Notes under the pieces: model-generated | Told to the model about the DNA's origin: nothing | The model's input: the letters and a program-made list of their open reading frames with translations, nothing else | Database searches by the model: none | Program-made: the position numbers and the translations under genes | Assembly (NCBI GenBank): GCA_023381535.1 | Contig: JAMCSN010000240.1 | Location: 14,206-78,205, forward strand | Length of the DNA stretch: 64,000 bases | Source of the DNA: Bacteroidota bacterium | GTDB taxonomy: Bacteria; Bacteroidota; Ignavibacteria; Ignavibacteriales; Melioribacteraceae | Direction: 5' to 3' | In this document: piece by piece, positions 1-64,000 of the stretch | Layout: every line of letters begins with the position of its first letter | Position numbering within the stretch: position 1 is the first letter of the stretch

Positions 1-138
1 ATTACAAAATTTGAAGTGCAGGTTTCTCCACTGTTTTATAAAATGTTATCAAATGAAAAACAAATTCTTTCACTCACTCAACTCCGCGACACACTTCTAC
101 CTAAGTTGATAAGCGGAGAAGTGAGAGTGAAATATTAG
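1..138 (+). CDS. hsdS: Type I restriction specificity subunit HsdS, 3' end only
   Basis: The window opens inside a gene. Frame 1 reads 45 codons to a TAG at 136-138 and ends in LRDTLLPKLISGEVRV, the very typical C-terminus of type I S subunits: the end of the conserved helix after the second target-recognition domain. S subunits choose the DNA sequence modified by HsdM and cut by HsdR. The matching hsdR lies at 7028-10339, so the operon is interrupted by about 7 kb of cargo. hsdM and the rest of hsdS must lie to the left of the window. The next gene starts 9 bp downstream, suggesting co-transcription. Confidence 0.85.
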   Translation: MTKFEVQVSPLFYKMLSNEKQILSLTQLRDTLLPKLISGEVRVKY

Positions 139-146
139 GAGGTTTT

Positions 147-518
147 ATGCTTTACCTGGAATCTTTAGAGGCTGTTATTAAAGTCCTGGCCGAACTTAGG
201 ATCTTTAGCTTATCGCGGAGACAAAGAAGGGATAGAATATTCAATGCGGTTGAAGCTATTCGAAGAGCAGCTAATCAAACCAAATTTTATTATGCAAATT
301 TGAGGGGGACAGTAGAGGAACCGAATATGCAATTATCTGAAGCATGGATGAATGCTGCAACTGCTGTAAGGGATATAGACAATAACTTGTATGAAAGACT
401 ATTTCTAAAAGCAGATTTTTGGGCAAATCCGTCTGAATGGACAGCCGAACAGTCAGCCCAAAATAACATATACCTTGATTCGATAATTGAAGATGCTGAT
501 AGAATTTTGAATCAATAG
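147..518 (+). CDS. Small helical protein of unknown function
   Basis: A 123-residue soluble protein with no signal peptide or membrane segment. It starts 9 bp after hsdS with a good ribosome binding site (AGGAGG at 138-143). The sequence is charged and mostly helical, with a basic patch around residues 24-30 (SRRQRRDR). I do not recognise a family. Its place at the head of the SLATT / nucleotidyltransferase cargo suggests a defence-associated accessory protein, but this is context only. The 51-bp gap to the next gene is compatible with one transcript. Confidence 0.7.
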   Translation: MLYLESLEAVIKVLAELRIFSLSRRQRRDRIFNAVEAIRRAANQTKFYYANLRGTVEEPNMQLSEAWMNAATAVRDIDNNLYERLFLKADFWANPSEWTAEQSAQNNIYLDSIIEDADRILNQ

Positions 519-569
519 TCTTAGCTTTATAGAAGCAAGATGAATTGGTAAATAAGGGAGAAATTATAA

Positions 570-1028
570 ATGCAAGCAAAAGAATTACTAAAAAAGCTAG
601 GTGAAGAAACACTCTATTCTACAAAAGGACATTTCAAAGCATGTGATTTGAGACGAATAATGATTTCATGTACAATCTGGATTTGCGCAGTGCTAAATGT
701 AATAAGTCTGATTGGCATTAATTCTACAATCGATAAGTGGATCGCGGCATCTAGCCTTTTTGGATTAATTGCATTATTAATTTGGAACGAAGGAGAAGAA
801 AAAAATTATCGAGCCAAACATAAACAAGCAGCAGAGACTTATTTGTCATTACATAAAAAAATAAGAAGTTATTTCTTATTAGAAAAATTTGATAACCAAG
901 AAATAGAAAAGCTGAGTAATGAGGTAATCCAATTCGATAAAAGTGAAAAGCCTGAAATTCCAGCTTTTGCCAGACTATTAGCAAAACGAGCAATTGAAAA
1001 GAAGGGAGAAACAGATAATTGGTTTTAG
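570..1028 (+). CDS. SLATT-type two-TM membrane protein, putative CBASS effector
   Basis: A 152-residue protein with two close membrane helices (about residues 30-50 and 57-73), a charged linker and a helical cytoplasmic C-terminus. This layout, directly upstream of a SMODS nucleotidyltransferase, matches SLATT-domain proteins, which are proposed pore-forming effectors gated by nucleotide second messengers. The start has a GGGAGAAA ribosome binding site. The stop is 16 bp before the nucleotidyltransferase, so the two are probably co-translated. The family call rests on topology, size and neighbour rather than a strict motif. An alternative is an unrelated two-TM protein. Confidence 0.65.
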   Translation: MQAKELLKKLGEETLYSTKGHFKACDLRRIMISCTIWICAVLNVISLIGINSTIDKWIAASSLFGLIALLIWNEGEEKNYRAKHKQAAETYLSLHKKIRSYFLLEKFDNQEIEKLSNEVIQFDKSEKPEIPAFARLLAKRAIEKKGETDNWF

Positions 1029-1044
1029 AAAAAAATAATATACG

Positions 1045-1839
1045 ATGAATATCAATTACAAACTTACAGTTTTTGCTCAACAAGAATTAGTAATTTCTCA
1101 TGGTGATACTGAAAAATTAAGGATTAGGATATCTATTGAGCAATTAAAAAAGAAGCTAAAAGATAACCTAGGTGCAGACATTAAAGATATTTTGCTCTTT
1201 GGTTCATTCACCCGTAATACAATATTACCACGTAAGTATGATCCTAATTCAGATATAGACTTAATGGTTATCTTCAACACAAGTAATGGAATTAAGACGC
1301 CTGAAACTTATAGAAAAAATTTATTGGATATAGTTTCGGTTGCTTATCCAAACTCAATCTCTAAAAAAGATTTTCCTGTTGTTAAGTTGGAATTGAATCA
1401 CATAATGTTTGATATTGTACCGGCATACACGCAAGAAAACATTTTCGTGTGGAGAAGATCATATAATATTCCAGATTCTTCAAATGGTTGGAGAAGCACA
1501 GTACCAAATGATATTAATGGAAACCTTTCATCTACCAATCAATCTTATGGTAATAATATTTTTCTAAATACAATAAGATTATGCAAGCATTGGAATGCAT
1601 CAACTGGTTATCCTTTTGAATCCTACCTGATGGAAAAACAGATAATAGATAATGGCTACTTTATCAAAGAGGATTTATATAAAAGATTTCTCGTAACATT
1701 AAATGATATCGCTGGAGGAGATGCTGGTGTAAGACAAGCTCTAGACTATATTGAAAAATATAAAGGCGATTGGTTTAATGACCCAAATGAAGAAAAACAA
1801 TTGCAATGGTTACAAAAATTATTACCGGGATTGAAATAA
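1045..1839 (+). CDS. SMODS-type CD-NTase nucleotidyltransferase
   Basis: A 264-residue protein of the DNA polymerase beta fold. The nucleotidyltransferase signature is complete: GSF at residues 53-55, D70-I-D72 and a third acidic residue in FDIVP at D123. Downstream of the core is an all-helical region typical of OAS-like/SMODS enzymes. Such enzymes make cyclic oligonucleotides after phage sensing and activate a neighbouring effector. The SLATT gene upstream is the likely effector. The last 34 bp overlap the longest reading of the next gene, which indicates translational coupling. No Cap2/Cap3 ubiquitin-like or HORMA/TRIP13 partners are seen, so if this is CBASS it is a short form or one with unusual partners. 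Confidence 0.8.
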   Translation: MNINYKLTVFAQQELVISHGDTEKLRIRISIEQLKKKLKDNLGADIKDILLFGSFTRNTILPRKYDPNSDIDLMVIFNTSNGIKTPETYRKNLLDIVSVAYPNSISKKDFPVVKLELNHIMFDIVPAYTQENIFVWRRSYNIPDSSNGWRSTVPNDINGNLSSTNQSYGNNIFLNTIRLCKHWNASTGYPFESYLMEKQIIDNGYFIKEDLYKRFLVTLNDIAGGDAGVRQALDYIEKYKGDWFNDPNEEKQLQWLQKLLPGLK

Positions 1840-3692
1840 ACTTGGAAGAAAAACAAATTAGTAATCCTTATTCTACTGGTCAAGGCGGTGCACACTTTGA
1901 AAATCGTGTACAATCCGCCTTCACGATTTTATTATTGACTGGTGGCGTTGCACCATGTATGCCTCAGTGGCCTATAGTTGAAATCAAACTTCAAGGTAAG
2001 TATCAAGGATATAATGTTGATGATCTTATTGTTCATTGTCAAAAGCCAAATTCTGAAAGGAAGTCAAAACTATTAGGACAGATTAAACACAAAGTTAAAT
2101 TTACTATTGGCGATCAAATATTAAGCGAAGTTATTACTGCTGCCTGGAACGATTTTACAAATCCAAAAATTTTTTCGGAAGCCTCACAAGATATTATTGC
2201 ACTCATTTGCGGCCCTTTGTCTGCCATTGATACCGATAGTGTAAGAACTTTATTAGAGCAAGCTAGATATTCGAAAAATGGTGATGACCTAATAACAAGA
2301 ATTGAACTTGGGAAATTTACAAGTAACGAACAACGAGAAAAATTCAACGTTTTTAAACACCATTTGACGAATGCAAATAATAATATTGAATTGAATAATG
2401 AACAAATATGGAGATTTCTAAAATCCTTCTACTTGTTAATATACGATCTTGATATTAAAGGTGTTGCACTTTCTCTTCTTCATACCTTAATTGAGCAGTA
2501 TTCACGAAATAATGTTAGTTCAGTGTGGGCGCAAATAAATGACCATGTTCAATGGGTAAATGAAAATGCTGGATCAATTACTCTTGATACAATACCAGAA
2601 GAAATAAGAAAAGTATTTCAAAAGATTCGAGTGGAAGCAATTCCTGAAGAATTTGTTAAAGATACTACAAAATCAGAAATAACCGATTGGAATGATTATG
2701 AGAATGCATCTGATTTAGTCGTTGCATGTTTAATAGGTTCGTGGAATGAAAATTCGCCCGCAGACAAATCGATTCTCAGCCAATTGGCTGGGCTGAAATA
2801 TGAAAAATGGATTCCCAAATTACGCGATGTTTTGCAATATCCTGAGAGTCCGCTGGAATTAAAGAATGGAATCTGGTTTGTAAAGGACAGAATAAAGTTA
2901 TGGCAATCTTTGAGTGCAAGAATTTTTGATGATCATTTGGACATTCTGAATAAATGCGCAACAATGGTTCTTACTGAACGAAATCCCAAATTTGAATTAC
3001 CCAAGAGGGACCAATTTGCGGCTCAGATGTACGGAAAAGTATTGAACTACTCCAATCACATACGAAAGGGATTATCAGAGGCTTTAGCACTTACAAGTAG
3101 CTATTCAGATCTTTTAAAAAATTGTTCTACAAATAAACCTGAAATGACAGCAATACTAGTATTAAGAGAAATATTTGATCAAGCTGATTGGGTACTTTGG
3201 GCAAGTTTGAACGATCTATTACCCACTTTGGCAGAAGCAGCTCCTGATGAATTTTTAAAAATAGTTGAAGATAATTTCAAAAATGGTACGGGTGTATTTG
3301 ATAGTCTTTTTGCACAAGAAGGAAATGGCGTTACTGGCTGGAATTATATGACTGGCTTATTATGGGCACTAGAAGCCTTAGCTTGGAGTGAAACATTCCT
3401 TGTTCGTGTTACTGTACTGCTAGGAGAATTAGCTAATATCGACCCTGGTGGTAATTGGATGAATCGCCCTTCAAATTCTTTAACAAATATATTTCTTCCT
3501 TGGTTACCACAGACTGCAGCAACAATTGATAAACGAAAGGTTGCTATAAAAACACTTGACAAAGAATTGCCAGAAATATCTTGGAAACTTTTACTTTCTC
3601 TTTTACCAAGAAAACATCAAATATCTTCTGGTTCATATAAACCAAAATTCCGAAATTATATTCCAAAGGATTTAAATGGAAAAGGTATCTAA
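1806..3692 (+). CDS. Nuclease-like protein with helical extension, defence-associated
   Basis: A 628-residue protein. The N-terminal 100 residues look like a restriction-endonuclease-fold nuclease: FE at 31-32, VDD at 71-73 and QIK at 92-94 form an E...D...QxK pattern like that of DUF4297/Cap4-type dsDNases. The rest is long, helical and Trp-rich, with no Walker A motif. The ATG at 1806 lies inside the nucleotidyltransferase gene; a TTG at 1842, just after that gene's stop, is an alternative start that keeps the conserved-looking NPYSTG segment. It may be a second effector of the CBASS-like operon or an independent defence protein. The 3' end overlaps the next gene by 17 bp in another frame (see findings). 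Confidence 0.6.
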   Translation: MVTKIITGIEINLEEKQISNPYSTGQGGAHFENRVQSAFTILLLTGGVAPCMPQWPIVEIKLQGKYQGYNVDDLIVHCQKPNSERKSKLLGQIKHKVKFTIGDQILSEVITAAWNDFTNPKIFSEASQDIIALICGPLSAIDTDSVRTLLEQARYSKNGDDLITRIELGKFTSNEQREKFNVFKHHLTNANNNIELNNEQIWRFLKSFYLLIYDLDIKGVALSLLHTLIEQYSRNNVSSVWAQINDHVQWVNENAGSITLDTIPEEIRKVFQKIRVEAIPEEFVKDTTKSEITDWNDYENASDLVVACLIGSWNENSPADKSILSQLAGLKYEKWIPKLRDVLQYPESPLELKNGIWFVKDRIKLWQSLSARIFDDHLDILNKCATMVLTERNPKFELPKRDQFAAQMYGKVLNYSNHIRKGLSEALALTSSYSDLLKNCSTNKPEMTAILVLREIFDQADWVLWASLNDLLPTLAEAAPDEFLKIVEDNFKNGTGVFDSLFAQEGNGVTGWNYMTGLLWALEALAWSETFLVRVTVLLGELANIDPGGNWMNRPSNSLTNIFLPWLPQTAATIDKRKVAIKTLDKELPEISWKLLLSLLPRKHQISSGSYKPKFRNYIPKDLNGKGI

Positions 3693-5397
3693 TAAAGAAT
3701 ATTGGGAACAAACTAATTTCTATTCTGATTTAGTGGTTGAGAAAGCGAAAGATGATATAAATAAATTAAAAGAACTAATTAATAATCTGGATAATTTACC
3801 TCAACCTAGTATTGAAAAATTACTCACTCTTCTTTCATCTGAAAAAATTATTTCACAATCTGATGAAATAAAAACAAATTTATGGAATGCCTTAGTCGAT
3901 TTTACGTTAAAACATAAACGGTTTGCAGATGCAAAAAGGGCGTTGGATAAAGAAATAGTATATAAAATTGAATTGGTTGCGAGTAAACTCGAACCTAAAA
4001 ATCCACTTTATCTTTATGCACGTCTTTTCAGTAGTCGTGATGTAGATTTATTTGAGGAAAGTGGTAATTGGGATGAACAACACAAGAAGCTTTCTAATCG
4101 TCGTCAACAAGCTTTAAAAGATATATTAAATAATGGTGGAATCGATGCGGTGCTCGATTTTTTAAATAATGTCGATTCTCAAACAAATGTAGGTTATGCC
4201 TTAGGAGCAATTGCAGATGATGCAATTGATGAAAAAATATTACCAATCTGTATGAATGCCAATAATAAAAAACTCTTTCAATTTATTCATGCTTATGTTT
4301 GGATAAAATATTATGACAATGGCTGGGTATGGGTAGATAGAATGCTAAGTAAATCCTGGACTAAAATTCAAAAGGCTGATTTCTTAACATTTCTACCTTT
4401 TATTTTAGATACATGGAAAAGAGTTACCGAAATACTTGCTGATTCTGAATTTTTATATTGGGAGAAAACCTATATAAATCCATATCAATCCGATGGTGAT
4501 CTTACTCTGGCTATCGATAAATTAATTGAATTTGGTAGACCACATGCTGCTTTGGATTGTATTAATAAAATTCTATATGATAAAAAACCACTAGATGTTC
4601 AGAGAGCAGTAAGAGCACTTTTAGCTGGCATCACTTCAAAAGAATCATCAAATATGATGGATGTTCATAATATAACTGAAATAATTAAGGCTTTGCAAGA
4701 AGATGATTCGATTTCGGAAGATGATTTGTTTAGAATAGAATGGGGATATTTACAGTTGTTGGATGGATATAATAGTGTTAGCCCAAAATATTTGGGAAGT
4801 CGATTAGCGAATGATTCAAGTTTTTTTTGTGAGTTGATTCGAAAAATTTATCGTTCTAAAAAAGCTTCAGCAGTTGCATCTGAACCTACAGAAACAGATA
4901 AAGCAATTGCTACTAGAGCATGGGAACTACTTTATCATTGGCAAACACCACCTGGTACACGAAAGGATAACCAATTTGATGGGAGACAATTTACAATATG
5001 GCTAAATGAAGTTAAGTGCGCATGTGATGAAAGTGGTCATCTTGAAGTAGCTCTCTCGCATATCGGTAAAGTTTTGTTCTATGTCCCGGATGATTCCAGT
5101 GGATTTTGGATTCAAAAAATTGTCGCTGAGGAACTTAATAAAAAAGAAGTCGAAGAAATGAGAAATGGATTTTCTACAGAGGTCTATAATTCGCGTGGTA
5201 CATATTGGGTTGATCCAACTGGAAAACCGGAAATTGAACTAGCAAAGGCTTATCGTAAAAAAGCCGATGAAACAGAAAATGCTGGTTTTCAAAGATTAGC
5301 ACTAACATTAAGAAAGGTTGCAGAATCATATGAAAACGATGCAAAAAGAATTATTGAAGAACATAAAAGGGAAATTGAAGAAGATAAAATCACATAA
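3676..5397 (+). CDS. Long helical (HEAT/TPR-like) protein, partner or C-terminal half of the preceding nuclease
   Basis: A 573-residue soluble protein made almost wholly of amphipathic helices, with repeat-like blocks around residues 20-230 and 260-400 and a charged coiled tail (about 525-573). No enzymatic motif is visible. It starts with ATG inside the last codons of the preceding gene, shifted +1. Composition and style continue the helical part of that protein, so the two ORFs may form one roughly 1200-residue protein broken by a frameshift, or a pair of coupled subunits. It ends just before the hsdR remnant. No function is assigned beyond the defence context. Confidence 0.6.
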   Translation: MEKVSNKEYWEQTNFYSDLVVEKAKDDINKLKELINNLDNLPQPSIEKLLTLLSSEKIISQSDEIKTNLWNALVDFTLKHKRFADAKRALDKEIVYKIELVASKLEPKNPLYLYARLFSSRDVDLFEESGNWDEQHKKLSNRRQQALKDILNNGGIDAVLDFLNNVDSQTNVGYALGAIADDAIDEKILPICMNANNKKLFQFIHAYVWIKYYDNGWVWVDRMLSKSWTKIQKADFLTFLPFILDTWKRVTEILADSEFLYWEKTYINPYQSDGDLTLAIDKLIEFGRPHAALDCINKILYDKKPLDVQRAVRALLAGITSKESSNMMDVHNITEIIKALQEDDSISEDDLFRIEWGYLQLLDGYNSVSPKYLGSRLANDSSFFCELIRKIYRSKKASAVASEPTETDKAIATRAWELLYHWQTPPGTRKDNQFDGRQFTIWLNEVKCACDESGHLEVALSHIGKVLFYVPDDSSGFWIQKIVAEELNKKEVEEMRNGFSTEVYNSRGTYWVDPTGKPEIELAKAYRKKADETENAGFQRLALTLRKVAESYENDAKRIIEEHKREIEEDKIT

Positions 5398-5415
5398 ATT
5401 TTCACCAACTAAATT

Positions 5416-5574
5416 ATGAAACCCATTGCTGAAGATCATATTGAATCTTTGGCAATCGAGCAGCTCCAATCCCTTGGTTGGGATTATGTTCACGGTTTAG
5501 CCATCGCTCCCGGTGCCAGATTATCTTTGTCCCATGTAAAGAGCGAGAGTATTCCAATTAACATTTGCTGTTAA
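5416..5574 (+). pseudogene. Decayed copy of the hsdR 5' end
   Basis: This 52-codon open frame begins like the true hsdR at 7028. From about codon 9 both read IESxAIEQLQSLGW and then xHGLAIAPGA. Similarity stops after codon 35 (position 5520), followed by 17 unrelated codons and TAA. It is therefore a 105-bp direct repeat of the hsdR start with many silent and some amino-acid differences, flanking the toxin-antitoxin pair together with the real hsdR. The copy is too short to work. It probably marks recombination between two related restriction loci, or insertion of the toxin-antitoxin module at the start of hsdR. Confidence 0.85.
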
Positions 5575-5594
5575 TTAAAAAATAAGTATATTTG
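5556..5594 (+). promoter_or_regulatory. Operator and Bacteroidota-type promoter of the HigBA-hsdR operon
   Basis: A perfect inverted repeat with arms AATTAACA (5556-5563) and TGTTAATT (5569-5576) and a 5-nt spacer. Inside its spacer lies TTTG (5564-5567), followed after exactly 19 nt by TATATTTG (5587-5594), which fits the Bacteroidota -33/-7 pattern TTTG...TAnnTTTG. The operator thus covers the -33 element, as expected for autorepression by the HigA-type antitoxin. The -7 box ends only 2 nt before the toxin ATG at 5597, so the message would be leaderless or nearly so. The promoter assignment is inference from pattern. Confidence 0.6.
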
Positions 5595-5596
5595 TT

Positions 5597-5938
5597 ATGG
5601 AAATAACGTTCAACGACAAAAAACTTTCAAAGATTGTAAACGATGATCGAAAGCTTGAGCAGAAGATGGGAAAAGTGAGAGCTGAAAAAATTAGACTTCG
5701 TTTGAATCAATTACATGATGCCAACACTCTCGAAGATGTTCGCTATCTTGCCGGTAATTATCATGAACTTACTGATAACAGAAAAGGTCAATGGGCTTGC
5801 GATCTCGATCAGCCCTACCGTTTAATATTTACTCCGCATGAAAATCCTATTCCCGTGAATCCGCATGGTCAATATATTTGGATCGAAATCAAAGGCGTTG
5901 AGGTTATTGAAATAATAAATTATCACAAAGAGAAGTAA
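5597..5938 (+). CDS. higB: HigB/RelE-family toxin
   Basis: A 113-residue type II toxin of the RelE/ParE superfamily, expected to cleave ribosome-bound mRNA. Family features visible are the basic helical N-terminus, the YHELTDNRKGQWACDL block and the YRLIF strand that carries the catalytic basic residues, then a C-terminal strand rich in Ile and Glu. Length is normal. The antitoxin starts 2 bp after its stop (order toxin-antitoxin, as in higBA). It lies between the hsdR remnant and the real hsdR. It is probably autoregulated through the palindrome at 5556-5576. Confidence 0.85.
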   Translation: MEITFNDKKLSKIVNDDRKLEQKMGKVRAEKIRLRLNQLHDANTLEDVRYLAGNYHELTDNRKGQWACDLDQPYRLIFTPHENPIPVNPHGQYIWIEIKGVEVIEIINYHKEK

Positions 5939-5940
5939 CC

Positions 5941-7035
5941 ATGACAAAGAAAAATGAATATTTTCCACAGTCCGTTCCGCATCCTGGAACTGATCTTTCG
6001 GAAAAATTAAATGAACTTGGAATGGGACCAAAAGAATTTGCAATTAGAGCTGATAAGCCTGAAAAAACCATCACAGCAATTCTTAATGGAGAAAGTTCTA
6101 TAACTCCTGATATGGCAGTTCAGTTCGAAAACGTTCTAAAAATCCCAGCTCATTTTTGGCTTAACAGACAGCGCAGTTATGATGAATATTTAGCTAGAGT
6201 AAAAAGAGAAAAAGTTGTTGAAGAAGCAATCCCATGGTCAAGAAATTTCCCGATTAGTGATATGGTTAAAAAAGGATGGCTACCGCATGTAAAATCTCCG
6301 AATGAAAAAGCTGCCTCATTACTTTCTTTCTTCTCATTTTCAACCCATAAAGCATGGGAAGATTACTATTTCAATCGCGAACTTAAAGTTGCATTTCGAA
6401 TTTCTCTTGCCCATAATAAAGATTCTTATTCGATATCGGCTTGGTTAAGAAATGGTGAAATCCAAGCTGCTCAAATAAATTCAAAGGACTATTCGGAAAA
6501 AGATTTCAGAAATTCTCTGCTGGCTCTAAAAAAAATAATGACTGAACATCCTGTAAATTTCTTTCAGAAGCTTAAAGAAGTCTGTCGCAGTGCCGGTGTT
6601 AAAGTTGTTTATACTCCTTGCCTTCCTGGTAGTCCTATCAGCGGCGCTACTCGATGGATTAATGATAATCCTTTAATCCAACTTTCGGGTAGGTTCAAAC
6701 GTAATGATAGTTTTTGGTTTACATTCTTCCATGAAGCCGGGCATATCTTATTGCATGGCAAAAAAGATATTTTCTTAGAAGATGTAAAGTACAAAGATTA
6801 TGATGACGGAAAAGAAAAAGAAGCAAACGATTTTGCGGTTAAATGGACATTAACAATTGAACAAGAAGAGGAGATTTTAAATACTCGACCACTAACAGAG
6901 TCTGATGTAATTGCATTTGCTAAGAAATTTGGTACTCACCCAGCAATTATTATAGGGAGATTTCAACATAGGAAAAAGATACATCCTTCCGTAGGAAGAG
7001 ATTTAATCCAAAAGATAAATTTAGATAATGCCTAA
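5941..7035 (+). CDS. higA: HigA-type antitoxin fused to an ImmA/IrrE metallopeptidase domain
   Basis: A 364-residue protein. Residues about 15-75 are an XRE-type helix-turn-helix of HigA type (LNELGMGPKEFA...ITPDMAV...FENVLKIPAHFWL). The C-terminal half is an IrrE/ImmA-like domain with the zinc motif HEAGH at 264-268 followed by LLHGK. It should bind and neutralise the toxin and repress the operon. The peptidase domain may cleave a partner or the antitoxin itself under stress, as ImmA does for its repressor, but that is inference. Its stop overlaps the hsdR start (ATGCCTAA, 7028-7035), coupling hsdR translation to this gene. Confidence 0.85.
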   Translation: MTKKNEYFPQSVPHPGTDLSEKLNELGMGPKEFAIRADKPEKTITAILNGESSITPDMAVQFENVLKIPAHFWLNRQRSYDEYLARVKREKVVEEAIPWSRNFPISDMVKKGWLPHVKSPNEKAASLLSFFSFSTHKAWEDYYFNRELKVAFRISLAHNKDSYSISAWLRNGEIQAAQINSKDYSEKDFRNSLLALKKIMTEHPVNFFQKLKEVCRSAGVKVVYTPCLPGSPISGATRWINDNPLIQLSGRFKRNDSFWFTFFHEAGHILLHGKKDIFLEDVKYKDYDDGKEKEANDFAVKWTLTIEQEEEILNTRPLTESDVIAFAKKFGTHPAIIIGRFQHRKKIHPSVGRDLIQKINLDNA

Positions 7036-10000
7036 GATCACCGAGAGCAATATTGAATCTTTTGCGATCGAGCAGCTCCAATCTCTTGGTTGGGAATATA
7101 TTCACGGTTTAGCAATCGCTCCTGGTGCAGAGCAATCAGAACGGGAAAACTTCGAACAAATTATTTTAATTGATCGTTTAAGAAAATCGCTTTCAATTAT
7201 TAATCCTCAGATTCCTAAAGAAGCGCAAGAACAAGCAATTCAAAAAGTATTGCGTATTTATTCTCCTGAACTTCTTCACAACAACGAAGAATTTCATAAG
7301 CTGTTAGTCGAGAAAGTAAAAATACCTTACCAGCAAGATGGATATGAACGCAGCTATGAAGTAGCACTTATTGATTTCGACAATCTTGAGAACAATCAGT
7401 TCCTTGTAGTAAATCAATTCACCGTTGTAGAAAAAAATCAAAATAAAAGACCTGACATAATTCTCTTTGTAAATGGTTTGCCGCTTGTAGTTATAGAACT
7501 AAAAAATGTAGCCGATGAAAATGCAACTATAGATTCCGCATTTAATCAGATTCAAACATATAAAGTATTCATTCCTTCACTTTTCATTTATAACGCATTT
7601 TGTGTTATCTCAGACGGATTAGAATGTAAAGCCGGAAGCATCTCCGCTGGTTTTAATCGCTTCATGGCTTGGAAAACTTCAGACGGCCAAAAAGAAGCTT
7701 CAAGATTTGCACCTCAACTGGAAGTTCTGATTAAAGGAATGCTTAATCCTAAAACTCTTTTGGATATTGTTCGCAATTTCATTGTCTTCCAAAAAATTAA
7801 GAAAGTTGAGCCGGTGGCGAAATCCCGGATCGAAGAATTCGGGAAAGATTCAAAAACCGGTATTACTCAAATACACACTGAAAAAATTCTATCGGCATAT
7901 CATCAATACTATGCAGTTAAAAAAGCTGTTCAATCAACACTTCGTGCAACCGGTGTTCATTCCCTCTCCTTTGGAGAGGGCAAGGGAGAGGCTGGTAAAG
8001 GTGGTGTTGTTTGGCACACACAAGGTTCCGGTAAAAGTTTAAGTATGGTTTTTTATTCTGGTCTGCTAATAACCACTCCGGAATTGGAAAATCCAACAAT
8101 CGTGGTAATAACGGATCGAAACGATCTCGACAATCAGCTATTCGATACTTTTGCATCCTCGCGACAGTTGCTCCGTCAAGATCCAATTCAAGCGGAAAGC
8201 AGAACTCATTTAAAAGAATTGCTGAAGGTTGCAAGCGGTGGAATTGTATTCACTACCATTCAAAAATTCTTGCCTGAAGACGGTAAGCCTGAATATGATC
8301 TTTTATCAGAAAGAAGAAATATAATTGTAATTGCAGATGAAGCTCACAGAACTCAATACGGTTTTGAAGCTTCACTAAAAGATTTAGTTGATAAAGAAAC
8401 TAAAGAGGTAATCGGAAAACGTATTGCCTATGGTTTGGCAAAATATCTTCGTGATGCTTTACCGAATGCAACGTATATCGGTTTCACCGGAACGCCAATT
8501 GAAAGCAGTGATGTAAACACTCAGCAAGTCTTTGGTCAATATGTTGATATATACGATATAGCAAAATCTGTTGAAGACGGTGCTACTGTAAAAATATATT
8601 ATGAAAGCAGATTAGCAAAAGTAAATCTTGATGAAGAAGGTCGTAGATTAATTGAAGAATTTGACAATGAGCTTGAACAAGAAGAATTAACCGAAACTCA
8701 AAAAGCAAAAGCTAAATGGGCTAAGCTCGAAGCCATTGTTGGTAACAAACAAAGAATAAAAAATCTTGCTAAAGATATTGTTACTCATTTTGAACAGCGG
8801 CAAAGTGTTTTAGATGGTAAAGGAATGATTGTAGCAATGAGCCGTAGAATTGCTATTGATTTATATAATGAAATAATTGAATTAAGACCGGAATGGCATA
8901 ATGACGACCTTGCTAAAGGTGAAATAAAAGTTGTAATGACAGCCGCAAGTTCAGATGGTCCAGTCTTGGCAAAACATCACACAACAAAAGAGCAACGCAG
9001 AAATCTTGCCGATAGAATGAAAGATCCCGCCGATCCTCTCAAACTCGCAATTGTTCGCGATATGTGGCTCACCGGTTTTGATGTTCCCTGTTTGCACACT
9101 CTTTATATCGATAAGCCAATGCGCGGTCATACTCTAATGCAAGCTATCGCTAGAGTCAATAGAGTATTCAAAGACAAAAAAGGCGGACTCATAGTTGATT
9201 ACCTTGGAATCGCAAGTGATCTAAAGAAAGCTCTCTCATTTTATTCTGATTCCGGCGGTAAAGGCGATCCTACAGAAACAATCGATAAAGCTGTTGAATT
9301 GATGCTCGAAAAATTGGAAGTTGTTCAGCAGATGTTTAACGAAGAAAGTAAAACTCAAAATGCAATCAGCGTGGAAGAACCTACAGCTTATTACAAAGGA
9401 AGTTATAAATTTAATTATCCCCGTTTCTTTACTGCAGAACCAAAAGAAAAACTCTCAATACTTCTGCAAGCTGAAGAACATATTCTTGGTCTGCAAGATG
9501 GAAAGAACAGATTCATTCGAGAAGTAACTTATTTGAACCAAGCGTTTGTTTTGGCCATGCCACATCAAGAAGCGGTTGCAATCAAAGAAGAAGTTGCATT
9601 CTTTCAAGCTGTTAAAGCACGCTTAGTCAAATTCATTCCTGAAAGTTCCTCTCCCTTTGGGAGAGGCGGAGGTGAGGGCCTTGAATCTGCTATCAAACAA
9701 ATAATTGATGAAGCAATTAGTTCCGATAAAGTGATAGACATTTTCGAAGCTGCTGGATTAGAAAAACCGGAAATCTCAAAACTCGAAATCCTTTCCGATG
9801 AATTCCTTCTCGAAGTTCAAGGAATGAAACATAAAAACCTTGCAATAGAATTATTGAAAAAATTATTGAACGATGAAATAAAGATTAGAGCAAAATCAAA
9901 TATTGTAGTAAGCAGAAAATTACTTGAGATGTTGGAAAGCTCTATTAAGAAATATCAAAATAATTTGCTCACAACTACAGAAATCATTCAAGAACTAATC

Positions 10001-10339
10001 AACATTGCAAAGCAAATAAAGGAATCGGATAAGGAAGCAGAAAAACTTGGATTAACAAAAGAAGAAGTTGCCTTTTATGATGCTTTGGAAACCAACGACA
10101 GCGCAGTAAAAGTTCTTGGTGATGATACTCTAAAAGTAATTGCAAAAGAAATTGCTGATAAAGTTCGAAAGAATGCTACAATCGATTGGACAATTCGCGA
10201 AAGCGCAAGAGCTAAATTAATGGTGCTTGTAAAAAGAACTCTTTCAAAATACGGCTATCCACCGGATAAGCAGCAGAAGGCAATTGATACAGTTCTCAAA
10301 CAAGCAGAACTTTTTGCGGATTACATAACGACTAATTGA
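7028..10339 (+). CDS. hsdR: Type I restriction enzyme HsdR (endonuclease and translocase)
   Basis: 1103 residues. The N-terminal nuclease has the PD-ExK site D143...E157-L-K159. The SF2 motor follows with Walker A QGSGKSL (G333-S-G-K), DEAH at 437-440, motif III FTGTP and motif VI ARVNR. The C-terminal helical domain docks on HsdM. The enzyme translocates DNA and cuts at a distance from unmethylated sites, with HsdM and HsdS from the left of the window. Two G-rich palindromic repeats sit in frame, before Walker A (SLSFGEGKGE) and at about residues 874-884 (SSPFGRGGGEG). No stop interrupts the frame. Start ATG overlaps the antitoxin stop by 8 bp. An N-terminal partial copy lies at 5416. Confidence 0.95.
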   Translation: MPKITESNIESFAIEQLQSLGWEYIHGLAIAPGAEQSERENFEQIILIDRLRKSLSIINPQIPKEAQEQAIQKVLRIYSPELLHNNEEFHKLLVEKVKIPYQQDGYERSYEVALIDFDNLENNQFLVVNQFTVVEKNQNKRPDIILFVNGLPLVVIELKNVADENATIDSAFNQIQTYKVFIPSLFIYNAFCVISDGLECKAGSISAGFNRFMAWKTSDGQKEASRFAPQLEVLIKGMLNPKTLLDIVRNFIVFQKIKKVEPVAKSRIEEFGKDSKTGITQIHTEKILSAYHQYYAVKKAVQSTLRATGVHSLSFGEGKGEAGKGGVVWHTQGSGKSLSMVFYSGLLITTPELENPTIVVITDRNDLDNQLFDTFASSRQLLRQDPIQAESRTHLKELLKVASGGIVFTTIQKFLPEDGKPEYDLLSERRNIIVIADEAHRTQYGFEASLKDLVDKETKEVIGKRIAYGLAKYLRDALPNATYIGFTGTPIESSDVNTQQVFGQYVDIYDIAKSVEDGATVKIYYESRLAKVNLDEEGRRLIEEFDNELEQEELTETQKAKAKWAKLEAIVGNKQRIKNLAKDIVTHFEQRQSVLDGKGMIVAMSRRIAIDLYNEIIELRPEWHNDDLAKGEIKVVMTAASSDGPVLAKHHTTKEQRRNLADRMKDPADPLKLAIVRDMWLTGFDVPCLHTLYIDKPMRGHTLMQAIARVNRVFKDKKGGLIVDYLGIASDLKKALSFYSDSGGKGDPTETIDKAVELMLEKLEVVQQMFNEESKTQNAISVEEPTAYYKGSYKFNYPRFFTAEPKEKLSILLQAEEHILGLQDGKNRFIREVTYLNQAFVLAMPHQEAVAIKEEVAFFQAVKARLVKFIPESSSPFGRGGGEGLESAIKQIIDEAISSDKVIDIFEAAGLEKPEISKLEILSDEFLLEVQGMKHKNLAIELLKKLLNDEIKIRAKSNIVVSRKLLEMLESSIKKYQNNLLTTTEIIQELINIAKQIKESDKEAEKLGLTKEEVAFYDALETNDSAVKVLGDDTLKVIAKEIADKVRKNATIDWTIRESARAKLMVLVKRTLSKYGYPPDKQQKAIDTVLKQAELFADYITTN
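7962..7991. repeat. G-rich palindromic dispersed repeat inside hsdR, copy 1
   Basis: The sequence has arms CCCTCTCC and GGAGAGGG around TTT, followed by a GGGAGAGG tail. It encodes SLSFGEGKGEA in HsdR, between the helix ending RATGVH and the strand GGVVWHTQG, where such an insertion would be a surface loop. A second copy is at 9648-9678. The identical style suggests an invading REP-like element tolerated in frame. Confidence 0.7.
9648..9678. repeat. G-rich palindromic dispersed repeat inside hsdR, copy 2
   Basis: Arms CCTCTCCC and GGGAGAGG around TTT, followed by CGGAGGTGAGGG. It encodes SSPFGRGGGEG between two helices of the HsdR C-terminal domain. It is the same element family as 7962-7991, read in the same orientation, again without breaking the frame. 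Confidence 0.7.
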
Positions 10340-10364
10340 AAATTAATCTATACCAATATTTGTT

Positions 10365-10503
10365 TTCGTTAATGATCCCGAAGTTCAAGAAAAAGCCGGT
10401 GCAGCTTTAGAATATTGTAAAATACGCATCAGAATATAATTCTCAATATGGCGGCAAACCCTGGAAATATGTTCTTATCCCCCATAGTTCTGTAATGTTG
10501 AAT
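10365..10503 (+). pseudogene. Remnant of a type III restriction / DEAD-helicase R subunit, C-terminus
   Basis: The segment reads FVNDPEVQEKAGAALEYCK in one frame, then after a +1 shift near 10422 continues as KYASEYNSQYGGKPWKYVLI. Together these look like the C-terminal end of a type III restriction R subunit or related helicase, whose family ends with a KPWKYVLIPH-type block. Only about 45 codons remain, without start. It lies 25 bp after hsdR, so the locus has lost another restriction gene. The family call is from pattern memory. Confidence 0.55.
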
Positions 10504-10746
10504 ATGAGTTTCAAGTTACTATCGTATAGATAAAAATGGAATCTTTCATTAAGTTCAAATGTAATTTGCAGTCAAATGAGAGGTCTGTTGAAAGCTGCTC
10601 AAAAGGGCATTATATAAATTAGAGATTACTAAATAGTATACAAATAAAATATCTTTTGGTCTTTATCTACAATTATTATTATGTAGTGAAATACCTTAAG
10701 AGTAATTTCAAGTTTCGTATTTACTCATTTTCTTGGATTACATATT
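10504..10746. other. AT-rich spacer before the three-gene operon
   Basis: No open frame with coding character is seen on either strand. It must hold the promoter of the operon starting at 10747, but I could not find a clean TTTG/TAnnTTTG pair or an operator; the nearest -7-like string is TATCTTTTG near 10660, which has one T too many. Confidence 0.4.
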
Positions 10747-12165
10747 ATGTCCATATTTAATTATCTCGTGCAAGAATTCAACAGATATATCTCTGAAATC
10801 GAACAAAGTCAAAAGCAAAAAAGATTTCTTTACCCAATTAGTCACTCTGATCCAATCTTAATTAAATTACTTTCTCACGTGTCAAAATCTGGTTTCGTCA
10901 TTTTACCTGTCCCTGGTAAACCGGATTGGAATCCCAATAACGATGTTTTCCAACTAGAAAGAAATTTAGCTTTGAATGGAATCAATATCACTAGAGCGTA
11001 TTTATTCCCCATCCGTCATCTCTTGTATGATCCCATTGTGCAAAAACATATTGGACTTGATAAAGAATCTGGTATTGAAGTTCATCTACTATATATTGGG
11101 AATCTCCTTAAAGAAAACAGATTACCCCATATTGATTCACTAGATATTGGTATATGGGATGATGAGGTTATTACTAAAAAACTTGTTTCTAACTCGGATC
11201 ATAGTGTTTCTGAATTACTTATCTCATGTGAAGAAGAAGATCTTGAAGTATATAAAAGAAATCTCGAAGAAATAGAAAAATATTCTGAAATACTTTCCTT
11301 CAGCGATACTAATACTGATCATCCTGATCTTGAAGAACCAATGTTAGCTACAGCTCCTGTGGCAGAATTTTTATCTAAAGTGCTTTGTAAAGGTAATCAT
11401 ATCTCAGAAGATTGTTCTTGGTATCACTCTATTTGGCAATATCTAAGAATATTCGACGCTGTTTCAACTCCAACCTGGCACTCTTCTTTTTATGCAACTG
11501 CTTTGACTCGTGTTTTTAAATCCTCTAATAAAAGTGTTTCAATATTAATTTCTGGAACTGCCGATTACTCTATGCTAGCTCATGTTTTATGGACCTTAGA
11601 AAAGAATGTTGATATTAGTTATAAAATAACAGTTCTTGATTTATGTGAAACTCCTCTATTTTTATGCAAGTGGTATGCAAAGTTGCACAACACAAATGTC
11701 GAAATTATTGCTGAAGATATCTTCAAATATTCTCCATCAAATAATTTTGATCTAATTATAACAGATGCCTTCCTAACACGCTTCCCGTATGAAGATAGAA
11801 AGAAAGTCCTAATAAAATGGAAATCTTTATTAAATGAAAATGGAAGTATTGTTACAACTGTAAGGTTAGGTGGGGATTCACTTGGTATCCCGCGTAAAGG
11901 AAGCGAAAAGCAATCCAATCTTTTCGCTAATAACATTAAAATGAATTATACTTTTTGGCGTAATTTTCTATCCATATCTTTAACTGAATTAGAAGAAAAA
12001 AGCAAACAATATGCATCTAGTATGACTAGCTATTCAGCTGGTCAAAAAAAAGATGTCGTTAATATGTTCTCTGAGTGTGGATTCAATATTATTGAATCAA
12101 TAGAAAAAGAAGTTAAAGGAGAGCTAGAACCTACTGTATACTTGGAAATTCATGCAAAGAAATAA
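10747..12165 (+). CDS. Protein with C-terminal SAM-dependent methyltransferase domain, first gene of an unrecognised operon
   Basis: 472 residues. The C-terminal half is a class I methyltransferase: motif I-like SILISGTADYSML (about 265-277), the acidic end of strand 2 in ITVLDLCE, the AEDIF segment and FDLIITDAF (about 335-343) as motif IV. The glycine loop is reduced (SGTADYS instead of GxGxG). The N-terminal 200 residues, with FVILPVPGKPDWN and a conserved-looking HLLYDP segment, match nothing I know. The substrate is unknown; the sequence shows neither DPPY nor other DNA-methylase catalytic motifs, so a protein, small-molecule or RNA target is as likely. The next gene starts 14 bp downstream. 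Confidence 0.7.
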   Translation: MSIFNYLVQEFNRYISEIEQSQKQKRFLYPISHSDPILIKLLSHVSKSGFVILPVPGKPDWNPNNDVFQLERNLALNGINITRAYLFPIRHLLYDPIVQKHIGLDKESGIEVHLLYIGNLLKENRLPHIDSLDIGIWDDEVITKKLVSNSDHSVSELLISCEEEDLEVYKRNLEEIEKYSEILSFSDTNTDHPDLEEPMLATAPVAEFLSKVLCKGNHISEDCSWYHSIWQYLRIFDAVSTPTWHSSFYATALTRVFKSSNKSVSILISGTADYSMLAHVLWTLEKNVDISYKITVLDLCETPLFLCKWYAKLHNTNVEIIAEDIFKYSPSNNFDLIITDAFLTRFPYEDRKKVLIKWKSLLNENGSIVTTVRLGGDSLGIPRKGSEKQSNLFANNIKMNYTFWRNFLSISLTELEEKSKQYASSMTSYSAGQKKDVVNMFSECGFNIIESIEKEVKGELEPTVYLEIHAKK

Positions 12166-12179
12166 ATGGAAATATTATA

Positions 12180-15100
12180 GTGAAAAATGAATTCGTTACT
12201 AAAATTGAATATTTAATATCGGAACTTACATTTCCCATCCCCGTAATTGAGTATGATGATCAGTCTGAATATTTGATTACAAAAAATCCTATAATATGGC
12301 GAGATCTTCGTGTTAATTTTTTATTAATTAAGAATTGTCTCTCATTCGAAAAAATAATTAACGAGACAAAAAATTCTTATGCAGAAAGTCTCATATTTGT
12401 TCTTTTACCAGAAATATTTCCATCTTTATCATATTTAGTTCTTGAGAATTATCTAGTTTTTTTCCCAATTGATGTTCAATCTATCGAACAAAATAAATGT
12501 AATCTGCCTGATTTAATAGATTATAAGTTCCATAGATTGTTTTACCTGAGTCGCACATTTGAAGATACATTATTCGATCAAAAATTATTTGATGAGTTCC
12601 TTCTTAATTCTAAAATACAGAATAAATATTCATCAAATCTTTCTTCAGTGTTAAAAAATCGTCAGTTGAATCCAGCTGATTGGGTTGACCATCCTCTCTG
12701 TGATAAAATTAAATCCTCATTTGAAAAAGATGATCTACAAGTTTTGGTTGGGGCTAGTTCTTCTGGTAAAACTACTTTAGCATTCCAAATTGGTTGGAAA
12801 GAAAACCTCAATGGGAAATTGGTCAATTATATGAATATGAATCAATTTCAAAATGTTACTCTAAAGTTTTCATTATTTCTTCTTGAACTACAGAAGGGCA
12901 ATAACAGTTTATTGATCATTGATGATATTCAATCAAACCCTAATTCAAGTATTTTTATTTTTCGTATTATTGAACTTACTCGTAAGTGTTCCATTATTCC
13001 TCTATGTCGTTTGTTATTATTAACATGGCCTAATTTTGTAGAAACCCTTTCTAATGAATTATCAGATTCAAAAGTTTTGCATATAACATCTGAACAGATC
13101 AGAAATGGTTTAATTAAAAAAACATTCCCCGATCTAATTGACAAGAGAGTTCAAGAAATTATTGACTCTTACGGATCAGACTTGTTTTTATTAAATGCGT
13201 GTTTGAAATATTTTGAGAAAAACAATTTCATCCCATCTAATTCTGATCTTGCTGAATACTTTTTAAGTCTATGGCATGATCAAAGTGATGCTTTAAAAGA
13301 AAACGATGCAAAACGAATTCTTATTGTTGTTTGTGCATTGGGTAGGTTCGATCTATATATCAGCAAGCCATTTTTATTTGAAGTATCTGGCTGCCATGAA
13401 GAAACTCTTGATTTATTAATAGAAAAGCAAATATTAAGATATATTCAAGGCTTATTAACTATTGGACATCGTTCATTTGCTATTTTGTTAGGTGATTTTC
13501 TTGAAAGCGAAAATATATGGCTGGAAGTCGAAAAGAAAAATGGTCCACGCAATATCTCTGATACTATTCTTCTCTTTTTAAGATCACTCCCTCCACCTAA
13601 AACTTTAGAAACATTAAGATTATTACAAAATCAATCGGGTTTTAAAGGCAATATTAATTTATCTCAGAGGACTGGGGCACTTATTGAAGTTTGGAAAGCT
13701 TTTGAGTCAGTTCTTGAAAGAATTTCTTCTCAACAAGAGATTGATCCATCATGGGGTAAGACACCATCATCTGTCATGTTTGCCACTCAGTCATTGTGTG
13801 CAATTGGAAAAAATAAAGAAGCCGAAAAAAGCATGAATTTCCTGCGCACTATATGGCATACAGATCAGAAAAACGACATATTTATTGATTTGAGTAAATT
13901 ACCGACAAAGGAAGATTTTGAAAAGATACATGATAGAATGGTTGAAGAGGACCATAATTACTTAGTCAATAATAGTGTTCTAAAATGGGAATCAAGCCAA
14001 TCACTTAATATGTCATTAATGCATAAAAACTGGTTACTAGGTGTATTACTTACCGCAGAGGCTACTTATGATGATAAAAGCGATTACAAGAAAAAACTTC
14101 TTGAATATATATTCAGAACTCAATTAAATAGCGGTGCATTTTATCCTGAAAGAGTTCCATGGGTTACCGCGAGAATTCTTATCGGATTAGCAGCTGCGGG
14201 CGTTACTTCTGCTTATAGTCCTAATGTAAGAAAAGCAATTGATTGGTTATTAAAACCACAAAGTGAGGGTGGTGCGATCACGGATGGTATTTGGCATTCT
14301 GGCACTGGTAGTTGGAATACAGATTTGGAAGTAACCTCTATGTGTGTATTAGCTCTTATAAATTCTGGAGTTGATCCAAACGATTTGAGACTAAATAGAG
14401 CTAAAACATTCATTTACTCTAGTAAAACTCAATGGGTAAATCCTACAAATATTCTTGATGGCGCATTAGCTGCTGAGGCTTTTATCACTCTTGGTGGAAG
14501 TTGGGATGACATTGCAAATGAAGTCAAGGAAATTTCCCAATGGACACGTGCTGAATCATTTTGGAAATCAGCGAATAAAGGCTCAAATGAAACTTTTACT
14601 CAGTCATGCAGAGTATCTCAAATTTCTTCACATTTAGTCAATATTGGTTGGTCAGCTATTAAAATTGATTTACCCGCTTTAGTAAATGCATTTACAATAC
14701 CAAGAATTATAATCACCAAGAAAGAATCTAAAGATGAAGTTCGTCCAATTATTTCAACCAATTCATTAGATCGTTCGTTAACAAATGCCTTGAATCAGTT
14801 AGAAATGATAAAAAAAATTGGATTATCTGATTTAACAGTGGTCGGTGATTATAAACGCTTTGATGAAAAAGTGAGAAATCGATTAATCGATTGGAAAAGA
14901 AGCATTGTTAATCCGTTGATAAATAAATCATCCGCACACGAGAATTTTCTAATATGGGCTGCTCCTGGTAGTGGAAAAACATTTTTCATTCAAGAGATTG
15001 CAAAGGAAATCAAAAATGATATTGACTATATTGAGATAAATCTTGCTCTAATGAGTAAAGAAAAAGTTATTGATTCTTTGCAAGAAGCTAAAAATAATTC

Positions 15101-15644
15101 ACGTTCAGTTTTATGTTTGATTGATGAAGTAGATGCTCGTTCAGATGAAACATGGCCATATGAAGAAATTTTCTCTTTCTTAGACTTGAATACTAAGGAC
15201 GATAAAAAAATTGTTTATGTTTTAATCGGAAGCTCCAGTAGTGGTATTGAAGGATTGACGCTAAATATTTCTAAGCGATTAAAAGGAAAAGATCTTGTTG
15301 ATCGAATACCTAATGATCGTAGATTCACAATCCCCAAGCTTGAGGAGATGGATAAAGTAATTCTGTTTGTTCATCAAATACTATTAGCTTCCAAAAAACG
15401 AGGGGGAAATCTTATTCAGTTTGAGAAACTGGCTCTATATTATATAATTTTAAATGAATCATTGAGTTCTCCTAGGCAACTTAGAGATTTTGCTATTTCA
15501 GCGGTTCAACGCGTTGCTATTGATGAAGATAAATTAAGATATGTCGATTTATTTGCAAAGGGAAATCCTGAAAGTCATCGTTTCTGGTCAAAGGAACAAC
15601 CTCTATCAGAAAGACTTTCAGAAACTTTTATACTTTTTGAATAA
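12180..15644 (+). CDS. Large STAND-like / toroid / AAA+ ATPase, core of an unrecognised operon
   Basis: 1154 residues starting at GTG. Order of domains: unknown N-terminus (1-170); first P-loop module with Walker A GASSSGKTT (191-199) and Walker B LLIIDDIQ (D248, D249), followed by a helical STAND-like region; from about 620 to 820 an alpha/alpha toroid resembling squalene-cyclase/prenyltransferase repeats (QW-like blocks around GGAITDGIW and GSWNTDLEVTSMCVLAL, but no DxDD catalytic motif); and a C-terminal AAA+ module with Walker A APGSGKT (928-934) and Walker B LCLIDE (D982, E983). Two ATPases on one chain around a toroid suggest a sensor-switch defence protein. I know no described family with this layout. 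It is probably translated with both neighbours. Confidence 0.7.
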   Translation: MKNEFVTKIEYLISELTFPIPVIEYDDQSEYLITKNPIIWRDLRVNFLLIKNCLSFEKIINETKNSYAESLIFVLLPEIFPSLSYLVLENYLVFFPIDVQSIEQNKCNLPDLIDYKFHRLFYLSRTFEDTLFDQKLFDEFLLNSKIQNKYSSNLSSVLKNRQLNPADWVDHPLCDKIKSSFEKDDLQVLVGASSSGKTTLAFQIGWKENLNGKLVNYMNMNQFQNVTLKFSLFLLELQKGNNSLLIIDDIQSNPNSSIFIFRIIELTRKCSIIPLCRLLLLTWPNFVETLSNELSDSKVLHITSEQIRNGLIKKTFPDLIDKRVQEIIDSYGSDLFLLNACLKYFEKNNFIPSNSDLAEYFLSLWHDQSDALKENDAKRILIVVCALGRFDLYISKPFLFEVSGCHEETLDLLIEKQILRYIQGLLTIGHRSFAILLGDFLESENIWLEVEKKNGPRNISDTILLFLRSLPPPKTLETLRLLQNQSGFKGNINLSQRTGALIEVWKAFESVLERISSQQEIDPSWGKTPSSVMFATQSLCAIGKNKEAEKSMNFLRTIWHTDQKNDIFIDLSKLPTKEDFEKIHDRMVEEDHNYLVNNSVLKWESSQSLNMSLMHKNWLLGVLLTAEATYDDKSDYKKKLLEYIFRTQLNSGAFYPERVPWVTARILIGLAAAGVTSAYSPNVRKAIDWLLKPQSEGGAITDGIWHSGTGSWNTDLEVTSMCVLALINSGVDPNDLRLNRAKTFIYSSKTQWVNPTNILDGALAAEAFITLGGSWDDIANEVKEISQWTRAESFWKSANKGSNETFTQSCRVSQISSHLVNIGWSAIKIDLPALVNAFTIPRIIITKKESKDEVRPIISTNSLDRSLTNALNQLEMIKKIGLSDLTVVGDYKRFDEKVRNRLIDWKRSIVNPLINKSSAHENFLIWAAPGSGKTFFIQEIAKEIKNDIDYIEINLALMSKEKVIDSLQEAKNNSRSVLCLIDEVDARSDETWPYEEIFSFLDLNTKDDKKIVYVLIGSSSSGIEGLTLNISKRLKGKDLVDRIPNDRRFTIPKLEEMDKVILFVHQILLASKKRGGNLIQFEKLALYYIILNESLSSPRQLRDFAISAVQRVAIDEDKLRYVDLFAKGNPESHRFWSKEQPLSERLSETFILFE

Positions 15645-15661
15645 TACTAAGGAGCATAGCC

Positions 15662-16231
15662 ATGCATAAAAAATTTAGTGCAATCATAATTCATGGAAGT
15701 TTTGGAGATCCAAATGAAAACTGGTTTCCATGGTTAGACAAGGAATTAACAAAAATAGGTGTTAGTTGTATTCGTCCTCAACTTCCTACTCCAACTGGAC
15801 AATATTTAGAAAATTGGGAAAAGATATTTTGGGCAAACATAAAATCAATAGATGAAAATACTATTTTAATAGGTCATAGTTTAGCCCCTGCTTTTATTCT
15901 CAACATATTACAACAAATTAAAAAGCCAGTATTTTCAACTATTCTTGTTTCTCCATTTATCAGAAAACTTGGATTACCTGAATTTGATCGTGTAAATATT
16001 TCATTCATCAAGGGTCCATTTAATTGGCTTAGAATAATAAAAAATGCTGGGAAAATAAGAATATTTGTAGGTGATAATGACCCTTACGTGCCTTATGTAG
16101 CAGTTCAAGAGGTTGCATCAAAGTTAAATGCAAAGATATCAGTGATTCACAATGGAGGTCATTTAAATGCTGAAGCTGGATTTACTAAATTCCCACTTTT
16201 ATTGGAAGAACTAATTAAATTAATGAAGTAA
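15662..16231 (+). CDS. RBBP9/YdeN-family serine hydrolase
   Basis: 189 residues, alpha/beta hydrolase fold of the small RBBP9/YdeN type. It has HGSFGDPNENW near the N-terminus, nucleophile elbow GHSLAP (S73), acid in VGDNDPYVP (D138 or D140) and histidine in NGGHLNAEAGF (H167), so the triad is complete. Length is normal. A strong ribosome binding site (AAGGAG, 15650-15655) lies 18 bp after the ATPase gene, marking it as the third gene of the operon. Its substrate is unknown. In this setting it could be an effector, for example an esterase or lipase-like enzyme acting on a metabolite, or a regulatory hydrolase reversing the methyltransferase product. Both ideas are inference. Confidence 0.8.
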   Translation: MHKKFSAIIIHGSFGDPNENWFPWLDKELTKIGVSCIRPQLPTPTGQYLENWEKIFWANIKSIDENTILIGHSLAPAFILNILQQIKKPVFSTILVSPFIRKLGLPEFDRVNISFIKGPFNWLRIIKNAGKIRIFVGDNDPYVPYVAVQEVASKLNAKISVIHNGGHLNAEAGFTKFPLLLEELIKLMK

Positions 16232-16366
16232 TTTATTATTAATAATTTTTTTTCAACTAATAATTGTTGTTGACTATTAATAAACAAATTTTAATTGTCA
16301 TTCAGTATTTACTAATTATTAGGATATTTTTAGGAATAACTTTTCCCTAAGTTATAATACGAATTA

Positions 16367-16756
16367 TTATTTCCTAATTTTTTCTACAATTTTTTCACCT
16401 GTCCGACCTACTACATAACCGCCTAAACCAATTTGCAATAAAGTCCATGCTTCATTACTGAGACGAAATGCTAACCAACCAAAAGAATCACACACAACAA
16501 GAATCAAAAAAGTAAGCATCGTGATTGGTCTCCAATTCCGCTGCAGCCAGTTTTGTCCTTTCGCTTCCGCTTCAACAATCCTTCCTTGAGAATCAAGTAG
16601 CTTCGCTTCATATTCTAACGCCTTACCTAAAAATTCATTCTCAATTTTCGTTAGCTCATTTTTGAGTTTTCCCCTTTCTTCATCCGTTGTTGTAAGATTA
16701 TCAATCAGATCAGTGATTGGTTTTACAATTCCACCTAAAAAATCTAATACTCCCAT
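16367..16756 (-). CDS. Three-TM holin of the gene-transfer-agent/phage type
   Basis: About 130 residues from the ATG at 16756, chosen because AAGGAGG lies just upstream; the longer open frame to 16846 is not needed. Residues 1-75 are a soluble coiled region (DEERGKLKNELTKIENEFL), then NWRPITMLTF leads into membrane helices and the protein ends in a basic tail. The layout and the NWLQRNWRP block match the GTA_holin_3TM family, which lets endolysin cross the inner membrane. It is the last gene of a three-gene minus-strand lysis cassette with 16758-17018 and the M15 peptidase. The gap to the upstream gene is 1 bp. Confidence 0.65.
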   Translation of the reverse strand: MGVLDFLGGIVKPITDLIDNLTTTDEERGKLKNELTKIENEFLGKALEYEAKLLDSQGRIVEAEAKGQNWLQRNWRPITMLTFLILVVCDSFGWLAFRLSNEAWTLLQIGLGGYVVGRTGEKIVEKIRK

Positions 16757-16757
16757 C

Positions 16758-17018
16758 TTAACCTCCTTCTTTGTCTGACAACTGATGGCTGATCGCCGAC
16801 AGCTTAATTGAATAAATCTCCCGGATAATATTCTTCTCAACTTCACTCAATTTATTATGAAGATCTTCGAACCTGGACAAATAATTTTTCTCGATCGAAG
16901 ATGATTTCTTTTTCGTTTCATCAACATCTTTCTCAATCCGCTTTATCCTGGACCAGAACAACATATTCACCAAACCCAGAAGCCCTCCAATTATCCATAG
17001 ATAAATATTCTCACTCAT
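16758..17018 (-). CDS. Small membrane-anchored coiled-coil protein of the lysis cassette
   Basis: 86 residues: one N-terminal membrane helix (about 5-22, LWIIGGLLGLVNMLFW) and a long charged coiled coil (25-70). The last dozen residues (KLSAISHQLSDKEGG) come from a repeat of the GATCAG/CATCAG word type, so the natural C-terminus may have been replaced. Its place between endolysin and holin suggests a spanin-like or holin-accessory role, but no lipobox is seen. Unassigned family. Confidence 0.6.
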   Translation of the reverse strand: MSENIYLWIIGGLLGLVNMLFWSRIKRIEKDVDETKKKSSSIEKNYLSRFEDLHNKLSEVEKNIIREIYSIKLSAISHQLSDKEGG

Positions 17019-17021
17019 TTT

Positions 17022-17516
17022 TTACCAAACGACTGTTAACTGATCACCAACAACTTTCTCATAAACAGTTTTTCCATAAACTTTCTTCGAAATCATCACA
17101 TCCTTTCTATTCTTCTCACCATTCCAAGAGACATGAATCCATCCCGCCTCGACTCGCCTGTCAAGGCGAGGCTGGTTCCCGAATTCATAGATCAATTGAT
17201 CAAATGAAAAATTTTGTAAGACTATGTTGAACACATCAACTAAAATCATGGATGGAACGATGAAGTCCGCAGCTTTCCCTTCGAGATGTTGGGAATTGAA
17301 TTTGCCACCGACAGCAGCATTGACTTCAAACGAACGAAAACCCGAATTAATAAAAATTGGAAGAGCAATAATTTCCCTGAGAGGTTGAAGAACATTCACA
17401 CAAAGTAATCTCAAATTCTCAATCTGTTTTTCATTCGGCTCATTTCTGTAACCATGCCTTTCCGCAACCTGAGATATTGTAAACTCATCAAGATTAAAAT
17501 TCTCAGTTAATTTCAT
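17022..17516 (-). CDS. M15-family peptidase, phage-type endolysin
   Basis: 164 residues. The zinc motif SQHLEGKAADFI (His and Asp ligands) and the second histidine in WIHVSW are those of D-Ala-D-Ala carboxypeptidase-like Peptidase_M15_3 endolysins. No signal peptide, as expected when a holin is present. Between LIYEFGN and GWIHVSW an extra PRLDRRVEA is encoded by a 33-bp palindromic repeat, exactly 11 codons, close to the last zinc ligand. The final codons (GDQLTVVW) look repeat-derived too. It is the first gene of the cassette, 3 bp before the next. The role is peptidoglycan cleavage during phage or GTA release; if the element is dead, the gene may be a relic. Confidence 0.75.
   Translation of the reverse strand: MKLTENFNLDEFTISQVAERHGYRNEPNEKQIENLRLLCVNVLQPLREIIALPIFINSGFRSFEVNAAVGGKFNSQHLEGKAADFIVPSMILVDVFNIVLQNFSFDQLIYEFGNQPRLDRRVEAGWIHVSWNGEKNRKDVMISKKVYGKTVYEKVVGDQLTVVW
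17143..17175. repeat. 33-bp palindromic dispersed repeat inside the M15 gene
   Basis: The core is GACTCGCC...GGCGAGGCTGG with an outer CCCGCCTC. A second, longer member of the family lies between genes at 35564-35622 (GACTCGCC, CGAGGCTGG and GAGGCGGGC shared). Here it adds exactly 11 codons to the endolysin without a frameshift. Confidence 0.7.
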
Positions 17517-17640
17517 ATTCTACTCCTCATTCTCAATTCGAAATTCTCAATTCTCAATTGCCTCTCCACTGTAATTCATCTTACATCAGACAAAAATGTA
17601 ACTTGTTCCGAACTCGATTCGGGATGGATAGGCAACCTTG
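17517..17640. repeat. Word-like low-complexity repeat upstream of the lysis cassette
   Basis: About 17527-17567 is built from variants of AATTCTCAATT. The same words recur inside rpiA near 63225-63250. At 17602-17618 CCGAA and TTCGG form a small stem. No gene is seen. Confidence 0.55.
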
Positions 17641-17657
17641 TGTGAGGGTCTCAGCTC

Positions 17658-18083
17658 AACTTGCCCCGTGAGATAATTATTATAAATCAATTTTATCCAT
17701 TCAATGAAAAAAATAAATTTACAACTAATGTTACACTATAGAATATCTCACGGGGTCAACATGTGACAGCCAGTATTACATAACGAACATTATGCTAAAG
17801 TCTTTGGTCAGTCCCAACGATTACTTTGTAGTTCTGTCATCTCAGCATAATGTTGCATTATGCAAACTGGCACTTGCCCCGTTAAGTCTTATTCTCTCTT
17901 CAAAACAATCAATGCTACTCGAATACTTAACGGGGCAGCATTTGGTCGCCTCATCATCGTTCACTCCGGTCGTGGATTCCCACACACCTTCGTTCGCTTA
18001 CATGTTTTAGTCGCTCGTTCCGTGTCGCCGATTCCGGCACACACGGAATTTACCCCATTGACTAACGGGGCTCGCTCCATCAA
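17658..18083. repeat. Cluster of attC-like inverted repeats (integron-cassette-like, no integrase)
   Basis: CCCCGTGAGATA (17664-17675) is the exact inverse of TATCTCACGGGG (17744-17755). GCCCCGTTAAGT (17876-17887) is the exact inverse of ACTTAACGGGGC (17925-17936). A third weak pair surrounds 18053-18070. Between the first and second sets lie nested stems: GCCAGT/ACTGGC (17769/17866) and AACATTATGCT/AGCATAATGTT (17786/17844). GTTAAGT and ACTTAAC fit the integron core sites GTTRRRY and RYYYAAC. In integron arrays the start of each cassette is complementary to the start of its own attC, which is the pattern here. The two intervening cassettes are only about 76 and 43 bp and carry no gene. Orientation cannot be settled. 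Confidence 0.45.
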
Positions 18084-18084
18084 A

Positions 18085-18131
18085 AAAAATCCGCGTCAAT
18101 CAGTTTAATCCGTTTAATCTGCGTTCTATTC
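18085..18131. repeat. Dispersed repeat of the 'ATCCGTTTAATC' type
   Basis: The stretch is made of variants of the 10-12 nt word ATCCGCGTCAATC / AATCCGTTTAATC / AATCTGCG. It resembles low-complexity dispersed repeats that I recall between genes in Bacteroidota/Ignavibacteriota genomes. No coding capacity is seen. Confidence 0.5.
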
Positions 18132-18246
18132 ATTTCACGTGATTTTCATTCTCTTTTGAAAACAAGAGAAAAGAAATCATAAACATCGAGCGTTGACGAA
18201 CTTCTATGTGGTAGATAATTTTGAAGAAAAGATTTGATGAAATGAG

Positions 18247-18525
18247 ATGAACAAAAAAATATTCGATATCACTCGGATTAGAACTGATTCCAAATTTCAG
18301 AAGTACAAAGAACTTGGACTGATCAATGAATTGGTTCTTCGCAATCTTCAAATCAAATCTGAATACTTGGAATTGCGTAAAACTCATAGTCAAATCGAAT
18401 CAATCTTTCAACTTTCTGAAAAGTATAATTTGTGTTACGATTCTGTTAACACAATCCTTTTCCGAAAAAGAAAAAATAAGCCCGTTTCTTTTCCCTCATC
18501 AAACAAGCCCCTAACAAGCATGTAA
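18247..18525 (+). CDS. Small protein with a possible helix-turn-helix
   Basis: 92 residues. The centre (about 40-72, YLELRKTHSQIESIFQLSEK then YNLCYDSVNTILFRKR) has the spacing of a Mor/sigma-like helix-turn-helix, followed by a basic stretch KKNKP-type. It may be a mobile-element regulator. It lies after the attC-like cluster and before another small gene on the same strand. No clear ribosome binding site is seen. Coding status is likely but not certain. Confidence 0.5.
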   Translation: MNKKIFDITRIRTDSKFQKYKELGLINELVLRNLQIKSEYLELRKTHSQIESIFQLSEKYNLCYDSVNTILFRKRKNKPVSFPSSNKPLTSM

Positions 18526-18631
18526 CAAGCCACTGCCAAGCCATAGGACAGCATCATATCCAATTTCTTTTACTTTCCCATTATTACAGTGAACACGGTT
18601 ATTCAATCCTATAAAATTGCCAGTGTAGTTT

Positions 18632-18665
18632 AGTAACTCATAACTCAAAATTCATAACTAATAAT
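18632..18665. repeat. Word-like repeat 'AACTCATAACTC'
   Basis: Three imperfect units (AACTCATAACTC, AAAATTCATAACT, AATAATTGAGG) lie directly before the gene at 18678. They are of the same style as the repeats at 17527 and inside rpiA. They leave the start codon and ribosome binding site of the next gene intact. Confidence 0.5.
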
Positions 18666-18677
18666 TGAGGTAATATT

Positions 18678-19361
18678 ATGGCAATCGTAAATGGAAATGT
18701 CATTGGGAATTTATCCGGGAAGCTTGGCAACCTTTCAGCGAGAACAGTTGATGGACACACTGTATTAGCAGCTCGTCCATCCAGCTTTAATGCAAGCCAA
18801 GATCCTGCTGTCTTGGAAGTTCGAAAGAAATTCTCAGTTACTGCAAAATTTGCCAGCGCGGTTCTTGCACTTACTTCTCTCGTTGCAATCTGGAAGAAAG
18901 TTAAAAATGTAGCCGGTTCAGTATTTAACGAAGTCTTTCAAAGCAACTTCGCTTACTCTTCATCTGAGAAACCTACGGAACAGAACATTCTTACACCGGA
19001 AGGTTTTCCTTTGCAGATTGCTGTTGCTGCAGTAGCAGCTGACAAAATCACTGCAACAATCCCTATCTTGAATACTGTTTCTGTATTCGGGGCAGATGAA
19101 GTTAATCTTTCTGCAAATGCTCTTGTCTGCTACCATGATCCTGCAAATGCAGAAGACGAGCCGTACAAGATCATTTCTCTTTCAAAAGAAGTTGCCGCAC
19201 ACAACTTCGCCCAGACATACGATTTAGAAATCGATCTGAATGCAACTCAGAAAAACATTGCTGCAAAGTACCAGCACAGTATTTTGTATGTGTGTGTCGT
19301 CACCAAAACTGCTGATGGTAAGGTTGTCCAGAACTCTTCAACCTTCACCAAACTTTCCTAA
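18678..19361 (+). CDS. Conserved Bacteroidota-type protein, possibly DUF6266-like
   Basis: 227 residues with no signal peptide. The N-terminus (NGNVIGNLSGKLGNLSARTV then VLAARPSSFNAS) resembles the glycine-rich start of DUF6266-like proteins, a Bacteroidota family with a GKLGN / R-P pattern and alternating strands later on. The role of that family is unknown; a phage-structural or surface function is possible. It starts after GAGGTAATATT and is followed by a strong terminator at 19375, so it is probably a single-gene unit. The neighbourhood of lysis genes and ArdC suggests mobile-element cargo. Confidence 0.55.
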   Translation: MAIVNGNVIGNLSGKLGNLSARTVDGHTVLAARPSSFNASQDPAVLEVRKKFSVTAKFASAVLALTSLVAIWKKVKNVAGSVFNEVFQSNFAYSSSEKPTEQNILTPEGFPLQIAVAAVAADKITATIPILNTVSVFGADEVNLSANALVCYHDPANAEDEPYKIISLSKEVAAHNFAQTYDLEIDLNATQKNIAAKYQHSILYVCVVTKTADGKVVQNSSTFTKLS

Positions 19362-19374
19362 TCACATTATTGAT

Positions 19375-19406
19375 GGGTTGCCTGCAAGGGGCAACCCATT
19401 TTTATT
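19375..19406 (+). terminator. Rho-independent terminator
   Basis: Perfect stem GGGTTGCC (19375-19382) and GGCAACCC (19390-19397), 7-nt loop, followed by ATTTTTATT. It sits 14 bp after the stop of the gene at 18678-19361. Confidence 0.85.
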
Positions 19407-19871
19407 AACCACTAATCAACCGCAAGGATGGGCTCAGTCACGGGTTTTAATGGTGTCACGCTTTTTGTATAGAACACAATAATTTTTTCTTAACGCCTCA
19501 ACAAAAAATATTCGTTTCACTGCTTATTGTTCGTTCAACTCATTGATTCGTTTCACTCACAAAAAGCAAAACGTTTCACTATTTCTTGTTTCGGCTAAAA
19601 AAAATTATCCCACAATCGCCAAAAATCCCGCCACGACCAAAACCCGCGCCTTCGCCAACAATCTTCTGCATCCATCCAAATTATTTTCTCACATGATGTG
19701 AAATCTATTTTGCCCGCCGGCAAACAAGCTTAGTGTTATTCGAATCTTAGTAGTCAGTCGGGGCAAGGGTATATGAAACTTGTCTTGCCCTTGCTTTTTT
19801 CATTCGTCTCTCATTAAAAAGCGGGCAATACTGCGCCCTTGCCTTGACTTATCATCTTTTCTTACACCATC
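19407..19871. other. Gene-free stretch with CGTTTCACT repeats
   Basis: No gene is seen on either strand. Three copies of CGTTTCACT lie between about 19513 and 19582, each in slightly different surroundings; the inverse word AGTGAAACG recurs in the rpiA insertion near 63110-63150. A 13-bp perfect palindrome TCACATGATGTGA lies at 19689-19701. The right part carries a terminator-like hairpin (19763-19801). Confidence 0.45.
19763..19801 (+). terminator. Terminator-like hairpin
   Basis: GCAAGGG (19763-19769) pairs with CCCTTGC (19788-19794), followed by six T. An alternative pairing GGGCAAG with CTTGCCC (19761/19784) is possible. There is no gene directly upstream on the + strand, so it may protect the following gene from read-through or be part of a mobile-element end. 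Confidence 0.45.
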
Positions 19872-20138
19872 ATGGTAACAAGTCATTTTTTCGCAAAAGA
19901 TCGCCTAAGCGGGCAAAATATGTTTTTTAACAGCGCAAAAGGTCGGGTTATGGCATCTGTAAAAGTTCATTATTCTAAACGGCACAAAGGTTTTCTAATT
20001 CGGTTAGTTCAATCAAATCAAAATTTCTTTGTAAATGTATTCACTCCGTCCGGTTCTTTTCATTCACAATCATTCAAAACATATAACGCAGCATATACCT
20101 TCCTAAATGCTTTTATCAAATCAATTAAAAAATCTTAA
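19872..20138 (+). CDS. Small basic protein of unknown function
   Basis: Up to 88 residues; ATG at 19950 (MASVKVHYSKRHKGF) is an equally good start giving 63 residues. The protein is basic and aromatic-rich with beta-strand character (GFLIRLVQSNQNFFVNVF). I do not recognise a family. It precedes the ArdC-like gene by 13 bp, on the same strand, with a good ribosome binding site between (AAAGGAG), so they form one unit, likely of plasmid or integrative-element origin. Confidence 0.45.
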   Translation: MVTSHFFAKDRLSGQNMFFNSAKGRVMASVKVHYSKRHKGFLIRLVQSNQNFFVNVFTPSGSFHSQSFKTYNAAYTFLNAFIKSIKKS

Positions 20139-20151
20139 AGGAGTTTAAGCC

Positions 20152-20574
20152 ATGTTATCACAAGAAAAAAAACAACAATTAAGACAAGAGAAAAAAGAAA
20201 AGATAATCCGCATTAGAAAAACTCTTTCTGAAATGACAGAAGAACAACGTCAAGCTGTAGCGAATAAATTCGGCATCGTTACAGTTGAAGGGCATTTACT
20301 AACATCTCACAATCAATGCTTTTTAGTTGCTCAGTCAGAAATAAGCTTTTCTATTGTTGGTGGCTTTCAACAGTGGAAGAAAGCCGGCAGAATTGTTCGC
20401 AAAGGTGAGCACGGCTTTTTAATCTTTGTTCCATCTAAAGCCAAGCAAGAAAATAATTCAGAAATGATTTCAGATGATGAAGATGTTCACTTTTTTACTG
20501 CAACCGTGTTTGATATTTCACAAACTGAAATACTCGCAGCCGACGAGAGTAATAAAAACCCGGGAGTTGAATAA
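20152..20574 (+). CDS. ArdC-like N-terminal ssDNA-binding domain protein
   Basis: 140 residues. After a charged helical start, residues about 55-130 match the ArdC N-terminal domain: GGFQQWKKAGRIVRKGEHGF, then IFVPSK and TATVFDISQTE. ArdC proteins come from conjugative plasmids and elements, where the domain binds single-stranded DNA and the full protein has antirestriction activity through a metallopeptidase domain. Here the protein stops after the N-terminal domain; no HExxH follows. It may work alone or be a truncated relic. It lies in the mobile segment next to the type I restriction island and 290 bp before tRNA-Thr. Confidence 0.75.
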   Translation: MLSQEKKQQLRQEKKEKIIRIRKTLSEMTEEQRQAVANKFGIVTVEGHLLTSHNQCFLVAQSEISFSIVGGFQQWKKAGRIVRKGEHGFLIFVPSKAKQENNSEMISDDEDVHFFTATVFDISQTEILAADESNKNPGVE

Positions 20575-20825
20575 TCTTCCGGTTCTTTCTCTTAATTGTC
20601 TATTTCACTATTTTGGAAATGAAAAAAGTTCGAAGCCGATCAGAAGTTATTGTTCTTGAAAACACAGAAAAGTTTTATTGGTACGGCAGCCATGAACTTT
20701 CTTTTTAGTGTATTCAATAAAAACATGTTTGGTAGGCAAAAAGGACTAGGACTCGAAAAGTCCCTACTAAAGTCCCTACAAAATTGTAAAAATCAGCATG
20801 ACAGTTCAAACTTCCAGAAAACAAA

Positions 20826-20858
20826 AAAGCCCGATTATAATTTATAATCGAGCTTTCT
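20826..20858. terminator. Bidirectional terminator between ArdC region and tRNA-Thr
   Basis: AAAGC-C-CGATTATAA pairs with TTATAATCG-A-GCTTT around a short loop, with T-rich flank on one side and A-rich on the other. It can stop transcription of the minus-strand tRNA from the right and of the + strand from the left. The 250 bp before it (20575-20825) show no convincing gene; a 65-codon open frame at 20650 lacks coding character. Confidence 0.65.
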
Positions 20859-20861
20859 TAG

Positions 20862-20934
20862 AGCTGGCGGGCGGACTTGAACCGTCGACCTGCTGATTAC
20901 AAGTCAGCTGCTCTACCAACTGAGCTACGCCAGC
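20862..20934 (-). tRNA. tRNA-Thr (anticodon TGT)
   Basis: Read on the minus strand: acceptor GCTGGCG pairs with CGCCAGC, D-arm with AGCTCAGTTGGTAGAGC, anticodon loop CTTGTAA giving TGT (Thr), T-arm with GGTTCAAGTCC. Length is 73 nt without encoded CCA. The 3' end points toward the mobile segment and defence island on its left, the usual geometry for tRNA-targeted integration. Confidence 0.92.
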
Positions 20935-20968
20935 ATTTATTTTATTACTCGCAATCTTTTAAGAACTT

Positions 20969-21023
20969 TCAACCTGCTGATTATCCCAGCACGTCGGGAC
21001 AGCTCTCCAACCGAGCTACCAGC
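20969..21023 (-). pseudogene. Degraded tRNA-Thr copy interrupted at the anticodon
   Basis: On the minus strand it begins GCTGGTAGCTCGGTTGGAGA, like the intact tRNA, and later has AATCAGCAGGT, also like the intact tRNA. The anticodon stem-loop is replaced by the palindrome-like TCCCGACGTGCTGGGA, and the T-arm and 3' acceptor are not recognisable. It cannot be a working tRNA. Confidence 0.6.
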
Positions 21024-21166
21024 ATTTCAAATTTTGCGGCTCAAATCTAATATAAATTACATTTCCGCGCAATTAACAGAAACCGTTTCAAGCCACGCAA
21101 GGCTAATCAATTTCTGTACAGCCGTAAATTGAATATATTAGAGTTGCAAATGAAAGCATTAATGAA

Positions 21167-21922
21167 ATGACCAAGAATGAACTAAAATATTATTCGTCGC
21201 TGCTTATTAAGAAATACCGCCGAGAGGAAAATAAAATTCTAGTGGAAGGAAATAAATTAATTGCTGAAGCGATTAACTCCCATTACGAGTGCGAAATTCT
21301 TTTTGCCACGAAGGAAAGTTTTGCAGAAGAAAAAGATTTTGCCGCATTGATTCAAAAGAGAAAGATCAAAGTTGAATTTTTGAAAGAAGCAGAACTATCG
21401 AAACTCAGTGACACAAAAACCAATCAAGGATTAATTGCTGTATTTCGAACAGCGAAATTGACTACTCACACTTCAGCGAAGCAAAATCTGATCGTTGCAC
21501 TCGAGAATGTCTCCGACCCCGGGAACATGGGAACGATAATCCGAAACTGCGATTGGTTCGGAATAAAAGAAATTATTTTGAGCAATGACTGTACGGAAGC
21601 ATTCAGCCCCAAAGTAATTCGCGCATCCGCCGGGTCGGTGTTTCATGTCGGCGTTTACGAGTCAAAGGATTTTTATGCAGAATTGGAAAACCGGAAAAAA
21701 AGCGGTTACAAAATTCTCTGTGCGGATCTGAAGGGGGAAAACATCTATTCATTTGGTGTTGCTGATAAAATGATAATCGTTTTTGCAAATGAAGGGAACG
21801 GACCTACTCAGTATCTGAAACAACTGACTGATATTTTCATCACGATTCCAAGAAAAGGCAGCGCCGAATCATTAAACGTTGCGAGCGCATCAGCCGTAAT
21901 CCTTTCAGAGCTTACAAAATAA
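21167..21922 (+). CDS. TrmH/SpoU-family RNA 2'-O-methyltransferase
   Basis: 251 residues. The N-terminal L30e-like substrate-binding domain (1-95) includes KNELKYYSSLLIKKYRREEN and the ILVEGNKLI segment typical of rRNA members. The SPOUT domain has the three motifs: motif 1 NVSDPGNMGTIIRNCDWFG, motif 2 IVFANEGNGP and motif 3 IPRKGSAESLNVASASAV. It should methylate a ribose in rRNA (RlmB/TsnR-like) with SAM; the exact site cannot be read from sequence. It is a single-gene unit followed by a terminator, and the first clearly core gene right of the tRNA. Confidence 0.9.
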   Translation: MTKNELKYYSSLLIKKYRREENKILVEGNKLIAEAINSHYECEILFATKESFAEEKDFAALIQKRKIKVEFLKEAELSKLSDTKTNQGLIAVFRTAKLTTHTSAKQNLIVALENVSDPGNMGTIIRNCDWFGIKEIILSNDCTEAFSPKVIRASAGSVFHVGVYESKDFYAELENRKKSGYKILCADLKGENIYSFGVADKMIIVFANEGNGPTQYLKQLTDIFITIPRKGSAESLNVASASAVILSELTK

Positions 21923-21951
21923 AAAAGCCCGCTTATGTGCGAGCTTTTCTT
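21922..21951. terminator. Terminator shared by trmH-like gene and amylase gene
   Basis: AAAAGC-C-CGC and GCG-A-GCTTTT form a stem around TTATGT with T-rich/A-rich flanks. It lies between two convergent genes (stop at 21922 on +, stop at 21973 on -) and can serve both. Confidence 0.75.
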
Positions 21952-21972
21952 AAAACTTATTATCCACCAATT

Positions 21973-24858
21973 TTATTTCAGCAGAATCATTTTCTTGGAT
22001 TGAACAAACTTATCCGTTTCAATTCTGTAAAAGTAAACGCCGCTGGAAAGATGAAACTGATTCGAATCGAACTCAACTTTATAATTTCCGGTATTCTGAA
22101 CTTGATTGATCAGAGTTGCAACCTCACGACCAAGCACATCGTACACTTTTAAAGTTACATAACCCGCAACCGGTAATTGATAGCTAATTACCGTGGATGA
22201 ATTGAACGGATTAGGATAATTTTGCGACAAATAATATTGAGCAGGCAACGATGTTTGTTCAGGTATATCTGCGTCAAGTTTTGGAATTTTCACAGTAGTG
22301 TAAAGTCTGTATTCACCGGGCTGTAAATCAATTTGAGCATTAACGTCGGAGACATCAATACTATCGCCGGTAAAAAACTCATACCACTTTCCTGTATTTT
22401 GAAAAGCCGGCGTGATGTTTTGTGCAACGACGTCAAAGTTGCCGAGTATCGTCGCATTCATTGTAGTGTCTGTAATGTGAATACTTTTTGTTGACGCGGA
22501 CGCCGAAATTGTAAAATTGCTGCTGGAAAATGCCGGATAAGCTTTTTTCAATCTGATAAGACCTGCGAAAACGTTAAACAATTTTTTGTGAGTTGAATCT
22601 GCATAGTAATTCCACTTGAAAGGTTTCTCAGATATTCTGCCGCTACTATCAATCGAAACATTATAGCCAACTTCACCACCCATCCAAATCATTTTTGGCC
22701 CTGGAACAGTTAGGAACAAGGTCGCACATAATTTTATTCTGTCTAAAGCAGTAGAAAGATTTTTAATGTTGTAGCTACCATTGGAATTACCATATTGCAA
22801 ATTTTTGAACATCAGTCTTTCTTCATCGTGACTTTCCATGTATCCGACAAGTCCTGGCGAATTCCAGCCTCTGTTTAAGTACGATATCCATGAGAAATCC
22901 CATGTCCCAGGTGGTCCTGAAGGATAGCCCATTGCTGCTTGTTGATAACTGCCATTTAAATTTCCCCACAGCATCATTCCGTAATTTGCTAGTTGAGTCT
23001 CTTCAGTATTGGCGCAAAAATGTTCAAGGATTACATAAGCATTTGGCGAAACATTCCAAATCTTGTCTGCAATTCTTTCAAGTATTGCAATGCGCTTTGC
23101 ATCGTATGCAGAACCGTCGCCCGGTGTATTCGTAAATCCTTTAGAAAAGTCGAAACGGAATCCGTCCATTTTGTATTCAGTCAACCAGTATGATGTAACG
23201 CGATCGACAAAATATTTTGTTGCGGCGCTTTCATGATTGAAATCATACCCCCATGAAAAGGTTGTGTTTGGTGAAACCTGGTTAAACCACGGATTGTTTG
23301 CAGCCGGGCGAGCATTTGTAGTGTCCCAATACATTCGAACCATCGGACTTAAACCGTAAGAATGGTTCAATACAATATCCATAATGACAGCTATGCCGTT
23401 CTGATGGCATGCATCAATGAAAGCTTTCAACTGGTCCTTCGTGCCGTAATATTTATCCGGTGCAAAGTACATCATCGGGTTGTAACCCCAGCTGCTGTTG
23501 CCTTCGAATTCGTTGATAGGCATAAGCTCAATTGCGTTAACGCCGAGCTTCTTAAAGTAACTCAAAGTGTCCTTCAAAGTTGTGTAAGAATGAGTTGTTA
23601 CAAAATCGCGTACAAGCAGTTCGTAAATAACAAGTTTATCCTTGGATGGACGCATAAAATTCTGAATATTCCAATTGTACGGAGTCTGTCCCGTTTGAAG
23701 AACAGAAACTATGCCTTCTGTTTTCCCGGTCGGGTACGGTTTCAAGTTTGGATATGTTGATGATGAAATGTATTGATCGTTCCATGGGTCTAAAATTTTA
23801 TCCGTATAAGGATCCTGCACCCTGATCGTACCGTCAACTAAAAATTGGTACGCATATTCTTGTCCGGCGGTTAGATTTGAAAGAGTAATCCACCAAATAA
23901 CGCTGTCGGGTCTCACTTCGTAACGGTTCATGTAATAGGTTGTATCAACTTTCCAGTCGTTGAAATCTCCGAGAACGTAAACAAAATTTTTGAATGGAGC
24001 GTAAAGAGCGAGCGTAACCTTTGAATGATCGTTTTGATGGTAATTAATTCCGATTTGATTTCCAGCCGGTAACGGCGCGTCTTTAACAGTAGGATTTCTA
24101 AAAATGACGAAGCTTGTTGAATCTTTTAGGTTAGCTGTATCCGCCGCAACAATTTTTACATCGTTCCTTCCACGAGGGTAATCATTTGCTGAATATGTAA
24201 AGTTCAAACTGTTTGTAGTACTTTGAGCTTTCTGAGTTCCGTTCACAAAAAGCGTGATCAATTTTGTTTTAGTACCAACTTCCGATGTGTTCACCAAAAT
24301 CGGAATTGTACCGCCGGGTGAAATAAAAACCGGAGAACGCATTAGATCACCAAAAAAATTACCTACGGCGGGCTTCTGTACAATTATCGAAATACCGGCA
24401 GTGTAAAGTGAGGCAAAAATATCTTTCCCACCAACATCACGTCCCGTTCTACTTCCAGTTGCATCTCTGAAAACAAAAGCTAACTTTAAAATATGTTCAG
24501 AGGAAGGAATAGAACCAAGGTTTTGATGATTATTACCATAATATATTCTTGGTCTCCCAATAACAAGATGATAATGATCCGCACTGTCGCGAGTTAATTT
24601 AATGTCGGGATAAGTTGCTGCCCATGGAGCCATAACATATTTCCAATCAGATCCACTGGTGCTAAGATTAGTAATTACCCCGGTATGAGCATACACATCT
24701 CCAGTAAAGCCCATTAACCCGGCATCACCTTTAGTTGCGTCAAAATAAATTATGATGGAATCGTTTTCAGTAGCAAACATTGGAGAGGTTGTAACGGGAG
24801 ATTGTGCAAACAACGTTGATGTGAAAACAACAAGCAGAAAAGCGAAACGTACTTTCAT
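21973..24858 (-). CDS. Secreted alpha-amylase-family (GH13) enzyme with T9SS sorting domain
   Basis: 961 residues. Signal peptide 1-18 (ending LFAQ). Early beta domains are followed by a CBM48/GlgB-like module (YVLGDFNDWK, about 290) and a GH13 barrel with region I VIMDIVLNHSYG, nucleophile D in DGFRFDF (about 569), acid E in VILEHF (about 608) and third acidic residue in ESHDEER (about 672). The last 85 residues are a T9SS type A sorting domain with YPNPFNSST, so the enzyme is exported by the Por machinery and cell-attached or released. It probably degrades starch-like glucans outside the cell. The next gene upstream encodes a TonB-type outer-membrane protein, which may take up products. Confidence 0.92.
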   Translation of the reverse strand: MKVRFAFLLVVFTSTLFAQSPVTTSPMFATENDSIIIYFDATKGDAGLMGFTGDVYAHTGVITNLSTSGSDWKYVMAPWAATYPDIKLTRDSADHYHLVIGRPRIYYGNNHQNLGSIPSSEHILKLAFVFRDATGSRTGRDVGGKDIFASLYTAGISIIVQKPAVGNFFGDLMRSPVFISPGGTIPILVNTSEVGTKTKLITLFVNGTQKAQSTTNSLNFTYSANDYPRGRNDVKIVAADTANLKDSTSFVIFRNPTVKDAPLPAGNQIGINYHQNDHSKVTLALYAPFKNFVYVLGDFNDWKVDTTYYMNRYEVRPDSVIWWITLSNLTAGQEYAYQFLVDGTIRVQDPYTDKILDPWNDQYISSSTYPNLKPYPTGKTEGIVSVLQTGQTPYNWNIQNFMRPSKDKLVIYELLVRDFVTTHSYTTLKDTLSYFKKLGVNAIELMPINEFEGNSSWGYNPMMYFAPDKYYGTKDQLKAFIDACHQNGIAVIMDIVLNHSYGLSPMVRMYWDTTNARPAANNPWFNQVSPNTTFSWGYDFNHESAATKYFVDRVTSYWLTEYKMDGFRFDFSKGFTNTPGDGSAYDAKRIAILERIADKIWNVSPNAYVILEHFCANTEETQLANYGMMLWGNLNGSYQQAAMGYPSGPPGTWDFSWISYLNRGWNSPGLVGYMESHDEERLMFKNLQYGNSNGSYNIKNLSTALDRIKLCATLFLTVPGPKMIWMGGEVGYNVSIDSSGRISEKPFKWNYYADSTHKKLFNVFAGLIRLKKAYPAFSSSNFTISASASTKSIHITDTTMNATILGNFDVVAQNITPAFQNTGKWYEFFTGDSIDVSDVNAQIDLQPGEYRLYTTVKIPKLDADIPEQTSLPAQYYLSQNYPNPFNSSTVISYQLPVAGYVTLKVYDVLGREVATLINQVQNTGNYKVEFDSNQFHLSSGVYFYRIETDKFVQSKKMILLK

Positions 24859-24931
24859 GATTATCTCAATTGAAAGAATGAAAGAAATAATTGTTCGAAT
24901 TTCGGCTGGAAATTTAGACTTTGCTCAACTG

Positions 24932-27001
24932 CTAATCAAGGAATTCCCACGCCACTCCCAAACGGAGTCCGCGTGATTGCTTTGGGTAATACGGTGAAAT
25001 GAAATAATTGGCATTTAAAAGATTTTCGAAAACGAGATAAACAATGGCGGAATTTTGAATGTGTCCGGCTAAAAAGAAGTCTATCTGGAATGAAGGAGAA
25101 ATTTGTGAGTTTGAAATCAATGAAGCCGTATGTAACAACGGATCGTAAATGTAGTTGGACGTAATGCTCTTTTCGAAATCGATGGATGTATAATCTTGAT
25201 CGCCAACCGTGTAATAATTGATTCCGGCTTTCAACTTCAGATTGCGGTTGAACAGCGTATCAACATAATAAACACCGCCGCTGGAAGTGAACATGGGTAA
25301 TTTATAATCACGCCGGTTCTGATCGTTGAAGTATAAGTTTGTGTTTGTGCTGAGGAGAATTTTCCAGATTCTAAAATCGAGGTTCAGGTTAATCCCTTGC
25401 AACGATAAATCCTTCGTTGAAAAATAAATTGCACGATCCGTTTTTGCAGAATCTTCCTTAACAGCAGCAGAAAGAAGAGAGTTCGATGCCGCTTGATTGA
25501 AAAATCCAAACCAGGCATTTATAAATTTGGTTTGGTATGACGCACGAAGTTCAAACGATGTGATTTTTTGTTTGTCAAGAGTAATACCGGGAAGAACAAA
25601 TTGTTCTTCAAAAATACTGCGGGGTTTTTCATACGAAGAAAATGCGCCGAACAATTTGATTGAATTGTCTAAAGCAAACGTGGCTGACGCCCCGGCTCCG
25701 AAATAATTATTACCTGCTGATCTCAAGTACTTTGCAAAGACTGACGGCATGAATGACTTATCAAAAATATTCAGTCCAGCTATGCCGGCTATCGATGCGT
25801 AGTTCTTACTGAAATCATTAGGTAAAAGTGGTGATGAATAATTCACCCGTTCAACGTTGGCAATTGAAGTAAGGTTGAAGAGATCACTTCTAAAATCTTG
25901 ACGAAGATTAGCGCCTAAAACTTTACTTTCATTGTTATCGATAATTACCTCGGCATTGCTTTGTGGATTTGTGTAATCCTCGTTCTGTCTGAACTCGGTA
26001 AGGTTTGTTTGATAATAAATACTCAAATCCGTGAATGAGTTGTTCAGAAAATTCCCAAGCAGACTCAAACTAAAATCATGTCCAGAAACTTTCTGATATC
26101 GATTCTGATAACTTACCGGTGCAAGGTAACGGTCATATAACACGCTGTTAACGTTGGAATTCGGATATTGATTTTTAATCATGTTGACATCGACGCCGCC
26201 GTTGAGATGCGGAACGCTTTTGAAGTATCTGTAATTTGCAACAATGTTCACTGACTTTGATAACAAATAATCTGCTCTAACAGTTGCCATCCAGTTGCTT
26301 AAGTCAGTGTTTGCAAATCCGCCGTTTGTACTTTGGTTTGTAATTTCAAAATAAGTGTTGAGTTTGTGGAACGGCATAATGCTGAAAGTGCCGTCTAGAA
26401 GTCCTTCGGTATTCGGCGCTTGATAAAACTTAATTCTAGAATAAGGCTTGTTAATATTGGGTATCCTTGGTATTAGGTTTACCGACGCAGAGCTGTTCTG
26501 ACTTCCGAAAAGGAATCCTAATGGCAGAGGAACAATCTCTAAAGAACCGATACTTTCCGATTGAAACAAATTGAGATCAAATGAATTTGTAAGCCGATTG
26601 TTAAAAGAAACGCCGTTAGAAAGAAAAGCTACATTTCCAAATCCTTGTCCGTAAATAAGTACTTCGTTGGGTTGACCGATTGTGCCGAGATCTCTCAAGA
26701 ATCCAAACGGAAAATTTTTGAACCAATCGCCGGCATAACGGTAGTCCAGTTCATCCAGGTTATTCCTTGTGTAAACTGTGCTCGCAGAATTTTCTATCAT
26801 TAATTTTTGAAAGTGTATCGGCTGCAATAATTCTTTTTTCGATTTCGCAGAAACAGAATCACGCGATGTCTTGATGATGCTTTTGGAAGTATCCGCCGAT
26901 TGATTTGCCGTAACCTGGTGTATGAAAAAATTCTCTGCAGATAAATTAACTTGGAGAGAAAAAATTAAAAGAATTGATATGAAGAAGGAAAATTTTTTCA
27001 C
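24932..27001 (-). CDS. TonB-dependent receptor-like outer-membrane protein
   Basis: 689 residues. Signal peptide 1-22, then a linker and a plug-like domain (about 70-180: VLIYGQGFGNVAFLSNGVSF and EIVPLPLGF) and a long beta-barrel of alternating strands ending in a terminal aromatic strand (LRLGVAWEFLD). No carboxypeptidase-like repeat is present before the plug. The TonB box cannot be seen clearly. The amylase gene follows after 73 bp on the same strand, suggesting that this barrel imports glucan products, but a general substrate cannot be read. It is divergent from the HU gene. Confidence 0.75.
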   Translation of the reverse strand: MKKFSFFISILLIFSLQVNLSAENFFIHQVTANQSADTSKSIIKTSRDSVSAKSKKELLQPIHFQKLMIENSASTVYTRNNLDELDYRYAGDWFKNFPFGFLRDLGTIGQPNEVLIYGQGFGNVAFLSNGVSFNNRLTNSFDLNLFQSESIGSLEIVPLPLGFLFGSQNSSASVNLIPRIPNINKPYSRIKFYQAPNTEGLLDGTFSIMPFHKLNTYFEITNQSTNGGFANTDLSNWMATVRADYLLSKSVNIVANYRYFKSVPHLNGGVDVNMIKNQYPNSNVNSVLYDRYLAPVSYQNRYQKVSGHDFSLSLLGNFLNNSFTDLSIYYQTNLTEFRQNEDYTNPQSNAEVIIDNNESKVLGANLRQDFRSDLFNLTSIANVERVNYSSPLLPNDFSKNYASIAGIAGLNIFDKSFMPSVFAKYLRSAGNNYFGAGASATFALDNSIKLFGAFSSYEKPRSIFEEQFVLPGITLDKQKITSFELRASYQTKFINAWFGFFNQAASNSLLSAAVKEDSAKTDRAIYFSTKDLSLQGINLNLDFRIWKILLSTNTNLYFNDQNRRDYKLPMFTSSGGVYYVDTLFNRNLKLKAGINYYTVGDQDYTSIDFEKSITSNYIYDPLLHTASLISNSQISPSFQIDFFLAGHIQNSAIVYLVFENLLNANYFISPYYPKQSRGLRLGVAWEFLD

Positions 27002-27142
27002 GGCAGCATAAAAAGTTTATTGCAAAATAGTTTTAAAATGTCATCTTTCAAAAATAAGTACCCAAGTTTTACCCCTAAATTTATTGATTCATCGAGGGGT
27101 CCCAATATAAATCAAAATGTTGATTAAGAAGACAAAAACTGT

Positions 27143-27173
27143 TTGTTTTCAATTAAAAAAATACTAAATTTCA
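27143..27173 (+). promoter_or_regulatory. Bacteroidota-type promoter of the HU gene
   Basis: TTTG (27143-27146), 19-nt spacer, TAAATTTC (27166-27173): one mismatch to TAnnTTTG and the same spacing as the promoter at 5564. It predicts a start near 27180 and a 5' leader of about 30 nt. Confidence 0.5.
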
Positions 27174-27209
27174 ATTGAATTTTAACTCACAAAACGAAGG
27201 GGTAACACA

Positions 27210-27494
27210 ATGCCGATGACAAAGAGTCAAGTAATGACCTATATGGCAAAGAAATCCGGTCTAAGCAAAAAGGCTACCGGAGAATTTATTCAGGAATTAG
27301 TCGTACTCGCTTACAAAGAGGCCAAGAAAGGATTTGTCATTCCAGGTCTTGGAAAACTGGTTCTTGTTGACAGAAAAGCAAGAATGGGAAGAAACCCGAA
27401 AACCGGCGAGACGATTCAGATCCCGGCAAAGAAAGTTGTTAAGTTCAGAATAGCAAAACAAGCCAAAGACGCGATACTTATCTACAAGAAATAA
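27210..27494 (+). CDS. HU-family DNA-binding protein
   Basis: 94 residues. The HU/IHF fold is visible: N-terminal helices (SQVMTYMAKKSGLSKKATGE), the strand FVIPGLGKLVL and the arm KARMGRNPKTGETIQI, with the GRNP tip that intercalates into DNA, then KVVKFRIAKQAKDAI. It is a nucleoid protein that bends DNA and acts as a homodimer. A ribosome binding site AAGGGG precedes the ATG and a strong terminator follows, so it is a stand-alone, probably highly expressed gene. Confidence 0.92.
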   Translation: MPMTKSQVMTYMAKKSGLSKKATGEFIQELVVLAYKEAKKGFVIPGLGKLVLVDRKARMGRNPKTGETIQIPAKKVVKFRIAKQAKDAILIYKK

Positions 27495-27505
27495 TTATAG
27501 AAATA

Positions 27506-27534
27506 AAAAAGCCCCGCTAACCCGGGGCTTTTTG
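27506..27534. terminator. Terminator after HU
   Basis: GCCCCG (27511-27516) pairs with CGGGGC (27523-27528), loop CTAACC, A-run before and T-run after, so it works on both strands. The convergent minus-strand gene ends at 27536. Confidence 0.9.
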
Positions 27535-27535
27535 T

Positions 27536-28024
27536 TCAATTTTTCTTCTCCCTTTTCATTTTTTCCAGCAGATCGTCATACAACGTCTGTGGTATGTTCT
27601 TGAGAATTAATTTCAGCAGATTTTTGTAGCCCGCAGAGTGTGTGTAGATCCCAATTGTTTCGTCAGAAACCGAATCATGTAAATAGATTGCTCTCGAAGG
27701 GTAACCGCTGAAAATCCCGCCGCTAATTTTATCAATGTTGATAAGTCTGATCTCCACACTTTTTTTTCTTAGAAAAAAATTCGAGCAGATCATCTTTTCA
27801 TTATCGGCAGAAATCTTAAATGGAAATAACTTATACGTTTTAGCGTAGTATTTATTAAGCGAAATGATGATGGCAAGATTTATCAGTACAAAAAAAATGG
27901 CATACCAATGCTGCGGCAGTTGCACAACGGATTCTATCAAGTAGATCAAAAGAAAAAAAGTTATTGGAATATTTCCGTATCGATAAAGTATCTTTGCAAA
28001 GAGATTGTATCCGTAAATTGTCAT
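27536..28024 (-). CDS. Membrane protein with PH-like C-terminal domain
   Basis: 162 residues. Two membrane helices (about 18-35 and 40-58) precede a beta-rich soluble part (70-135: FKISADNEKMICSNFF, SVEIRLINIDKISGG) like the bacterial PH domains of membrane-stress proteins, and a charged helical tail. No close family is recognised. It is divergent from the flavoprotein gene at 28073, with 48 bp between starts. Confidence 0.6.
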   Translation of the reverse strand: MTIYGYNLFAKILYRYGNIPITFFLLIYLIESVVQLPQHWYAIFFVLINLAIIISLNKYYAKTYKLFPFKISADNEKMICSNFFLRKKSVEIRLINIDKISGGIFSGYPSRAIYLHDSVSDETIGIYTHSAGYKNLLKLILKNIPQTLYDDLLEKMKREKKN

Positions 28025-28072
28025 TTTAACCGGTTATGTTGTTTTAAAATTACAAAAAGAATTGAAAAATAT

Positions 28073-29053
28073 ATGTATGATCTACTTGTAATAGGAGCCG
28101 GTCCGGCCGGAATAAGCATGGCTGCCGAAGCCTGCCATGCCGGAATCGATCCGTCAAAAATTTTATTAGTTGAAAAAGCGGAAGAACATTCCTTCTCGAT
28201 CAAGAAATATTATCCCGATTCGAAAATTGTTGCTGCTAACTACAAAGGATTTGAAGCCAAATGTACCGGGGTAATGTGCATTCCGGATTTAACCAAGCAC
28301 GAAACGATTTCCTATTTGGACAAAGCTATTATTGAGAATAATCTCACCGTGCATTACGGGGAAGCTGTATGGAAGCTTCATCAGAACGAAGACAAAACAT
28401 TTGTCGTTTATACCGACAAGGGAACTTACGAATCTAAAATCGTGACTATCGCAATAGGAATTCTCGGCAAACCGAATAAGCCGGGGTATAAAATTCCGAC
28501 AACGCTTAGAGACAAAGCTTTGTTCGATATTACCTCGGCGGAAATCAAAAACGCAAACGTTCTTGTAGTCGGCGGCGGCGATTCGGCTTCAGAGTATTGT
28601 CAATATTTAGTGCAGAACAGAAATGCCGTAACGCTGAGTTACCGCAAAAAAGATTTTTCTAGAATGAATGAAATTAACCGGGAGAGTTTGTTTGAACTCG
28701 AGCGCGAAAGCAAAGTAAAGATTCTGCGCGAATCCGAAATTGTTTCTTTGGAAAACAAAGATGGTAAACCGCTGGTTAAATTTTTAGAAAATAAATTTCC
28801 GGAAATGAATTTCGATTTTGTGGTATATGCTTTGGGCGGATCGACCCCGAATAATTTTTTGAAGATGATCGGTATTGAGTTCGATGGCAAGGAGCCAATA
28901 CTGAAAGAACATTACGAAACATCCGTTCAAGGGATGTTTTTGTTGGGCGATCTTACTGCCGGAACAAAAGGCGGTTCGATCATCTGGGCATTTAATTCCG
29001 CCAACTTTGCAATGAAGAAAATCTGCAAAGACTATTTGCAATGTGAAATCTAA
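28073..29053 (+). CDS. FAD/NAD(P)-dependent oxidoreductase, thioredoxin-reductase-like without CxxC
   Basis: 326 residues from the ATG at 28073, chosen because MYDLLVIGAGPAG is the normal beginning; the open frame extends further upstream without coding sense. FAD site GAGPAG (residues 8-13) and NAD(P) site VVGGGDSASE in the middle. No redox CxxC follows before the second dinucleotide motif, which separates it from thioredoxin reductase and points to YpdA-like or ferredoxin-NADP-reductase-like flavoproteins. Conserved C-terminal GDLTAG FAD segment present. The next gene, serA, starts 17 bp later, so they may form an operon. Confidence 0.8.
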   Translation: MYDLLVIGAGPAGISMAAEACHAGIDPSKILLVEKAEEHSFSIKKYYPDSKIVAANYKGFEAKCTGVMCIPDLTKHETISYLDKAIIENNLTVHYGEAVWKLHQNEDKTFVVYTDKGTYESKIVTIAIGILGKPNKPGYKIPTTLRDKALFDITSAEIKNANVLVVGGGDSASEYCQYLVQNRNAVTLSYRKKDFSRMNEINRESLFELERESKVKILRESEIVSLENKDGKPLVKFLENKFPEMNFDFVVYALGGSTPNNFLKMIGIEFDGKEPILKEHYETSVQGMFLLGDLTAGTKGGSIIWAFNSANFAMKKICKDYLQCEI

Positions 29054-29070
29054 AACTATCCTTTGTGAAA

Positions 29071-30315
29071 ATGGGAAATCAAAATAAAACTTATTCGTTG
29101 TCGAAAGAAAAAATAAAAGTCCTTTTGCTGGAGGGACCTCATGAAAATGCATTGAATCATTTTCGTGCTAACGATTACACGAATGTTGAATACGTCAAAG
29201 GCTCTCCGGAGAAAGAAGAACTGAAAAAGATAATCCGGGATGTACATCTCATCGGAATCAGATCCCGTACGCATCTGACCGAAGACGTTCTTGCTCACGC
29301 AAAAAAACTTATTGCGATTGGATGTTACAGCATCGGTACAAACCAAGTTGATTTGCAAGCGGCAAAATTAAATGGAATACCAGTCTTCAACGCGCCATTC
29401 TCCAACACACGGTCGGTAGCGGAACTTGTGGTCAGCGAGGCGATATTATTGATCAGGGGAATTCCCGAGAAAAATCATTTGGCTCACCTCGGCAAATGGC
29501 AGAAGGACGCATCCAATTCGTTCGAAGCAAGAGGAAAAAATATCGGCATAATCGGTTACGGGCATATAGGCTCTCAAGTTTCGATTCTTGCCGAGAGTCT
29601 CGGAATGAATGTTTACTATTATGACATCGTTAAGAAATTAAATCTCGGCAATGCAAAATCATGCGACAGTTTGGAAGAACTGCTTCGGGTTTCGGATATT
29701 GTAACGCTTCATGTTCCCGAAACAGAATTAACGAAGAATATGATTTCAGCCAATCAGCTGAAACTTATGAAGAAGGGTTCATACTTGATTAATTATTCGC
29801 GGGGCAGTGTAGTTGATCTGGATGATTTGGCTTCGGCGCTGGAAGAGAAACACATTTTCGGTGCGGCGATCGATGTTTATCCCGAAGAACCGTCATCCAA
29901 CAAAGAACCGTTCAAAAACGTTCTGCAGAAATTTCCGAATGTAATTTTAACTCCGCACATCGGCGGCAGTACTTTGGAAGCTCAAGCCAACATTGCAGTG
30001 GAAGTTTCCGAGAAGCTCGTGAATTACTGCGATATAGGTTCTACAATTGGCGCGACGAACTTTGTAGAAATATCTTTAACTCCGAATCTTGATAAGCAGC
30101 GGTACATGCACATTCACAAAAATCAGCCGGGAGTGATGAATAAAATCGCGAAGGTTTTTACGTCGCGAAAATTGAACATTGCCGCCGAGTATTTGCAGAC
30201 CGATCCGTTTATCGGCTATGTGATAATTGATATTGACGGTAAAGAAGATTCAAAAGAAATTTTGAGCGAGTTGAAATCGATTCCGGGAACAATCAAAGCG
30301 CGGGTATTGATTTAA
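29071..30315 (+). CDS. serA: D-3-phosphoglycerate dehydrogenase with ACT domain
   Basis: About 414 residues, close to the E. coli type. It carries the NAD-binding GYGHIGSQVS motif, the substrate region SNTRSVAELVVSEAI, and catalytic Arg/Glu/His in the order R (SRGSVVDL), E (PEEPSS) and H (TPHIGGST). The C-terminal 80 residues form an ACT domain (HKNQPGVMNKIAKVF) for serine feedback. It catalyses the first step of serine synthesis from 3-phosphoglycerate. GTG at 29065 in the same frame is an alternative start. Confidence 0.95.
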   Translation: MGNQNKTYSLSKEKIKVLLLEGPHENALNHFRANDYTNVEYVKGSPEKEELKKIIRDVHLIGIRSRTHLTEDVLAHAKKLIAIGCYSIGTNQVDLQAAKLNGIPVFNAPFSNTRSVAELVVSEAILLIRGIPEKNHLAHLGKWQKDASNSFEARGKNIGIIGYGHIGSQVSILAESLGMNVYYYDIVKKLNLGNAKSCDSLEELLRVSDIVTLHVPETELTKNMISANQLKLMKKGSYLINYSRGSVVDLDDLASALEEKHIFGAAIDVYPEEPSSNKEPFKNVLQKFPNVILTPHIGGSTLEAQANIAVEVSEKLVNYCDIGSTIGATNFVEISLTPNLDKQRYMHIHKNQPGVMNKIAKVFTSRKLNIAAEYLQTDPFIGYVIIDIDGKEDSKEILSELKSIPGTIKARVLI

Positions 30316-30356
30316 GTATTTTGAAAATCGAAAATCGCAATTCATTCCGCAATTAT

Positions 30357-30821
30357 TTATGAACCCATTCTTACTATCTCTTCGAACTCATCTTTGGTGA
30401 CGGGCATCACCGACAAACGACTGCCGCGCTGAATCAGTTTTATCTTCTGCAATTTCTTGTTTGCTTTTATTGCATCAAGCGTTACCGGTTCGGAAAATTT
30501 CGAAATAAATTTCACATCAAACATAAACCAAGCCGGATTTTCTTTTTTGCTTTTGGGGTCATAATGAACGTTGGAAGGATCGAACGCGGTGAAATCCGGA
30601 TAACCTTCTTTCACAATCTCACAAATTCCAACGGCAGCCGGCGGCTCGGCATTGCTGTGATAAAAAATTACTTTGTCGCCAATCTTCATTTCGTCACGAA
30701 TGTAATTCCGGGCTTGATAATTTCTAACCCCGTCCCAATGAGTAGTTTTGTTTTTCGCCTTTGCGAGATCGTCAATTGAAAAAACTCCCGGCTCGGATTT
30801 TATTAGCCAGTATTTTGTCAT
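30357..30821 (-). CDS. EVE-domain protein
   Basis: 154 residues, the whole length one EVE (PUA-like) domain: YWLIKSEPGVFSIDDL, WDGVRNYQARNYIRD, GDKVIFYHSNAEPPA and GICEIV. Members bind modified nucleotides such as methylated bases in nucleic acids; the bacterial stand-alone forms are widespread and of unclear role. It lies downstream of uvrA's region on the same strand, 45 bp after the uvrA stop side, but has its own start with AAGGAAG nearby. Function here: probable reader of modified bases, inferred from the family. Confidence 0.9.
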   Translation of the reverse strand: MTKYWLIKSEPGVFSIDDLAKAKNKTTHWDGVRNYQARNYIRDEMKIGDKVIFYHSNAEPPAAVGICEIVKEGYPDFTAFDPSNVHYDPKSKKENPAWFMFDVKFISKFSEPVTLDAIKANKKLQKIKLIQRGSRLSVMPVTKDEFEEIVRMGS

Positions 30822-30865
30822 GTTTCTTCCTTTCGGAAATGGAATGCAGATTTTGTGATTAACGT

Positions 30866-33640
30866 CTACTTAAAAAGTGATTTCAAGAATCTTCCCGTAT
30901 GGGATTTTTCAGCCATTGCAATTTCTTCCGGCGTTCCCACAGCAATAACTTCTCCGCCTTTTTCTCCGGCTTCCGGTCCTAGATCGATCACGTAATCTGC
31001 ACATTTAATAATATCAAGATTATGTTCTATGATAACCACGGAGTTTTTGTTTTCGATCAGCATTTGAAAACAGTTTAAAAGTTTACTGATGTCGTCGAAA
31101 TGTAATCCCGTAGTCGGTTCATCAAAAATGAAAAGCGTATGCTGATTTTTTTTCTGCTGCGAAAGATGTAACGCAAGTTTAACACGCTGCGCCTCGCCTC
31201 CGGAAAGAGTAGTTGACGGCTGACCCAGCTTTATGTATCCGAGACCGACATCGGAAAGAACCTGAAGCAATGAAACGATCTTGCTGTTGTTATGGAAAAA
31301 CTCGATTGCCTCGTCAACAGTCATGTCAAGAACTTCAACAATATTTTTGCCGCGGTAGGTTATCTCGCGTGTTTCTTTTTTGAATCGCGTTCCTTTGCAG
31401 TCGTCGCATTCCAAATAAAGATCGGCAAGGAACTGCATTTCGATTGTGATAGAGCCTTCGCCCTGGCAAGTTTCGCATCTTCCGCCCGGCACGTTAAACG
31501 AAAAGTAGCCGGGTTTGTATCCCCGTGCTTTTGCCTGCGGCGTGTTTGCAAAAAGTTCACGGATAATTTCGTATCCCTTCACATAACTAATCGGGTTTGA
31601 GCGCGGCGATTTGCCGATAGGCGATTGATCAACAATTTCAATTTCATCGATGTAGCGAGCGCCTTCAATAGAATCGTACTTGCCGAGTTTTGGCGGATTG
31701 CCGCCGTTAAGTTTAACTATTCCGCCGTAAAGAATATCATGCACCAAAGTTGATTTGCCCGAACCGCTGACGCCGGTTACGACAACAAAATTTTGCAGAG
31801 GAAACTCTACCGTAATGTTTTTCAGATTGTTTTCGCGCGCCCCGATAATCTTGATCACTTCGCTCTTGCTTATGCTGCGTTTTGCCGGAAGCGGAATTTC
31901 CAATTTGCCGGAAAGATATTTGCCAGTGAGCGACTTTTCATTTGCCATTATGTCGTCACATGTGCCGTAGGCAATAATTTCTCCGCCGTGAATACCTGCT
32001 CTCGGACCCATATCAAAAATCAAATCCGATTCTTTCATCATCTCCGGATCGTGTTCAACGACCAATACTGTGTTACCAAGATCGCGCAACGACTTCAAAA
32101 TTTTTATCAAGCGGGAATTATCTCGCGGGTGTAAACCGATTGACGGTTCATCCAAAACGTAAAGAGTCCCCATCAATGCCGAACCGAGAGAAGTTGCAAG
32201 GTTGATTCTCTGAGTTTCGCCGCCGGAAAGTGTGCTGCTCAATCGATCCAAAGTTAAGTAACCAAGTCCTACGTCGTTTAGAAAAGTTAATCGTTTTATT
32301 ATCTCGTCATGAAGCTGTTGTGCTACAGCTTTTTCGTATTCGGTTAGATTAAGAAGTTTAAAAAAAATCAGCGCTCTTTCGATCGACATTGTTATAATCT
32401 CGTGAATCGATCTGTCTTCAATCTTAACTTGTAAAGCTTCGCGGCGCAAACGCGAGCCGCGGCATGCAGCACATAATGTGTATCCGCGATATTTACTCAA
32501 CAGAATCCGTATTCCCATCTTGTAAGTTTTTTCTTCGAGATATTTGAAGAAGCCATTGATGCCGTCGAACCCTTTGAATCCTTCCTTAAGAAGAGCAACT
32601 TGTTCGGTATTTAATTCTTTAAAAGGAATGTTGAGAGGAATTCTATTGTTGTTGTTCCGGATTAAATCGCGCAAGTACTTGCTGTGTTTAACTGTCCGCC
32701 ACGGTGCAACTGCCCCTTCGAGCAAAGTTAGGTTCGGGTTGGGAACGATTAGATCCATTTCGTAACCCATAGTCTTGCCGAACCCTTGACAAACGGGACA
32801 TGCGCCGAAAGGATTGTTGAATGAAAAAAATCTCGGTTCGGGTTCTTCGTAACGGATGCCGCAGCATTCATAAAATCTGGTAAACTTTTTCGCTTCGTTT
32901 AAGTCGGCATTGATGATTGCTAATCTACCTTCACCTTCTTTGAATGCGGCTTCAATGGATTCGGCGAGCGCCTCTCTAACTTTTCCTTTTTTAATTTTGA
33001 AGCGGTCGAGAACTACAAAAATTTCCTGCTTGGATTTCGGCAAAGTTTTTGTCTCGCTCAGATCAATCAAAGTGTCTTTTAAGAAAATTCTGAAAAATCC
33101 TTTCTTACGGAGGAGGTCGATTTCTTCTTTAACCGTTCTTCCTTCATGTATGTGAATGGGGAAGCCGAGATAAAATTTATTTTCCTCGTTTTGATTTTCC
33201 AGCCATTCGGAAACAGTTGCAACGGTATCTTTCTTAACTTCCTTTCCGCAGCTGAAACAAATTGTTCTTCCGATGCGCGCGTAAAGCAAACGCAGGTAAT
33301 CGTAAATTTCAGTACTCGTTCCAACAGTCGAGCGCGGATTCCTTCCGCCGGTGCGTTGTTCGATTGCAACTGCCGGAGAAATTCCATAAATGAAATCCAC
33401 TTCCGGTTTGTTCATTCTTTCAAGAAACTGCCGCGCGTAAGAGGAGAGACTTTCAACGTAACGCCGTTGTCCTTCTGCGTAAATCGTATCGAACACAAGC
33501 GAGGATTTTCCGCTTCCGCTTACTCCGGTAAAAACAACCAGCTTGTTGCGTGGTATTTCCAGCGAAATGTTCTTGAGATTATGCTGTCGCGCTCCTTTAA
33601 CTATTATTTTGTTATCGGAGTATAAATTTTTCTTTGACAT
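30866..33640 (-). CDS. uvrA: Excinuclease ABC subunit A
   Basis: 924 residues, slightly shorter than the usual 940. Two ABC ATPase modules: first Walker A GVSGSGKSS, signature LSGGETQRINLA; second Walker A GVSGSGKST, signature LSGGEAQRVKLA. Zinc-binding cysteines at CPVCQG and at CETCQG...CDDCKG are in place. It is the damage-recognition subunit of nucleotide excision repair and loads UvrB. The gene appears as a single unit; uvrB is not in the window. Confidence 0.97.
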   Translation of the reverse strand: MSKKNLYSDNKIIVKGARQHNLKNISLEIPRNKLVVFTGVSGSGKSSLVFDTIYAEGQRRYVESLSSYARQFLERMNKPEVDFIYGISPAVAIEQRTGGRNPRSTVGTSTEIYDYLRLLYARIGRTICFSCGKEVKKDTVATVSEWLENQNEENKFYLGFPIHIHEGRTVKEEIDLLRKKGFFRIFLKDTLIDLSETKTLPKSKQEIFVVLDRFKIKKGKVREALAESIEAAFKEGEGRLAIINADLNEAKKFTRFYECCGIRYEEPEPRFFSFNNPFGACPVCQGFGKTMGYEMDLIVPNPNLTLLEGAVAPWRTVKHSKYLRDLIRNNNNRIPLNIPFKELNTEQVALLKEGFKGFDGINGFFKYLEEKTYKMGIRILLSKYRGYTLCAACRGSRLRREALQVKIEDRSIHEIITMSIERALIFFKLLNLTEYEKAVAQQLHDEIIKRLTFLNDVGLGYLTLDRLSSTLSGGETQRINLATSLGSALMGTLYVLDEPSIGLHPRDNSRLIKILKSLRDLGNTVLVVEHDPEMMKESDLIFDMGPRAGIHGGEIIAYGTCDDIMANEKSLTGKYLSGKLEIPLPAKRSISKSEVIKIIGARENNLKNITVEFPLQNFVVVTGVSGSGKSTLVHDILYGGIVKLNGGNPPKLGKYDSIEGARYIDEIEIVDQSPIGKSPRSNPISYVKGYEIIRELFANTPQAKARGYKPGYFSFNVPGGRCETCQGEGSITIEMQFLADLYLECDDCKGTRFKKETREITYRGKNIVEVLDMTVDEAIEFFHNNSKIVSLLQVLSDVGLGYIKLGQPSTTLSGGEAQRVKLALHLSQQKKNQHTLFIFDEPTTGLHFDDISKLLNCFQMLIENKNSVVIIEHNLDIIKCADYVIDLGPEAGEKGGEVIAVGTPEEIAMAEKSHTGRFLKSLFK

Positions 33641-33733
33641 ATATTTCTTTTCAAATCGGAACTGAATAATTAAAAAAAATTCTATAGAAAAACAAAAAAA
33701 TCACTTGGTATTCGGGAAAGTAAATCGTGGAGG

Positions 33734-33989
33734 TTAAAATTTTCGATAGATATCTTTTCTCTGCCCGACAGCAACAACCAGAACTACTAGGTCTTTGATT
33801 TCCTTTTTATAAATTATTCGATAGTTGCCAACTCTAAGCGATCTTAATCCTTTTAACGGGCCAACCAACTGTTTTCCAAGATCGGGATTGATCTGCAGTG
33901 ATTCCAACGCATTCTTAATTTTCTTTTTTTCGGGGTAAGAAAGAGATCTAATCGATTTTTCAGCAACGGTTGTGTTCTAACTTCCACAT
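33734..33989 (-). pseudogene. RelE-type toxin gene broken by a frameshift
   Basis: On the minus strand a reading frame from about 33970 to the stop at 33734-33736 gives TVAEKSIRSLSYPEKKKIKN, then LRSLRVGNYRIIYK and a DLVVLVVAVGQRKDIYRKF end, a full RelE fold including the NYRIIY strand. The only ATG (33987-33989, reading MWKLEHN) is in another frame and hits TGA after nine codons; the toxin frame has a TAG just upstream. A single indel near 33970 would restore the gene. The intact antitoxin lies 50 bp upstream at 34040-34252. Confidence 0.8.
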
Positions 33990-34039
33990 GTTAACCTTTT
34001 TTTGCTGAAATATAGAAATTGTTTAAGAGCAAACTACTC

Positions 34040-34252
34040 TTAAATTTTCGTTTCCCCTTTTTTACGGATTTGTGCAGCAAAGACATCCTTATGTGATCTT
34101 CGTGTTGCGGTTGGTTCACTCAAGGCTACGGAAATTGAACGGACGAGTTGCGAATCGGATAGTATTTCCAAAGTTTCCTGTAGGCTTTGATACTCCTCCG
34201 CACTCATAAGTACAGAAGGTTCTTTTATTTTAATAGTCTTTCTTTCCATCAT
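34040..34252 (-). CDS. RelB/Phd-like antitoxin
   Basis: 70 residues: short N-terminal strand region (RKTIKIKEPSVLMSAEEYQS), helix LQETLEILSDSQLVRSIS and a disordered basic tail, the usual build of a Phd/RelB-type antitoxin with SAEEYQSL motif. It precedes the frameshifted RelE gene. It may persist as an orphan antitoxin or repressor. The gap upstream to 34483 holds no gene. Confidence 0.75.
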   Translation of the reverse strand: MMERKTIKIKEPSVLMSAEEYQSLQETLEILSDSQLVRSISVALSEPTATRRSHKDVFAAQIRKKGETKI

Positions 34253-34482
34253 ACGTCACTTTGTTTGTATAAAAATTAGAATATTAATTTGTTAATGTAA
34301 AGTCCGCTGAAAATTGTTTCGAGTATCTGGTTTTCTGCGCATTATAACTCGTGGATAGAACAATCGGACTGTCCACATGTTAAATTAACTGAAAAACTAT
34401 ATTTTTCACACGCGAATAATCGGATTCATCTTGATAAACAGCTAAACCGCTAAAAAGATTCTCAAAAATCTAATTATAAAGT

Positions 34483-35310
34483 ATGGCAAATAATATTTTA
34501 GTTTCCGTTATTATTTCTGTTTATAACCGAATTGATTATTTGAAATTAGTGTTAGCTGGTCTTGAAAATCAATCTTTCAATAACTTTGAAATAGTTCTGG
34601 CAGATGATGGTTCAGATAAAAATGCTGTTAAGGAAATAAAAAGCTTAATTGATAAGATTAGTTTGCCTGCTTATCATATTTGGCATGAAGACAATGGATT
34701 TAGAAAAAACCGAATTCTGAACCGGGCTATTCAAGCTACTAATACCGATTATTTGATAATCATAGACGGCGACTGTATTCCTCATTCTGAATTTGTAAAA
34801 GAGCATTTTCAAAACAGAAAAGAAAAAACTTGTTTGACAGGCAGAAGAATAAATCTGTCACAAAAAATAACAGACACATTGAATGAAGAAAGAATTAAGT
34901 CTGGTTATTTAGAAAGAAATTATTTCAAACTAATGATAGATGGTGTTTTCGGCAATTCAACAGATGTTGAAAAGGGACTTTATTTTAAGAATCACTTTCT
35001 CAGAATATTTTTTAACAAAAAATATCGCGGACTTCTCGGCTCTAACTTTTCAATTCATAAAAATGATATTCTTGCGATTAATGGTTTCGACGAACGATAC
35101 GAAGCTCCTTCTGTTGGAGAAGACACCGACATTCAATTCCGTCTTGAATTAAATGGTGTTAAAATAAAATCCTTGAATCAAATAGCTATCCAGTATCATC
35201 TTTTTCATGTACTTCAACCAAGACCACAAAAAAACCTTGACCTATTTGAAAAAATTAAAGCTGATGGACATGCAATTACTCGCTTTGGTATAATAAAAGA
35301 CTTGCTTTAG
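34483..35310 (+). CDS. Family 2 glycosyltransferase
   Basis: 275 residues, GT-A fold: VSVIISVYNRIDYL at the N-terminus, nucleotide-binding ADDGSD, the DxD motif in IIDGDC and the acidic end GEDTDIQFRL. No membrane segment. It should transfer a sugar from a nucleotide donor to a surface glycan or lipid carrier. Downstream is a fragment of a family 9 glycosyltransferase, so the locus was once a larger glycan-synthesis group. Base composition is more AT-rich than the genes to its right. Confidence 0.85.
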   Translation: MANNILVSVIISVYNRIDYLKLVLAGLENQSFNNFEIVLADDGSDKNAVKEIKSLIDKISLPAYHIWHEDNGFRKNRILNRAIQATNTDYLIIIDGDCIPHSEFVKEHFQNRKEKTCLTGRRINLSQKITDTLNEERIKSGYLERNYFKLMIDGVFGNSTDVEKGLYFKNHFLRIFFNKKYRGLLGSNFSIHKNDILAINGFDERYEAPSVGEDTDIQFRLELNGVKIKSLNQIAIQYHLFHVLQPRPQKNLDLFEKIKADGHAITRFGIIKDLL

Positions 35311-35330
35311 ATTTAATTGAGAAGGCGTGA

Positions 35331-35546
35331 CGGAATGCTTATGGATCGAAGAATAGAGAAAATAAACGAGAGGTTAAAGACGAAACCCTGTTCGTTTTTG
35401 TATCAGAGGATAATAAAAAGTTTGCGCAAAAATATTTTGATGAAAACAAACTTACCCAAAACAAAACGGTCTGTATTCATCCCGGTGTATCAAAACCGGT
35501 GCGTGCTTGGCTGCCGGAACGATATAAAGAAATTGCGCGCAAGTAA
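35331..35546 (+). pseudogene. C-terminal fragment of a family 9 glycosyltransferase (heptosyltransferase-like)
   Basis: An open frame without start codon reads EVKDETLFVFVSEDNKKFAQ and then VCIHPGVSKPVRAWLPERYK before a TAA. IHPG followed by a W-P-x-R-Y pattern is the nucleotide-sugar-binding region of ADP-heptose-type glycosyltransferases, but the donor site downstream is missing. It is a truncated relic. The remaining gene-free part to 35627 holds a palindromic repeat. Confidence 0.65.
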
Positions 35547-35563
35547 TTACTAACTTCCTGCAT

Positions 35564-35622
35564 CGACTCGCCCGCCTAGACTCGACGTCTAGTCGAGGCT
35601 GGCGTCTTTGGTGAGGCGGGCT
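35564..35622. repeat. Palindromic dispersed repeat with nested hairpins
   Basis: Outer arms GCCCGCCT (35570-35577) and AGGCGGGC (35614-35621); inside, TAGACTCGACGTCTAGTCGA is a nearly perfect second palindrome; GAGGCTGG links it to the 33-bp repeat inside the endolysin gene (17143-17175). It directly precedes the stop of mlaD on the minus strand and may also act as a terminator. Confidence 0.65.
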
Positions 35623-35627
35623 ACCTA

Positions 35628-36662
35628 CTATTTTTTCTCCAGCTTAGTTTCCAGAACTTTCAGTTCTTTCATTTTGGCATCAAGAAGTTCATTCTGTTTC
35701 TTTAACTCGTTCAGCTTCGTATCAATATTTTGCTCATACACGGGCGTATCCCAATAACCGCGCTGCTCAAAGTAACCTTTGAACAACCAATTGTGTTTCA
35801 GCGCCTCCATATTTTCTGCAAGTCGTGAAACTGCAATGTGCGCTTCGTCCGATGTTCTGGTTAAGTTGGTGATGATCGTTTTGATCGAGTCGCCCATATT
35901 TTTGTCGCCGATCAACTTTCCGAGAGCGCCTTCTCCGTTATCTATCTTGTTGATAATTCCGCGAACATCTATAACGGTTTTATCAACGTCTGTTAAAATG
36001 GATTTAACAGTTCCGCTTGTGCTGATGATGATATTTGAAATCTCATCGAGTCGTGCGGTTATGGTTTTCAAACTTTTATCGGCTGACTGAGTAATGTTCA
36101 CAGCAGAGTTATAAAGCTTGTCATCGTTAACAAGCTTACCAATGGAGCCCTGTCCTTGATTTACCTTGGCAAATATTTCGGAAAAATCTTTGGTTAGATT
36201 TTTCATGTAAGCCATTACGGATTCGGTTTCTTCGATAATCCTTGCAATGTTCACGGGAGTTTTTGTTCGGACGATCCCGCCGTCGGTAATTTCAGCAGCG
36301 GTTGGAGAGCCGGGTGTTATTGAAACAATTTTCTTGCCGACCAATCCTTCCGTCTCAACCGAAGCATAACTATCCAAACGGATGAAATGTTTCAGCTCGT
36401 TGTCGATTCTCATCGACACTTCAACTTTTGCGGACGTGTCGCTTGTCATGGAAATAGAACTCACGCTTCCAACATCGTAGCCGCTCAAACGAACAGGAGC
36501 GCCGCTTTTCAATCCTTCAATTTGATTGAAGTAAGCTTTGATCTCAATCGTTCTTGTGAATAATTTTTCTTTGTTGCCGAGAAGGAAGATCGAAATTATC
36601 AGCAAGATTGTTCCAAAGAAAATAAAAATTCCGAGTCTGGCACCTTCAAGTTGTTTTAACAT
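35628..36662 (-). CDS. mlaD: MlaD-type MCE-domain lipid-binding protein
   Basis: 344 residues. One N-terminal membrane helix (about 9-28) and an MCE domain (35-115: FNQIEGLKSGAPVRLSGYDV, GLVGKKIVSITPGS), followed by long amphipathic helices (120-330) and a coiled C-terminus. It is the periplasmic lipid-binding part of an Mla-type ABC importer or exporter of phospholipids that maintains outer-membrane asymmetry. The gene follows mlaF after 11 bp and mlaE lies upstream, so this is a complete mlaEFD unit. Confidence 0.9.
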   Translation of the reverse strand: MLKQLEGARLGIFIFFGTILLIISIFLLGNKEKLFTRTIEIKAYFNQIEGLKSGAPVRLSGYDVGSVSSISMTSDTSAKVEVSMRIDNELKHFIRLDSYASVETEGLVGKKIVSITPGSPTAAEITDGGIVRTKTPVNIARIIEETESVMAYMKNLTKDFSEIFAKVNQGQGSIGKLVNDDKLYNSAVNITQSADKSLKTITARLDEISNIIISTSGTVKSILTDVDKTVIDVRGIINKIDNGEGALGKLIGDKNMGDSIKTIITNLTRTSDEAHIAVSRLAENMEALKHNWLFKGYFEQRGYWDTPVYEQNIDTKLNELKKQNELLDAKMKELKVLETKLEKK

Positions 36663-36673
36663 TTCAAACTCCG

Positions 36674-37432
36674 CTAAGCTTTTATTAATTCATGACCGAA
36701 AAAGTTTTTTAGGAAAGGATCTTTCGAATCGGTCAGTTCTTTTATATTGCCTTCGTAAGCAACCTTTGCATCTTTCAAGAAAATCGCGCGGTCGGCAATG
36801 ATTTCAGCGCACATCAAATCATGCGTTACCGCAATCGAAGTCATGTTCAATTTCTTTTGCAAATTAAGAATTAGTTCGCTTATTTCTTTTGTCGTTATCG
36901 GATCGAGCCCTGTTGTCGGTTCATCATAGAGCATTAATTCCGGCTCGGGAATAATGGAGCGCGCCAGTCCGATTCTTTTTTTCATTCCTCCGGAAAGCTC
37001 CGAAGGCATTTTATCAATCGCTTCTTCAAGCGAAACTAATTCGAGCGTACGCTTCACCTTTTCATCAATTTCTTTTTGCGGCATTTCCGGAAAGTGACGC
37101 TTCAAAGGAAAAGTTAAGTTCTCGCGCACCGTCATTGAATCATACAGAGCCGAACCTTGAAATAGGAATCCGATATTTTTTCTTATCTCATTTAATTTGG
37201 CAATTGAAAGCTTCAGAACATTTGTGCCGTTGATAAAAATATCTCCGTGATCAGGCGCCATTAACCCGATTATGCATTTCAGCAGAACGCTCTTGCCTTG
37301 CCCGCTTCTTCCGAATACAACAAGATTTTCGGCGCGCTCAACGACGAGCGAAACGTCGTCGAGAACGACATGTTCTTCAAATCTTTTTGTAAGATTTTTT
37401 ACTTCTACTATCCTAGAGTCGGCCATAACCAT
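36674..37432 (-). CDS. mlaF: MlaF-type ABC transporter ATPase
   Basis: 252 residues with Walker A GRSGQGKSVLL, Q-loop LFQGSALYD, signature LSGGMKKRIGLAR and Walker B LMLYDEPTTGLDP. The ALYDSMTV segment and KKRIGLAR signature are typical of MlaF rather than of other ABC proteins. It powers the phospholipid transport through MlaE. Its start overlaps the end of mlaE by 25 bp; ATG at 37426 is an alternative start. Confidence 0.93.
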   Translation of the reverse strand: MVMADSRIVEVKNLTKRFEEHVVLDDVSLVVERAENLVVFGRSGQGKSVLLKCIIGLMAPDHGDIFINGTNVLKLSIAKLNEIRKNIGFLFQGSALYDSMTVRENLTFPLKRHFPEMPQKEIDEKVKRTLELVSLEEAIDKMPSELSGGMKKRIGLARSIIPEPELMLYDEPTTGLDPITTKEISELILNLQKKLNMTSIAVTHDLMCAEIIADRAIFLKDAKVAYEGNIKELTDSKDPFLKNFFGHELIKA

Positions 37433-38217
37433 AAAGTTATTTTTACAAGAACCGTGTCAAAAATTAAAATTAATAGTGAAGAAAGAACCACTGAGGTAGT
37501 TGACGCGCGACCAACGCCTTCAGTTCCTCCTTCGGTAGTGTAACCTTTGTAAGCCCCTACAAGACCAACTATATATCCAAACACAAAAGTTTTTGCAACA
37601 CCGGGAATAAAATCTCCAAACTCAACAGAGTTTAGAACTGAGCTTAAATAATATTGCCAGCTCATTGGTTCGGAAATTACGATTGCCAGATACCCGCCTA
37701 AAATAGCAATGATGATAACGTAAATTGTAAGTATCGGAAGAATTAGTGTTGTTGCAAGCACGCGAGTAACCACCAAATACTTAAATGGATTAACCGCCGA
37801 AACTTCCATCGCGTCAATCTGTTCTGTTACGCGCATCGAACCGAGTTCTGCGCCGATGCCGGAGCTTACGCGACCGGCAAAAATTAAAGCCGTTATTACC
37901 GGTCCAAGTTCGCGGACAACTGTTAATGCAACCATGCCGGGTAGAAAATCGCTTGCGCCGAATCTTTGCATAACAGGCTGGCTCTGCATTGCAAGCACAA
38001 GTCCAATTATGAAACCGGTTATGCTTACAATCCCGAAGGTTTTAACTCCGAGTTCATCCATGTGCTTTTTGACTTCGCCGATTTCATACGGCGGTAAGAA
38101 CGCCTGTCTGATGAACTCCCAGTTGAAAATTGTGAGTCCGGTCATCGTTGCAAAGAAATTGTAAATTTGGTCGGAGATTGATAAACGACGACCGAATTTA
38201 TGGTGAGGCAGTTTCAT
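37408..38217 (-). CDS. mlaE: MlaE-type ABC transporter permease
   Basis: 269 residues, with five to six membrane helices and the conserved block TVVRELGPVITALIFAGRVS...GSMRVTEQIDAMEV of the MlaE/YrbE family. It forms the membrane channel of the phospholipid transporter with MlaF and MlaD. It is the first gene of the operon; the 170 bp to the divergent gene at 38392 hold the promoters of both. Confidence 0.93.
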   Translation of the reverse strand: MKLPHHKFGRRLSISDQIYNFFATMTGLTIFNWEFIRQAFLPPYEIGEVKKHMDELGVKTFGIVSITGFIIGLVLAMQSQPVMQRFGASDFLPGMVALTVVRELGPVITALIFAGRVSSGIGAELGSMRVTEQIDAMEVSAVNPFKYLVVTRVLATTLILPILTIYVIIIAILGGYLAIVISEPMSWQYYLSSVLNSVEFGDFIPGVAKTFVFGYIVGLVGAYKGYTTEGGTEGVGRASTTSVVLSSLLILIFDTVLVKITLWLWPTLG

Positions 38218-38363
38218 TAAAGGTTATTTTTCTATTTAATCCTTATTCAAAATAACAAAAGAAATGAATACTTTGTAGCCAAGAATCATCTACGATTTAT
38301 CTTTATAACTCTCTTCAAGTGCACAAGAGCGAGTTTCAAATCACAATATTTATTTTTATTCAT

Positions 38364-38371
38364 TATCTTTG
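38364..38371 (+). promoter_or_regulatory. -7-like box upstream of the MntA/HepT pair
   Basis: TATCTTTG matches TAnnTTTG and lies 20 bp before the ATG at 38392. No TTTG at the expected -33 spacing is visible, so only half of the promoter is supported. Confidence 0.35.
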
Positions 38372-38391
38372 ATTAAGAGAGGAAACGTTAG

Positions 38392-38694
38392 ATGGAAAGA
38401 AGAGAAGAAATACTAGACATTCTTCGGAGAGAAATTCCGTTCATCAGTCAAAACTACCGCGTTAAAAGGGTGGGAGTATTTGGCTCATTTGCGAAAAACA
38501 GTGCAAATGACCAAAGCGATATAGATATTGTTGTTGAATTTGAGAAACCTATTGGTCTAAAATTTGTCTCCCTTGCGGAGTATCTCGAAAAAAAACTAAA
38601 TAGAAAAATCGACTTGCTTACTAAAGAGGGAATCAATTCGATCCGCAATGATGAAATTGCTGCGGATATAAAACGGAATATTATCTATGCGTAG
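38392..38694 (+). CDS. mntA: MntA-type nucleotidyltransferase antitoxin
   Basis: 100 residues of the minimal nucleotidyltransferase (MNT) fold with GVFGSFAKNSANDQSDIDIVVEF: the GSF and DxD triad are complete. In HepT-MntA systems the MNT protein AMPylates a tyrosine of HepT and so silences it. It overlaps HepT by 8 bp, as in other modules. Start with GAGAGGAAACG ribosome binding site. Confidence 0.88.
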   Translation: MERREEILDILRREIPFISQNYRVKRVGVFGSFAKNSANDQSDIDIVVEFEKPIGLKFVSLAEYLEKKLNRKIDLLTKEGINSIRNDEIAADIKRNIIYA

Positions 38695-39025
38695 GGGTGA
38701 TAAAGAATTTCTTACAGATATTCTCGAGTCCATCAAAAGAATCAAATCCTATTCTAACAATGTGAATTACCGTCAGTTTCTCAAAGATATTAAAACTCAA
38801 GACTCCATTGTGCGTAATCTTGAAATCATTGGAGAAGCGGCTAAAAGAATTTCTGATGAACTGAAAAAAAATAATTCTTCCGTTGAATGGAAAAACATTT
38901 CTGATTTAAGAAATAGGTTAATACACGATTATTTCGGAATTAATCTCGATATTGTCTGGGGAATCATAGAGGAAGATTTGGATACTTTGAAAAAGGAAAT
39001 AAGTAAAATTATTAAGTCTTTCTAA
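38687..39025 (+). CDS. hepT: HepT-type HEPN RNase toxin
   Basis: 112 residues, four-helix HEPN fold (DUF86). The catalytic R-x4-H-x-Y motif is RNRLIHDY near residues 85-92, and the IIGEAAKRIS helix is typical. It is expected to be an RNA-cleaving toxin, neutralised by AMPylation of the motif tyrosine by MntA. Together with the preceding gene it forms a compact module between mlaE and yraN. Confidence 0.88.
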   Translation: MRRGDKEFLTDILESIKRIKSYSNNVNYRQFLKDIKTQDSIVRNLEIIGEAAKRISDELKKNNSSVEWKNISDLRNRLIHDYFGINLDIVWGIIEEDLDTLKKEISKIIKSF

Positions 39026-39047
39026 ATCCCATATCTGTTTACTCACT

Positions 39048-39410
39048 TCAGAAAGCATTTTTATAGTGATTTATCTTTGGCTTCTCGCCGGATAAATGTA
39101 AAATAGCGATGACATCTATCCGGCAGTCTTGGTTTTTGATTTCACGTTCAGCCAAATATGCTTCTGCAATTTTCTTGATTTGATTCTGTTTCCCTTTTGT
39201 GATCGCGTATTCCGGCTCGCCGTACTCAAGATTCTTTCTGTACTTCACCTCAACAAAAACTAAGAACTCTTTGTCCTTGGCAATAATATCAATCTCGCCG
39301 TGACCGAAATGATAATTCTGTTCGACGATTTCGAAACCAATGCTTTTGAGAAACTCCACTGCAAGTTTTTCACCGTACGATCCGGTCGAGCGTTTGTTCT
39401 GATTAGTCAT
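39048..39410 (-). CDS. yraN: YraN/UPF0102-family nuclease-like protein
   Basis: 120 residues: GSYGEKLAVEFLKSIGFEIV, NYHFGHGEIDIIAKD and LVFVEVKYRKN give the E...D...ExK pattern of a Holliday-junction-resolvase-like fold typical of UPF0102. Its role is unknown; it often lies next to rnhB, as here. The first codons (MTNQN) are read from a word-like repeat (ATGACTAAT...), so the N-terminus may be younger than the gene. It follows rnhB downstream by 98 bp. Confidence 0.9.
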   Translation of the reverse strand: MTNQNKRSTGSYGEKLAVEFLKSIGFEIVEQNYHFGHGEIDIIAKDKEFLVFVEVKYRKNLEYGEPEYAITKGKQNQIKKIAEAYLAEREIKNQDCRIDVIAILHLSGEKPKINHYKNAF

Positions 39411-39500
39411 TGGTCATTTGCTATTAGTCATTTGTTAGTTTTATTACTTAGATTCTTAGACACTCAGTTACTTAGTTCCTTAGTCCCTAAGTCACTTAGT
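39405..39500. repeat. Word-like repeats (ATTAGTCATTTG and CTTAGTTACTTAG)
   Basis: Left half: three variants of ATTAGTCATTTG; right half: six variants of CTTAGT(T/C)ACTTAG. The stretch fills the gap between yraN and rnhB and reaches into the yraN start codon. No gene. Confidence 0.6.
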
Positions 39501-39508
39501 ATGATAGA

Positions 39509-40135
39509 TTAAATTTCTTGGTTCTCTTCTTCCAAAATGTTTTTCAAAAAAGTTTTTCTGTGCATTGGGCTTGCGCCATGTTTTTTAACCGCTTCAATGT
39601 GTGCGCGTGTGCCGTATCCTTTATTTTCCGCCCAACGATATTCCGGAAATTTATTTGATGCCTCGCGCATTATTCTGTCCCGCGTGACTTTTGCAACAAT
39701 AGAAGCGGCAGCAATCGAGAATGATTTTGCATCGCCCTTCACAACGGTTTTGGCTTTTAATGCCGAATGAAACGATTTATTCCCATCGATAAGCACCAGA
39801 TTGGGCTTACGATGAAGTTGTTCAACCGCGCTCTTCATTGCTTTCAAAGTTGCCTGCAGAATATTTATTTCATCTATTTCTTCGTGGTCAATTATACCGA
39901 CGCCGTAACTTTTGCAGTTCTCTACTATCCAACCGAATAATTCTTCGCGCTTGGATTCGGAAAGTTTTTTTGAGTCGTTAATTTCCTTATGGAAAGTTCT
40001 TCTGTCGAAGATTACTGCTGCGGCTACCACAGGTCCGGCAAGCGGTCCGCGTCCGGCTTCATCAACTCCGGCAAGGACTTTGATTTTACCGGAAAGATGT
40101 TTGTTGTCAAAGTTTTTAAGAAAGCTCATGAACAA
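39509..40135 (-). CDS. rnhB: Ribonuclease HII
   Basis: 208 residues with the GVDEAGRGPLAGPVVAAAV motif carrying D-E at the active site, NDSKKLSESKRE, LIDGN and AAASIVAKVTRD; all four acidic catalytic residues are present. It removes ribonucleotides and RNA primers from DNA. ATG at 40129 (two codons later) is an alternative start. The downstream gene is yraN. Confidence 0.96.
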   Translation of the reverse strand: MFMSFLKNFDNKHLSGKIKVLAGVDEAGRGPLAGPVVAAAVIFDRRTFHKEINDSKKLSESKREELFGWIVENCKSYGVGIIDHEEIDEINILQATLKAMKSAVEQLHRKPNLVLIDGNKSFHSALKAKTVVKGDAKSFSIAAASIVAKVTRDRIMREASNKFPEYRWAENKGYGTRAHIEAVKKHGASPMHRKTFLKNILEEENQEI

Positions 40136-40204
40136 AAAAGATCATTCAAAATTTGGAAAAGATTCTTCATTCGATATAACTAGGGAACGTTAATGAATGT
40201 TATG

Positions 40205-40474
40205 CTAATATACTTCTTCGTGAGAACCGATATCTATCAGTAAAACTTTGTTCTCTGCCAAAAATTTGAAAATTACCCGGCAATCATAATCTACCACAAA
40301 TGCCCAACAGTCTTTAAGTATGCCGGATAGTTTATGTGTTCTAAGAAGAGGATTGAAAGGATTTGTTGAAAACAGCTTTATATTTTCTTCGAATTTAGCT
40401 TTTAATTTTTTGTCGGAAGTAATTTTCTTTTTATATGAACGTTTGAATCCGGAATCCCAGACGAATTCAATCAT
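40205..40474 (-). CDS. YafQ/RelE-type mRNA interferase toxin
   Basis: 89 residues. The YafQ-like end CWAFVVDYDCRVIFKFL...LLIDIGSHEEVY is clear, with the preceding HKLSG segment and a basic N-terminal helix (KRSYKKKITSDKKLKAKFEE). The terminal SHEEVY is the usual SHDEVY. Its start overlaps the antitoxin by 8 bp. It should cleave mRNA on ribosomes when the antitoxin is degraded. Confidence 0.87.
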   Translation of the reverse strand: MIEFVWDSGFKRSYKKKITSDKKLKAKFEENIKLFSTNPFNPLLRTHKLSGILKDCWAFVVDYDCRVIFKFLAENKVLLIDIGSHEEVY

Positions 40475-40682
40475 TGTTTAGATCCTTCAACAATTCCTCG
40501 GAGCCGCCGGATTTTATTTTACCAGCTCTGAAATTTTCTTCGATTTCGGAAACTCTACCGTTGATATCTTTTCTTTTTAGCTCTATTAATTGTTTTTGAG
40601 CAATTTCAAGAAAATATTCTTTATCTACATCATTGAGCTTCTGAAAATCATTTAGCGCATCATTAATAGTTATGTCGGCCAT
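40467..40682 (-). CDS. Antitoxin of the YafQ-type pair
   Basis: 71 residues, acidic and helical, no clear DNA-binding motif: NDALNDFQKLNDVDKEYFLE then RKDINGRVSEIEENFRAGKI and a tail with GGSEELLKDLN. This build is common for antitoxins of YafQ/RelE toxins in Bacteroidota-like genomes. Assignment is mainly from the 8-bp overlap with the toxin gene. Confidence 0.75.
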   Translation of the reverse strand: MADITINDALNDFQKLNDVDKEYFLEIAQKQLIELKRKDINGRVSEIEENFRAGKIKSGGSEELLKDLNND

Positions 40683-40794
40683 TTCTATAACCTTTCTTAT
40701 TTTCTTAATAGAAAATAAAGCGAATTATAATTCAATGCAATTGGTCGTCTTCTCGTGACGGCGGATCGGTTATAAAAGGGGAAAAAGGATAAGT

Positions 40795-40860
40795 CTTCAT
40801 CTACATCAAGAATCTAATCGCAAGCATCCAGTATCAAGAATCTAGTATCCTGCATCTAGA
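40795..40860. repeat. Word-like repeat 'AAGAATCTAGTATCC'
   Basis: Units such as ATCAAGAATCTA, GCATCCAGTATC and AAGAATCTAGTATCC follow each other up to the stop codon of the outer-membrane protein gene. The rest of the gap from 40683 shows no gene. Confidence 0.55.
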
Positions 40861-42624
40861 TCAGAACTCATTAATAATTCCAAAGTGAATTTTTCCTTCG
40901 CTTATTGAATCGCCCTTGCCCAATGCAAAACTGACGCCAAGCACACCGAGACTTGTTTCTAAATTAATTCCGAATCCGTAACCGTTTCTAAATCCGGAAA
41001 TCTCGGCGATCTGTCTAGTCTCATCGGCGTTTCGCAAAAAGTAGCCGGAATCAAAAAATAAAAATGCGAATGTTCGTCGTGTAAGCAAAAATCTGTATTC
41101 CAAATTCGACCAAATAATTCTGTTACCTTGAAATTGTTTTTCCCGATATCCGCGTAATGATCGCGCGCCGCCTAAAAAGTATAAATCGCTTATTTCGAAA
41201 TCTGAACCGCGCAGTTCTCTTGCATGAACTGCAAATGCAATGACTTGTTTGCTGATGAACTGTTTGAATATACTAAAGTCGAATTCGAGCCGCTGAAAGT
41301 TTTGTTTTGTTTTCGTATCGGCAGCAATAAATTGAGCCGGGCCGTTAATTGTCTTCTGAGTGAATTTGTACGAGTTGACAAAAAGTATTCCCGATGTCGG
41401 TGCGTAGAAATCATCGCGCGTGTCTATCTTGAGGTTAACGCCGCTTGTGAACGCAGAAGAATTGTAAACTGTAAAAACATTCACATTGCGCTCGGTTGGA
41501 ATGGTTGATTGAGTGTTCACAATTACCGATGCGGAAATTTCCGGTGTCGCAATGTATTCGAGAGCGCCTTCAAAATTGCGCTGCACGTAAGTTGAATCCT
41601 GCTTCCTCTGAAAAAGTGATCCTTGCACGTTAAACGGAAAACCGAAAAGCCACGGTTCCAGATATTGTATTTCAAGTTCTTGCGAGTATTGATTTTCCTG
41701 CTGCCATCTGAATGAAGCGGCACGCCCCGTTCCGAAAAGATTTCTCAAGTTAATATTTACGAAGCCCGTTAAGTAACCTTTTGTGTTGTCGTTCGCGGGG
41801 GGAATGTAGCCGGCAATGCCGTCGAAATAATTTGTTTCTTTTTCCTTAACGGAAATTTTTAACACACCTTCATTTTTTGAATTGATAAAATAAGTCGGTA
41901 CTTCAACCGGTTCAAAAAAACGAAGGCGGTTCAGCTTGTCGGGAATATCATTTATCTGTTTCTGCGAATATGGTTCTCCTTTTTCAATTTGTAACGCGCG
42001 CGTGATAACATTGTCTTTTGTTTTCGTGTTGCCTTCAATTTCAATTTTGTCAATCTTACTTTTCGTCCCTTCGTCAATGGTGAGAAATAGATTTGCCGCG
42101 TGATCGTGCGTTGATGAATCGTCCACGAACTGAACCGACTCAATTCTAACCGAGGCAAAAGGGAGTCCGATGTTCTCGTAATAGTCAAAAATTTCGGAGA
42201 AGGCCGACTCAATGTTTCCTTTTGTGAAAACTTCATTATCAAGATCGGATAAGAAATTTGCAAGCCGAAGAGAATCTTTAAGTCCGGAATTGAAAATAAT
42301 TTTGCCAATAATTGTCGGCTTACCTTCGTCAACATCAACAATTAATTTTGATTTGGAAGAATCGATCTTTTCAACTTTCGAGTTAACTGTCGGGTGAAAG
42401 TAACCTTCGCTGCGCAATGACGAGTAAATTCTTCCGCGAACACTGTCTTCCAATGCCGGAAATATTTTTGTCCCGGCGTTAATCTTCATCCAGCCAAGAT
42501 AACTGTTCACTGAAAAGATTTTATTGCCGGTTATCTCAATCGAAGAAATTGATTGAGCAAAAAGGAGAGTGGTGAATAGAAAAAAAGTCGTTAAACAATT
42601 TCTAATAATTTGGCGAGTCATCAA
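40861..42624 (-). CDS. TamA/BamA-like outer-membrane assembly protein
   Basis: 587 residues. Signal peptide 1-23 (ending LLFAQ). POTRA-like repeats follow (ISSIEITGNKIFS; PTIIGKIIFNSG; KIDKIEIEGNTKTKDNVI with the classic ENGN-type start). The C-terminal barrel ends with FALGKGDSISEGKIHFGIINEF; the SFRW...GRAASFRW region and the RGYREKQFQGNR (VRGY-like) loop are typical for the Omp85 family. It is probably a TamA-type factor or a second BamA-like protein, since 587 residues is short for BamA. It overlaps the upstream kinase gene by 23 bp. Confidence 0.85.
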   Translation of the reverse strand: MMTRQIIRNCLTTFFLFTTLLFAQSISSIEITGNKIFSVNSYLGWMKINAGTKIFPALEDSVRGRIYSSLRSEGYFHPTVNSKVEKIDSSKSKLIVDVDEGKPTIIGKIIFNSGLKDSLRLANFLSDLDNEVFTKGNIESAFSEIFDYYENIGLPFASVRIESVQFVDDSSTHDHAANLFLTIDEGTKSKIDKIEIEGNTKTKDNVITRALQIEKGEPYSQKQINDIPDKLNRLRFFEPVEVPTYFINSKNEGVLKISVKEKETNYFDGIAGYIPPANDNTKGYLTGFVNINLRNLFGTGRAASFRWQQENQYSQELEIQYLEPWLFGFPFNVQGSLFQRKQDSTYVQRNFEGALEYIATPEISASVIVNTQSTIPTERNVNVFTVYNSSAFTSGVNLKIDTRDDFYAPTSGILFVNSYKFTQKTINGPAQFIAADTKTKQNFQRLEFDFSIFKQFISKQVIAFAVHARELRGSDFEISDLYFLGGARSLRGYREKQFQGNRIIWSNLEYRFLLTRRTFAFLFFDSGYFLRNADETRQIAEISGFRNGYGFGINLETSLGVLGVSFALGKGDSISEGKIHFGIINEF

Positions 42625-43570
42625 TTATCTTCATCTTTTTGCCGACGGGTGTAATTGTCACTTTTTCAAGATACCCATTCATTTGGTCAAACGAAACCGA
42701 GCATGTTTCGAGCATCGAAGCGTTGGCTACTCCTAATGCCGCTGCAATTTTTGCGAACTCTTCAAACACAAGAGACTTTTCCATTCCGTAAGCAATTCCC
42801 GCTACGAATGCATCGCCGCTTCCGGTTGCGTCGATCGTTTTAATTTGCGGCTGATCAATCTTGTAATGAAAATCAAATTTTGAAACGTACGCCGCATTAG
42901 CGCCGTCGGTTAGAAAAGCTAGTTTTACCCCTTTGGAATATAGCCCGCGCAAGTATTCAAGTTTGTCTGATTCGCTGTGAATTGAAATATGGAGCGACCT
43001 TTCAACTTCGGAAACGTTATTGTGAATTGCAGTCGGCGACGCATCAATGCAATTTTTAAGATGGCTCCCGTAAGTATCCAGTATGGAAATTTTATCATGT
43101 TTGTTTGCAAGTTCGATTCCAAACGGGAAGATATCGTCGGTAGCCGGAGAGGGGGAACTCCCGGCGAAAACTACGATTGAGCAATTCTGAATCATCTTTT
43201 CAAGTTTGCTTTTGAAGTCCGATGATTCCGAAATGTTTACTTCGCTGTTTGTGCCGAAAAAGGTCGAGATGCGATTTGAATTCTCTTCGATGATTACATC
43301 TGCCGAGCGTGTTTCGGATTTTGTAGAAACAACACTTAAATCAATTTTATCATCGGTGATGCAATGACGCAAAATTTTTCCGTTGTTTCCGCCCAAGAAA
43401 GTAAAAGCATGATTCGAAATTCCCAGCAGGTTCAACTGTCTGCTTACGTTTATTCCTTTTCCGCCGGCAGAAAAAGTTTCTCTGACGCATCTGTTTTCTT
43501 TTCCAAGTTCAACGGAATGAAAAAACAATCGTCTTTCTAAAAGCGGATTGATTGTAACAGTGAGAATCAT
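42602..43570 (-). CDS. PfkB-family sugar kinase, 1-phosphofructokinase-like
   Basis: 322 residues. The N-terminal TVTINPLLERRLFF, FSAGGKGINVSRQLNLLG and C-terminal IDATGSGDAFVAGIAYG are the PfkB signatures; the catalytic Asp is in GSGDAF. The TVT(L/I)NP start and GGKGINVSR point to the 1-phosphofructokinase/tagatose-6-phosphate kinase branch. It should phosphorylate a sugar phosphate with ATP; the exact substrate cannot be decided. No fru PTS genes are nearby. It ends inside the following gene by a 23-bp overlap. Confidence 0.87.
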   Translation of the reverse strand: MILTVTINPLLERRLFFHSVELGKENRCVRETFSAGGKGINVSRQLNLLGISNHAFTFLGGNNGKILRHCITDDKIDLSVVSTKSETRSADVIIEENSNRISTFFGTNSEVNISESSDFKSKLEKMIQNCSIVVFAGSSPSPATDDIFPFGIELANKHDKISILDTYGSHLKNCIDASPTAIHNNVSEVERSLHISIHSESDKLEYLRGLYSKGVKLAFLTDGANAAYVSKFDFHYKIDQPQIKTIDATGSGDAFVAGIAYGMEKSLVFEEFAKIAAALGVANASMLETCSVSFDQMNGYLEKVTITPVGKKMKIIDDSPNY

Positions 43571-43616
43571 TTTAAAAGTAGATTTAAGATTAGCGGAATG
43601 AATTTAACCTTCATAG

Positions 43617-43658
43617 TAACTCTACGTTCTACACTCTTCACTATTGTTCAACGTTCTA
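43617..43658. repeat. Word-like repeat 'ACGTTCTA'
   Basis: Short units (TCTACGTTCTACACTC, TTCACTATTGTTC, AACGTTCTATTAC) lead up to the stop of the GWxTD gene. The style matches the other repeats listed. Confidence 0.4.
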
Positions 43659-44933
43659 TTACTGCCTATATCCAGGCCAGCGGCTGTAATCCGGATTAAC
43701 AAGCCTGTAATCGCCAAATCCGGTTTGATCAGAAAAAACAAAGCTGCGGTTCAGATCGTAATAATCCCAAACTTCATACGGCTTTGCATCGGGATCCATC
43801 GGATGCCGTTCAACATAACTGGGCGGTCCAAACGTAACATAGACCATTCCCATGTCGGAATGCCATCCGGCGCCGAATCCTTTGAAATGTTTGTTCGCGT
43901 ATTCAATTCTCCGGTAGTATTCGTAGAGTATCGGGTTCTCGTCAACTTTCGGATTCGGTTTTTTCTTATCCCAGTAAGCGAGGAAGCGGTTAAGTTTTTC
44001 ATCGTAAGTTTTGGCATCTTTTATAAAATCCAATTCATCCGGCGATGCGATGTAAAGCATTTCATCAACAGCCAGGTCAAGATCGGTTATAGTATTCGGC
44101 ACGCCGTAGATTATCGAATAAAACTTTTTCTCGGTTGTTTCAACATCTTTCCAATCTTTGTTCTTCAACGCAACTTTCAATGTATAATCTCCCAAAGAAA
44201 AGTTTGCATTTTTGATTGTGTGTTTGATAAGATTGTTCCCGGCTTTTAATGTACGTGGATCGTCCTGCTTGAAAGACTTACCGCTCTTTAATTCGTTCAT
44301 CGAGTATTCAAGAACCACATCGCGGGCTTTGTTCGAATAAATAGTGAAGAAAAAGGAAAGTGAATCGGTTTTGTTTGTAACAAAGGTTGAAACATTCGGA
44401 ATAATTTTTTCGCCGGTAGAATCTTTTACGACATCGGAGATAAACATTACGTCGCTCATACCGAGGGTATCCGAAATCTGCCGGACAGTCAACGGAATTT
44501 CCTTAAAAGATGTTCTTCGGGATTCCGAATCCTCGACGATACATTTCAAAAAATACTTGCCGGGATTCATATCGTAACTTTTGTAGCTCAGGTTGAAATT
44601 GTTTTTGGAAAGTGTCTGATCGAAATCATCCGACTTAACGCGTTCTTTCCATATCCTTTCAAACAGAACGTTCTTTTTACTCTCGTCTAGAAAAGTTAAA
44701 GTAACGTCGTACGTGGCGTGGTATGAGTTTTCCTTTTTTACAAATTGAATGCTTGAATAGGGGACTTTTACAAATACATCTACACGCGATTTATTCGGAA
44801 CCGTGCTTTTGTAATTGGCGTAATCCACCGAAAAATTAATAACGCTTCCGAAAGCACCTGCGCGTGCTGAATATTCAACTTGCGCGTATAAAACCGCACC
44901 GAATAAACACCAGATCAATGCCAACCGTTTCAT
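43659..44933 (-). CDS. GWxTD-domain exported protein
   Basis: 424 residues. Signal peptide 1-17. The N-terminal two thirds are beta-rich (several Ig-like strands). The C-terminal 130 residues match the GWxTD domain: FLAYWDKKKPNP, EYYRRIEYANKHF, GAGWHSDMGMVYVTFGPPS and VWDYYDLNRSFVF, with GWHSD in place of GWxTD. The domain is found in Ignavibacteria, Acidobacteria and relatives; its function is unknown. It starts within the last 4 bp of rimO, so it is co-translated with that gene, and its neighbourhood is cell-envelope and RNA modification. Confidence 0.88.
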   Translation of the reverse strand: MKRLALIWCLFGAVLYAQVEYSARAGAFGSVINFSVDYANYKSTVPNKSRVDVFVKVPYSSIQFVKKENSYHATYDVTLTFLDESKKNVLFERIWKERVKSDDFDQTLSKNNFNLSYKSYDMNPGKYFLKCIVEDSESRRTSFKEIPLTVRQISDTLGMSDVMFISDVVKDSTGEKIIPNVSTFVTNKTDSLSFFFTIYSNKARDVVLEYSMNELKSGKSFKQDDPRTLKAGNNLIKHTIKNANFSLGDYTLKVALKNKDWKDVETTEKKFYSIIYGVPNTITDLDLAVDEMLYIASPDELDFIKDAKTYDEKLNRFLAYWDKKKPNPKVDENPILYEYYRRIEYANKHFKGFGAGWHSDMGMVYVTFGPPSYVERHPMDPDAKPYEVWDYYDLNRSFVFSDQTGFGDYRLVNPDYSRWPGYRQ

Positions 44934-46258
44934 TGTGACTCCTTTGCTTGCGTACGTAACTTGCTAACTTCAGTTAACTTACCAAATAAATCATACTCAT
45001 TGCAATCGTAAATTTCAACATCATAAAATTCACCAATCTCTAATTCACCTTTTTTTGCATCTATTATTACCTCACCGTCCACTTCCGGCGCGTCGCGTTC
45101 GGTTCGTCCGATGTACTGATTGTTTTCAAAATCGTCAATAACCACTTTCATTTTTTTGCCGATAAACAAACGATTCTTTTCTTCCGAAATATTTTTTTGA
45201 ATTTCCATTAACGTCGCTTTTCTTTCTTCTTTTGTTTCCAGCGAAACCGGATCGTTAAGAATAAAACTCGGTGTGTTTTCTTCAACCGAATAATTGAACA
45301 CGCCGAAACGGTCAAATTTTATATCGCGGACGAAACCGCAAAGTTCCTCAAATTCATTTTCTGTTTCATTCGGGTAGCCGACAATAAAAGTCGTCCGCAA
45401 AGTTAAGTTTGGAATTCGTTCTTTCAACAGTTGCAGAAGTTCTACGGTTCTTCTTTTCGTTATACCGCGCCGCATGGATTTTAAAACATTATCGGAAATA
45501 TGCTGAAGTGGTATGTCGATGTATTTGCAAATTTTAGGATTGACGGCAATTTCTTCAATCAAATCATCCGGTAGGTGTGAGGGATAAACATAAAGTAAAC
45601 GGATCCACTCGATACCTGAAATCCCGGACAATCGCCGCAGAAGCTCAGCAATGTTTCTCTTGCCGTTTAAATCGATTCCGTAATCGGTCGTGTCTTGTCC
45701 GATGAGAATTAATTCTTTAACTCCTTTTGCTGCGAGCAGCGACGCTTCATTTAACAATTCATCCATCGGTTTGGTTTTATGAACTCCGCGCATAAGCGGG
45801 ATAGCACAAAAGGAACACGGGTTATCGCACCCTTCGCTGATTTTCAGATAAGCAAAATGTTTCGGCGTGGTAACTATTCGCTCGCCGAGCAGTTCATATT
45901 TCAAGTTGCCGCCGAACTCGCGGACAATTCCTTCATAAGCTTCGGTTCCGAAGAATGCATCGACTTCCGGAATCTCTTTCATCAAATCATTCATATATCT
46001 TTCAGAAAGACAGCCAGCGACTATAACTTTTTTCAGCTTTCCTTTTTTCTTCAGCTCGATTGCCGAAAGAATTGTGTTGATGGATTCCTCTTTCGCCGCG
46101 TCAATAAATCCGCACGTGTTGATCACAACGGAATCGGCTTTGTTAGCGTCGCCGATCAAATCAAATTTATTCAGTTTCAGTTGACTCATCAGCCGTTCGG
46201 AATCAACCGTGTTCTTTGAACAGCCGAGTGTTATAACGGAAATTTTTTCTTTGTTCAT
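44930..46258 (-). CDS. rimO: Ribosomal protein S12 methylthiotransferase RimO
   Basis: About 442 residues from the ATG at 46258 (MNKEKISVITLGCSKN), the usual beginning; an upstream ATG at 46306 is in frame. The N-terminal UPF0004 domain holds cysteines for the auxiliary cluster (GCSKN, NTCGF, GCLSERY), the radical-SAM site is SEGCDNPCSFC, and a TRAM-like domain ends the protein. RimO methylthiolates Asp in protein S12. The MRGVHK continuation distinguishes it from MiaB, which is at 60153. It is followed by the GWxTD gene with 4 bp overlap. Confidence 0.95.
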   Translation of the reverse strand: MNKEKISVITLGCSKNTVDSERLMSQLKLNKFDLIGDANKADSVVINTCGFIDAAKEESINTILSAIELKKKGKLKKVIVAGCLSERYMNDLMKEIPEVDAFFGTEAYEGIVREFGGNLKYELLGERIVTTPKHFAYLKISEGCDNPCSFCAIPLMRGVHKTKPMDELLNEASLLAAKGVKELILIGQDTTDYGIDLNGKRNIAELLRRLSGISGIEWIRLLYVYPSHLPDDLIEEIAVNPKICKYIDIPLQHISDNVLKSMRRGITKRRTVELLQLLKERIPNLTLRTTFIVGYPNETENEFEELCGFVRDIKFDRFGVFNYSVEENTPSFILNDPVSLETKEERKATLMEIQKNISEEKNRLFIGKKMKVVIDDFENNQYIGRTERDAPEVDGEVIIDAKKGELEIGEFYDVEIYDCNEYDLFGKLTEVSKLRTQAKESQ

Positions 46259-46310
46259 GTGAAAAAATCTTTCAGGTAAATCATAATGTTTGTTTTGGAA
46301 TGACAATGCT

Positions 46311-47141
46311 TTACTTGGCTATATAATTGAGGTACAAATATACAACCGGTGCAGAGAAAAGTAATGAATCGAACCGGTCAAAAATTCCGCCGTGACCCGG
46401 TATGATTGAAGACGAATCCTTAACAAATGTGTCCCGCTTGATCAGGCTTTCAATTAGGTCGCCGATTTGCCCGACGGTTCCTACAATCAGACCGATAACT
46501 ATTGCGTCGCTCCAGCTTAGGAAATCAGCCATGATAGATTTGCACGCCAACATTCCGATGATTGAAAAAACAAATCCGGCGAACGCGCCTTCCCAGCTTT
46601 TGTTGGGACTTACACGCGGCATCAATTTATTTTTTCCGTATGCGGTTCCTAAAAAGTAAGCGGCGGAATCGCAAATCCATATCGCAACCAAAATTGAAAT
46701 AATCAGATACCCGCCCTGGCTGTAAATGAAAATGGAATCGTTATAGAATTCGCGCAAGCTAACAAGCGCAGAGGAAAAAAATCCTATGTAGAAAATTCCT
46801 AGAAGAGAAGCTCCAAGGTTTGATACGGCGGATTCTTTATTCCGGAACAGTTCAAAAAGCAGCAGCACAGCCACAATTAAAAAAAATAAAATTTTGAAAT
46901 CGATAAAAGTTTTGTACTCATTTAAAATGATGGCAACAATGGCTAAATATCCAACGAGATTATTCGTGAAGTATTTTCTGTTCTTAACCATCTTAGAAAA
47001 TTCATGAAACGACACCAGTCCGATAAACGCTGCGAAGGCCAGGAAGGGATATTTTCCGTAGAGACTTACAATGACGATTAGCGGAATGCCTAAAACGGCA
47101 ACGATCACCCGGGTTGAGAGCTTGCTGAATGCTTTTGCCAT
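46311..47141 (-). CDS. cdsA: Phosphatidate cytidylyltransferase
   Basis: 276 residues, multi-pass membrane protein with the CdsA signature near the C-terminus (SPNKSWEGAFAGFVFS, IGDLIESLIKRDTFVKDSSS and IPGHGGIFDRFDSLLF). It makes CDP-diacylglycerol for phospholipid synthesis. The gene starts directly at the stop of the DUF2007 gene (47142), suggesting a shared transcript with it and perhaps with the CPBP protease. Confidence 0.95.
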   Translation of the reverse strand: MAKAFSKLSTRVIVAVLGIPLIVIVSLYGKYPFLAFAAFIGLVSFHEFSKMVKNRKYFTNNLVGYLAIVAIILNEYKTFIDFKILFFLIVAVLLLFELFRNKESAVSNLGASLLGIFYIGFFSSALVSLREFYNDSIFIYSQGGYLIISILVAIWICDSAAYFLGTAYGKNKLMPRVSPNKSWEGAFAGFVFSIIGMLACKSIMADFLSWSDAIVIGLIVGTVGQIGDLIESLIKRDTFVKDSSSIIPGHGGIFDRFDSLLFSAPVVYLYLNYIAK

Positions 47142-47483
47142 TTATTCCCCGTCATCAGTTTTGGATTCTTCAATATCGCGAATGATCGCTACAGTTTCTT
47201 GAACATTTTTCTTCTGCACAAGCAATTTTACAACCGCCAAGTCTCCAACGCCGGGATAGCTTCTATCCTTTTGAGAAATGATTAGCGATTCAATCTCGGC
47301 ACCGGCAAGATTGGCTTTCAACATTTCGGCTTGATACGGTTCATCGCAAGTATAAACTATTACCCAGTCTTTCGGATGAACAAGATGTCCTTCGAAATCT
47401 TCGACCGGAATAAGCTTCGCGCCGCAATCGGCACAAACCTTTACTCCCTCAACATATTCGTATTCACATCGCGGGCAAATCAT
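47142..47483 (-). CDS. Zinc-ribbon and DUF2007-domain protein
   Basis: 113 residues: a zinc ribbon at the N-terminus (CPRCEYEYVEGVKVCADCG, four Cys) then a DUF2007-like domain (VIVYTCDEPYQAEMLKANLAGA, IESLIISQKD, VGDLAVVKLLVQKK). DUF2007 proteins are called putative signal transducing proteins without known function. It abuts cdsA directly downstream and follows the CPBP gene by 12 bp, forming a three-gene unit. Confidence 0.8.
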   Translation of the reverse strand: MICPRCEYEYVEGVKVCADCGAKLIPVEDFEGHLVHPKDWVIVYTCDEPYQAEMLKANLAGAEIESLIISQKDRSYPGVGDLAVVKLLVQKKNVQETVAIIRDIEESKTDDGE

Positions 47484-47495
47484 CTCTGCCTCCTT

Positions 47496-48443
47496 TCATT
47501 TTGAGGTAAGTCTGTGGTAATTCTTCCTAATGAAAATCATGTATGAGAAAAACAAAAGAGCAAACATCACAAACGTAATCAACTGAGGAACAAATTGAGA
47601 ACTCTGGACGCCGGCGGACTTTATTAAGTCATCGTTGCCTAAGATTACGAATGCTAAAACGGAAACCAGGTTGTTAAAAAAGTGAAGAGTCATCGAAACA
47701 AAAATAGAATCGCTTAAATATGCTGCGTAACCGAAATAAACTCCCAAAGAAATAAGCGGGATTGCGCCGTAAGGGTTGAAGTGATACAGTCCGAAAAAAA
47801 TGGCTGTGATAAAAATGCTTAAGAACGGTTTAAACTTTTGTTCAAAACTTTTCTGAACCAAGCCTCTGAATAATGTCTCCTCGCAGATAGCGGGAATTAC
47901 GGCAACGACAAATATTATGAACGAGGTTTCGAACGGCGAATGCGACGTTAACAAACTTCCGTAAGTCGTAGTTACAAGTTTATCGATTTGATCCAAGAAA
48001 TCGGTAAATCTTTTAATCAAAGGAAAGGAACTTGCCAGTTTGGTAAGAATAGTATTCTGAAGCGAAAGAAAAGCCTGAAGAAGCGGTGTAAGTAAAAACA
48101 ATCCTATCACAAACGCGCCAACTTCTTTCAGATGGGGAAATTTCATCCGCAAAATAAATGTGGTGTTATGATGGTAAATTCTTTTCGCAAGGATTAATGT
48201 CGGCAGAAGAATAAGCAAGATTTGTCCGCCCATGGTTAACAAACGGATAGCGTTAACATCAGCTTTCTCAAAGTTAAATCCGAAGATTGCCAAAGTTAAA
48301 ATTGCACCGCCGACTTGGTAGAGAAGAAAAATTCCTACGAGGGCAATAAACGCCGTTGCAACAGGAGATAATGTTGAAAACGGTTCTTTCTCCTCATTTT
48401 TTTCTTCCGGTGCGGGTTGCTGGTTTTGAAATTCTTCGTTCAT
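47496..48443 (-). CDS. CPBP-family intramembrane metalloprotease
   Basis: 315 residues. A charged cytosolic start is followed by about eight membrane helices. The active-site motifs of the CAAX/CPBP (Abi) family are present: EETLFRGLVQ (E-E...R), FGLYHFNPYG (H) and a later LHFFNN (H, N). The substrate is unknown. It is the first gene of the unit with the zinc-ribbon protein and cdsA. Confidence 0.88.
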   Translation of the reverse strand: MNEEFQNQQPAPEEKNEEKEPFSTLSPVATAFIALVGIFLLYQVGGAILTLAIFGFNFEKADVNAIRLLTMGGQILLILLPTLILAKRIYHHNTTFILRMKFPHLKEVGAFVIGLFLLTPLLQAFLSLQNTILTKLASSFPLIKRFTDFLDQIDKLVTTTYGSLLTSHSPFETSFIIFVVAVIPAICEETLFRGLVQKSFEQKFKPFLSIFITAIFFGLYHFNPYGAIPLISLGVYFGYAAYLSDSIFVSMTLHFFNNLVSVLAFVILGNDDLIKSAGVQSSQFVPQLITFVMFALLFFSYMIFIRKNYHRLTSK

Positions 48444-48554
48444 GCAATTCCAAATTAATCAAAAGGTGAGAGATTTGCTAAGAATTCTGCATTATGCGTG
48501 AGTATTTCTCCAAAATGAATGTTAAATTTCTGGTGTCATTGGAAGGAACTCAAT

Positions 48555-48788
48555 ATGGAAATTACAAATACTAGAATCACGATAGATGAGAATATCTGTA
48601 ACGGTAAACCTACAATCAGAGGCAAGAGGATTACTGTTCAAACTATTTTGGAATTTTTATCTGCTGGTGAAAAACCGGAAGATATTATTAAACAATATCC
48701 ATCTCTTGAATACGAAGACATTTCTGCATGTCTTAAATTTTCATCGGAATTAATGAACCGGAACTACATCATTAAAGCTGTTTCTTAA
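48555..48788 (+). CDS. DUF433-family antitoxin
   Basis: 77 residues from ATG 48555, with GGAAGGA upstream; the in-frame ATG at 48519 is less likely. The DUF433 core is visible: ITIDENICNGKPTIRGKRIT, VQTILEFLSAGEKPEDIIKQ and YPSLEYEDISACLKF, a winged-helix-like fold that binds the operator. It pairs with the PIN-like gene 1 bp downstream as a VapBC-like toxin-antitoxin module. Confidence 0.88.
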   Translation: MEITNTRITIDENICNGKPTIRGKRITVQTILEFLSAGEKPEDIIKQYPSLEYEDISACLKFSSELMNRNYIIKAVS

Positions 48789-48789
48789 T

Positions 48790-49131
48790 ATGAAGAAATA
48801 TCTTGTTGATGTGAACTTACCTTATTATTTCTCCCTCTGGAATGACGAGGAATTTATTCACCAAAAAGATATTAATGATGGGTGGACGGATACCCAAATT
48901 TGGAATTATGCTAAAGAAAATAATCTTACAATTATTACTAAAGACAGTGATTTTTCACACCGGATAATTCTTAGTACACCGCCCCCAAAAGTAATTCACA
49001 TTCGTTTTGGTAATATGAAATTCAAAGACTTCTTTAAAATAATTTCTGATAACTGGCAAGCTATTGTAAGATTAAATGATGATTTCAAACTTGTGAATGT
49101 TTTTGCTGATAGGATAGAAGGTATTAGCTAA
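48790..49131 (+). CDS. DUF5615 PIN-like toxin
   Basis: 113 residues: MKKYLVDVNLPYYFSL with first acidic site, then INDGWTDTQIWNYAKENN and IITKDSDFSHRI (T-K-D-x-D) with the second set of acidic residues, and VIHIRFGNM. This is the DUF5615 PIN-like nuclease family, partner of DUF433. It begins 1 bp after the antitoxin stop. The 128 bp after it hold nothing I can assign. Confidence 0.87.
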   Translation: MKKYLVDVNLPYYFSLWNDEEFIHQKDINDGWTDTQIWNYAKENNLTIITKDSDFSHRIILSTPPPKVIHIRFGNMKFKDFFKIISDNWQAIVRLNDDFKLVNVFADRIEGIS

Positions 49132-49259
49132 GATGGTTTATAACTGGGCGGAGAAAATCATTTCATAATAAACTTTGCTTCCATTTTAGAAGAAGTTAAA
49201 AAATTATTGCTGAAGTTCGGGCTCATTTCTCTCATTGTTTACATCTATAATACTAATTT

Positions 49260-50114
49260 CTACTTCCGCTTGGCTTTCAATTCCCCCGCTAATCCTTGGT
49301 ATCCGCTAAGTTCGGCATCAATCGATCCAACAATAACTTTTGTTTTCACCTTAACCGGAATTTTCAATTGATCGTTGGTTAACCATACAACAATGCTTCC
49401 CTCGCTTTTGAATAAGCCGCCTTCCATAACAAGAGGTTCAAGAATAATGCAGTCGAACGTGCCGGCGGAAACGGAAACTCTCTCCCGTCCTCGGAACAAA
49501 ACATCGAGCGGGTAAACTTTATCTTTGTAAAAATTTTCGAGATGAACTTTATCTCCTTCTTTCATTTTCGAATAATCGAAAGTGCGTGCAAGATAAAATG
49601 CTGAGACAATATCGTTCACATACTTTGGAATGTCGTACGATCCTTCCGTTGTTTTTGCTTTACCGCGCCGTTGATCGAAGAACGCCGAAAAATCGCGCGA
49701 GTAGCCGCCTTCGCGTATATGCTGTTCAAAACGCCACGGGAAAATTCCCGCCACGTCGATATATGTTTCGTAATGATCGCGTACTTTATAAAAAGGATCG
49801 AACGCCGAAACCGAACTGACATCGAACATAACATTGTATGCGTCGCGTCCGGCAATCTTTACAATTTTAGGAATTGAGTATTGCGCAATTCCAGCAGTTA
49901 CAAAACCATACTTCACTTCGAATGTTAATTTCTCTCCCACTTTGAAAGCGTTATTCTGCACAGTACGAAATTCCGATTTTGACTGGGCGTTAGTTGTTTT
50001 GAACATGAGCAAGAGCATGAGCAAGAGCAAGATTTCATGAGGTAGTTTCTTGATCGTGCACTTGCTCTTATTCTTAATCATACTCTTCCCGGTTGTTGCT
50101 GCCCGAAACCTCAT
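49260..50114 (-). CDS. Exported DUF3108-domain protein
   Basis: 284 residues from 50114 (start overlaps the stop of the glycosyltransferase gene by 4 bp); ATG at 50081 (MIKNKSKC) is an alternative. The mature part (from about 45) has the DUF3108 pattern: AFKVGEKLTFEVKYGFVTAG, YNVMFDVSSV, DHYETYID, and a late GSIVVWLTND segment. The family is periplasmic or outer-membrane linked with unknown role. The hydrophobic core of the signal peptide (LLLLMLLLMF) is encoded by a dispersed repeat (49998-50082). Confidence 0.82.
   Translation of the reverse strand: MRFRAATTGKSMIKNKSKCTIKKLPHEILLLLMLLLMFKTTNAQSKSEFRTVQNNAFKVGEKLTFEVKYGFVTAGIAQYSIPKIVKIAGRDAYNVMFDVSSVSAFDPFYKVRDHYETYIDVAGIFPWRFEQHIREGGYSRDFSAFFDQRRGKAKTTEGSYDIPKYVNDIVSAFYLARTFDYSKMKEGDKVHLENFYKDKVYPLDVLFRGRERVSVSAGTFDCIILEPLVMEGGLFKSEGSIVVWLTNDQLKIPVKVKTKVIVGSIDAELSGYQGLAGELKAKRK
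49998..50082. repeat. CATGAGCAAG word repeat inside a signal-peptide coding region
   Basis: On the + strand the words GAACATGAGCAAGAG, CATGAGCAAGAGCAAG and later the inverse CTTGCTCTTATTCTTAATCAT form an imperfect inverted repeat of the same family as those at 61505-61725 and 62497-62588. Read on the minus strand it gives the signal-peptide n- and h-regions of the DUF3108 protein. Confidence 0.65.
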
Positions 50115-51160
50115 CTCTTCCCTGCAGAAATTTGTTGAAGAATATTTTTGGCGGCATTGATCACTTCATCAACAGAAATGCTTTCCATGCAGTTTAATTT
50201 TTTGCATTGCTCTCGTGTGCAGTTGCTGCAATCTATGGTCGGAGAAAAAATTACTTTCTTGTTCGTGTATGGACCCCAGCGTTTCGGCGCGCAAGAAGGA
50301 ATCTTCGGATAAAATCCAATGACATGTTTTCCCAATGCCGCCGCGATGTGAATCGGTCCTGTAGAATTTGCAATCGTTATGTCGCTCATGCCAATCAGTG
50401 CCATTAAATTTTTTAAATCGAATTTACCGGCGGTGTTAATTATTATTCCGTTAGAATTATTTACAACCAGCGATTGACAAAGTTCCTTCTCATCGGAGCT
50501 TCCTGTGATAACCGTCTCAACGTTTTCTTTGGATAGCGCTTCAATAATCTTTTTCATTTTGTGAACCGGCAAATCCATTGAGCTGCCGCCGCTTCCGGGA
50601 TGAATAATTACAATCGGTTTTGTGAAGCCGAGACCGAGGGACATCAATTCACTCTTAACCCTCTCGCTATTTTCTTTTGAAGGAACGATACCGAACTCAA
50701 CATTTTCTTCGTTTATATTTTCTGTAATGCCGAGTTGCCCGAGTAACCGAACGTTGTATTCCAATTCGTGCCGCTCGCCGTATTTTCTATGGTCATAAAC
50801 TTTTTTGTTGAACAGAAACGAATACCAACGGTAACCGGTTCCAATTCTAATTTTGATTCCGGCAAGAAATAAAATGAGTGCAATCTTAAATGTGGGATAG
50901 GCAACTATACATGCATCAAATTTGTTTCTTAACATCGCAACGTTAGAAGCTAACGGAATTTTTCCATTCTCAACTTTCAAAGTAATTGTTACATCGATGA
51001 ACTTGTTATTGGCGGCAAGTGGTTTTGTGTAGTCTCTAACCAGAAAAGAAATTTTAGTCTGGGGAGAGTGTTTCTTGATTACCGAAGCAATTGGAAGAGA
51101 AAGGATTACATCGCCAATGCGGTCGGTGCGTACGATTAAAATGTTTTTCGGAAAAATCAT
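50111..51160 (-). CDS. Family 9 glycosyltransferase (heptosyltransferase-like)
   Basis: 349 residues, GT-B fold: ILIVRTDRIGDVILSLPIAS at the N-terminus, VIIHPGSGGSS as donor-binding start and IANSTGPIHIAAALGKHVIG as the conserved acidic/substrate segment, ending with CSNCTREQCKKLNCM cysteines common in the family. It transfers ADP-heptose or a similar sugar to lipopolysaccharide core. It overlaps the glycosylase gene upstream by 4 bp and the DUF3108 gene downstream by 4 bp, so all are one operon. Confidence 0.92.
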   Translation of the reverse strand: MIFPKNILIVRTDRIGDVILSLPIASVIKKHSPQTKISFLVRDYTKPLAANNKFIDVTITLKVENGKIPLASNVAMLRNKFDACIVAYPTFKIALILFLAGIKIRIGTGYRWYSFLFNKKVYDHRKYGERHELEYNVRLLGQLGITENINEENVEFGIVPSKENSERVKSELMSLGLGFTKPIVIIHPGSGGSSMDLPVHKMKKIIEALSKENVETVITGSSDEKELCQSLVVNNSNGIIINTAGKFDLKNLMALIGMSDITIANSTGPIHIAAALGKHVIGFYPKIPSCAPKRWGPYTNKKVIFSPTIDCSNCTREQCKKLNCMESISVDEVINAAKNILQQISAGKR

Positions 51161-51783
51161 TTTTTCCCCCGAAGGGGCGGTTTTCCAGACACGAACGGAT
51201 TATCCTTTATATAATAGCGCCACGGTAAATCTACAGATTTTTTTATACCGATTCTTACCGAGTTAACGATTTTGTTTTTGGAAACTTTGGGCGCGTTACA
51301 GATAAAAATTTCGTTGCCGGTTAAATCCGTTCCGTTCTGGGCACGCGAGATTTGGAATGCTTCGCATATTTTTGCCGGACCGTTCGTAAGGTTGATTAAC
51401 TGTTTTTCTTTAATATTCTTTTCGCCGAATCGGTTCAACGCCATCAGGTCAATTCCATCAACCGGTTCGAACGCACGCAGCAGAATCGCTTTTCCTTCGT
51501 TTGCTTTCCCGGCAACAACATTGCAGCAGAAATGCATCCCATAGGTAAAATAAACGTAAAGCAATCCGCCCTCTTCGAACGTTACCTCATTTCTTTTCGT
51601 TTTACCGCGGAATGTATGTGCGGCTTCGTCTATGGAGCCGTCGTATGCTTCCACTTCAACGATTATTCCGGAAATTATTTCTCTGCCAATTCTCCGCACG
51701 AATAATTTTCCAAGTAATTCCTTTGCAACTATATGAACATTGCGCGTGTAAAATTTTTTTTGGAGCTTGGTTTTGTGTTTCAT
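51157..51783 (-). CDS. DNA-3-methyladenine glycosylase (AAG/Mpg type)
   Basis: 208 residues from ATG 51783 (MKHKTKLQKKFYTRN); a longer frame to 51888 would overlap the sulfatase maturase end and is rejected. The AAG fold is clear: VAKELLGKLFVRR, IVEVEAYDGSIDEAAHTFRG with the catalytic Glu, LLYVYFTYGMHFCCNVV, AILLRAFEP and LTNGPAKICEAF. It removes alkylated purines from DNA. The unit continues with the GT9 gene. Confidence 0.93.
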   Translation of the reverse strand: MKHKTKLQKKFYTRNVHIVAKELLGKLFVRRIGREIISGIIVEVEAYDGSIDEAAHTFRGKTKRNEVTFEEGGLLYVYFTYGMHFCCNVVAGKANEGKAILLRAFEPVDGIDLMALNRFGEKNIKEKQLINLTNGPAKICEAFQISRAQNGTDLTGNEIFICNAPKVSKNKIVNSVRIGIKKSVDLPWRYYIKDNPFVSGKPPLRGKK

Positions 51784-51826
51784 AATCAGATTAAAAGTGG
51801 ATACTAATAAAAAATAGTTTTTATAA

Positions 51827-53131
51827 TTACCCGCAACAATTTTTATATTTTTTTCCGCTTCCGCAGGGGCACGGCTCATTTCTTCCAACTTTTACTTGCA
51901 AAAATCTTTTATCATTTTTTTGAACCCATCTCATTACATTACTTGGGGGACGTTTGTTTTTCAACTCATCAGCCATAAATTTCATATATGGATCAATATG
52001 ATTAAAAAACATTTTATAGCCGGCACAGAGATAATTCAAGCCGTATTCATCATCCGGAGTTAAAAGGAACCGGTTTTTAGGGCATTCACCATTGCAGACA
52101 AACTTTACATTACATTCTCTGCAATATTTTGGCAGCTTATCTTGCTTGTCATTTCCAAAATCTGTTTGTTGTTTGGATCGCACCATACTTAAAAGCGGAT
52201 TCTCAAGAATGTTACCGAGTTTATTTTCGGGAAAAACATAATGATCGCAGGAATACAGATCACCATTATGTTCGATTGCAAGTGCATTGCCACAGGTTTT
52301 ACTAAAAAGACATAGACTTGGCTCTAATCCAATCCAGGCTTCGAGTGAGACATCAAAAATCTGTACAAAATATTTCCCGACATCATTACTTACCCATTGG
52401 TTAAATATCTCAATCAGAAAATTGCCAAACTGAACCGGTTCTACGGACCATTCGCTGACAACAGCTTTTTTATGATCGGGAAGAGCGATTGATAGTCCGT
52501 TTGAATCCCTTTCAGAAATTCTTTCGACTATCGGGATGAATTGCATATACTTGCTGCCGTTCTCTTTTAGAAAGTTATACACCTCAAGAGGATGGTAAGA
52601 ATTGTTTTTTTGAACAACTGTGAGTGTATTAAATTCTACTTTGTGTTTTTTAAGGAATTCAATTCCACGCATAACTTTATTGAAGGTGGGATTACCTCCT
52701 TTATCAACCCGATATTTGTCATGCAGTTCGCGTGGACCATCAATGGATAAGCCGATTAGGAAAGAATTTTCGGAAAAGAATTCACACCATTCATCATTCA
52801 AAAGAATTCCATTTGTCTGAAAGGCATTATGAATTCTTTTTCCGCCGGCATATTTTTTTTGAAGTTCTACAACTTTTCGAAAATAATTTACACCTAATAA
52901 AGTAGGTTCGCCGCCCTGCCATGCAAAAGTTTCTTCTGGCAGATTAGTTGATTCAATTTTTTGCTTTATGAACGACTCGAGTAGATCATCAGCCAATATC
53001 CAATTAGCTTTGCCGCGTGAAATTCCAGCATAAAGATTTTCCTTTTCCAGGTAGAAACAATATTTGCAATCAATATTGCAGATAGGTCCTATTGGTTTCG
53101 CCATTACATGGAATGGTGCGGTAGAATTCAT
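51827..53131 (-). CDS. Anaerobic sulfatase-maturating enzyme with SEC-C tail
   Basis: 434 residues. Radical-SAM cysteines C18, C22, C25 (CNIDCKYCF), SPASM-domain cysteines in CSKTCGNALAIEHNGDLYSC and YCRECNVKFVCNGECPKNRF, all typical of anSME. It oxidises the active-site Cys of sulfatases to formylglycine without oxygen. The last 18 residues (RNEPCPCGSGKKYKNCCG) form a SEC-C zinc motif, an addition not needed for the chemistry. The sulfatase gene lies 18 bp upstream and is the obvious client. Start context is normal. Confidence 0.93.
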   Translation of the reverse strand: MNSTAPFHVMAKPIGPICNIDCKYCFYLEKENLYAGISRGKANWILADDLLESFIKQKIESTNLPEETFAWQGGEPTLLGVNYFRKVVELQKKYAGGKRIHNAFQTNGILLNDEWCEFFSENSFLIGLSIDGPRELHDKYRVDKGGNPTFNKVMRGIEFLKKHKVEFNTLTVVQKNNSYHPLEVYNFLKENGSKYMQFIPIVERISERDSNGLSIALPDHKKAVVSEWSVEPVQFGNFLIEIFNQWVSNDVGKYFVQIFDVSLEAWIGLEPSLCLFSKTCGNALAIEHNGDLYSCDHYVFPENKLGNILENPLLSMVRSKQQTDFGNDKQDKLPKYCRECNVKFVCNGECPKNRFLLTPDDEYGLNYLCAGYKMFFNHIDPYMKFMADELKNKRPPSNVMRWVQKNDKRFLQVKVGRNEPCPCGSGKKYKNCCG

Positions 53132-53149
53132 ACTTTTATTTTCAGATTA

Positions 53150-54745
53150 TCAATTTGGTCTTGCAGCCCGCCAACCTTCATGCAGTTCCTTTGCAAGATC
53201 TTTAATCAATTTTGCATTTTCAGGATATCCGGCAATATTGATATTTTCTTGACGGTCTTTTTTCCTATCATAAAGTTCGGTTCCTGCAATTTCGCCGGCA
53301 ACTTTTTTGTCAATATCCCAGTAATGCCATTCGACGTAATGATAATTTTTTGTAGTCATTGAATAACCCATATATCTTTTCCCGGTCGGTGAATGATTTG
53401 GGCGTCTGTGATACTGACTAAATACCGCATGTTTCCAAGGGAGATGAGGGTTTTTCAATAAGGGGGCAAAACTTGTGCCTTGCAAATAGGAAGGTACTTT
53501 TATTCCAGCTAAATCAAGCAGCGTAGGGTACATATCAACAAGTTCGGTAAGCTTATCAACTTTAATTCCGCCTTTAGAACCAGGCACTTTAATTATCATT
53601 GGCACATGAGTATCAATATCATAGTTTGTCATTTTGCCCCAGCTTCTGTGCTCTCCAAGTTTCCACCCGTGATCGCCCCACAAAATAATGATTGTGTTAT
53701 CATATAGTCCCATCTTTTTTAATGCTTTTATAAGTTTACCTATTTGTGCATCGGTATAACTTACGCTTGCATAATAACCCCGTTTTAACAAGCGCGCAGT
53801 ATCGGTTGGCATTTGGTACACGGAGGGATGTCCGATATGTTCAAAACCCCAATATCCTCCTAACTCATATAAAGAATTAATTGCCCAGACCGGTGAATTT
53901 TTTGGAAGGTAAGGATTTGCTGCTAATGGAATATTTACATCTTTGTATAAATCCCAATACTTTTTAGGAACTACGAATGGTAAATGCGGTCTGAAATAAC
54001 CTAACCCCATATAGAAGGGCTTGTTGTATTTTTTTATTCTCTTTAATGTCTCTATTGCAAGTTCTGTTTGTGCGCCGTCATAGAATGCAGTATCGGGATT
54101 ATCGGTAACTTCAAGTGCCGGACCAACATTCCATCCATTTGCATATTGTTGCGGTCTTTTCTTAATATTTTCATTTCTTTGAATTGTTTGTTTTGCAATT
54201 GTTTCAGCATCGTTATAAAATGTTTCTGCGTCGCGGTCAATCATATCTTTAGTATTGTATTTTGAAGGACGGAGATCGGGTTCATCCCAAGAAATGGAAT
54301 CAGGCATATAATTGTGAAAAATTTTGCCTATGGATACGGTATGATATCCATTCTTATGAAAATATTGCGGCATAGTAACTACATCAGGAAGATTTTTTCT
54401 GAATTTATCACCAAGATCCCAAACACGATTGGAATCGGGTCTCAGTCCCGTCATTGCACTTGCCCTGGAAGGTGCACAGACTCCTACCTGACAATAAGCT
54501 TCTGTAAATAGAATCCCTTCTTTTGCAAGCTGGTCAATGTTTGGTGTTTTGACAATTTTATTACCATAACAACCTAATTCAGGGCGCAGGTCATCAACTA
54601 TGATAAAGAGTACATTAGGTTTTACCGGTTCTTTTTTTACTCCCTCGAAATGAGAGCCTGTAAAGACAGTTGTGGCAGTTGCCAATAAACCAAGATTTAG
54701 CAAAGTCTTACTTAAAAGCGGTTTGTTTTTATTATTTGATAGCAT
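53150..54745 (-). CDS. Exported sulfatase of the iduronate-2-sulfatase-like type
   Basis: 531 residues. N-terminal hydrophobic leader (about 10-30), then NVLFIIVDDLRPELGCYGN with metal-binding DD, and the signature CAPSRASAMTG with C90 as the residue to be converted to formylglycine. Further metal and substrate residues: HLPFVVPK, LWGDHGWKLGEH and YPTLLDLAG. The order and lengths resemble S1_7-like iduronate sulfatases. It probably removes sulfate from polysaccharides in the periplasm. The maturase follows in the same operon. No polysaccharide lyase is nearby. Confidence 0.92.
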   Translation of the reverse strand: MLSNNKNKPLLSKTLLNLGLLATATTVFTGSHFEGVKKEPVKPNVLFIIVDDLRPELGCYGNKIVKTPNIDQLAKEGILFTEAYCQVGVCAPSRASAMTGLRPDSNRVWDLGDKFRKNLPDVVTMPQYFHKNGYHTVSIGKIFHNYMPDSISWDEPDLRPSKYNTKDMIDRDAETFYNDAETIAKQTIQRNENIKKRPQQYANGWNVGPALEVTDNPDTAFYDGAQTELAIETLKRIKKYNKPFYMGLGYFRPHLPFVVPKKYWDLYKDVNIPLAANPYLPKNSPVWAINSLYELGGYWGFEHIGHPSVYQMPTDTARLLKRGYYASVSYTDAQIGKLIKALKKMGLYDNTIIILWGDHGWKLGEHRSWGKMTNYDIDTHVPMIIKVPGSKGGIKVDKLTELVDMYPTLLDLAGIKVPSYLQGTSFAPLLKNPHLPWKHAVFSQYHRRPNHSPTGKRYMGYSMTTKNYHYVEWHYWDIDKKVAGEIAGTELYDRKKDRQENINIAGYPENAKLIKDLAKELHEGWRAARPN

Positions 54746-54803
54746 ACCTCAACCTGAAGTTTATTGATGAATTTCATTTTCCAAAATTGATTAGTGAGAC
54801 GAA

Positions 54804-55460
54804 TTACTTGCCGTTCATCATCATTTTAATTTCTTCGATCTTGTTTTCATAAAACTCCATCTTCTCCGGACGCAGAATCATCAACTCGTTGTACATCGAA
54901 ATAGCTTCCGGATAATTTTTCTGTGAAAGGAAAATCTCAGCCATCGTCTCGGATACAATTTTTCCGCTGAATTCTGTGAGACTCGGCGTTGGAGAATCGG
55001 GATCAACTTTTGCTGATATTTTTGCTTTGCTTAATTTTTCAGCAAGGTCATCAAGTCTTTCTTCAAAAATTTGAGTTTGTCTGCCGGATCGTTTTTGTTC
55101 GCCGAGAAATGCCGGTCTCTTTGTATCGGTTAATGAATTTCTTTCCGAAATAATCTCCGAGATTTTGTTGCTGTACCAATCCAACGATTCACGCGAGCCG
55201 AGCAGCCCGCTTCCTTTGTTTGCGTGTTCTAATGCTTCGGCTTCTTTTCCGGCGTAAGCTTTTGCCAAAGAAAGAATGAAATAAGCAGTGGGATACGATG
55301 GGTGAACGGTAAGTCCTTCTTCAAGAACTTTAATTGCTTCTAAAAAATTACCACGGTCCACTTCCATTGCGGCAACACGTGCAAATAAAGGAGAGTTGTG
55401 ATTGAACTCGTAGATTAACTTGATCTTATCCGTTATAAAATCTTTTGCTGATTGGTTCAC
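54804..55460 (-). CDS. Tetratricopeptide-repeat protein
   Basis: 218 residues. TPR-like helices: NSPLFARVAAMEVDRGNFLE, AIKVLEEGLTVHPSYPTAYF, LAKAYAGKEAEALEHANKG, then a variable middle (90-150) and a last repeat AEIFLSQKNYPEAISMYNEL. No signal peptide or catalytic site. The start overlaps the stop of the glycosyltransferase upstream by 4 bp, so it is probably a partner or scaffold of the membrane glycosyltransferase. Confidence 0.8.
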   Translation of the reverse strand: MNQSAKDFITDKIKLIYEFNHNSPLFARVAAMEVDRGNFLEAIKVLEEGLTVHPSYPTAYFILSLAKAYAGKEAEALEHANKGSGLLGSRESLDWYSNKISEIISERNSLTDTKRPAFLGEQKRSGRQTQIFEERLDDLAEKLSKAKISAKVDPDSPTPSLTEFSGKIVSETMAEIFLSQKNYPEAISMYNELMILRPEKMEFYENKIEEIKMMMNGK

Positions 55461-56932
55461 TCAGACATCTGATGTTTTTTTAAATATGCTTGTCTTAACG
55501 ACATAATTGAAACAGTCGCAAATCCGGCGAAGAACATTAACTGGAACGGCAGCGCGGAAATCTCCATGAAATAGATCGCAGCGCCTACCCCGATCAAACA
55601 ATACACGGCAAGAAGAAATTCTATATAAGTAGAAGTTTGAACTTTTGTTTTTGCCAGATATTTATTCTTTTGACTCAATGCATCTTTCTTGTTAACAACT
55701 TTAAATTTCGGCGTTCGTACAAATTCACTTTTGCGGCTCATCAAACCTTCGATAACGGCGCGCGTGTTATTCAATGCAAAGCCCATACTTCCCGCCATAA
55801 AAAGAGGGAAGAGAGCAATCTTCTTTCTCCAATCCGTATGAACATCTTTCTGCGAGAACAAGTAAAACAAAAATGATCCGATGAAAGCCACGACGAAGAC
55901 AGCCATGAAGTTGAAGAAGTGCCAGTAAGGTCCGGCATTTTTGATAAAGATAAGCGGAACGTTTAGAATTCCTGCTAAAAGTATAAACGGAAAAACAATA
56001 TTGTTGGAAAGATGAAAAGTTGACTGCAGTTTTATGCGAAGAGGAATTTTAGATTTCCAGACGAGCGGAAGAATTTTTTTCATTGTTTCGATTGCGCCTT
56101 TTGTCCATCTGAATTGTTGAGCTTTAAGCGCGTTCATTTCAGCAGGCAGTTCGGCTGGAGTTGTAAAATCGCGAAGGTAAACGAACTTCCATCCTTTCAA
56201 TTGTGCGCGGTAACTGAGATCAAGGTCTTCCGTTAAGGTATCGGCATGCCAGTTTCCGGCGTCTTCGATGCAAGATTTTCTCCAGACTCCGCCGGTTCCG
56301 TTAAAGTTGATAAAGAATCCCGCACGGTTACGCACGGTTTGTTCGATTACGAAATGTCCATCAAGAGCAAGCGCTTGAATCTTTGTGAGCAGCGAATAAT
56401 CTTCATTCAGATGTTCCCAACGTGTTTGAACCATTCCGATGTTTTCGTTGGAAAAATATTTTAATGTGCTGCGGAGGAAATCTTTTTTCGGTATAAAGTC
56501 TGCGTCAAAAATTGCAACATATTTTCCTTTTGCCGATTTCAAACCTTCTTTGAGTGCGCCGGCTTTAAATCCTTCACGGTTGGTTCTGTGTATATGCTGA
56601 ATATCAAAACCTAATTCTTGTTTTTGTTTTACAATTTTTGCCGTGAGATCAACCGTCTCATCGGTTGAATCATCCAACACTTGAATTTCCAGCTTGTCCT
56701 TCGGGTAATCGATCTGGCAGACGGCATCAACCAATCTTTCAACAACATACATTTCATTATAAAGCGGCAGTTGAATGGTAACCAAATCTTCATCTTGATC
56801 TTGTTTTGGCTTCGGCGCGTTCTTCATGTATTTGTAATGGTAGTACATCATTATAAATCCGTGACTTCCGAACACGAGCAGAATGGTGAGCGAGATTATG
56901 TATGTGAAAAGAATAATTTCATCAAATAGCAT
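55457..56932 (-). CDS. Processive membrane glycosyltransferase, cellulose-synthase-like GT2
   Basis: 491 residues. One N-terminal helix, GT2 domain with LPLYNEMYVVERLVDAVC, DDSTDET, DxD in IFDADF, acceptor motif TEDLDLSYRAQ and QQFRW (QxxRW); then four to five C-terminal membrane helices. This is the build of processive beta-glycan synthases such as cellulose, glucomannan or hyaluronan-like enzymes. The product cannot be read. The TPR gene downstream shares 4 bp. It may make an exopolysaccharide. Confidence 0.9.
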   Translation of the reverse strand: MLFDEIILFTYIISLTILLVFGSHGFIMMYYHYKYMKNAPKPKQDQDEDLVTIQLPLYNEMYVVERLVDAVCQIDYPKDKLEIQVLDDSTDETVDLTAKIVKQKQELGFDIQHIHRTNREGFKAGALKEGLKSAKGKYVAIFDADFIPKKDFLRSTLKYFSNENIGMVQTRWEHLNEDYSLLTKIQALALDGHFVIEQTVRNRAGFFINFNGTGGVWRKSCIEDAGNWHADTLTEDLDLSYRAQLKGWKFVYLRDFTTPAELPAEMNALKAQQFRWTKGAIETMKKILPLVWKSKIPLRIKLQSTFHLSNNIVFPFILLAGILNVPLIFIKNAGPYWHFFNFMAVFVVAFIGSFLFYLFSQKDVHTDWRKKIALFPLFMAGSMGFALNNTRAVIEGLMSRKSEFVRTPKFKVVNKKDALSQKNKYLAKTKVQTSTYIEFLLAVYCLIGVGAAIYFMEISALPFQLMFFAGFATVSIMSLRQAYLKKHQMSE

Positions 56933-56958
56933 TTTTTATTAATCCTTTTATCTTTTAA

Positions 56959-57480
56959 TTACCAGTTGGAAACAACACCTAAAAGAATGTCTTCCGTGAT
57001 CTTATCTATTGCTGCATCTATTGCCTGTTTTCTAACTACCGTGATATCTCCCTCAACCGGGTAGTCTCCGTAGTCCGAAAAATTTCTTTCGAATACGGTT
57101 GTTCTTTTAACTAAATCTTTGAAAACGACACGTACTGTAATTGTGATTCTCCTCGCCGTAACATTTTCGCCGCCGCTTACTACGGCAGGTGCATCTGTGA
57201 GAGAAGTTATGGTTCCGTCAAGCATCGAATCGGAATTGGATCTATCGCTCACCTGTAAAGTATTATCATTAACAAATTTCTGAATCAGCTGTTTCGTTAA
57301 CTTATCGCCAAGATCAAATTCTCCCGATCCGCTGCGGTCAGCAAGGATCGGAATGTTAATTGTCTTTAGGTGAGAAGGAACAGATGCCCCGGAAAACGAA
57401 TAGCTGCAAGCCGCAAAATTAGCGAGTGCAAAAAGAACAACCAAATATTTTATATATCGAAACATTCTAATCAAGTCCAT
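56959..57480 (-). CDS. lptE: LptE-like lipoprotein of LPS transport
   Basis: 173 residues with lipoprotein signal (lipobox FAAC, C25) and the LptE pattern CSYSFSGASVPSHLKTINIP, IQKFVNDNTLQVSDRSNSD, LDGTITSL and an amphipathic end with AAIDKITEDILLGVVSNW. It should plug the LptD barrel and help LPS insertion. Its 5' end overlaps the sigma-54 activator gene by 14 bp; ATG six codons later is possible. Confidence 0.85.
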   Translation of the reverse strand: MDLIRMFRYIKYLVVLFALANFAACSYSFSGASVPSHLKTINIPILADRSGSGEFDLGDKLTKQLIQKFVNDNTLQVSDRSNSDSMLDGTITSLTDAPAVVSGGENVTARRITITVRVVFKDLVKRTTVFERNFSDYGDYPVEGDITVVRKQAIDAAIDKITEDILLGVVSNW

Positions 57481-58573
57481 AATCTTTTAGCTTTCTGTAT
57501 AAAGTCCGCTCACTGATGCCGAGAAGTTTTGCGGTTTTTCTTTTGTTATGCTTTGTAAATATAAGCGCATTTTGGATTGCTTTTTTTTCCAGCTTATCAA
57601 GAGGAGTAACTTCGTTTACATTTTGCGTTCCGGTCAGACTGCCGTTATCGCTCTGATTTTTTGCGGCAAACTCTTTCAGGTCCATCAAATCTTTCTTGAT
57701 CTCAATTAATGCACGGTAGATCATCTCGCGATCCAAAGATTCCAGCGGACGGTTAATATGCACTGGAAGATTTCTGAATTCATCATCGCTTTGACTTGGA
57801 GTTAAGAGGGGGGTAAAAGATTCCGCATCTAGAATGCTTGTTCTACTTAAAGCCGCTGCTGTCTCAACTACATTTTTAAGTTCGCGGATATTTCCAGGCC
57901 AGTTATAGTTGATGAGAATTTCCGCGCCCGCTTTTGTGATAGTCGGTTCGGGAATATTGTTCGATTGAGAATAGTTTTTCAAAAAGGTTTTTGCCAGTTC
58001 AATGATATCGCCGCGTCTGTTGCGTAACGGCGGAATATTCAATGTTACGGCTTTCAATCTGAAGTAAAGATCGTTGCGGAATTTTTTCGAATCAACTTCG
58101 CGTTGTAAATCTTTGTTGGTTGCAGCGATGATTCTCACGTCCACTTTCGTAACGGTTTCGCTTCCGATCCTCATGAATTCTTGAGTCTCGAGAACACGCA
58201 AAAGTTTAACTTGAGTTGTTAAAGCCGTCTCGGCAATTTCATCGAGGAAGAGAGTTCCTCCGTCTGCAATTTCAAAATATCCTTTGCGGTCGTCGGTAGC
58301 GCCGGTAAAGGAACCTCTCTTGTGTCCAAAGAGTTCGCTTTCCAGCAGACCTTCAGGTATGGCGCCGCAGTTAACGCTAACCAATTCTTTGTTAGCACGT
58401 TTACTGTAGTTATGAATTGCTTGGGCAAAAACTTCTTTGCCTACTCCGCTTTCACCGGTGATGAGCACGGAAATATCGCTCTGCGAGATTTGCATTGTAA
58501 TATCAACAAGGTCGCGGATTTCCTTTGACTTGCCGATGATTCCGAATTTCTTTTGAAACTCTTCTATTCTCAT
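57467..58573 (-). CDS. Sigma-54-dependent transcriptional activator without receiver domain
   Basis: 368 residues. AAA+ core: Walker A GESGVGKE (40-47), sigma-54 contact loop GSFTGA (87-92) instead of the usual GAFTGA, Walker [10 protein letters not shown] and arginine-finger segment R...FRLKA. A Fis-type helix-turn-helix ends the protein ([20 protein letters not shown]). There is no receiver or GAF domain, so activity must be controlled by another protein or by level. It is translated with lptE. Confidence 0.93.
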
Positions 58574-58643
58574 AAGGATTTGTTAGGCCGAATCACAACG
58601 TGTAAAAATAACTGTTTTTGTGTCATAAATTCATTAAGAAAAA

Positions 58644-59417
58644 TTAACTAAGGTCGATTTGCAAACCATCGTAGCTAAGATAAACCAGTTTTCGATCAGG
58701 TTTAGTTAGGTTGCGATGCCAATCCATAATTTTCTTTTCGTCTTCATCGCCAATGTGGGTAAGGAATAACTTAGAGACATTTAAGGTTTTGGCAGCGGAA
58801 AGAATTTCTCCTGTTGTCAAATGAGTCGTTTCGGAGATCAAATAATCTGTCCGATGCTTTTTGAAGAGGAATAGATTATTGGCAGAACCAACATCGGAAG
58901 TGTAAAAGATTTTAGTTGAACCGACATTTAAAAGAAAGCTAGATGAAACAAACTGCTTAGCGGGATATTTTTGAAGAACTTCTTTACGGAAGATGTGAGA
59001 ATTCTTTTTCGGAACGAAAGAAATTGAACCGCTTACTTTTTGTTTTACTCCAAATTTGAATCCACTCAACACCATCTTGAACCCGAGATTCTCTTCGAAC
59101 AAATAACCGGTGTTTAAAAAAGTCTTTAGTGGTTTTACCAAATTCGCGTGTGTAAAAACTATCAATTGCTTAGTTCGTTTTTCCAATTTCATTTGTGTAA
59201 TCAGCGAAGCGATCCCGCTGAAATGATCAGCATGATAGTGTGAAAGTAAGATGGAGTCAATAGAGTTTGTTCTGATGTTGAAGGTAAGCAACGCTTTCGC
59301 AATGCCGTCACCGGTATCTATCAACATACCGTGGTCATTTGATTTTACTAAGATTGAAGAATGGAAACGCTTCCGGCTTGTTTTTCCGCTACCGGTGCCG
59401 ACGAAGATAATTTTCAA
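58644..59417 (-). CDS. Metallo-beta-lactamase-fold hydrolase, RNase Z-like
   Basis: About 257 residues from TTG at 59417, chosen because LKIIFVGTGSGKTSRKRFHS is the natural beginning and the upstream part overlaps the SPOR gene. Zinc motifs: LSHYHADH with following H/G, FTHAN, then IFYTSDVGSA and SETTHLTTGEI and LTHIGDED. This resembles RNase Z / AtsA-like phosphodiesterases. The substrate could be tRNA 3' ends or a cyclic nucleotide; sequence alone does not decide. It starts 11 bp after the SPOR gene stop. Confidence 0.8.
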   Translation of the reverse strand: MKIIFVGTGSGKTSRKRFHSSILVKSNDHGMLIDTGDGIAKALLTFNIRTNSIDSILLSHYHADHFSGIASLITQMKLEKRTKQLIVFTHANLVKPLKTFLNTGYLFEENLGFKMVLSGFKFGVKQKVSGSISFVPKKNSHIFRKEVLQKYPAKQFVSSSFLLNVGSTKIFYTSDVGSANNLFLFKKHRTDYLISETTHLTTGEILSAAKTLNVSKLFLTHIGDEDEKKIMDWHRNLTKPDRKLVYLSYDGLQIDLS

Positions 59418-59427
59418 ATTGTCTCTT

Positions 59428-60156
59428 CTATTTGTTGATAGGAACCACTCTGCCTTTGAGGTTATATTTTTTTTCGAGCAGCGATAGAATTGGTTTAGCG
59501 TCGTCTTCGGAAATAAATTTGCCGACGTTAACAACATTCAAAATACTTCCGCCGACTTCTTTAGTGGTAATTTCCGTAGAATAATTTTCTTTGTTAAGAC
59601 GCACGCATAAGTTTTTGGCGTTATCAACATTCAAGAAAGCGCCGGCTTGAATGGTGAAGCTGTAAGTTTTTGTTTCCGTTTGCTGAACGGTTTTTTCAGG
59701 AACATGTTTGGTTACCGGCGCCTGAGGTTCGGATTTCTGTGCCAATGGTTCGTCAACATCTGGAATATTTCTCGCCGCCGATTTGATGTAAGGTGATTCA
59801 GGGAAATCCTTTTTCAATCTTGTTAAATATTCTTCCGCTTTCTTGTAGTAACCGAGTGAATAGTAATACGAAAAAATTCTGTACAGCGAGGCATCGGCAT
59901 ATTGAAAATGGGGAAACTTCTCTAGGATAGTTTCATACTTCTCAACCGCTTGATCTCCGTCTTTTGTCAAAACTGCATCTAAGAAAAGAACAGAAGGATC
60001 GTTGGGATTTTTCGATTGTAATTCTTTTAAAGTTGCTTCTGCTTTCTTCAAATTCCCGCTTTCAATTTGCTGCAACGCGGGTACGATATCGACTTCTTGA
60101 CCAAACAGAGAAGCCGCAGAGAGGAATGTCAAAAGTATGATGCAAAACGATTTCAT
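59428..60156 (-). CDS. Exported TPR and SPOR-domain protein
   Basis: 242 residues. Signal peptide 1-19 (SLFGQ end). TPR-like segments (LQQIESGNLKKAEATLKELQ, YRIFSYYYSLGYYKKAEEYL) then a linker and C-terminal SPOR domain (YSFTIQAGAFLNVDNAKNLC, YSTEITTKEVGGSILNVVNV). SPOR binds denuded peptidoglycan at division sites. It overlaps miaB by 4 bp upstream. Confidence 0.88.
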   Translation of the reverse strand: MKSFCIILLTFLSAASLFGQEVDIVPALQQIESGNLKKAEATLKELQSKNPNDPSVLFLDAVLTKDGDQAVEKYETILEKFPHFQYADASLYRIFSYYYSLGYYKKAEEYLTRLKKDFPESPYIKSAARNIPDVDEPLAQKSEPQAPVTKHVPEKTVQQTETKTYSFTIQAGAFLNVDNAKNLCVRLNKENYSTEITTKEVGGSILNVVNVGKFISEDDAKPILSLLEKKYNLKGRVVPINK

Positions 60157-61562
60157 TGCTGTTTCACAAGTTTATAATCTTGCTTTAGACTTACCGGATT
60201 TATTATTTCAATAAAGTCACCAAACAATGTTGCAGAAGTAGCGCGGTTAATTTTCACTTTTACATAATCACCAACTTTGATCTCTTCGTGTCTAGGAAAT
60301 ACGGTTACCTTATTCGAATCGGTTCTGCCGGAAAGAAAATCATCACTCTTTTTGCTATGTCCCTCAACTAGAATTATTTCCTCTGTGCCGATTTGCTGTT
60401 GGTTTATTTCAAAAGAAATTCTCTGCTGAAGTTCAATGATTTCATTGAGACGTTTGGCTTTCGTTTCTTCGGGCACGTCATCGTTCATTACAAATGCTTT
60501 CGTTCCCTCACGCGGAGAATATTTGAACATATAAGCACCGTCGTAGCGCACTTTCTGCATAACATCAAGCGTCATTAAATGATCCTCAATTGTTTCAGTC
60601 GGGAATCCCGCGATAATATCTGTAGAGAAGCTAACCGAAGGAATAATTTTTCTCGCTCGCTCGATCAAATCAAGGTAATGTTCAATTGTGTATGTGCGGT
60701 TCATCTGCTCAAGAATTCTGTTCGATCCGGACTGAACAGGAAGATGAATATAATTGCAAATGTTCGGATGCTCTGCAATAGTATGTAAAAGTTTATCCGA
60801 TAAATCTTGCGGATGCGACGTTGTAAATCTGACACGCAAAGATCTATCAACCAAAGCTGAGGCAGCAAGAAGGTCGGCAAAATCTCCGCCAGCGGCGGAT
60901 CCGTTATCACTGTATGAATTCACATTTTGACCGAGCAGAGTTACTTCTCTAAATCCTCTTTCGGAAAGTTGTTTGATTTCGCTTACAATTGAATCAAGTG
61001 AACGGCTTCGTTCTCGTCCGCGTGTAAAAGGCACAACGCAAAAGGTGCAGAACTTATCGCAGCCACGCATCACGGAAATCCACGCATTCAAACCTTCTTC
61101 TCTGTACGGAATAATATCGTCATAAGTTTCTGTGCGGGAAAGTTTAACTCCGATTCCTTTCTCACCTGCAAATGCTGTATCGATAAATTCCGGCAAACGT
61201 CTATATTCGTCGGGACCGACAACGAGATCAACAATTTTCTTTTCTTCGATAAGATTTTTACGAAGTCGTTCCGCCATGCAGCCCAATATTCCGATGACCG
61301 TTCCGGGATTATTCCGTTTGATTCCTTTAAGGTGTTCTAATCTATTATATATCTTCTGCTCGGCGTTGTCGCGGATGCTGCATGTATTTAACAGAATTAC
61401 GTTTGCATCCTCGATGTCCTGTGCCAGCTCATATCCCTGATGTTTCAGAATACCCATCACGAGTTCGGTATCGGCAAAGTTCATCTGACAGCCGTAAGTT
61501 TCGATGTATATGTTGTTCTTATTCATGCTCTTGCTCATGTTCTTACTCTTATTCATGCTCAA
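60153..61562 (-). CDS. miaB: tRNA-2-methylthio-N6-dimethylallyladenosine synthase MiaB
   Basis: 469 residues. UPF0004 domain with YIETYGCQMNFADTE, NTCSIRDNAE and GCMAERL cysteines; radical-SAM motif RGCDKFCTFCVVPFTRG; C-terminal TRAM domain. It methylthiolates A37 of tRNAs. The first 12 residues (MSMNKSKNMSKS) are encoded by dispersed word repeats and look like a non-native addition; ATG at 61526 (MNKNNIYIETYG) would give the normal length. The order miaB, SPOR protein, MBL hydrolase, with overlaps, makes one operon. Confidence 0.95.
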   Translation of the reverse strand: MSMNKSKNMSKSMNKNNIYIETYGCQMNFADTELVMGILKHQGYELAQDIEDANVILLNTCSIRDNAEQKIYNRLEHLKGIKRNNPGTVIGILGCMAERLRKNLIEEKKIVDLVVGPDEYRRLPEFIDTAFAGEKGIGVKLSRTETYDDIIPYREEGLNAWISVMRGCDKFCTFCVVPFTRGRERSRSLDSIVSEIKQLSERGFREVTLLGQNVNSYSDNGSAAGGDFADLLAASALVDRSLRVRFTTSHPQDLSDKLLHTIAEHPNICNYIHLPVQSGSNRILEQMNRTYTIEHYLDLIERARKIIPSVSFSTDIIAGFPTETIEDHLMTLDVMQKVRYDGAYMFKYSPREGTKAFVMNDDVPEETKAKRLNEIIELQQRISFEINQQQIGTEEIILVEGHSKKSDDFLSGRTDSNKVTVFPRHEEIKVGDYVKVKINRATSATLFGDFIEIINPVSLKQDYKLVKQQ

Positions 61563-61775
61563 CTAAAAGCGATTATGATTATGAGCACGATCATGATCAT
61601 GAGAATATTATGACTTGTGTTCTTCATCGGGTTCATAAGATCCTATTCTTATTCATAATCTTGATCTTGTTCATGATCAACTAAAAGCGATTATGATTAC
61701 GATCATGAGCATGATCATGAAAAAATTATGTTATGTAATCTTCATCGGGTTCGTATGATCTATCTGAATTACTCT
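61505..61775. repeat. 118-bp tandem duplication made of CATGATC-type words
   Basis: AACTAAAAGCGATTATGATT occurs at 61561 and 61679; CTTCATCGGGTTC occurs at 61622 and 61740: both pairs are 118 bp apart, so the whole unit is duplicated without a net indel. Each unit holds inverted words GATCATGATCATG / GAGCATGATCATG. The right unit is the real 3' end of the four-helix-bundle gene (EPDEDYIT stop); the left unit holds a decayed second copy of this end (YEPDEEHKS stop) and the 5' end of miaB. Confidence 0.75.
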
Positions 61776-62127
61776 TTATTAATCCCATCAGCATATTGAT
61801 GGTATCTCTTAAAATTACTTTGCCTTCTCTTTTATCTAAATCGTCAATTAATTTTCTAGCCGATAAGACATCAAGGCATCCGGCGCATTCCATAGCGGAA
61901 CCGCGAGAAATATCAAAATATCTACATCTATCTTTCGGCGTAAATTTTCCGTTTCCTTCAGCAATATTTAGAACAATGGATTCTGATGCTCTATAAAGTT
62001 GATCGGTAGTTGAATTCTTCAAGCTGATTTTTTTTAGCAGATTATCAACCCATGAAACAAACTCAGTTGCCTTTTGATAAACGTGCAACTTTTCATGATC
62101 AAAAAAGTATTTCTCCGTTTCTTCCAA
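61726..62127 (-). CDS. Four-helix-bundle protein (23S rRNA intervening-sequence type)
   Basis: 133 residues, almost entirely helical: HEKLHVYQKATEFVSWVDNL, TDQLYRASESIVLNIAEGNG, KFTPKDRCRYFDISRGSAME and CAGCLDVLSARKLI. This is the IVS-protein/four-helix-bundle family, very common and often multicopy in Bacteroidota-like genomes, of unknown function. Its C-terminal codons and stop are part of the duplicated repeat unit. It is not in an operon. Confidence 0.85.
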   Translation of the reverse strand: MEETEKYFFDHEKLHVYQKATEFVSWVDNLLKKISLKNSTTDQLYRASESIVLNIAEGNGKFTPKDRCRYFDISRGSAMECAGCLDVLSARKLIDDLDKREGKVILRDTINMLMGLIKSNSDRSYEPDEDYIT

Positions 62128-62496
62128 TTTCTAACCTTTCGCGTACCCTATCTTAATTTATTCTGCATTTAGGGGATCAAAAATTATGCATAATGGTTAT
62201 GAATCACAAGGAAGGATCTGAAACGAGAGTCCGCTGTAACAATGCGGGCAGTTAGCGTCTGATAGCACGGATATCCCACAGATTTAAGATGTGCAAAGGG
62301 ATAATGTTTTTACTCACAATTGATTTGTTTGAAGTCAAAGATCATATTGATGGCTGGAATCCTAATTTGTATTACCATTATTGTAGAACGGAAGAAGAGG
62401 TTAGTTAGAGCGCAGTTGAAACGCAGTTGGGACGATTTCCAAACGAATTCAGAACGGGTTCAGATTCAATGGATAATTAATGGATGAAGCTATGTG

Positions 62497-62588
62497 AGAA
62501 AATGAAAGCGATCATGAGCATGAGCAAGATCATGAGCAGGAAAAAACGAGAGCGATTATGATTAAGATCATGATCATGAAATTATGCT
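62497..62588. repeat. CATGAGCAAG / GATCATGATCATG word repeat
   Basis: Words GCGATCATGAGCATGAGC, AAGATCATGAGCAGG, GCGATTATGATTAAG and ATCATGATCATG follow each other. It is the same family as 61505-61725 and 49998-50082, here in an intergenic setting. Confidence 0.65.
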
Positions 62589-62673
62589 TTTACCGATGAA
62601 AAGGAACGGAAATAATTTCTGAAATTTAATGTAATATTAAATACAGCGACGAAAGAAATAAGTGCATGGAGTG

Positions 62674-62768
62674 CTACCAATATGCCGCTCCTATTGGAGC
62701 TTTTAGAAATAGCGTTCTTCGCGTTATTTTGTAGTGTTCATAGTCCCGGAGGGACGAAATATTGGTAG
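62674..62768. mobile_element. 95-bp MITE-like element with 10-bp terminal inverted repeats
   Basis: Ends CTACCAATAT (62674-62683) and ATATTGGTAG (62759-62768) are exact inverses. Inside are two small hairpins, GCTCC-TATT-GGAGC and GTCCC-GGA-GGGAC. No coding capacity and no visible target duplication. The interior resembles a dispersed Bacteroidota repeat of the GTCCCGGAGGGACGAAATAT kind that I know from memory. Confidence 0.55.
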
Positions 62769-62867
62769 AAAGGTTGTCCTTATTTAATACAGTGTGAGAG
62801 TTTTTAACTTGTAAGCTAAATTATTTATCTTGCAAATGAATATCATTATTAAAACAGAATAATATTT

Positions 62868-63758
62868 ATGGATGCAAATCAGCAGAAAAAACTTGCCGCA
62901 GAAAAAGCCGTTGAAGAAATTAAATCAGGAATGATAATTGGTCTTGGAACAGGCAGCACGGTTCAATTTGCACTTGAAAAGATTTCCGAGAAGTTGAAAA
63001 GCGGTGAATTGAAAAACATATACGGCATTCCAAGTTCTTTAAATACGGAAAAAGAAGCGAGGCGTTTGGGCATACTACTAATCACATTAGATGAAGCGTT
63101 GGAAAGAAGTGAAACGGCAAAGGTGAAAAGTGAAACGAGAAACGGTAATAAGAAATCAGAAATCAGAAATCAGAAATCAGCATCAAATGCCAAGAATAAT
63201 TCTCAACCTCATCTACCGGCAGACAAATTCTCAATTAGCAATTCTCAATTGTTCATTGATCTTACTATTGATGGCGCCGATGAATTTGCCGTAGGCAATC
63301 ATGATCCAGATTTATCTGGAGAAGGATTAACAAGAATTAACCTTATAAAAGGCGGCGGGGGCGCGTTACTAAGAGAAAAAATTTTGGCTCAGGCAAGCGA
63401 GCGATTAATCATCATTACCGATGAATCCAAACGCTCGAAATATCTTGGCGAGAAATGGCCGGTTCCGGTCGAGGTTATTCAAATGGCTTTTGCTGTTGAA
63501 AAGAAATTTTTGGAAGGACTTGGTGCTGCTGTCAAAGTTCGAAAAACATCCGAAGGAAATTATTATATCACCGACGAAGGAAATTTTATTATCGATGCAA
63601 ATTTCGGAATCATGAAGGATGTAAAAAAAATAGCGGAACAATTAAACAATCGTGCGGGAATTGTTGAACATGGAATATTTTTAGGACTGGCAGACAAAGT
63701 CATTTGCGCTTTAAGTAACGGCAGTATTGAGGAAATTGGGAGGAACAATGAGAAATGA
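62868..63758 (+). CDS. rpiA: Ribose-5-phosphate isomerase A with repeat-derived insertion
   Basis: 296 residues against the usual 220-235. Conserved blocks: MIIGLGTGSTVQFALE, GIPSS, DLTIDGADEF, LIKGGGGALLREKIL, DESKRSKYLG, PVPVEV and TDEGNFIIDANFG. It interconverts ribose-5-P and ribulose-5-P in the pentose phosphate pathway. The surplus lies at residues 80-128, between TLDEALE and the strand FIDLTIDGADE, low in complexity (SEIRNQKSASNAKNNSQ) and coded by word repeats. A second smaller extra loop follows DGADE (AVGNHDPDLSGEGLTR). All visible active-site blocks remain intact, so it is probably functional. Confidence 0.93.
   Translation: MDANQQKKLAAEKAVEEIKSGMIIGLGTGSTVQFALEKISEKLKSGELKNIYGIPSSLNTEKEARRLGILLITLDEALERSETAKVKSETRNGNKKSEIRNQKSASNAKNNSQPHLPADKFSISNSQLFIDLTIDGADEFAVGNHDPDLSGEGLTRINLIKGGGGALLREKILAQASERLIIITDESKRSKYLGEKWPVPVEVIQMAFAVEKKFLEGLGAAVKVRKTSEGNYYITDEGNFIIDANFGIMKDVKKIAEQLNNRAGIVEHGIFLGLADKVICALSNGSIEEIGRNNEK
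63105..63251. repeat. In-frame word-repeat insertion inside rpiA
   Basis: About 147 bp (49 codons): first GTGAAACGGCAAAGG-like words, then four copies of AAATCAG in AATCAGAAATCAG, then AATTCTCAATTAGC / AATTCTCAATTG. Same word families as at 17527-17567 and 19513-19582. The length is a multiple of three. Confidence 0.7.
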
Positions 63759-64000
63759 TAAATTGTAAATTAGAAATGATAAATTGGCGATTTCAAAATA
63801 TAAACAACTGCATGACAACTGTTTTTGAAAAGAGCAGTGCGAATGTAGAGCGAACAGCTCGCAAGGCGAGACAGGAGTGTTCGCTCAAAAAAATCTAGGC
63901 GTGCCTTGCGTTTACTCAGCGTCCTTTGCGTGAAACTCTTTTCTCTTTCACGCAAAGTCGCCAAGGCTTACGCTAAGACCGCCAAGAAATAAATTACGCA
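63759..64000. repeat. Repeat-filled end of the window
   Basis: No gene is seen. GAGCGAACA (63848-63856) and TGTTCGCTC (63878-63886) form a hairpin. CTTTGCGTGAAA (63924-63935) and TTTCACGCAAAG (63946-63957) form a perfect 12-bp stem with a 10-nt loop, followed by GTCGCCAAGG and further 'ACGCAAAG' words. The first 30 bp after rpiA are AAATGATAAATT words. Confidence 0.6.

Follow-up and report, generated by a model that had tools for sequence, protein, structure and literature searches.

A recurrent methyltransferase, STAND-toroid and hydrolase gene set that resembles an undescribed bacterial defence system

Bacterial STAND receptors sense phage proteins through repeat arrays; in Avs proteins such arrays follow the NTPase, and the definition of the group includes a repeat-type (TPR) sensor. 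MADS is a multi-gene set, mad1 to mad8. Squalene-hopene cyclase has DXDD as its catalytic acid motif. The MoxR/VMAP and other NTP-dependent ternary conflict systems, in passages of their description (PMC7159879), resemble the locus reported here in their modular NTPases and alpha/beta hydrolase partners, whereas our locus has no vWA or VMAP gene. The main text of Kaur et al. 2020 (PMC7159879) contains neither "methyltransferase" nor "squalene"; the word "toroid" occurs there a single time and refers to assemblies of STAND proteins.

The window, that is, the whole stretch of DNA analysed, comprises 64,000 nucleotides from a Bacteroidota bacterium. The three-gene operon noticed in a first-pass annotation is present, and its features are listed in Table 1. 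That annotation also placed a type I restriction operon directly upstream, but the region 147-10339, in which seven ORFs are at least 120 aa long, gave no match to HsdM or HsdS beside HsdR among these ORFs. Promoter-like and terminator-like sites are no more frequent than in shuffled sequence. The trio as a whole is covered by no family library searched; a known system profile for it, one of the refuting results named in that annotation, did not come out. Searches of the open-access literature, a few PMC preprints included, likewise gave no description of it among the papers listed.

Table 1. Coordinates of the three genes and their parts, in window numbering
Feature	Position	Strand	Remarks
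Gene 1, SAM-dependent methyltransferase protein, 472 aa	10747..12165	+	motifs ILISGTADYS (266), DLCETPL (298), DAFLTRF (340)
Gene 1 N-terminal alpha/beta domain, about residues 1-195	10747..11331	+	model; no family assigned
Gene 1 class I methyltransferase domain, residues 215-472	11389..12162	+	
Gene 2, STAND NTPase - alpha/alpha toroid - AAA+ protein, 1154 aa	12180..15644	+	
Gene 2 N-terminal extension, residues 1-164	12180..12671	+	lowest conservation among folded parts
Gene 2 STAND/AAA_14 NTPase core	12672..13214	+	Walker A GASSSGKT, K197; Walker B D248 D249
Gene 2 toroid, residues 501-840	13680..14699	+	squalene-hopene-cyclase fold without DXDD motif
Toroid motif YPERVPWVTAR (655-665)	14142..14174	+	Y655, P656, R658, W661, R665 in 33/33
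Toroid motif GTGSWN (708-713)	14301..14318	+	G708, T709, G710, W712, N713 in 33/33
Gene 2 C-terminal AAA+ ATPase, residues 879-1154, exchangeable slot	14814..15641	+	
Gene 3, RBBP9/YdeN-family serine hydrolase, 189 aa	15662..16231	+	S73/D140/H167

Gene 2 shares with Avs proteins and animal NLRs a STAND-type P-loop NTPase core, recognised through AAA_14 (2.1e-13). Matches to nSTAND5 (2.5e-6) and nSTAND3 (5.8e-5) fall under the curated cut-offs; the same two models are matched by 23 of 25 relatives, with E values up to 0.1. Foldseek returned Avs4 (2.6e-6), Avs5 (2.7e-6) and NLRP proteins among its matches, but all with low TM-scores of 0.13-0.25. The N-terminal extension has no Pfam match. An aligned set of 33 proteins keeps the STAND lysine in 32 and has arginine in one, which disposes of an apparent loss of Walker A in locus L028; arginine is also seen, by eye, in L061. 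Walker B D249 is replaced by N or G in 7 of the 33. Given these substitutions at both sites, some members of the family may not use ATP.

Behind the NTPase, where Avs proteins carry their repeats, gene 2 has as a large region an alpha/alpha toroid with the fold of squalene-hopene cyclase. Twelve toroid residues are identical in all 33 proteins, and they probably line the cavity of the ring. Compared with the cyclase (2sqc), the toroid has its own invariant set, YP.R..W...R and GTG.WN, and lacks DXDD in 32 of 33 proteins, so catalysis of the squalene-cyclase type is not favoured. The sole hit to the motif, DLDD in P0011, is a match by pattern, at a position that may differ from the catalytic one.

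The C-terminal end of gene 2 is an exchangeable slot. It holds AAA+ in the window, TIR in L022 and L024 (TIR_2, 5.3e-5 and 1.1e-8), and in L019 a hydrolase fused to the toroid protein (PF06821, 3.7e-13). NLR-like conflict systems typically show a swapped slot of this kind, and an exchangeable output-type domain, TIR in these two relatives, is a further likeness to Avs proteins and NLRs; unlike the Avs arrangement, the swapped domain is C-terminal. The AAA+ module stands alone, in other proteins, at 18 of 28 genome loci, and gene 1 was found neither in the 13 searched genomes with the module (0/13) nor in that of L002; the module is thus a separate mobile domain, and we rejected it as an essential part of the system. 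These results bear on the first-pass reading of the operon. Its STAND-type gene 2 with two P-loop modules, now assigned to the STAND core and the C-terminal AAA+, holds, as does its place in a conserved set, but the proposal that gene 1 or gene 3 is the effector is not supported in that form, given the position of the exchangeable domain.

Gene 3 belongs to the same family as RBBP9 and YdeN (PF06821, 74.9 bits against a cut-off of 22) and agrees with them in length and in catalytic residues. Its nucleophile, acid and histidine, already picked out in the first-pass annotation, align as a Ser-Asp-His triad with YdeN and with what we take to be the triad positions of RBBP9. What sets it apart from RBBP9 and YdeN is its genetic linkage to a STAND-toroid protein, and one fusion. 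The Ser, Asp and His motifs are present in eight separate hydrolases and in the L019 fusion, as judged with regular expressions for Ser and His and partly by eye for Asp, with the L061 copy left out. In a control of 27 loci (377,580 bases) the only hydrolase match was again the L019 fusion; the two home-made profiles used there missed at least one alpha/beta hydrolase, beside the L058 methyltransferase.

This conservation, and the seat of the L019 hydrolase at the output end of gene 2, would suit abortive infection with the hydrolase as toxic effector. The gene 2 toroid would sense a phage protein and activate gene 3, a lipase, esterase or peptidase that gene 1 modifies or restrains. Passages in two accounts of NTPase conflict systems also name alpha/beta hydrolases as peptidase partners or effectors (PMC7159879, PMC8195603). 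Yet L022 and L024 retain a separate hydrolase despite having TIR at the output end, the hydrolase gene of L025 is divergent and upstream of the operon, and gene 3 has no hydrophobic segment and hence shows no sign of membrane insertion. We regard the hydrolase-effector scheme as a live rival, possible but on the unlikely side.

Gene 1 has the Rossmann-type fold and SAM motif of class I methyltransferases, in agreement with the first-pass assignment. Its N-terminal domain alone has no Pfam match and is not covered in the relative from L028; a profile built from seven such N-terminal stretches reached only E 0.88 against solved sequences. DUF6879 matched 3 of 39 gene 1 proteins at an unspecified position, with 0.0047 as the best value, and no mention of DUF6879 was found in the literature searched. 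Structure searches took whole proteins, and the VIA list for gene 1 was filled by methyltransferases. The PADLOC profile for mad2 is matched by 37 of the 39 gene 1 proteins, but the match in the window is short (84 of 492 positions, over the methyltransferase motifs), and the only other link of the trio to MADS is a weak match of gene 2 to mad8 (3.7e-5). Among the families listed, no mad gene was matched by the four genes at 1806-10339 or the three at 147-1836; for the cyclase at 1045-1836 the scan gave the best 25 of 31 families. Membership of MADS was rejected, since the matches are short or weak and the multi-gene set is not there.

The three genes stay together in distant bacteria, which was one of the checks proposed at the outset. 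Of 11 toroid loci found, counting L001 and L029, near-identical contigs of the window's kind, once together with the window, ten are clustered with gene 1; the exception is L019, where gene 1 is missing from the locus and from the whole assembly. The ten clusters span Bacteroidota, Actinomycetota, Clostridia, Alphaproteobacteria and Aerophobetes, and nine also have an alpha/beta hydrolase, of another family in L003 and L013; L028 has none. In the fragmentary L027, whose pieces were used separately, the hydrolase lies between the toroid pieces and the gene 1 piece. A small membrane protein is encoded 3' of gene 2 in L003, L013, L023, L025, L028 and L061. Protein distances are correlated between genes 1 and 2 (Mantel r 0.94, n=23, p 0.0005; L027 and L061 excluded) and between genes 1 and 3 (r 0.82, n=12, p 0.0005; L027, L061, L028, L003 and L013 excluded, the last three for lack of a hydrolase or a hydrolase from another family), correlations that could in part mirror host phylogeny. 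For 15 of 34 gene 2 relatives, the contig has the same size as that of one among the 120 gene 1 relatives listed; shifted controls gave 0 or 1.

A single window leaves room for three unrelated genes brought side by side by chance in this island, a view to which genomes with a gene 1 relative but no toroid add something. In scans of six clades gene-1-like proteins are sporadic (1/395, 3/346, 0/301, 1/294, 2/245 and 5/240 genomes). Four of the 12 genomes with a match have a toroid locus, all known or picked for the toroid beforehand; it is missing in the other 8/8, and gene 1 presence is no predictor of the toroid. In six of the eight the match is limited to the methyltransferase half; in G1600 and G1212 it covers nearly the whole length. 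The close gene 1 of G1600 (L055) stands about 0.7 kb from its contig end, and that remainder holds no gene-2-like reading in three frames. Chance adjacency is nonetheless contradicted by the same set across distant phyla, the L019 fusion, the contig-size coincidences and the correlated distances, and is very improbable.

The trio is rare, with the toroid in 2 of 140 genomes of one family. Gene 1 of the window and gene 2 of L024 were not found in plasmids or phages, gene 2 of the window and of L003 not in plasmids, and viral contigs gave no match to the gene 1 or toroid profiles. Such absence is unusual for mobile defence; the collections may hold few such clades. PADLOC was applied at five related loci to 10 proteins, either partners or neighbours. 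Its only clear match is AbiH (3.2e-9), near L028; an EgtD-like protein matched mad2 at 2.8e-4.

EgtD-like methyltransferases are additional in the actinobacterial loci (PF10017, 1.4e-18 in L003), with profile matches in L023, L025 and L061. They would suit a signalling or specialised-metabolite module for small molecules that answers to a STAND regulator and has its place in the island by accident, as would the similarity of the gene 1 fold to small-molecule methyltransferases and the joining of toroid motifs in P0032 with PF03704, presumably a transcription-activator domain. TIR and AAA+ output domains, the near-general lack of DXDD, the sporadic spread, the CBASS-type genes within the window and its low GC speak against such a module, which we consider doubtful. 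From this context and the domains we infer a role in defence.

Our preferred reading, at a probability of about one half, is that the trio is a horizontally spread, NLR-like conflict system, probably anti-phage, with a three-part core in which gene 2 would be receptor and switch. The invariant pocket of the toroid would be occupied by a conserved ligand or substrate, and the STAND NTPase would couple binding to ATP-driven oligomerisation, with output carried by whichever domain fills the C-terminal slot. The recurrent methyltransferase and hydrolase, partners that set the trio apart from Avs proteins, would supply the core chemistry, most likely on the same substrate: one would add a group and the other remove or cleave it, and so set or read the toroid-held signal. 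Taken on its own, this writer and eraser relation is speculative and rather unlikely. Less likely still is a bacterial immune switch under the control of a small-molecule "hormone", in which a methyl (ester) group on the toroid-held ligand would be written by the methyltransferase and erased by the hydrolase before the C-terminal domain acts. Plants form methyl salicylate with methyltransferases and cleave it with alpha/beta-hydrolase esterases, steps that precede their immune defence, and the hormone switch, if real, would be a parallel to this. For the STAND family at large, a member group that is most strongly conserved in a ring of terpene-cyclase fold, and is accompanied by recurrent methyltransferase and hydrolase partners, suggests recognition of, or chemistry on, a conserved ligand rather than a variable antigen.

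The three genes of the trio, encoding a methyltransferase (gene 1), a STAND NTPase-toroid-AAA+ protein (gene 2) and a serine hydrolase of the RBBP9/YdeN family (gene 3), lie on the plus strand with intergenic gaps of 14 and 17 bp, as the first-pass annotation had placed them. It had called the trio unrecognised, and PADLOC 2.0 indeed returned no complete system matching it. In Pfam, NCBIfam and PHROGs, no family spans the whole of gene 1 or of gene 2, and no description of the trio was found among the listed matches of open-access full-text searches. A Bacteroidetes MAG (L001) carries a copy with 100% identity to gene 2 from end to end.

A gene-2 profile search found 28 genome loci (L-numbers), ten with the toroid, the ring of squalene-hopene-cyclase fold at residues 501-840, and 18 with the AAA+ module only, in other proteins. 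Gene 1 occurs in the same cluster at nine of the ten toroid loci, namely L001 (the window type), L003 (Actinoplanes), L013 (Tersicoccus), L022 (an alphaproteobacterial MAG), L023 (Paractinoplanes), L024 (a Clostridia MAG), L025 (Actinospica), L027 (an Aerophobetes fragment) and L028 (a Clostridiales MAG); it is absent from the L019 locus and from the whole L019 assembly. A toroid search of 140 genomes from the family of L003, centre genome included, yielded one further toroid locus, L061, also with gene 1. When the persistence of the trio across genomes was checked, gene 1 was thus found at 10 of 11 toroid loci, and an alpha/beta hydrolase at nine of those ten. The RBBP9-like hydrolase is 3' of gene 2 in the window, L022, L024 and L027, is 3' of, or overlaps, a membrane-protein gene in L023 and L061 (profile match 2.6e-10 in L061), and is upstream and divergent in L025. 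L003 and L013 have a different alpha/beta hydrolase, of 267 aa, between genes 1 and 2, and L028 is without a hydrolase. The L019 toroid protein carries a fused RBBP9-like domain (PF06821, 3.7e-13), the sole match of two hydrolase profiles on 27 other loci (377,580 bases, L019 included). The main rival to the mechanism favoured below takes the hydrolase to be a toxic effector.

Linkage is also indicated by a protein collection that itself gives no gene context. For 15 of 34 gene-2 relatives, the longest contig is exactly as long as that of a listed gene-1 relative (120 listed of 399), and among gene-3 relatives (120 listed of 451) nine agree exactly in this length with a gene-1 or gene-2 relative from the lists; the cluster of the window itself accounts for one of these nine. 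When the lengths were offset by 1 to 5 bases as a control, coincidences numbered 0 or 1 for gene 2 and 0 to 2 for gene 3. Protein distances correlate between genes 1 and 2 (r 0.94, n=23; r 0.95, n=16, for contig pairs plus the window alone) and between genes 1 and 3 (r 0.82, n=12; subset 0.85, n=8), each full set with p 0.0005 in 2000 permutations; host phylogeny may account for part of this.

In clade scans with gene 1 at a threshold of E 1e-10, the genomes that matched numbered 1/395 (phylum of the nearest genome in the collection), 3/346 (phylum of L003), 0/301 (Chloroflexota), 1/294 (phylum of L026), 2/245 (class of L024) and 5/240 (class of L022). Four of these 12 genomes were previously known toroid carriers, and the toroid is absent from all of the other eight; the gene-1 family therefore extends beyond the system, which is rarer than these gene-1 counts. 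Gene 1 is no predictor of the system. Six of the eight match over the methyltransferase half only, and in two (G1600 and G1212) the match spans nearly the whole model. In L058, a gene-1-like protein lies tail to tail with an ORF whose start we take, by eye, to resemble alpha/beta-hydrolase plant methylesterases. Searches of mobile collections by tblastn found no copy among 72,556 plasmid records (queries: gene 2 of the window, L003 and L024, and window gene 1) or 50,697 phage records (window gene 1 and L024 gene 2), nor did profiles of gene 1 and the toroid find one in viral contigs.

The trio had been described as directly following a type I restriction operon. Against this stand a distance of 407 bp on the 5' side of gene 1 and the lack of HsdM and HsdS, neither of which was found upstream of the trio within the window; what lies upstream is HsdR with an HTH/M78 gene. 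The defence-island character was rightly recognised, with a SMODS cyclase and 2TM effector at the window start and a GC content of 0.31-0.37 across the first 16 kb versus mostly 0.37-0.43 past 18 kb. The two overlapping ORFs after the cyclase match consecutive parts of the 1258-aa phrog_18693, a PHROG of unknown function, as if one large protein had been split in two; Pfam gave no match to either (E up to 0.1). The holin/endolysin pair could be a phage lysis remnant or a gene-transfer-type cassette, and the mad3 score of the UvrA-like protein likely reflects common ABC ATPase similarity.

Features of the window and of two related loci
Location	Strand	Feature	Remarks
window 570-1839		CBASS-type pair	2TM effector-like protein + SMODS nucleotidyltransferase
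window 1806-3692		ORF, immediately 3' of cyclase	phrog_18693, 3e-50
window 3676-5397		ORF overlapping the preceding	phrog_18693, 1e-52
window 5941-10339		HsdR beside HTH/M78-peptidase gene	HTH/M78 gene PD-Lambda-2_B-like, 4.6e-36
window 10747-16231	+	trio
window 16367-17516	-	holin + endolysin, just behind trio, opposite strand	phrog_3427, 1.7e-41; phrog_894, 3.2e-37
window 30866-33640	-	UvrA-like ABC protein	PADLOC mad3 profile, 4.4e-93
L058 8530-10139		gene-1-like methyltransferase-domain protein and ORF, tail to tail	4 bp overlap
L024 7276-9048		590-aa protein immediately 3' of trio	DUF4231, 3.5e-6

The C-terminal slot of gene 2 (residues 879-1154) varies among relatives. In the window and the relatives nearest to it the slot holds AAA+; L024 has a TIR there (TIR_2, 36.0 bits, cut-off 28), as does L022 (24.1 bits, below that cut-off), and L019 has the hydrolase. 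In L003, L013, L023, L025, L028 and L061 the tail is unassigned and a small membrane protein is encoded directly 3' instead; a profile made from the membrane proteins of five of these loci, each protein with at least two hydrophobic segments, matches L061 at 4.5e-40. Four actinobacterial loci have an EgtD-like methyltransferase 5' of gene 1 (by Pfam in L003, by a two-sequence profile in the other three), and one relative, P0032, combines PF03704 with the toroid motifs. The 590-aa protein of L024 has a start that, by eye, presumably resembles SLOG-type domains. The 18 AAA+-module loci (L002, L004-L012, L014-L018, L020, L021, L026), from Chloroflexota, Nitrososphaerales and others, encode the module either with little else (357-358 aa in six) or attached to further sequence; L007 has it in two successive genes.

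Among the 25 gene-2 relatives identified from sequence, conservation is highest in the toroid, narrowly ahead of AAA+, with a mean major-residue frequency of 0.64 against 0.60 for AAA+, 0.54 for the arm region, 0.51 for the NTPase, 0.41 for the N-extension and 0.30 for the linker. Including eight divergent proteins brings the toroid to 0.56 and gives the same value for the AAA+ column set, in which unrelated tails are then counted too. Twelve toroid residues are identical in 33/33 proteins (D579, E627, Y655, P656, R658, W661, R665, G708, T709, G710, W712, N713); Walker K197 is kept in 32, D249 in 26, and E717, which by eye lies near the acid motif of the cyclase, in 27. Such conservation would fit a conserved ligand pocket or active site, and would hardly be expected of a diversifying antigen sensor.

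Methyltransferases and alpha/beta hydrolases form writer/eraser pairs in BioC/BioH and LCMT1/PME-1. The pairing in the trio is reminiscent of these; a common substrate is here hypothetical. NLR-like conflict systems combine a constant part with a changeable output, a layout shared by gene 2 with its constant ring. Most likely, gene 2 would act as both receptor and switch and also carry the output, with genes 1 and 3 supplying chemistry tied to whatever the toroid holds.
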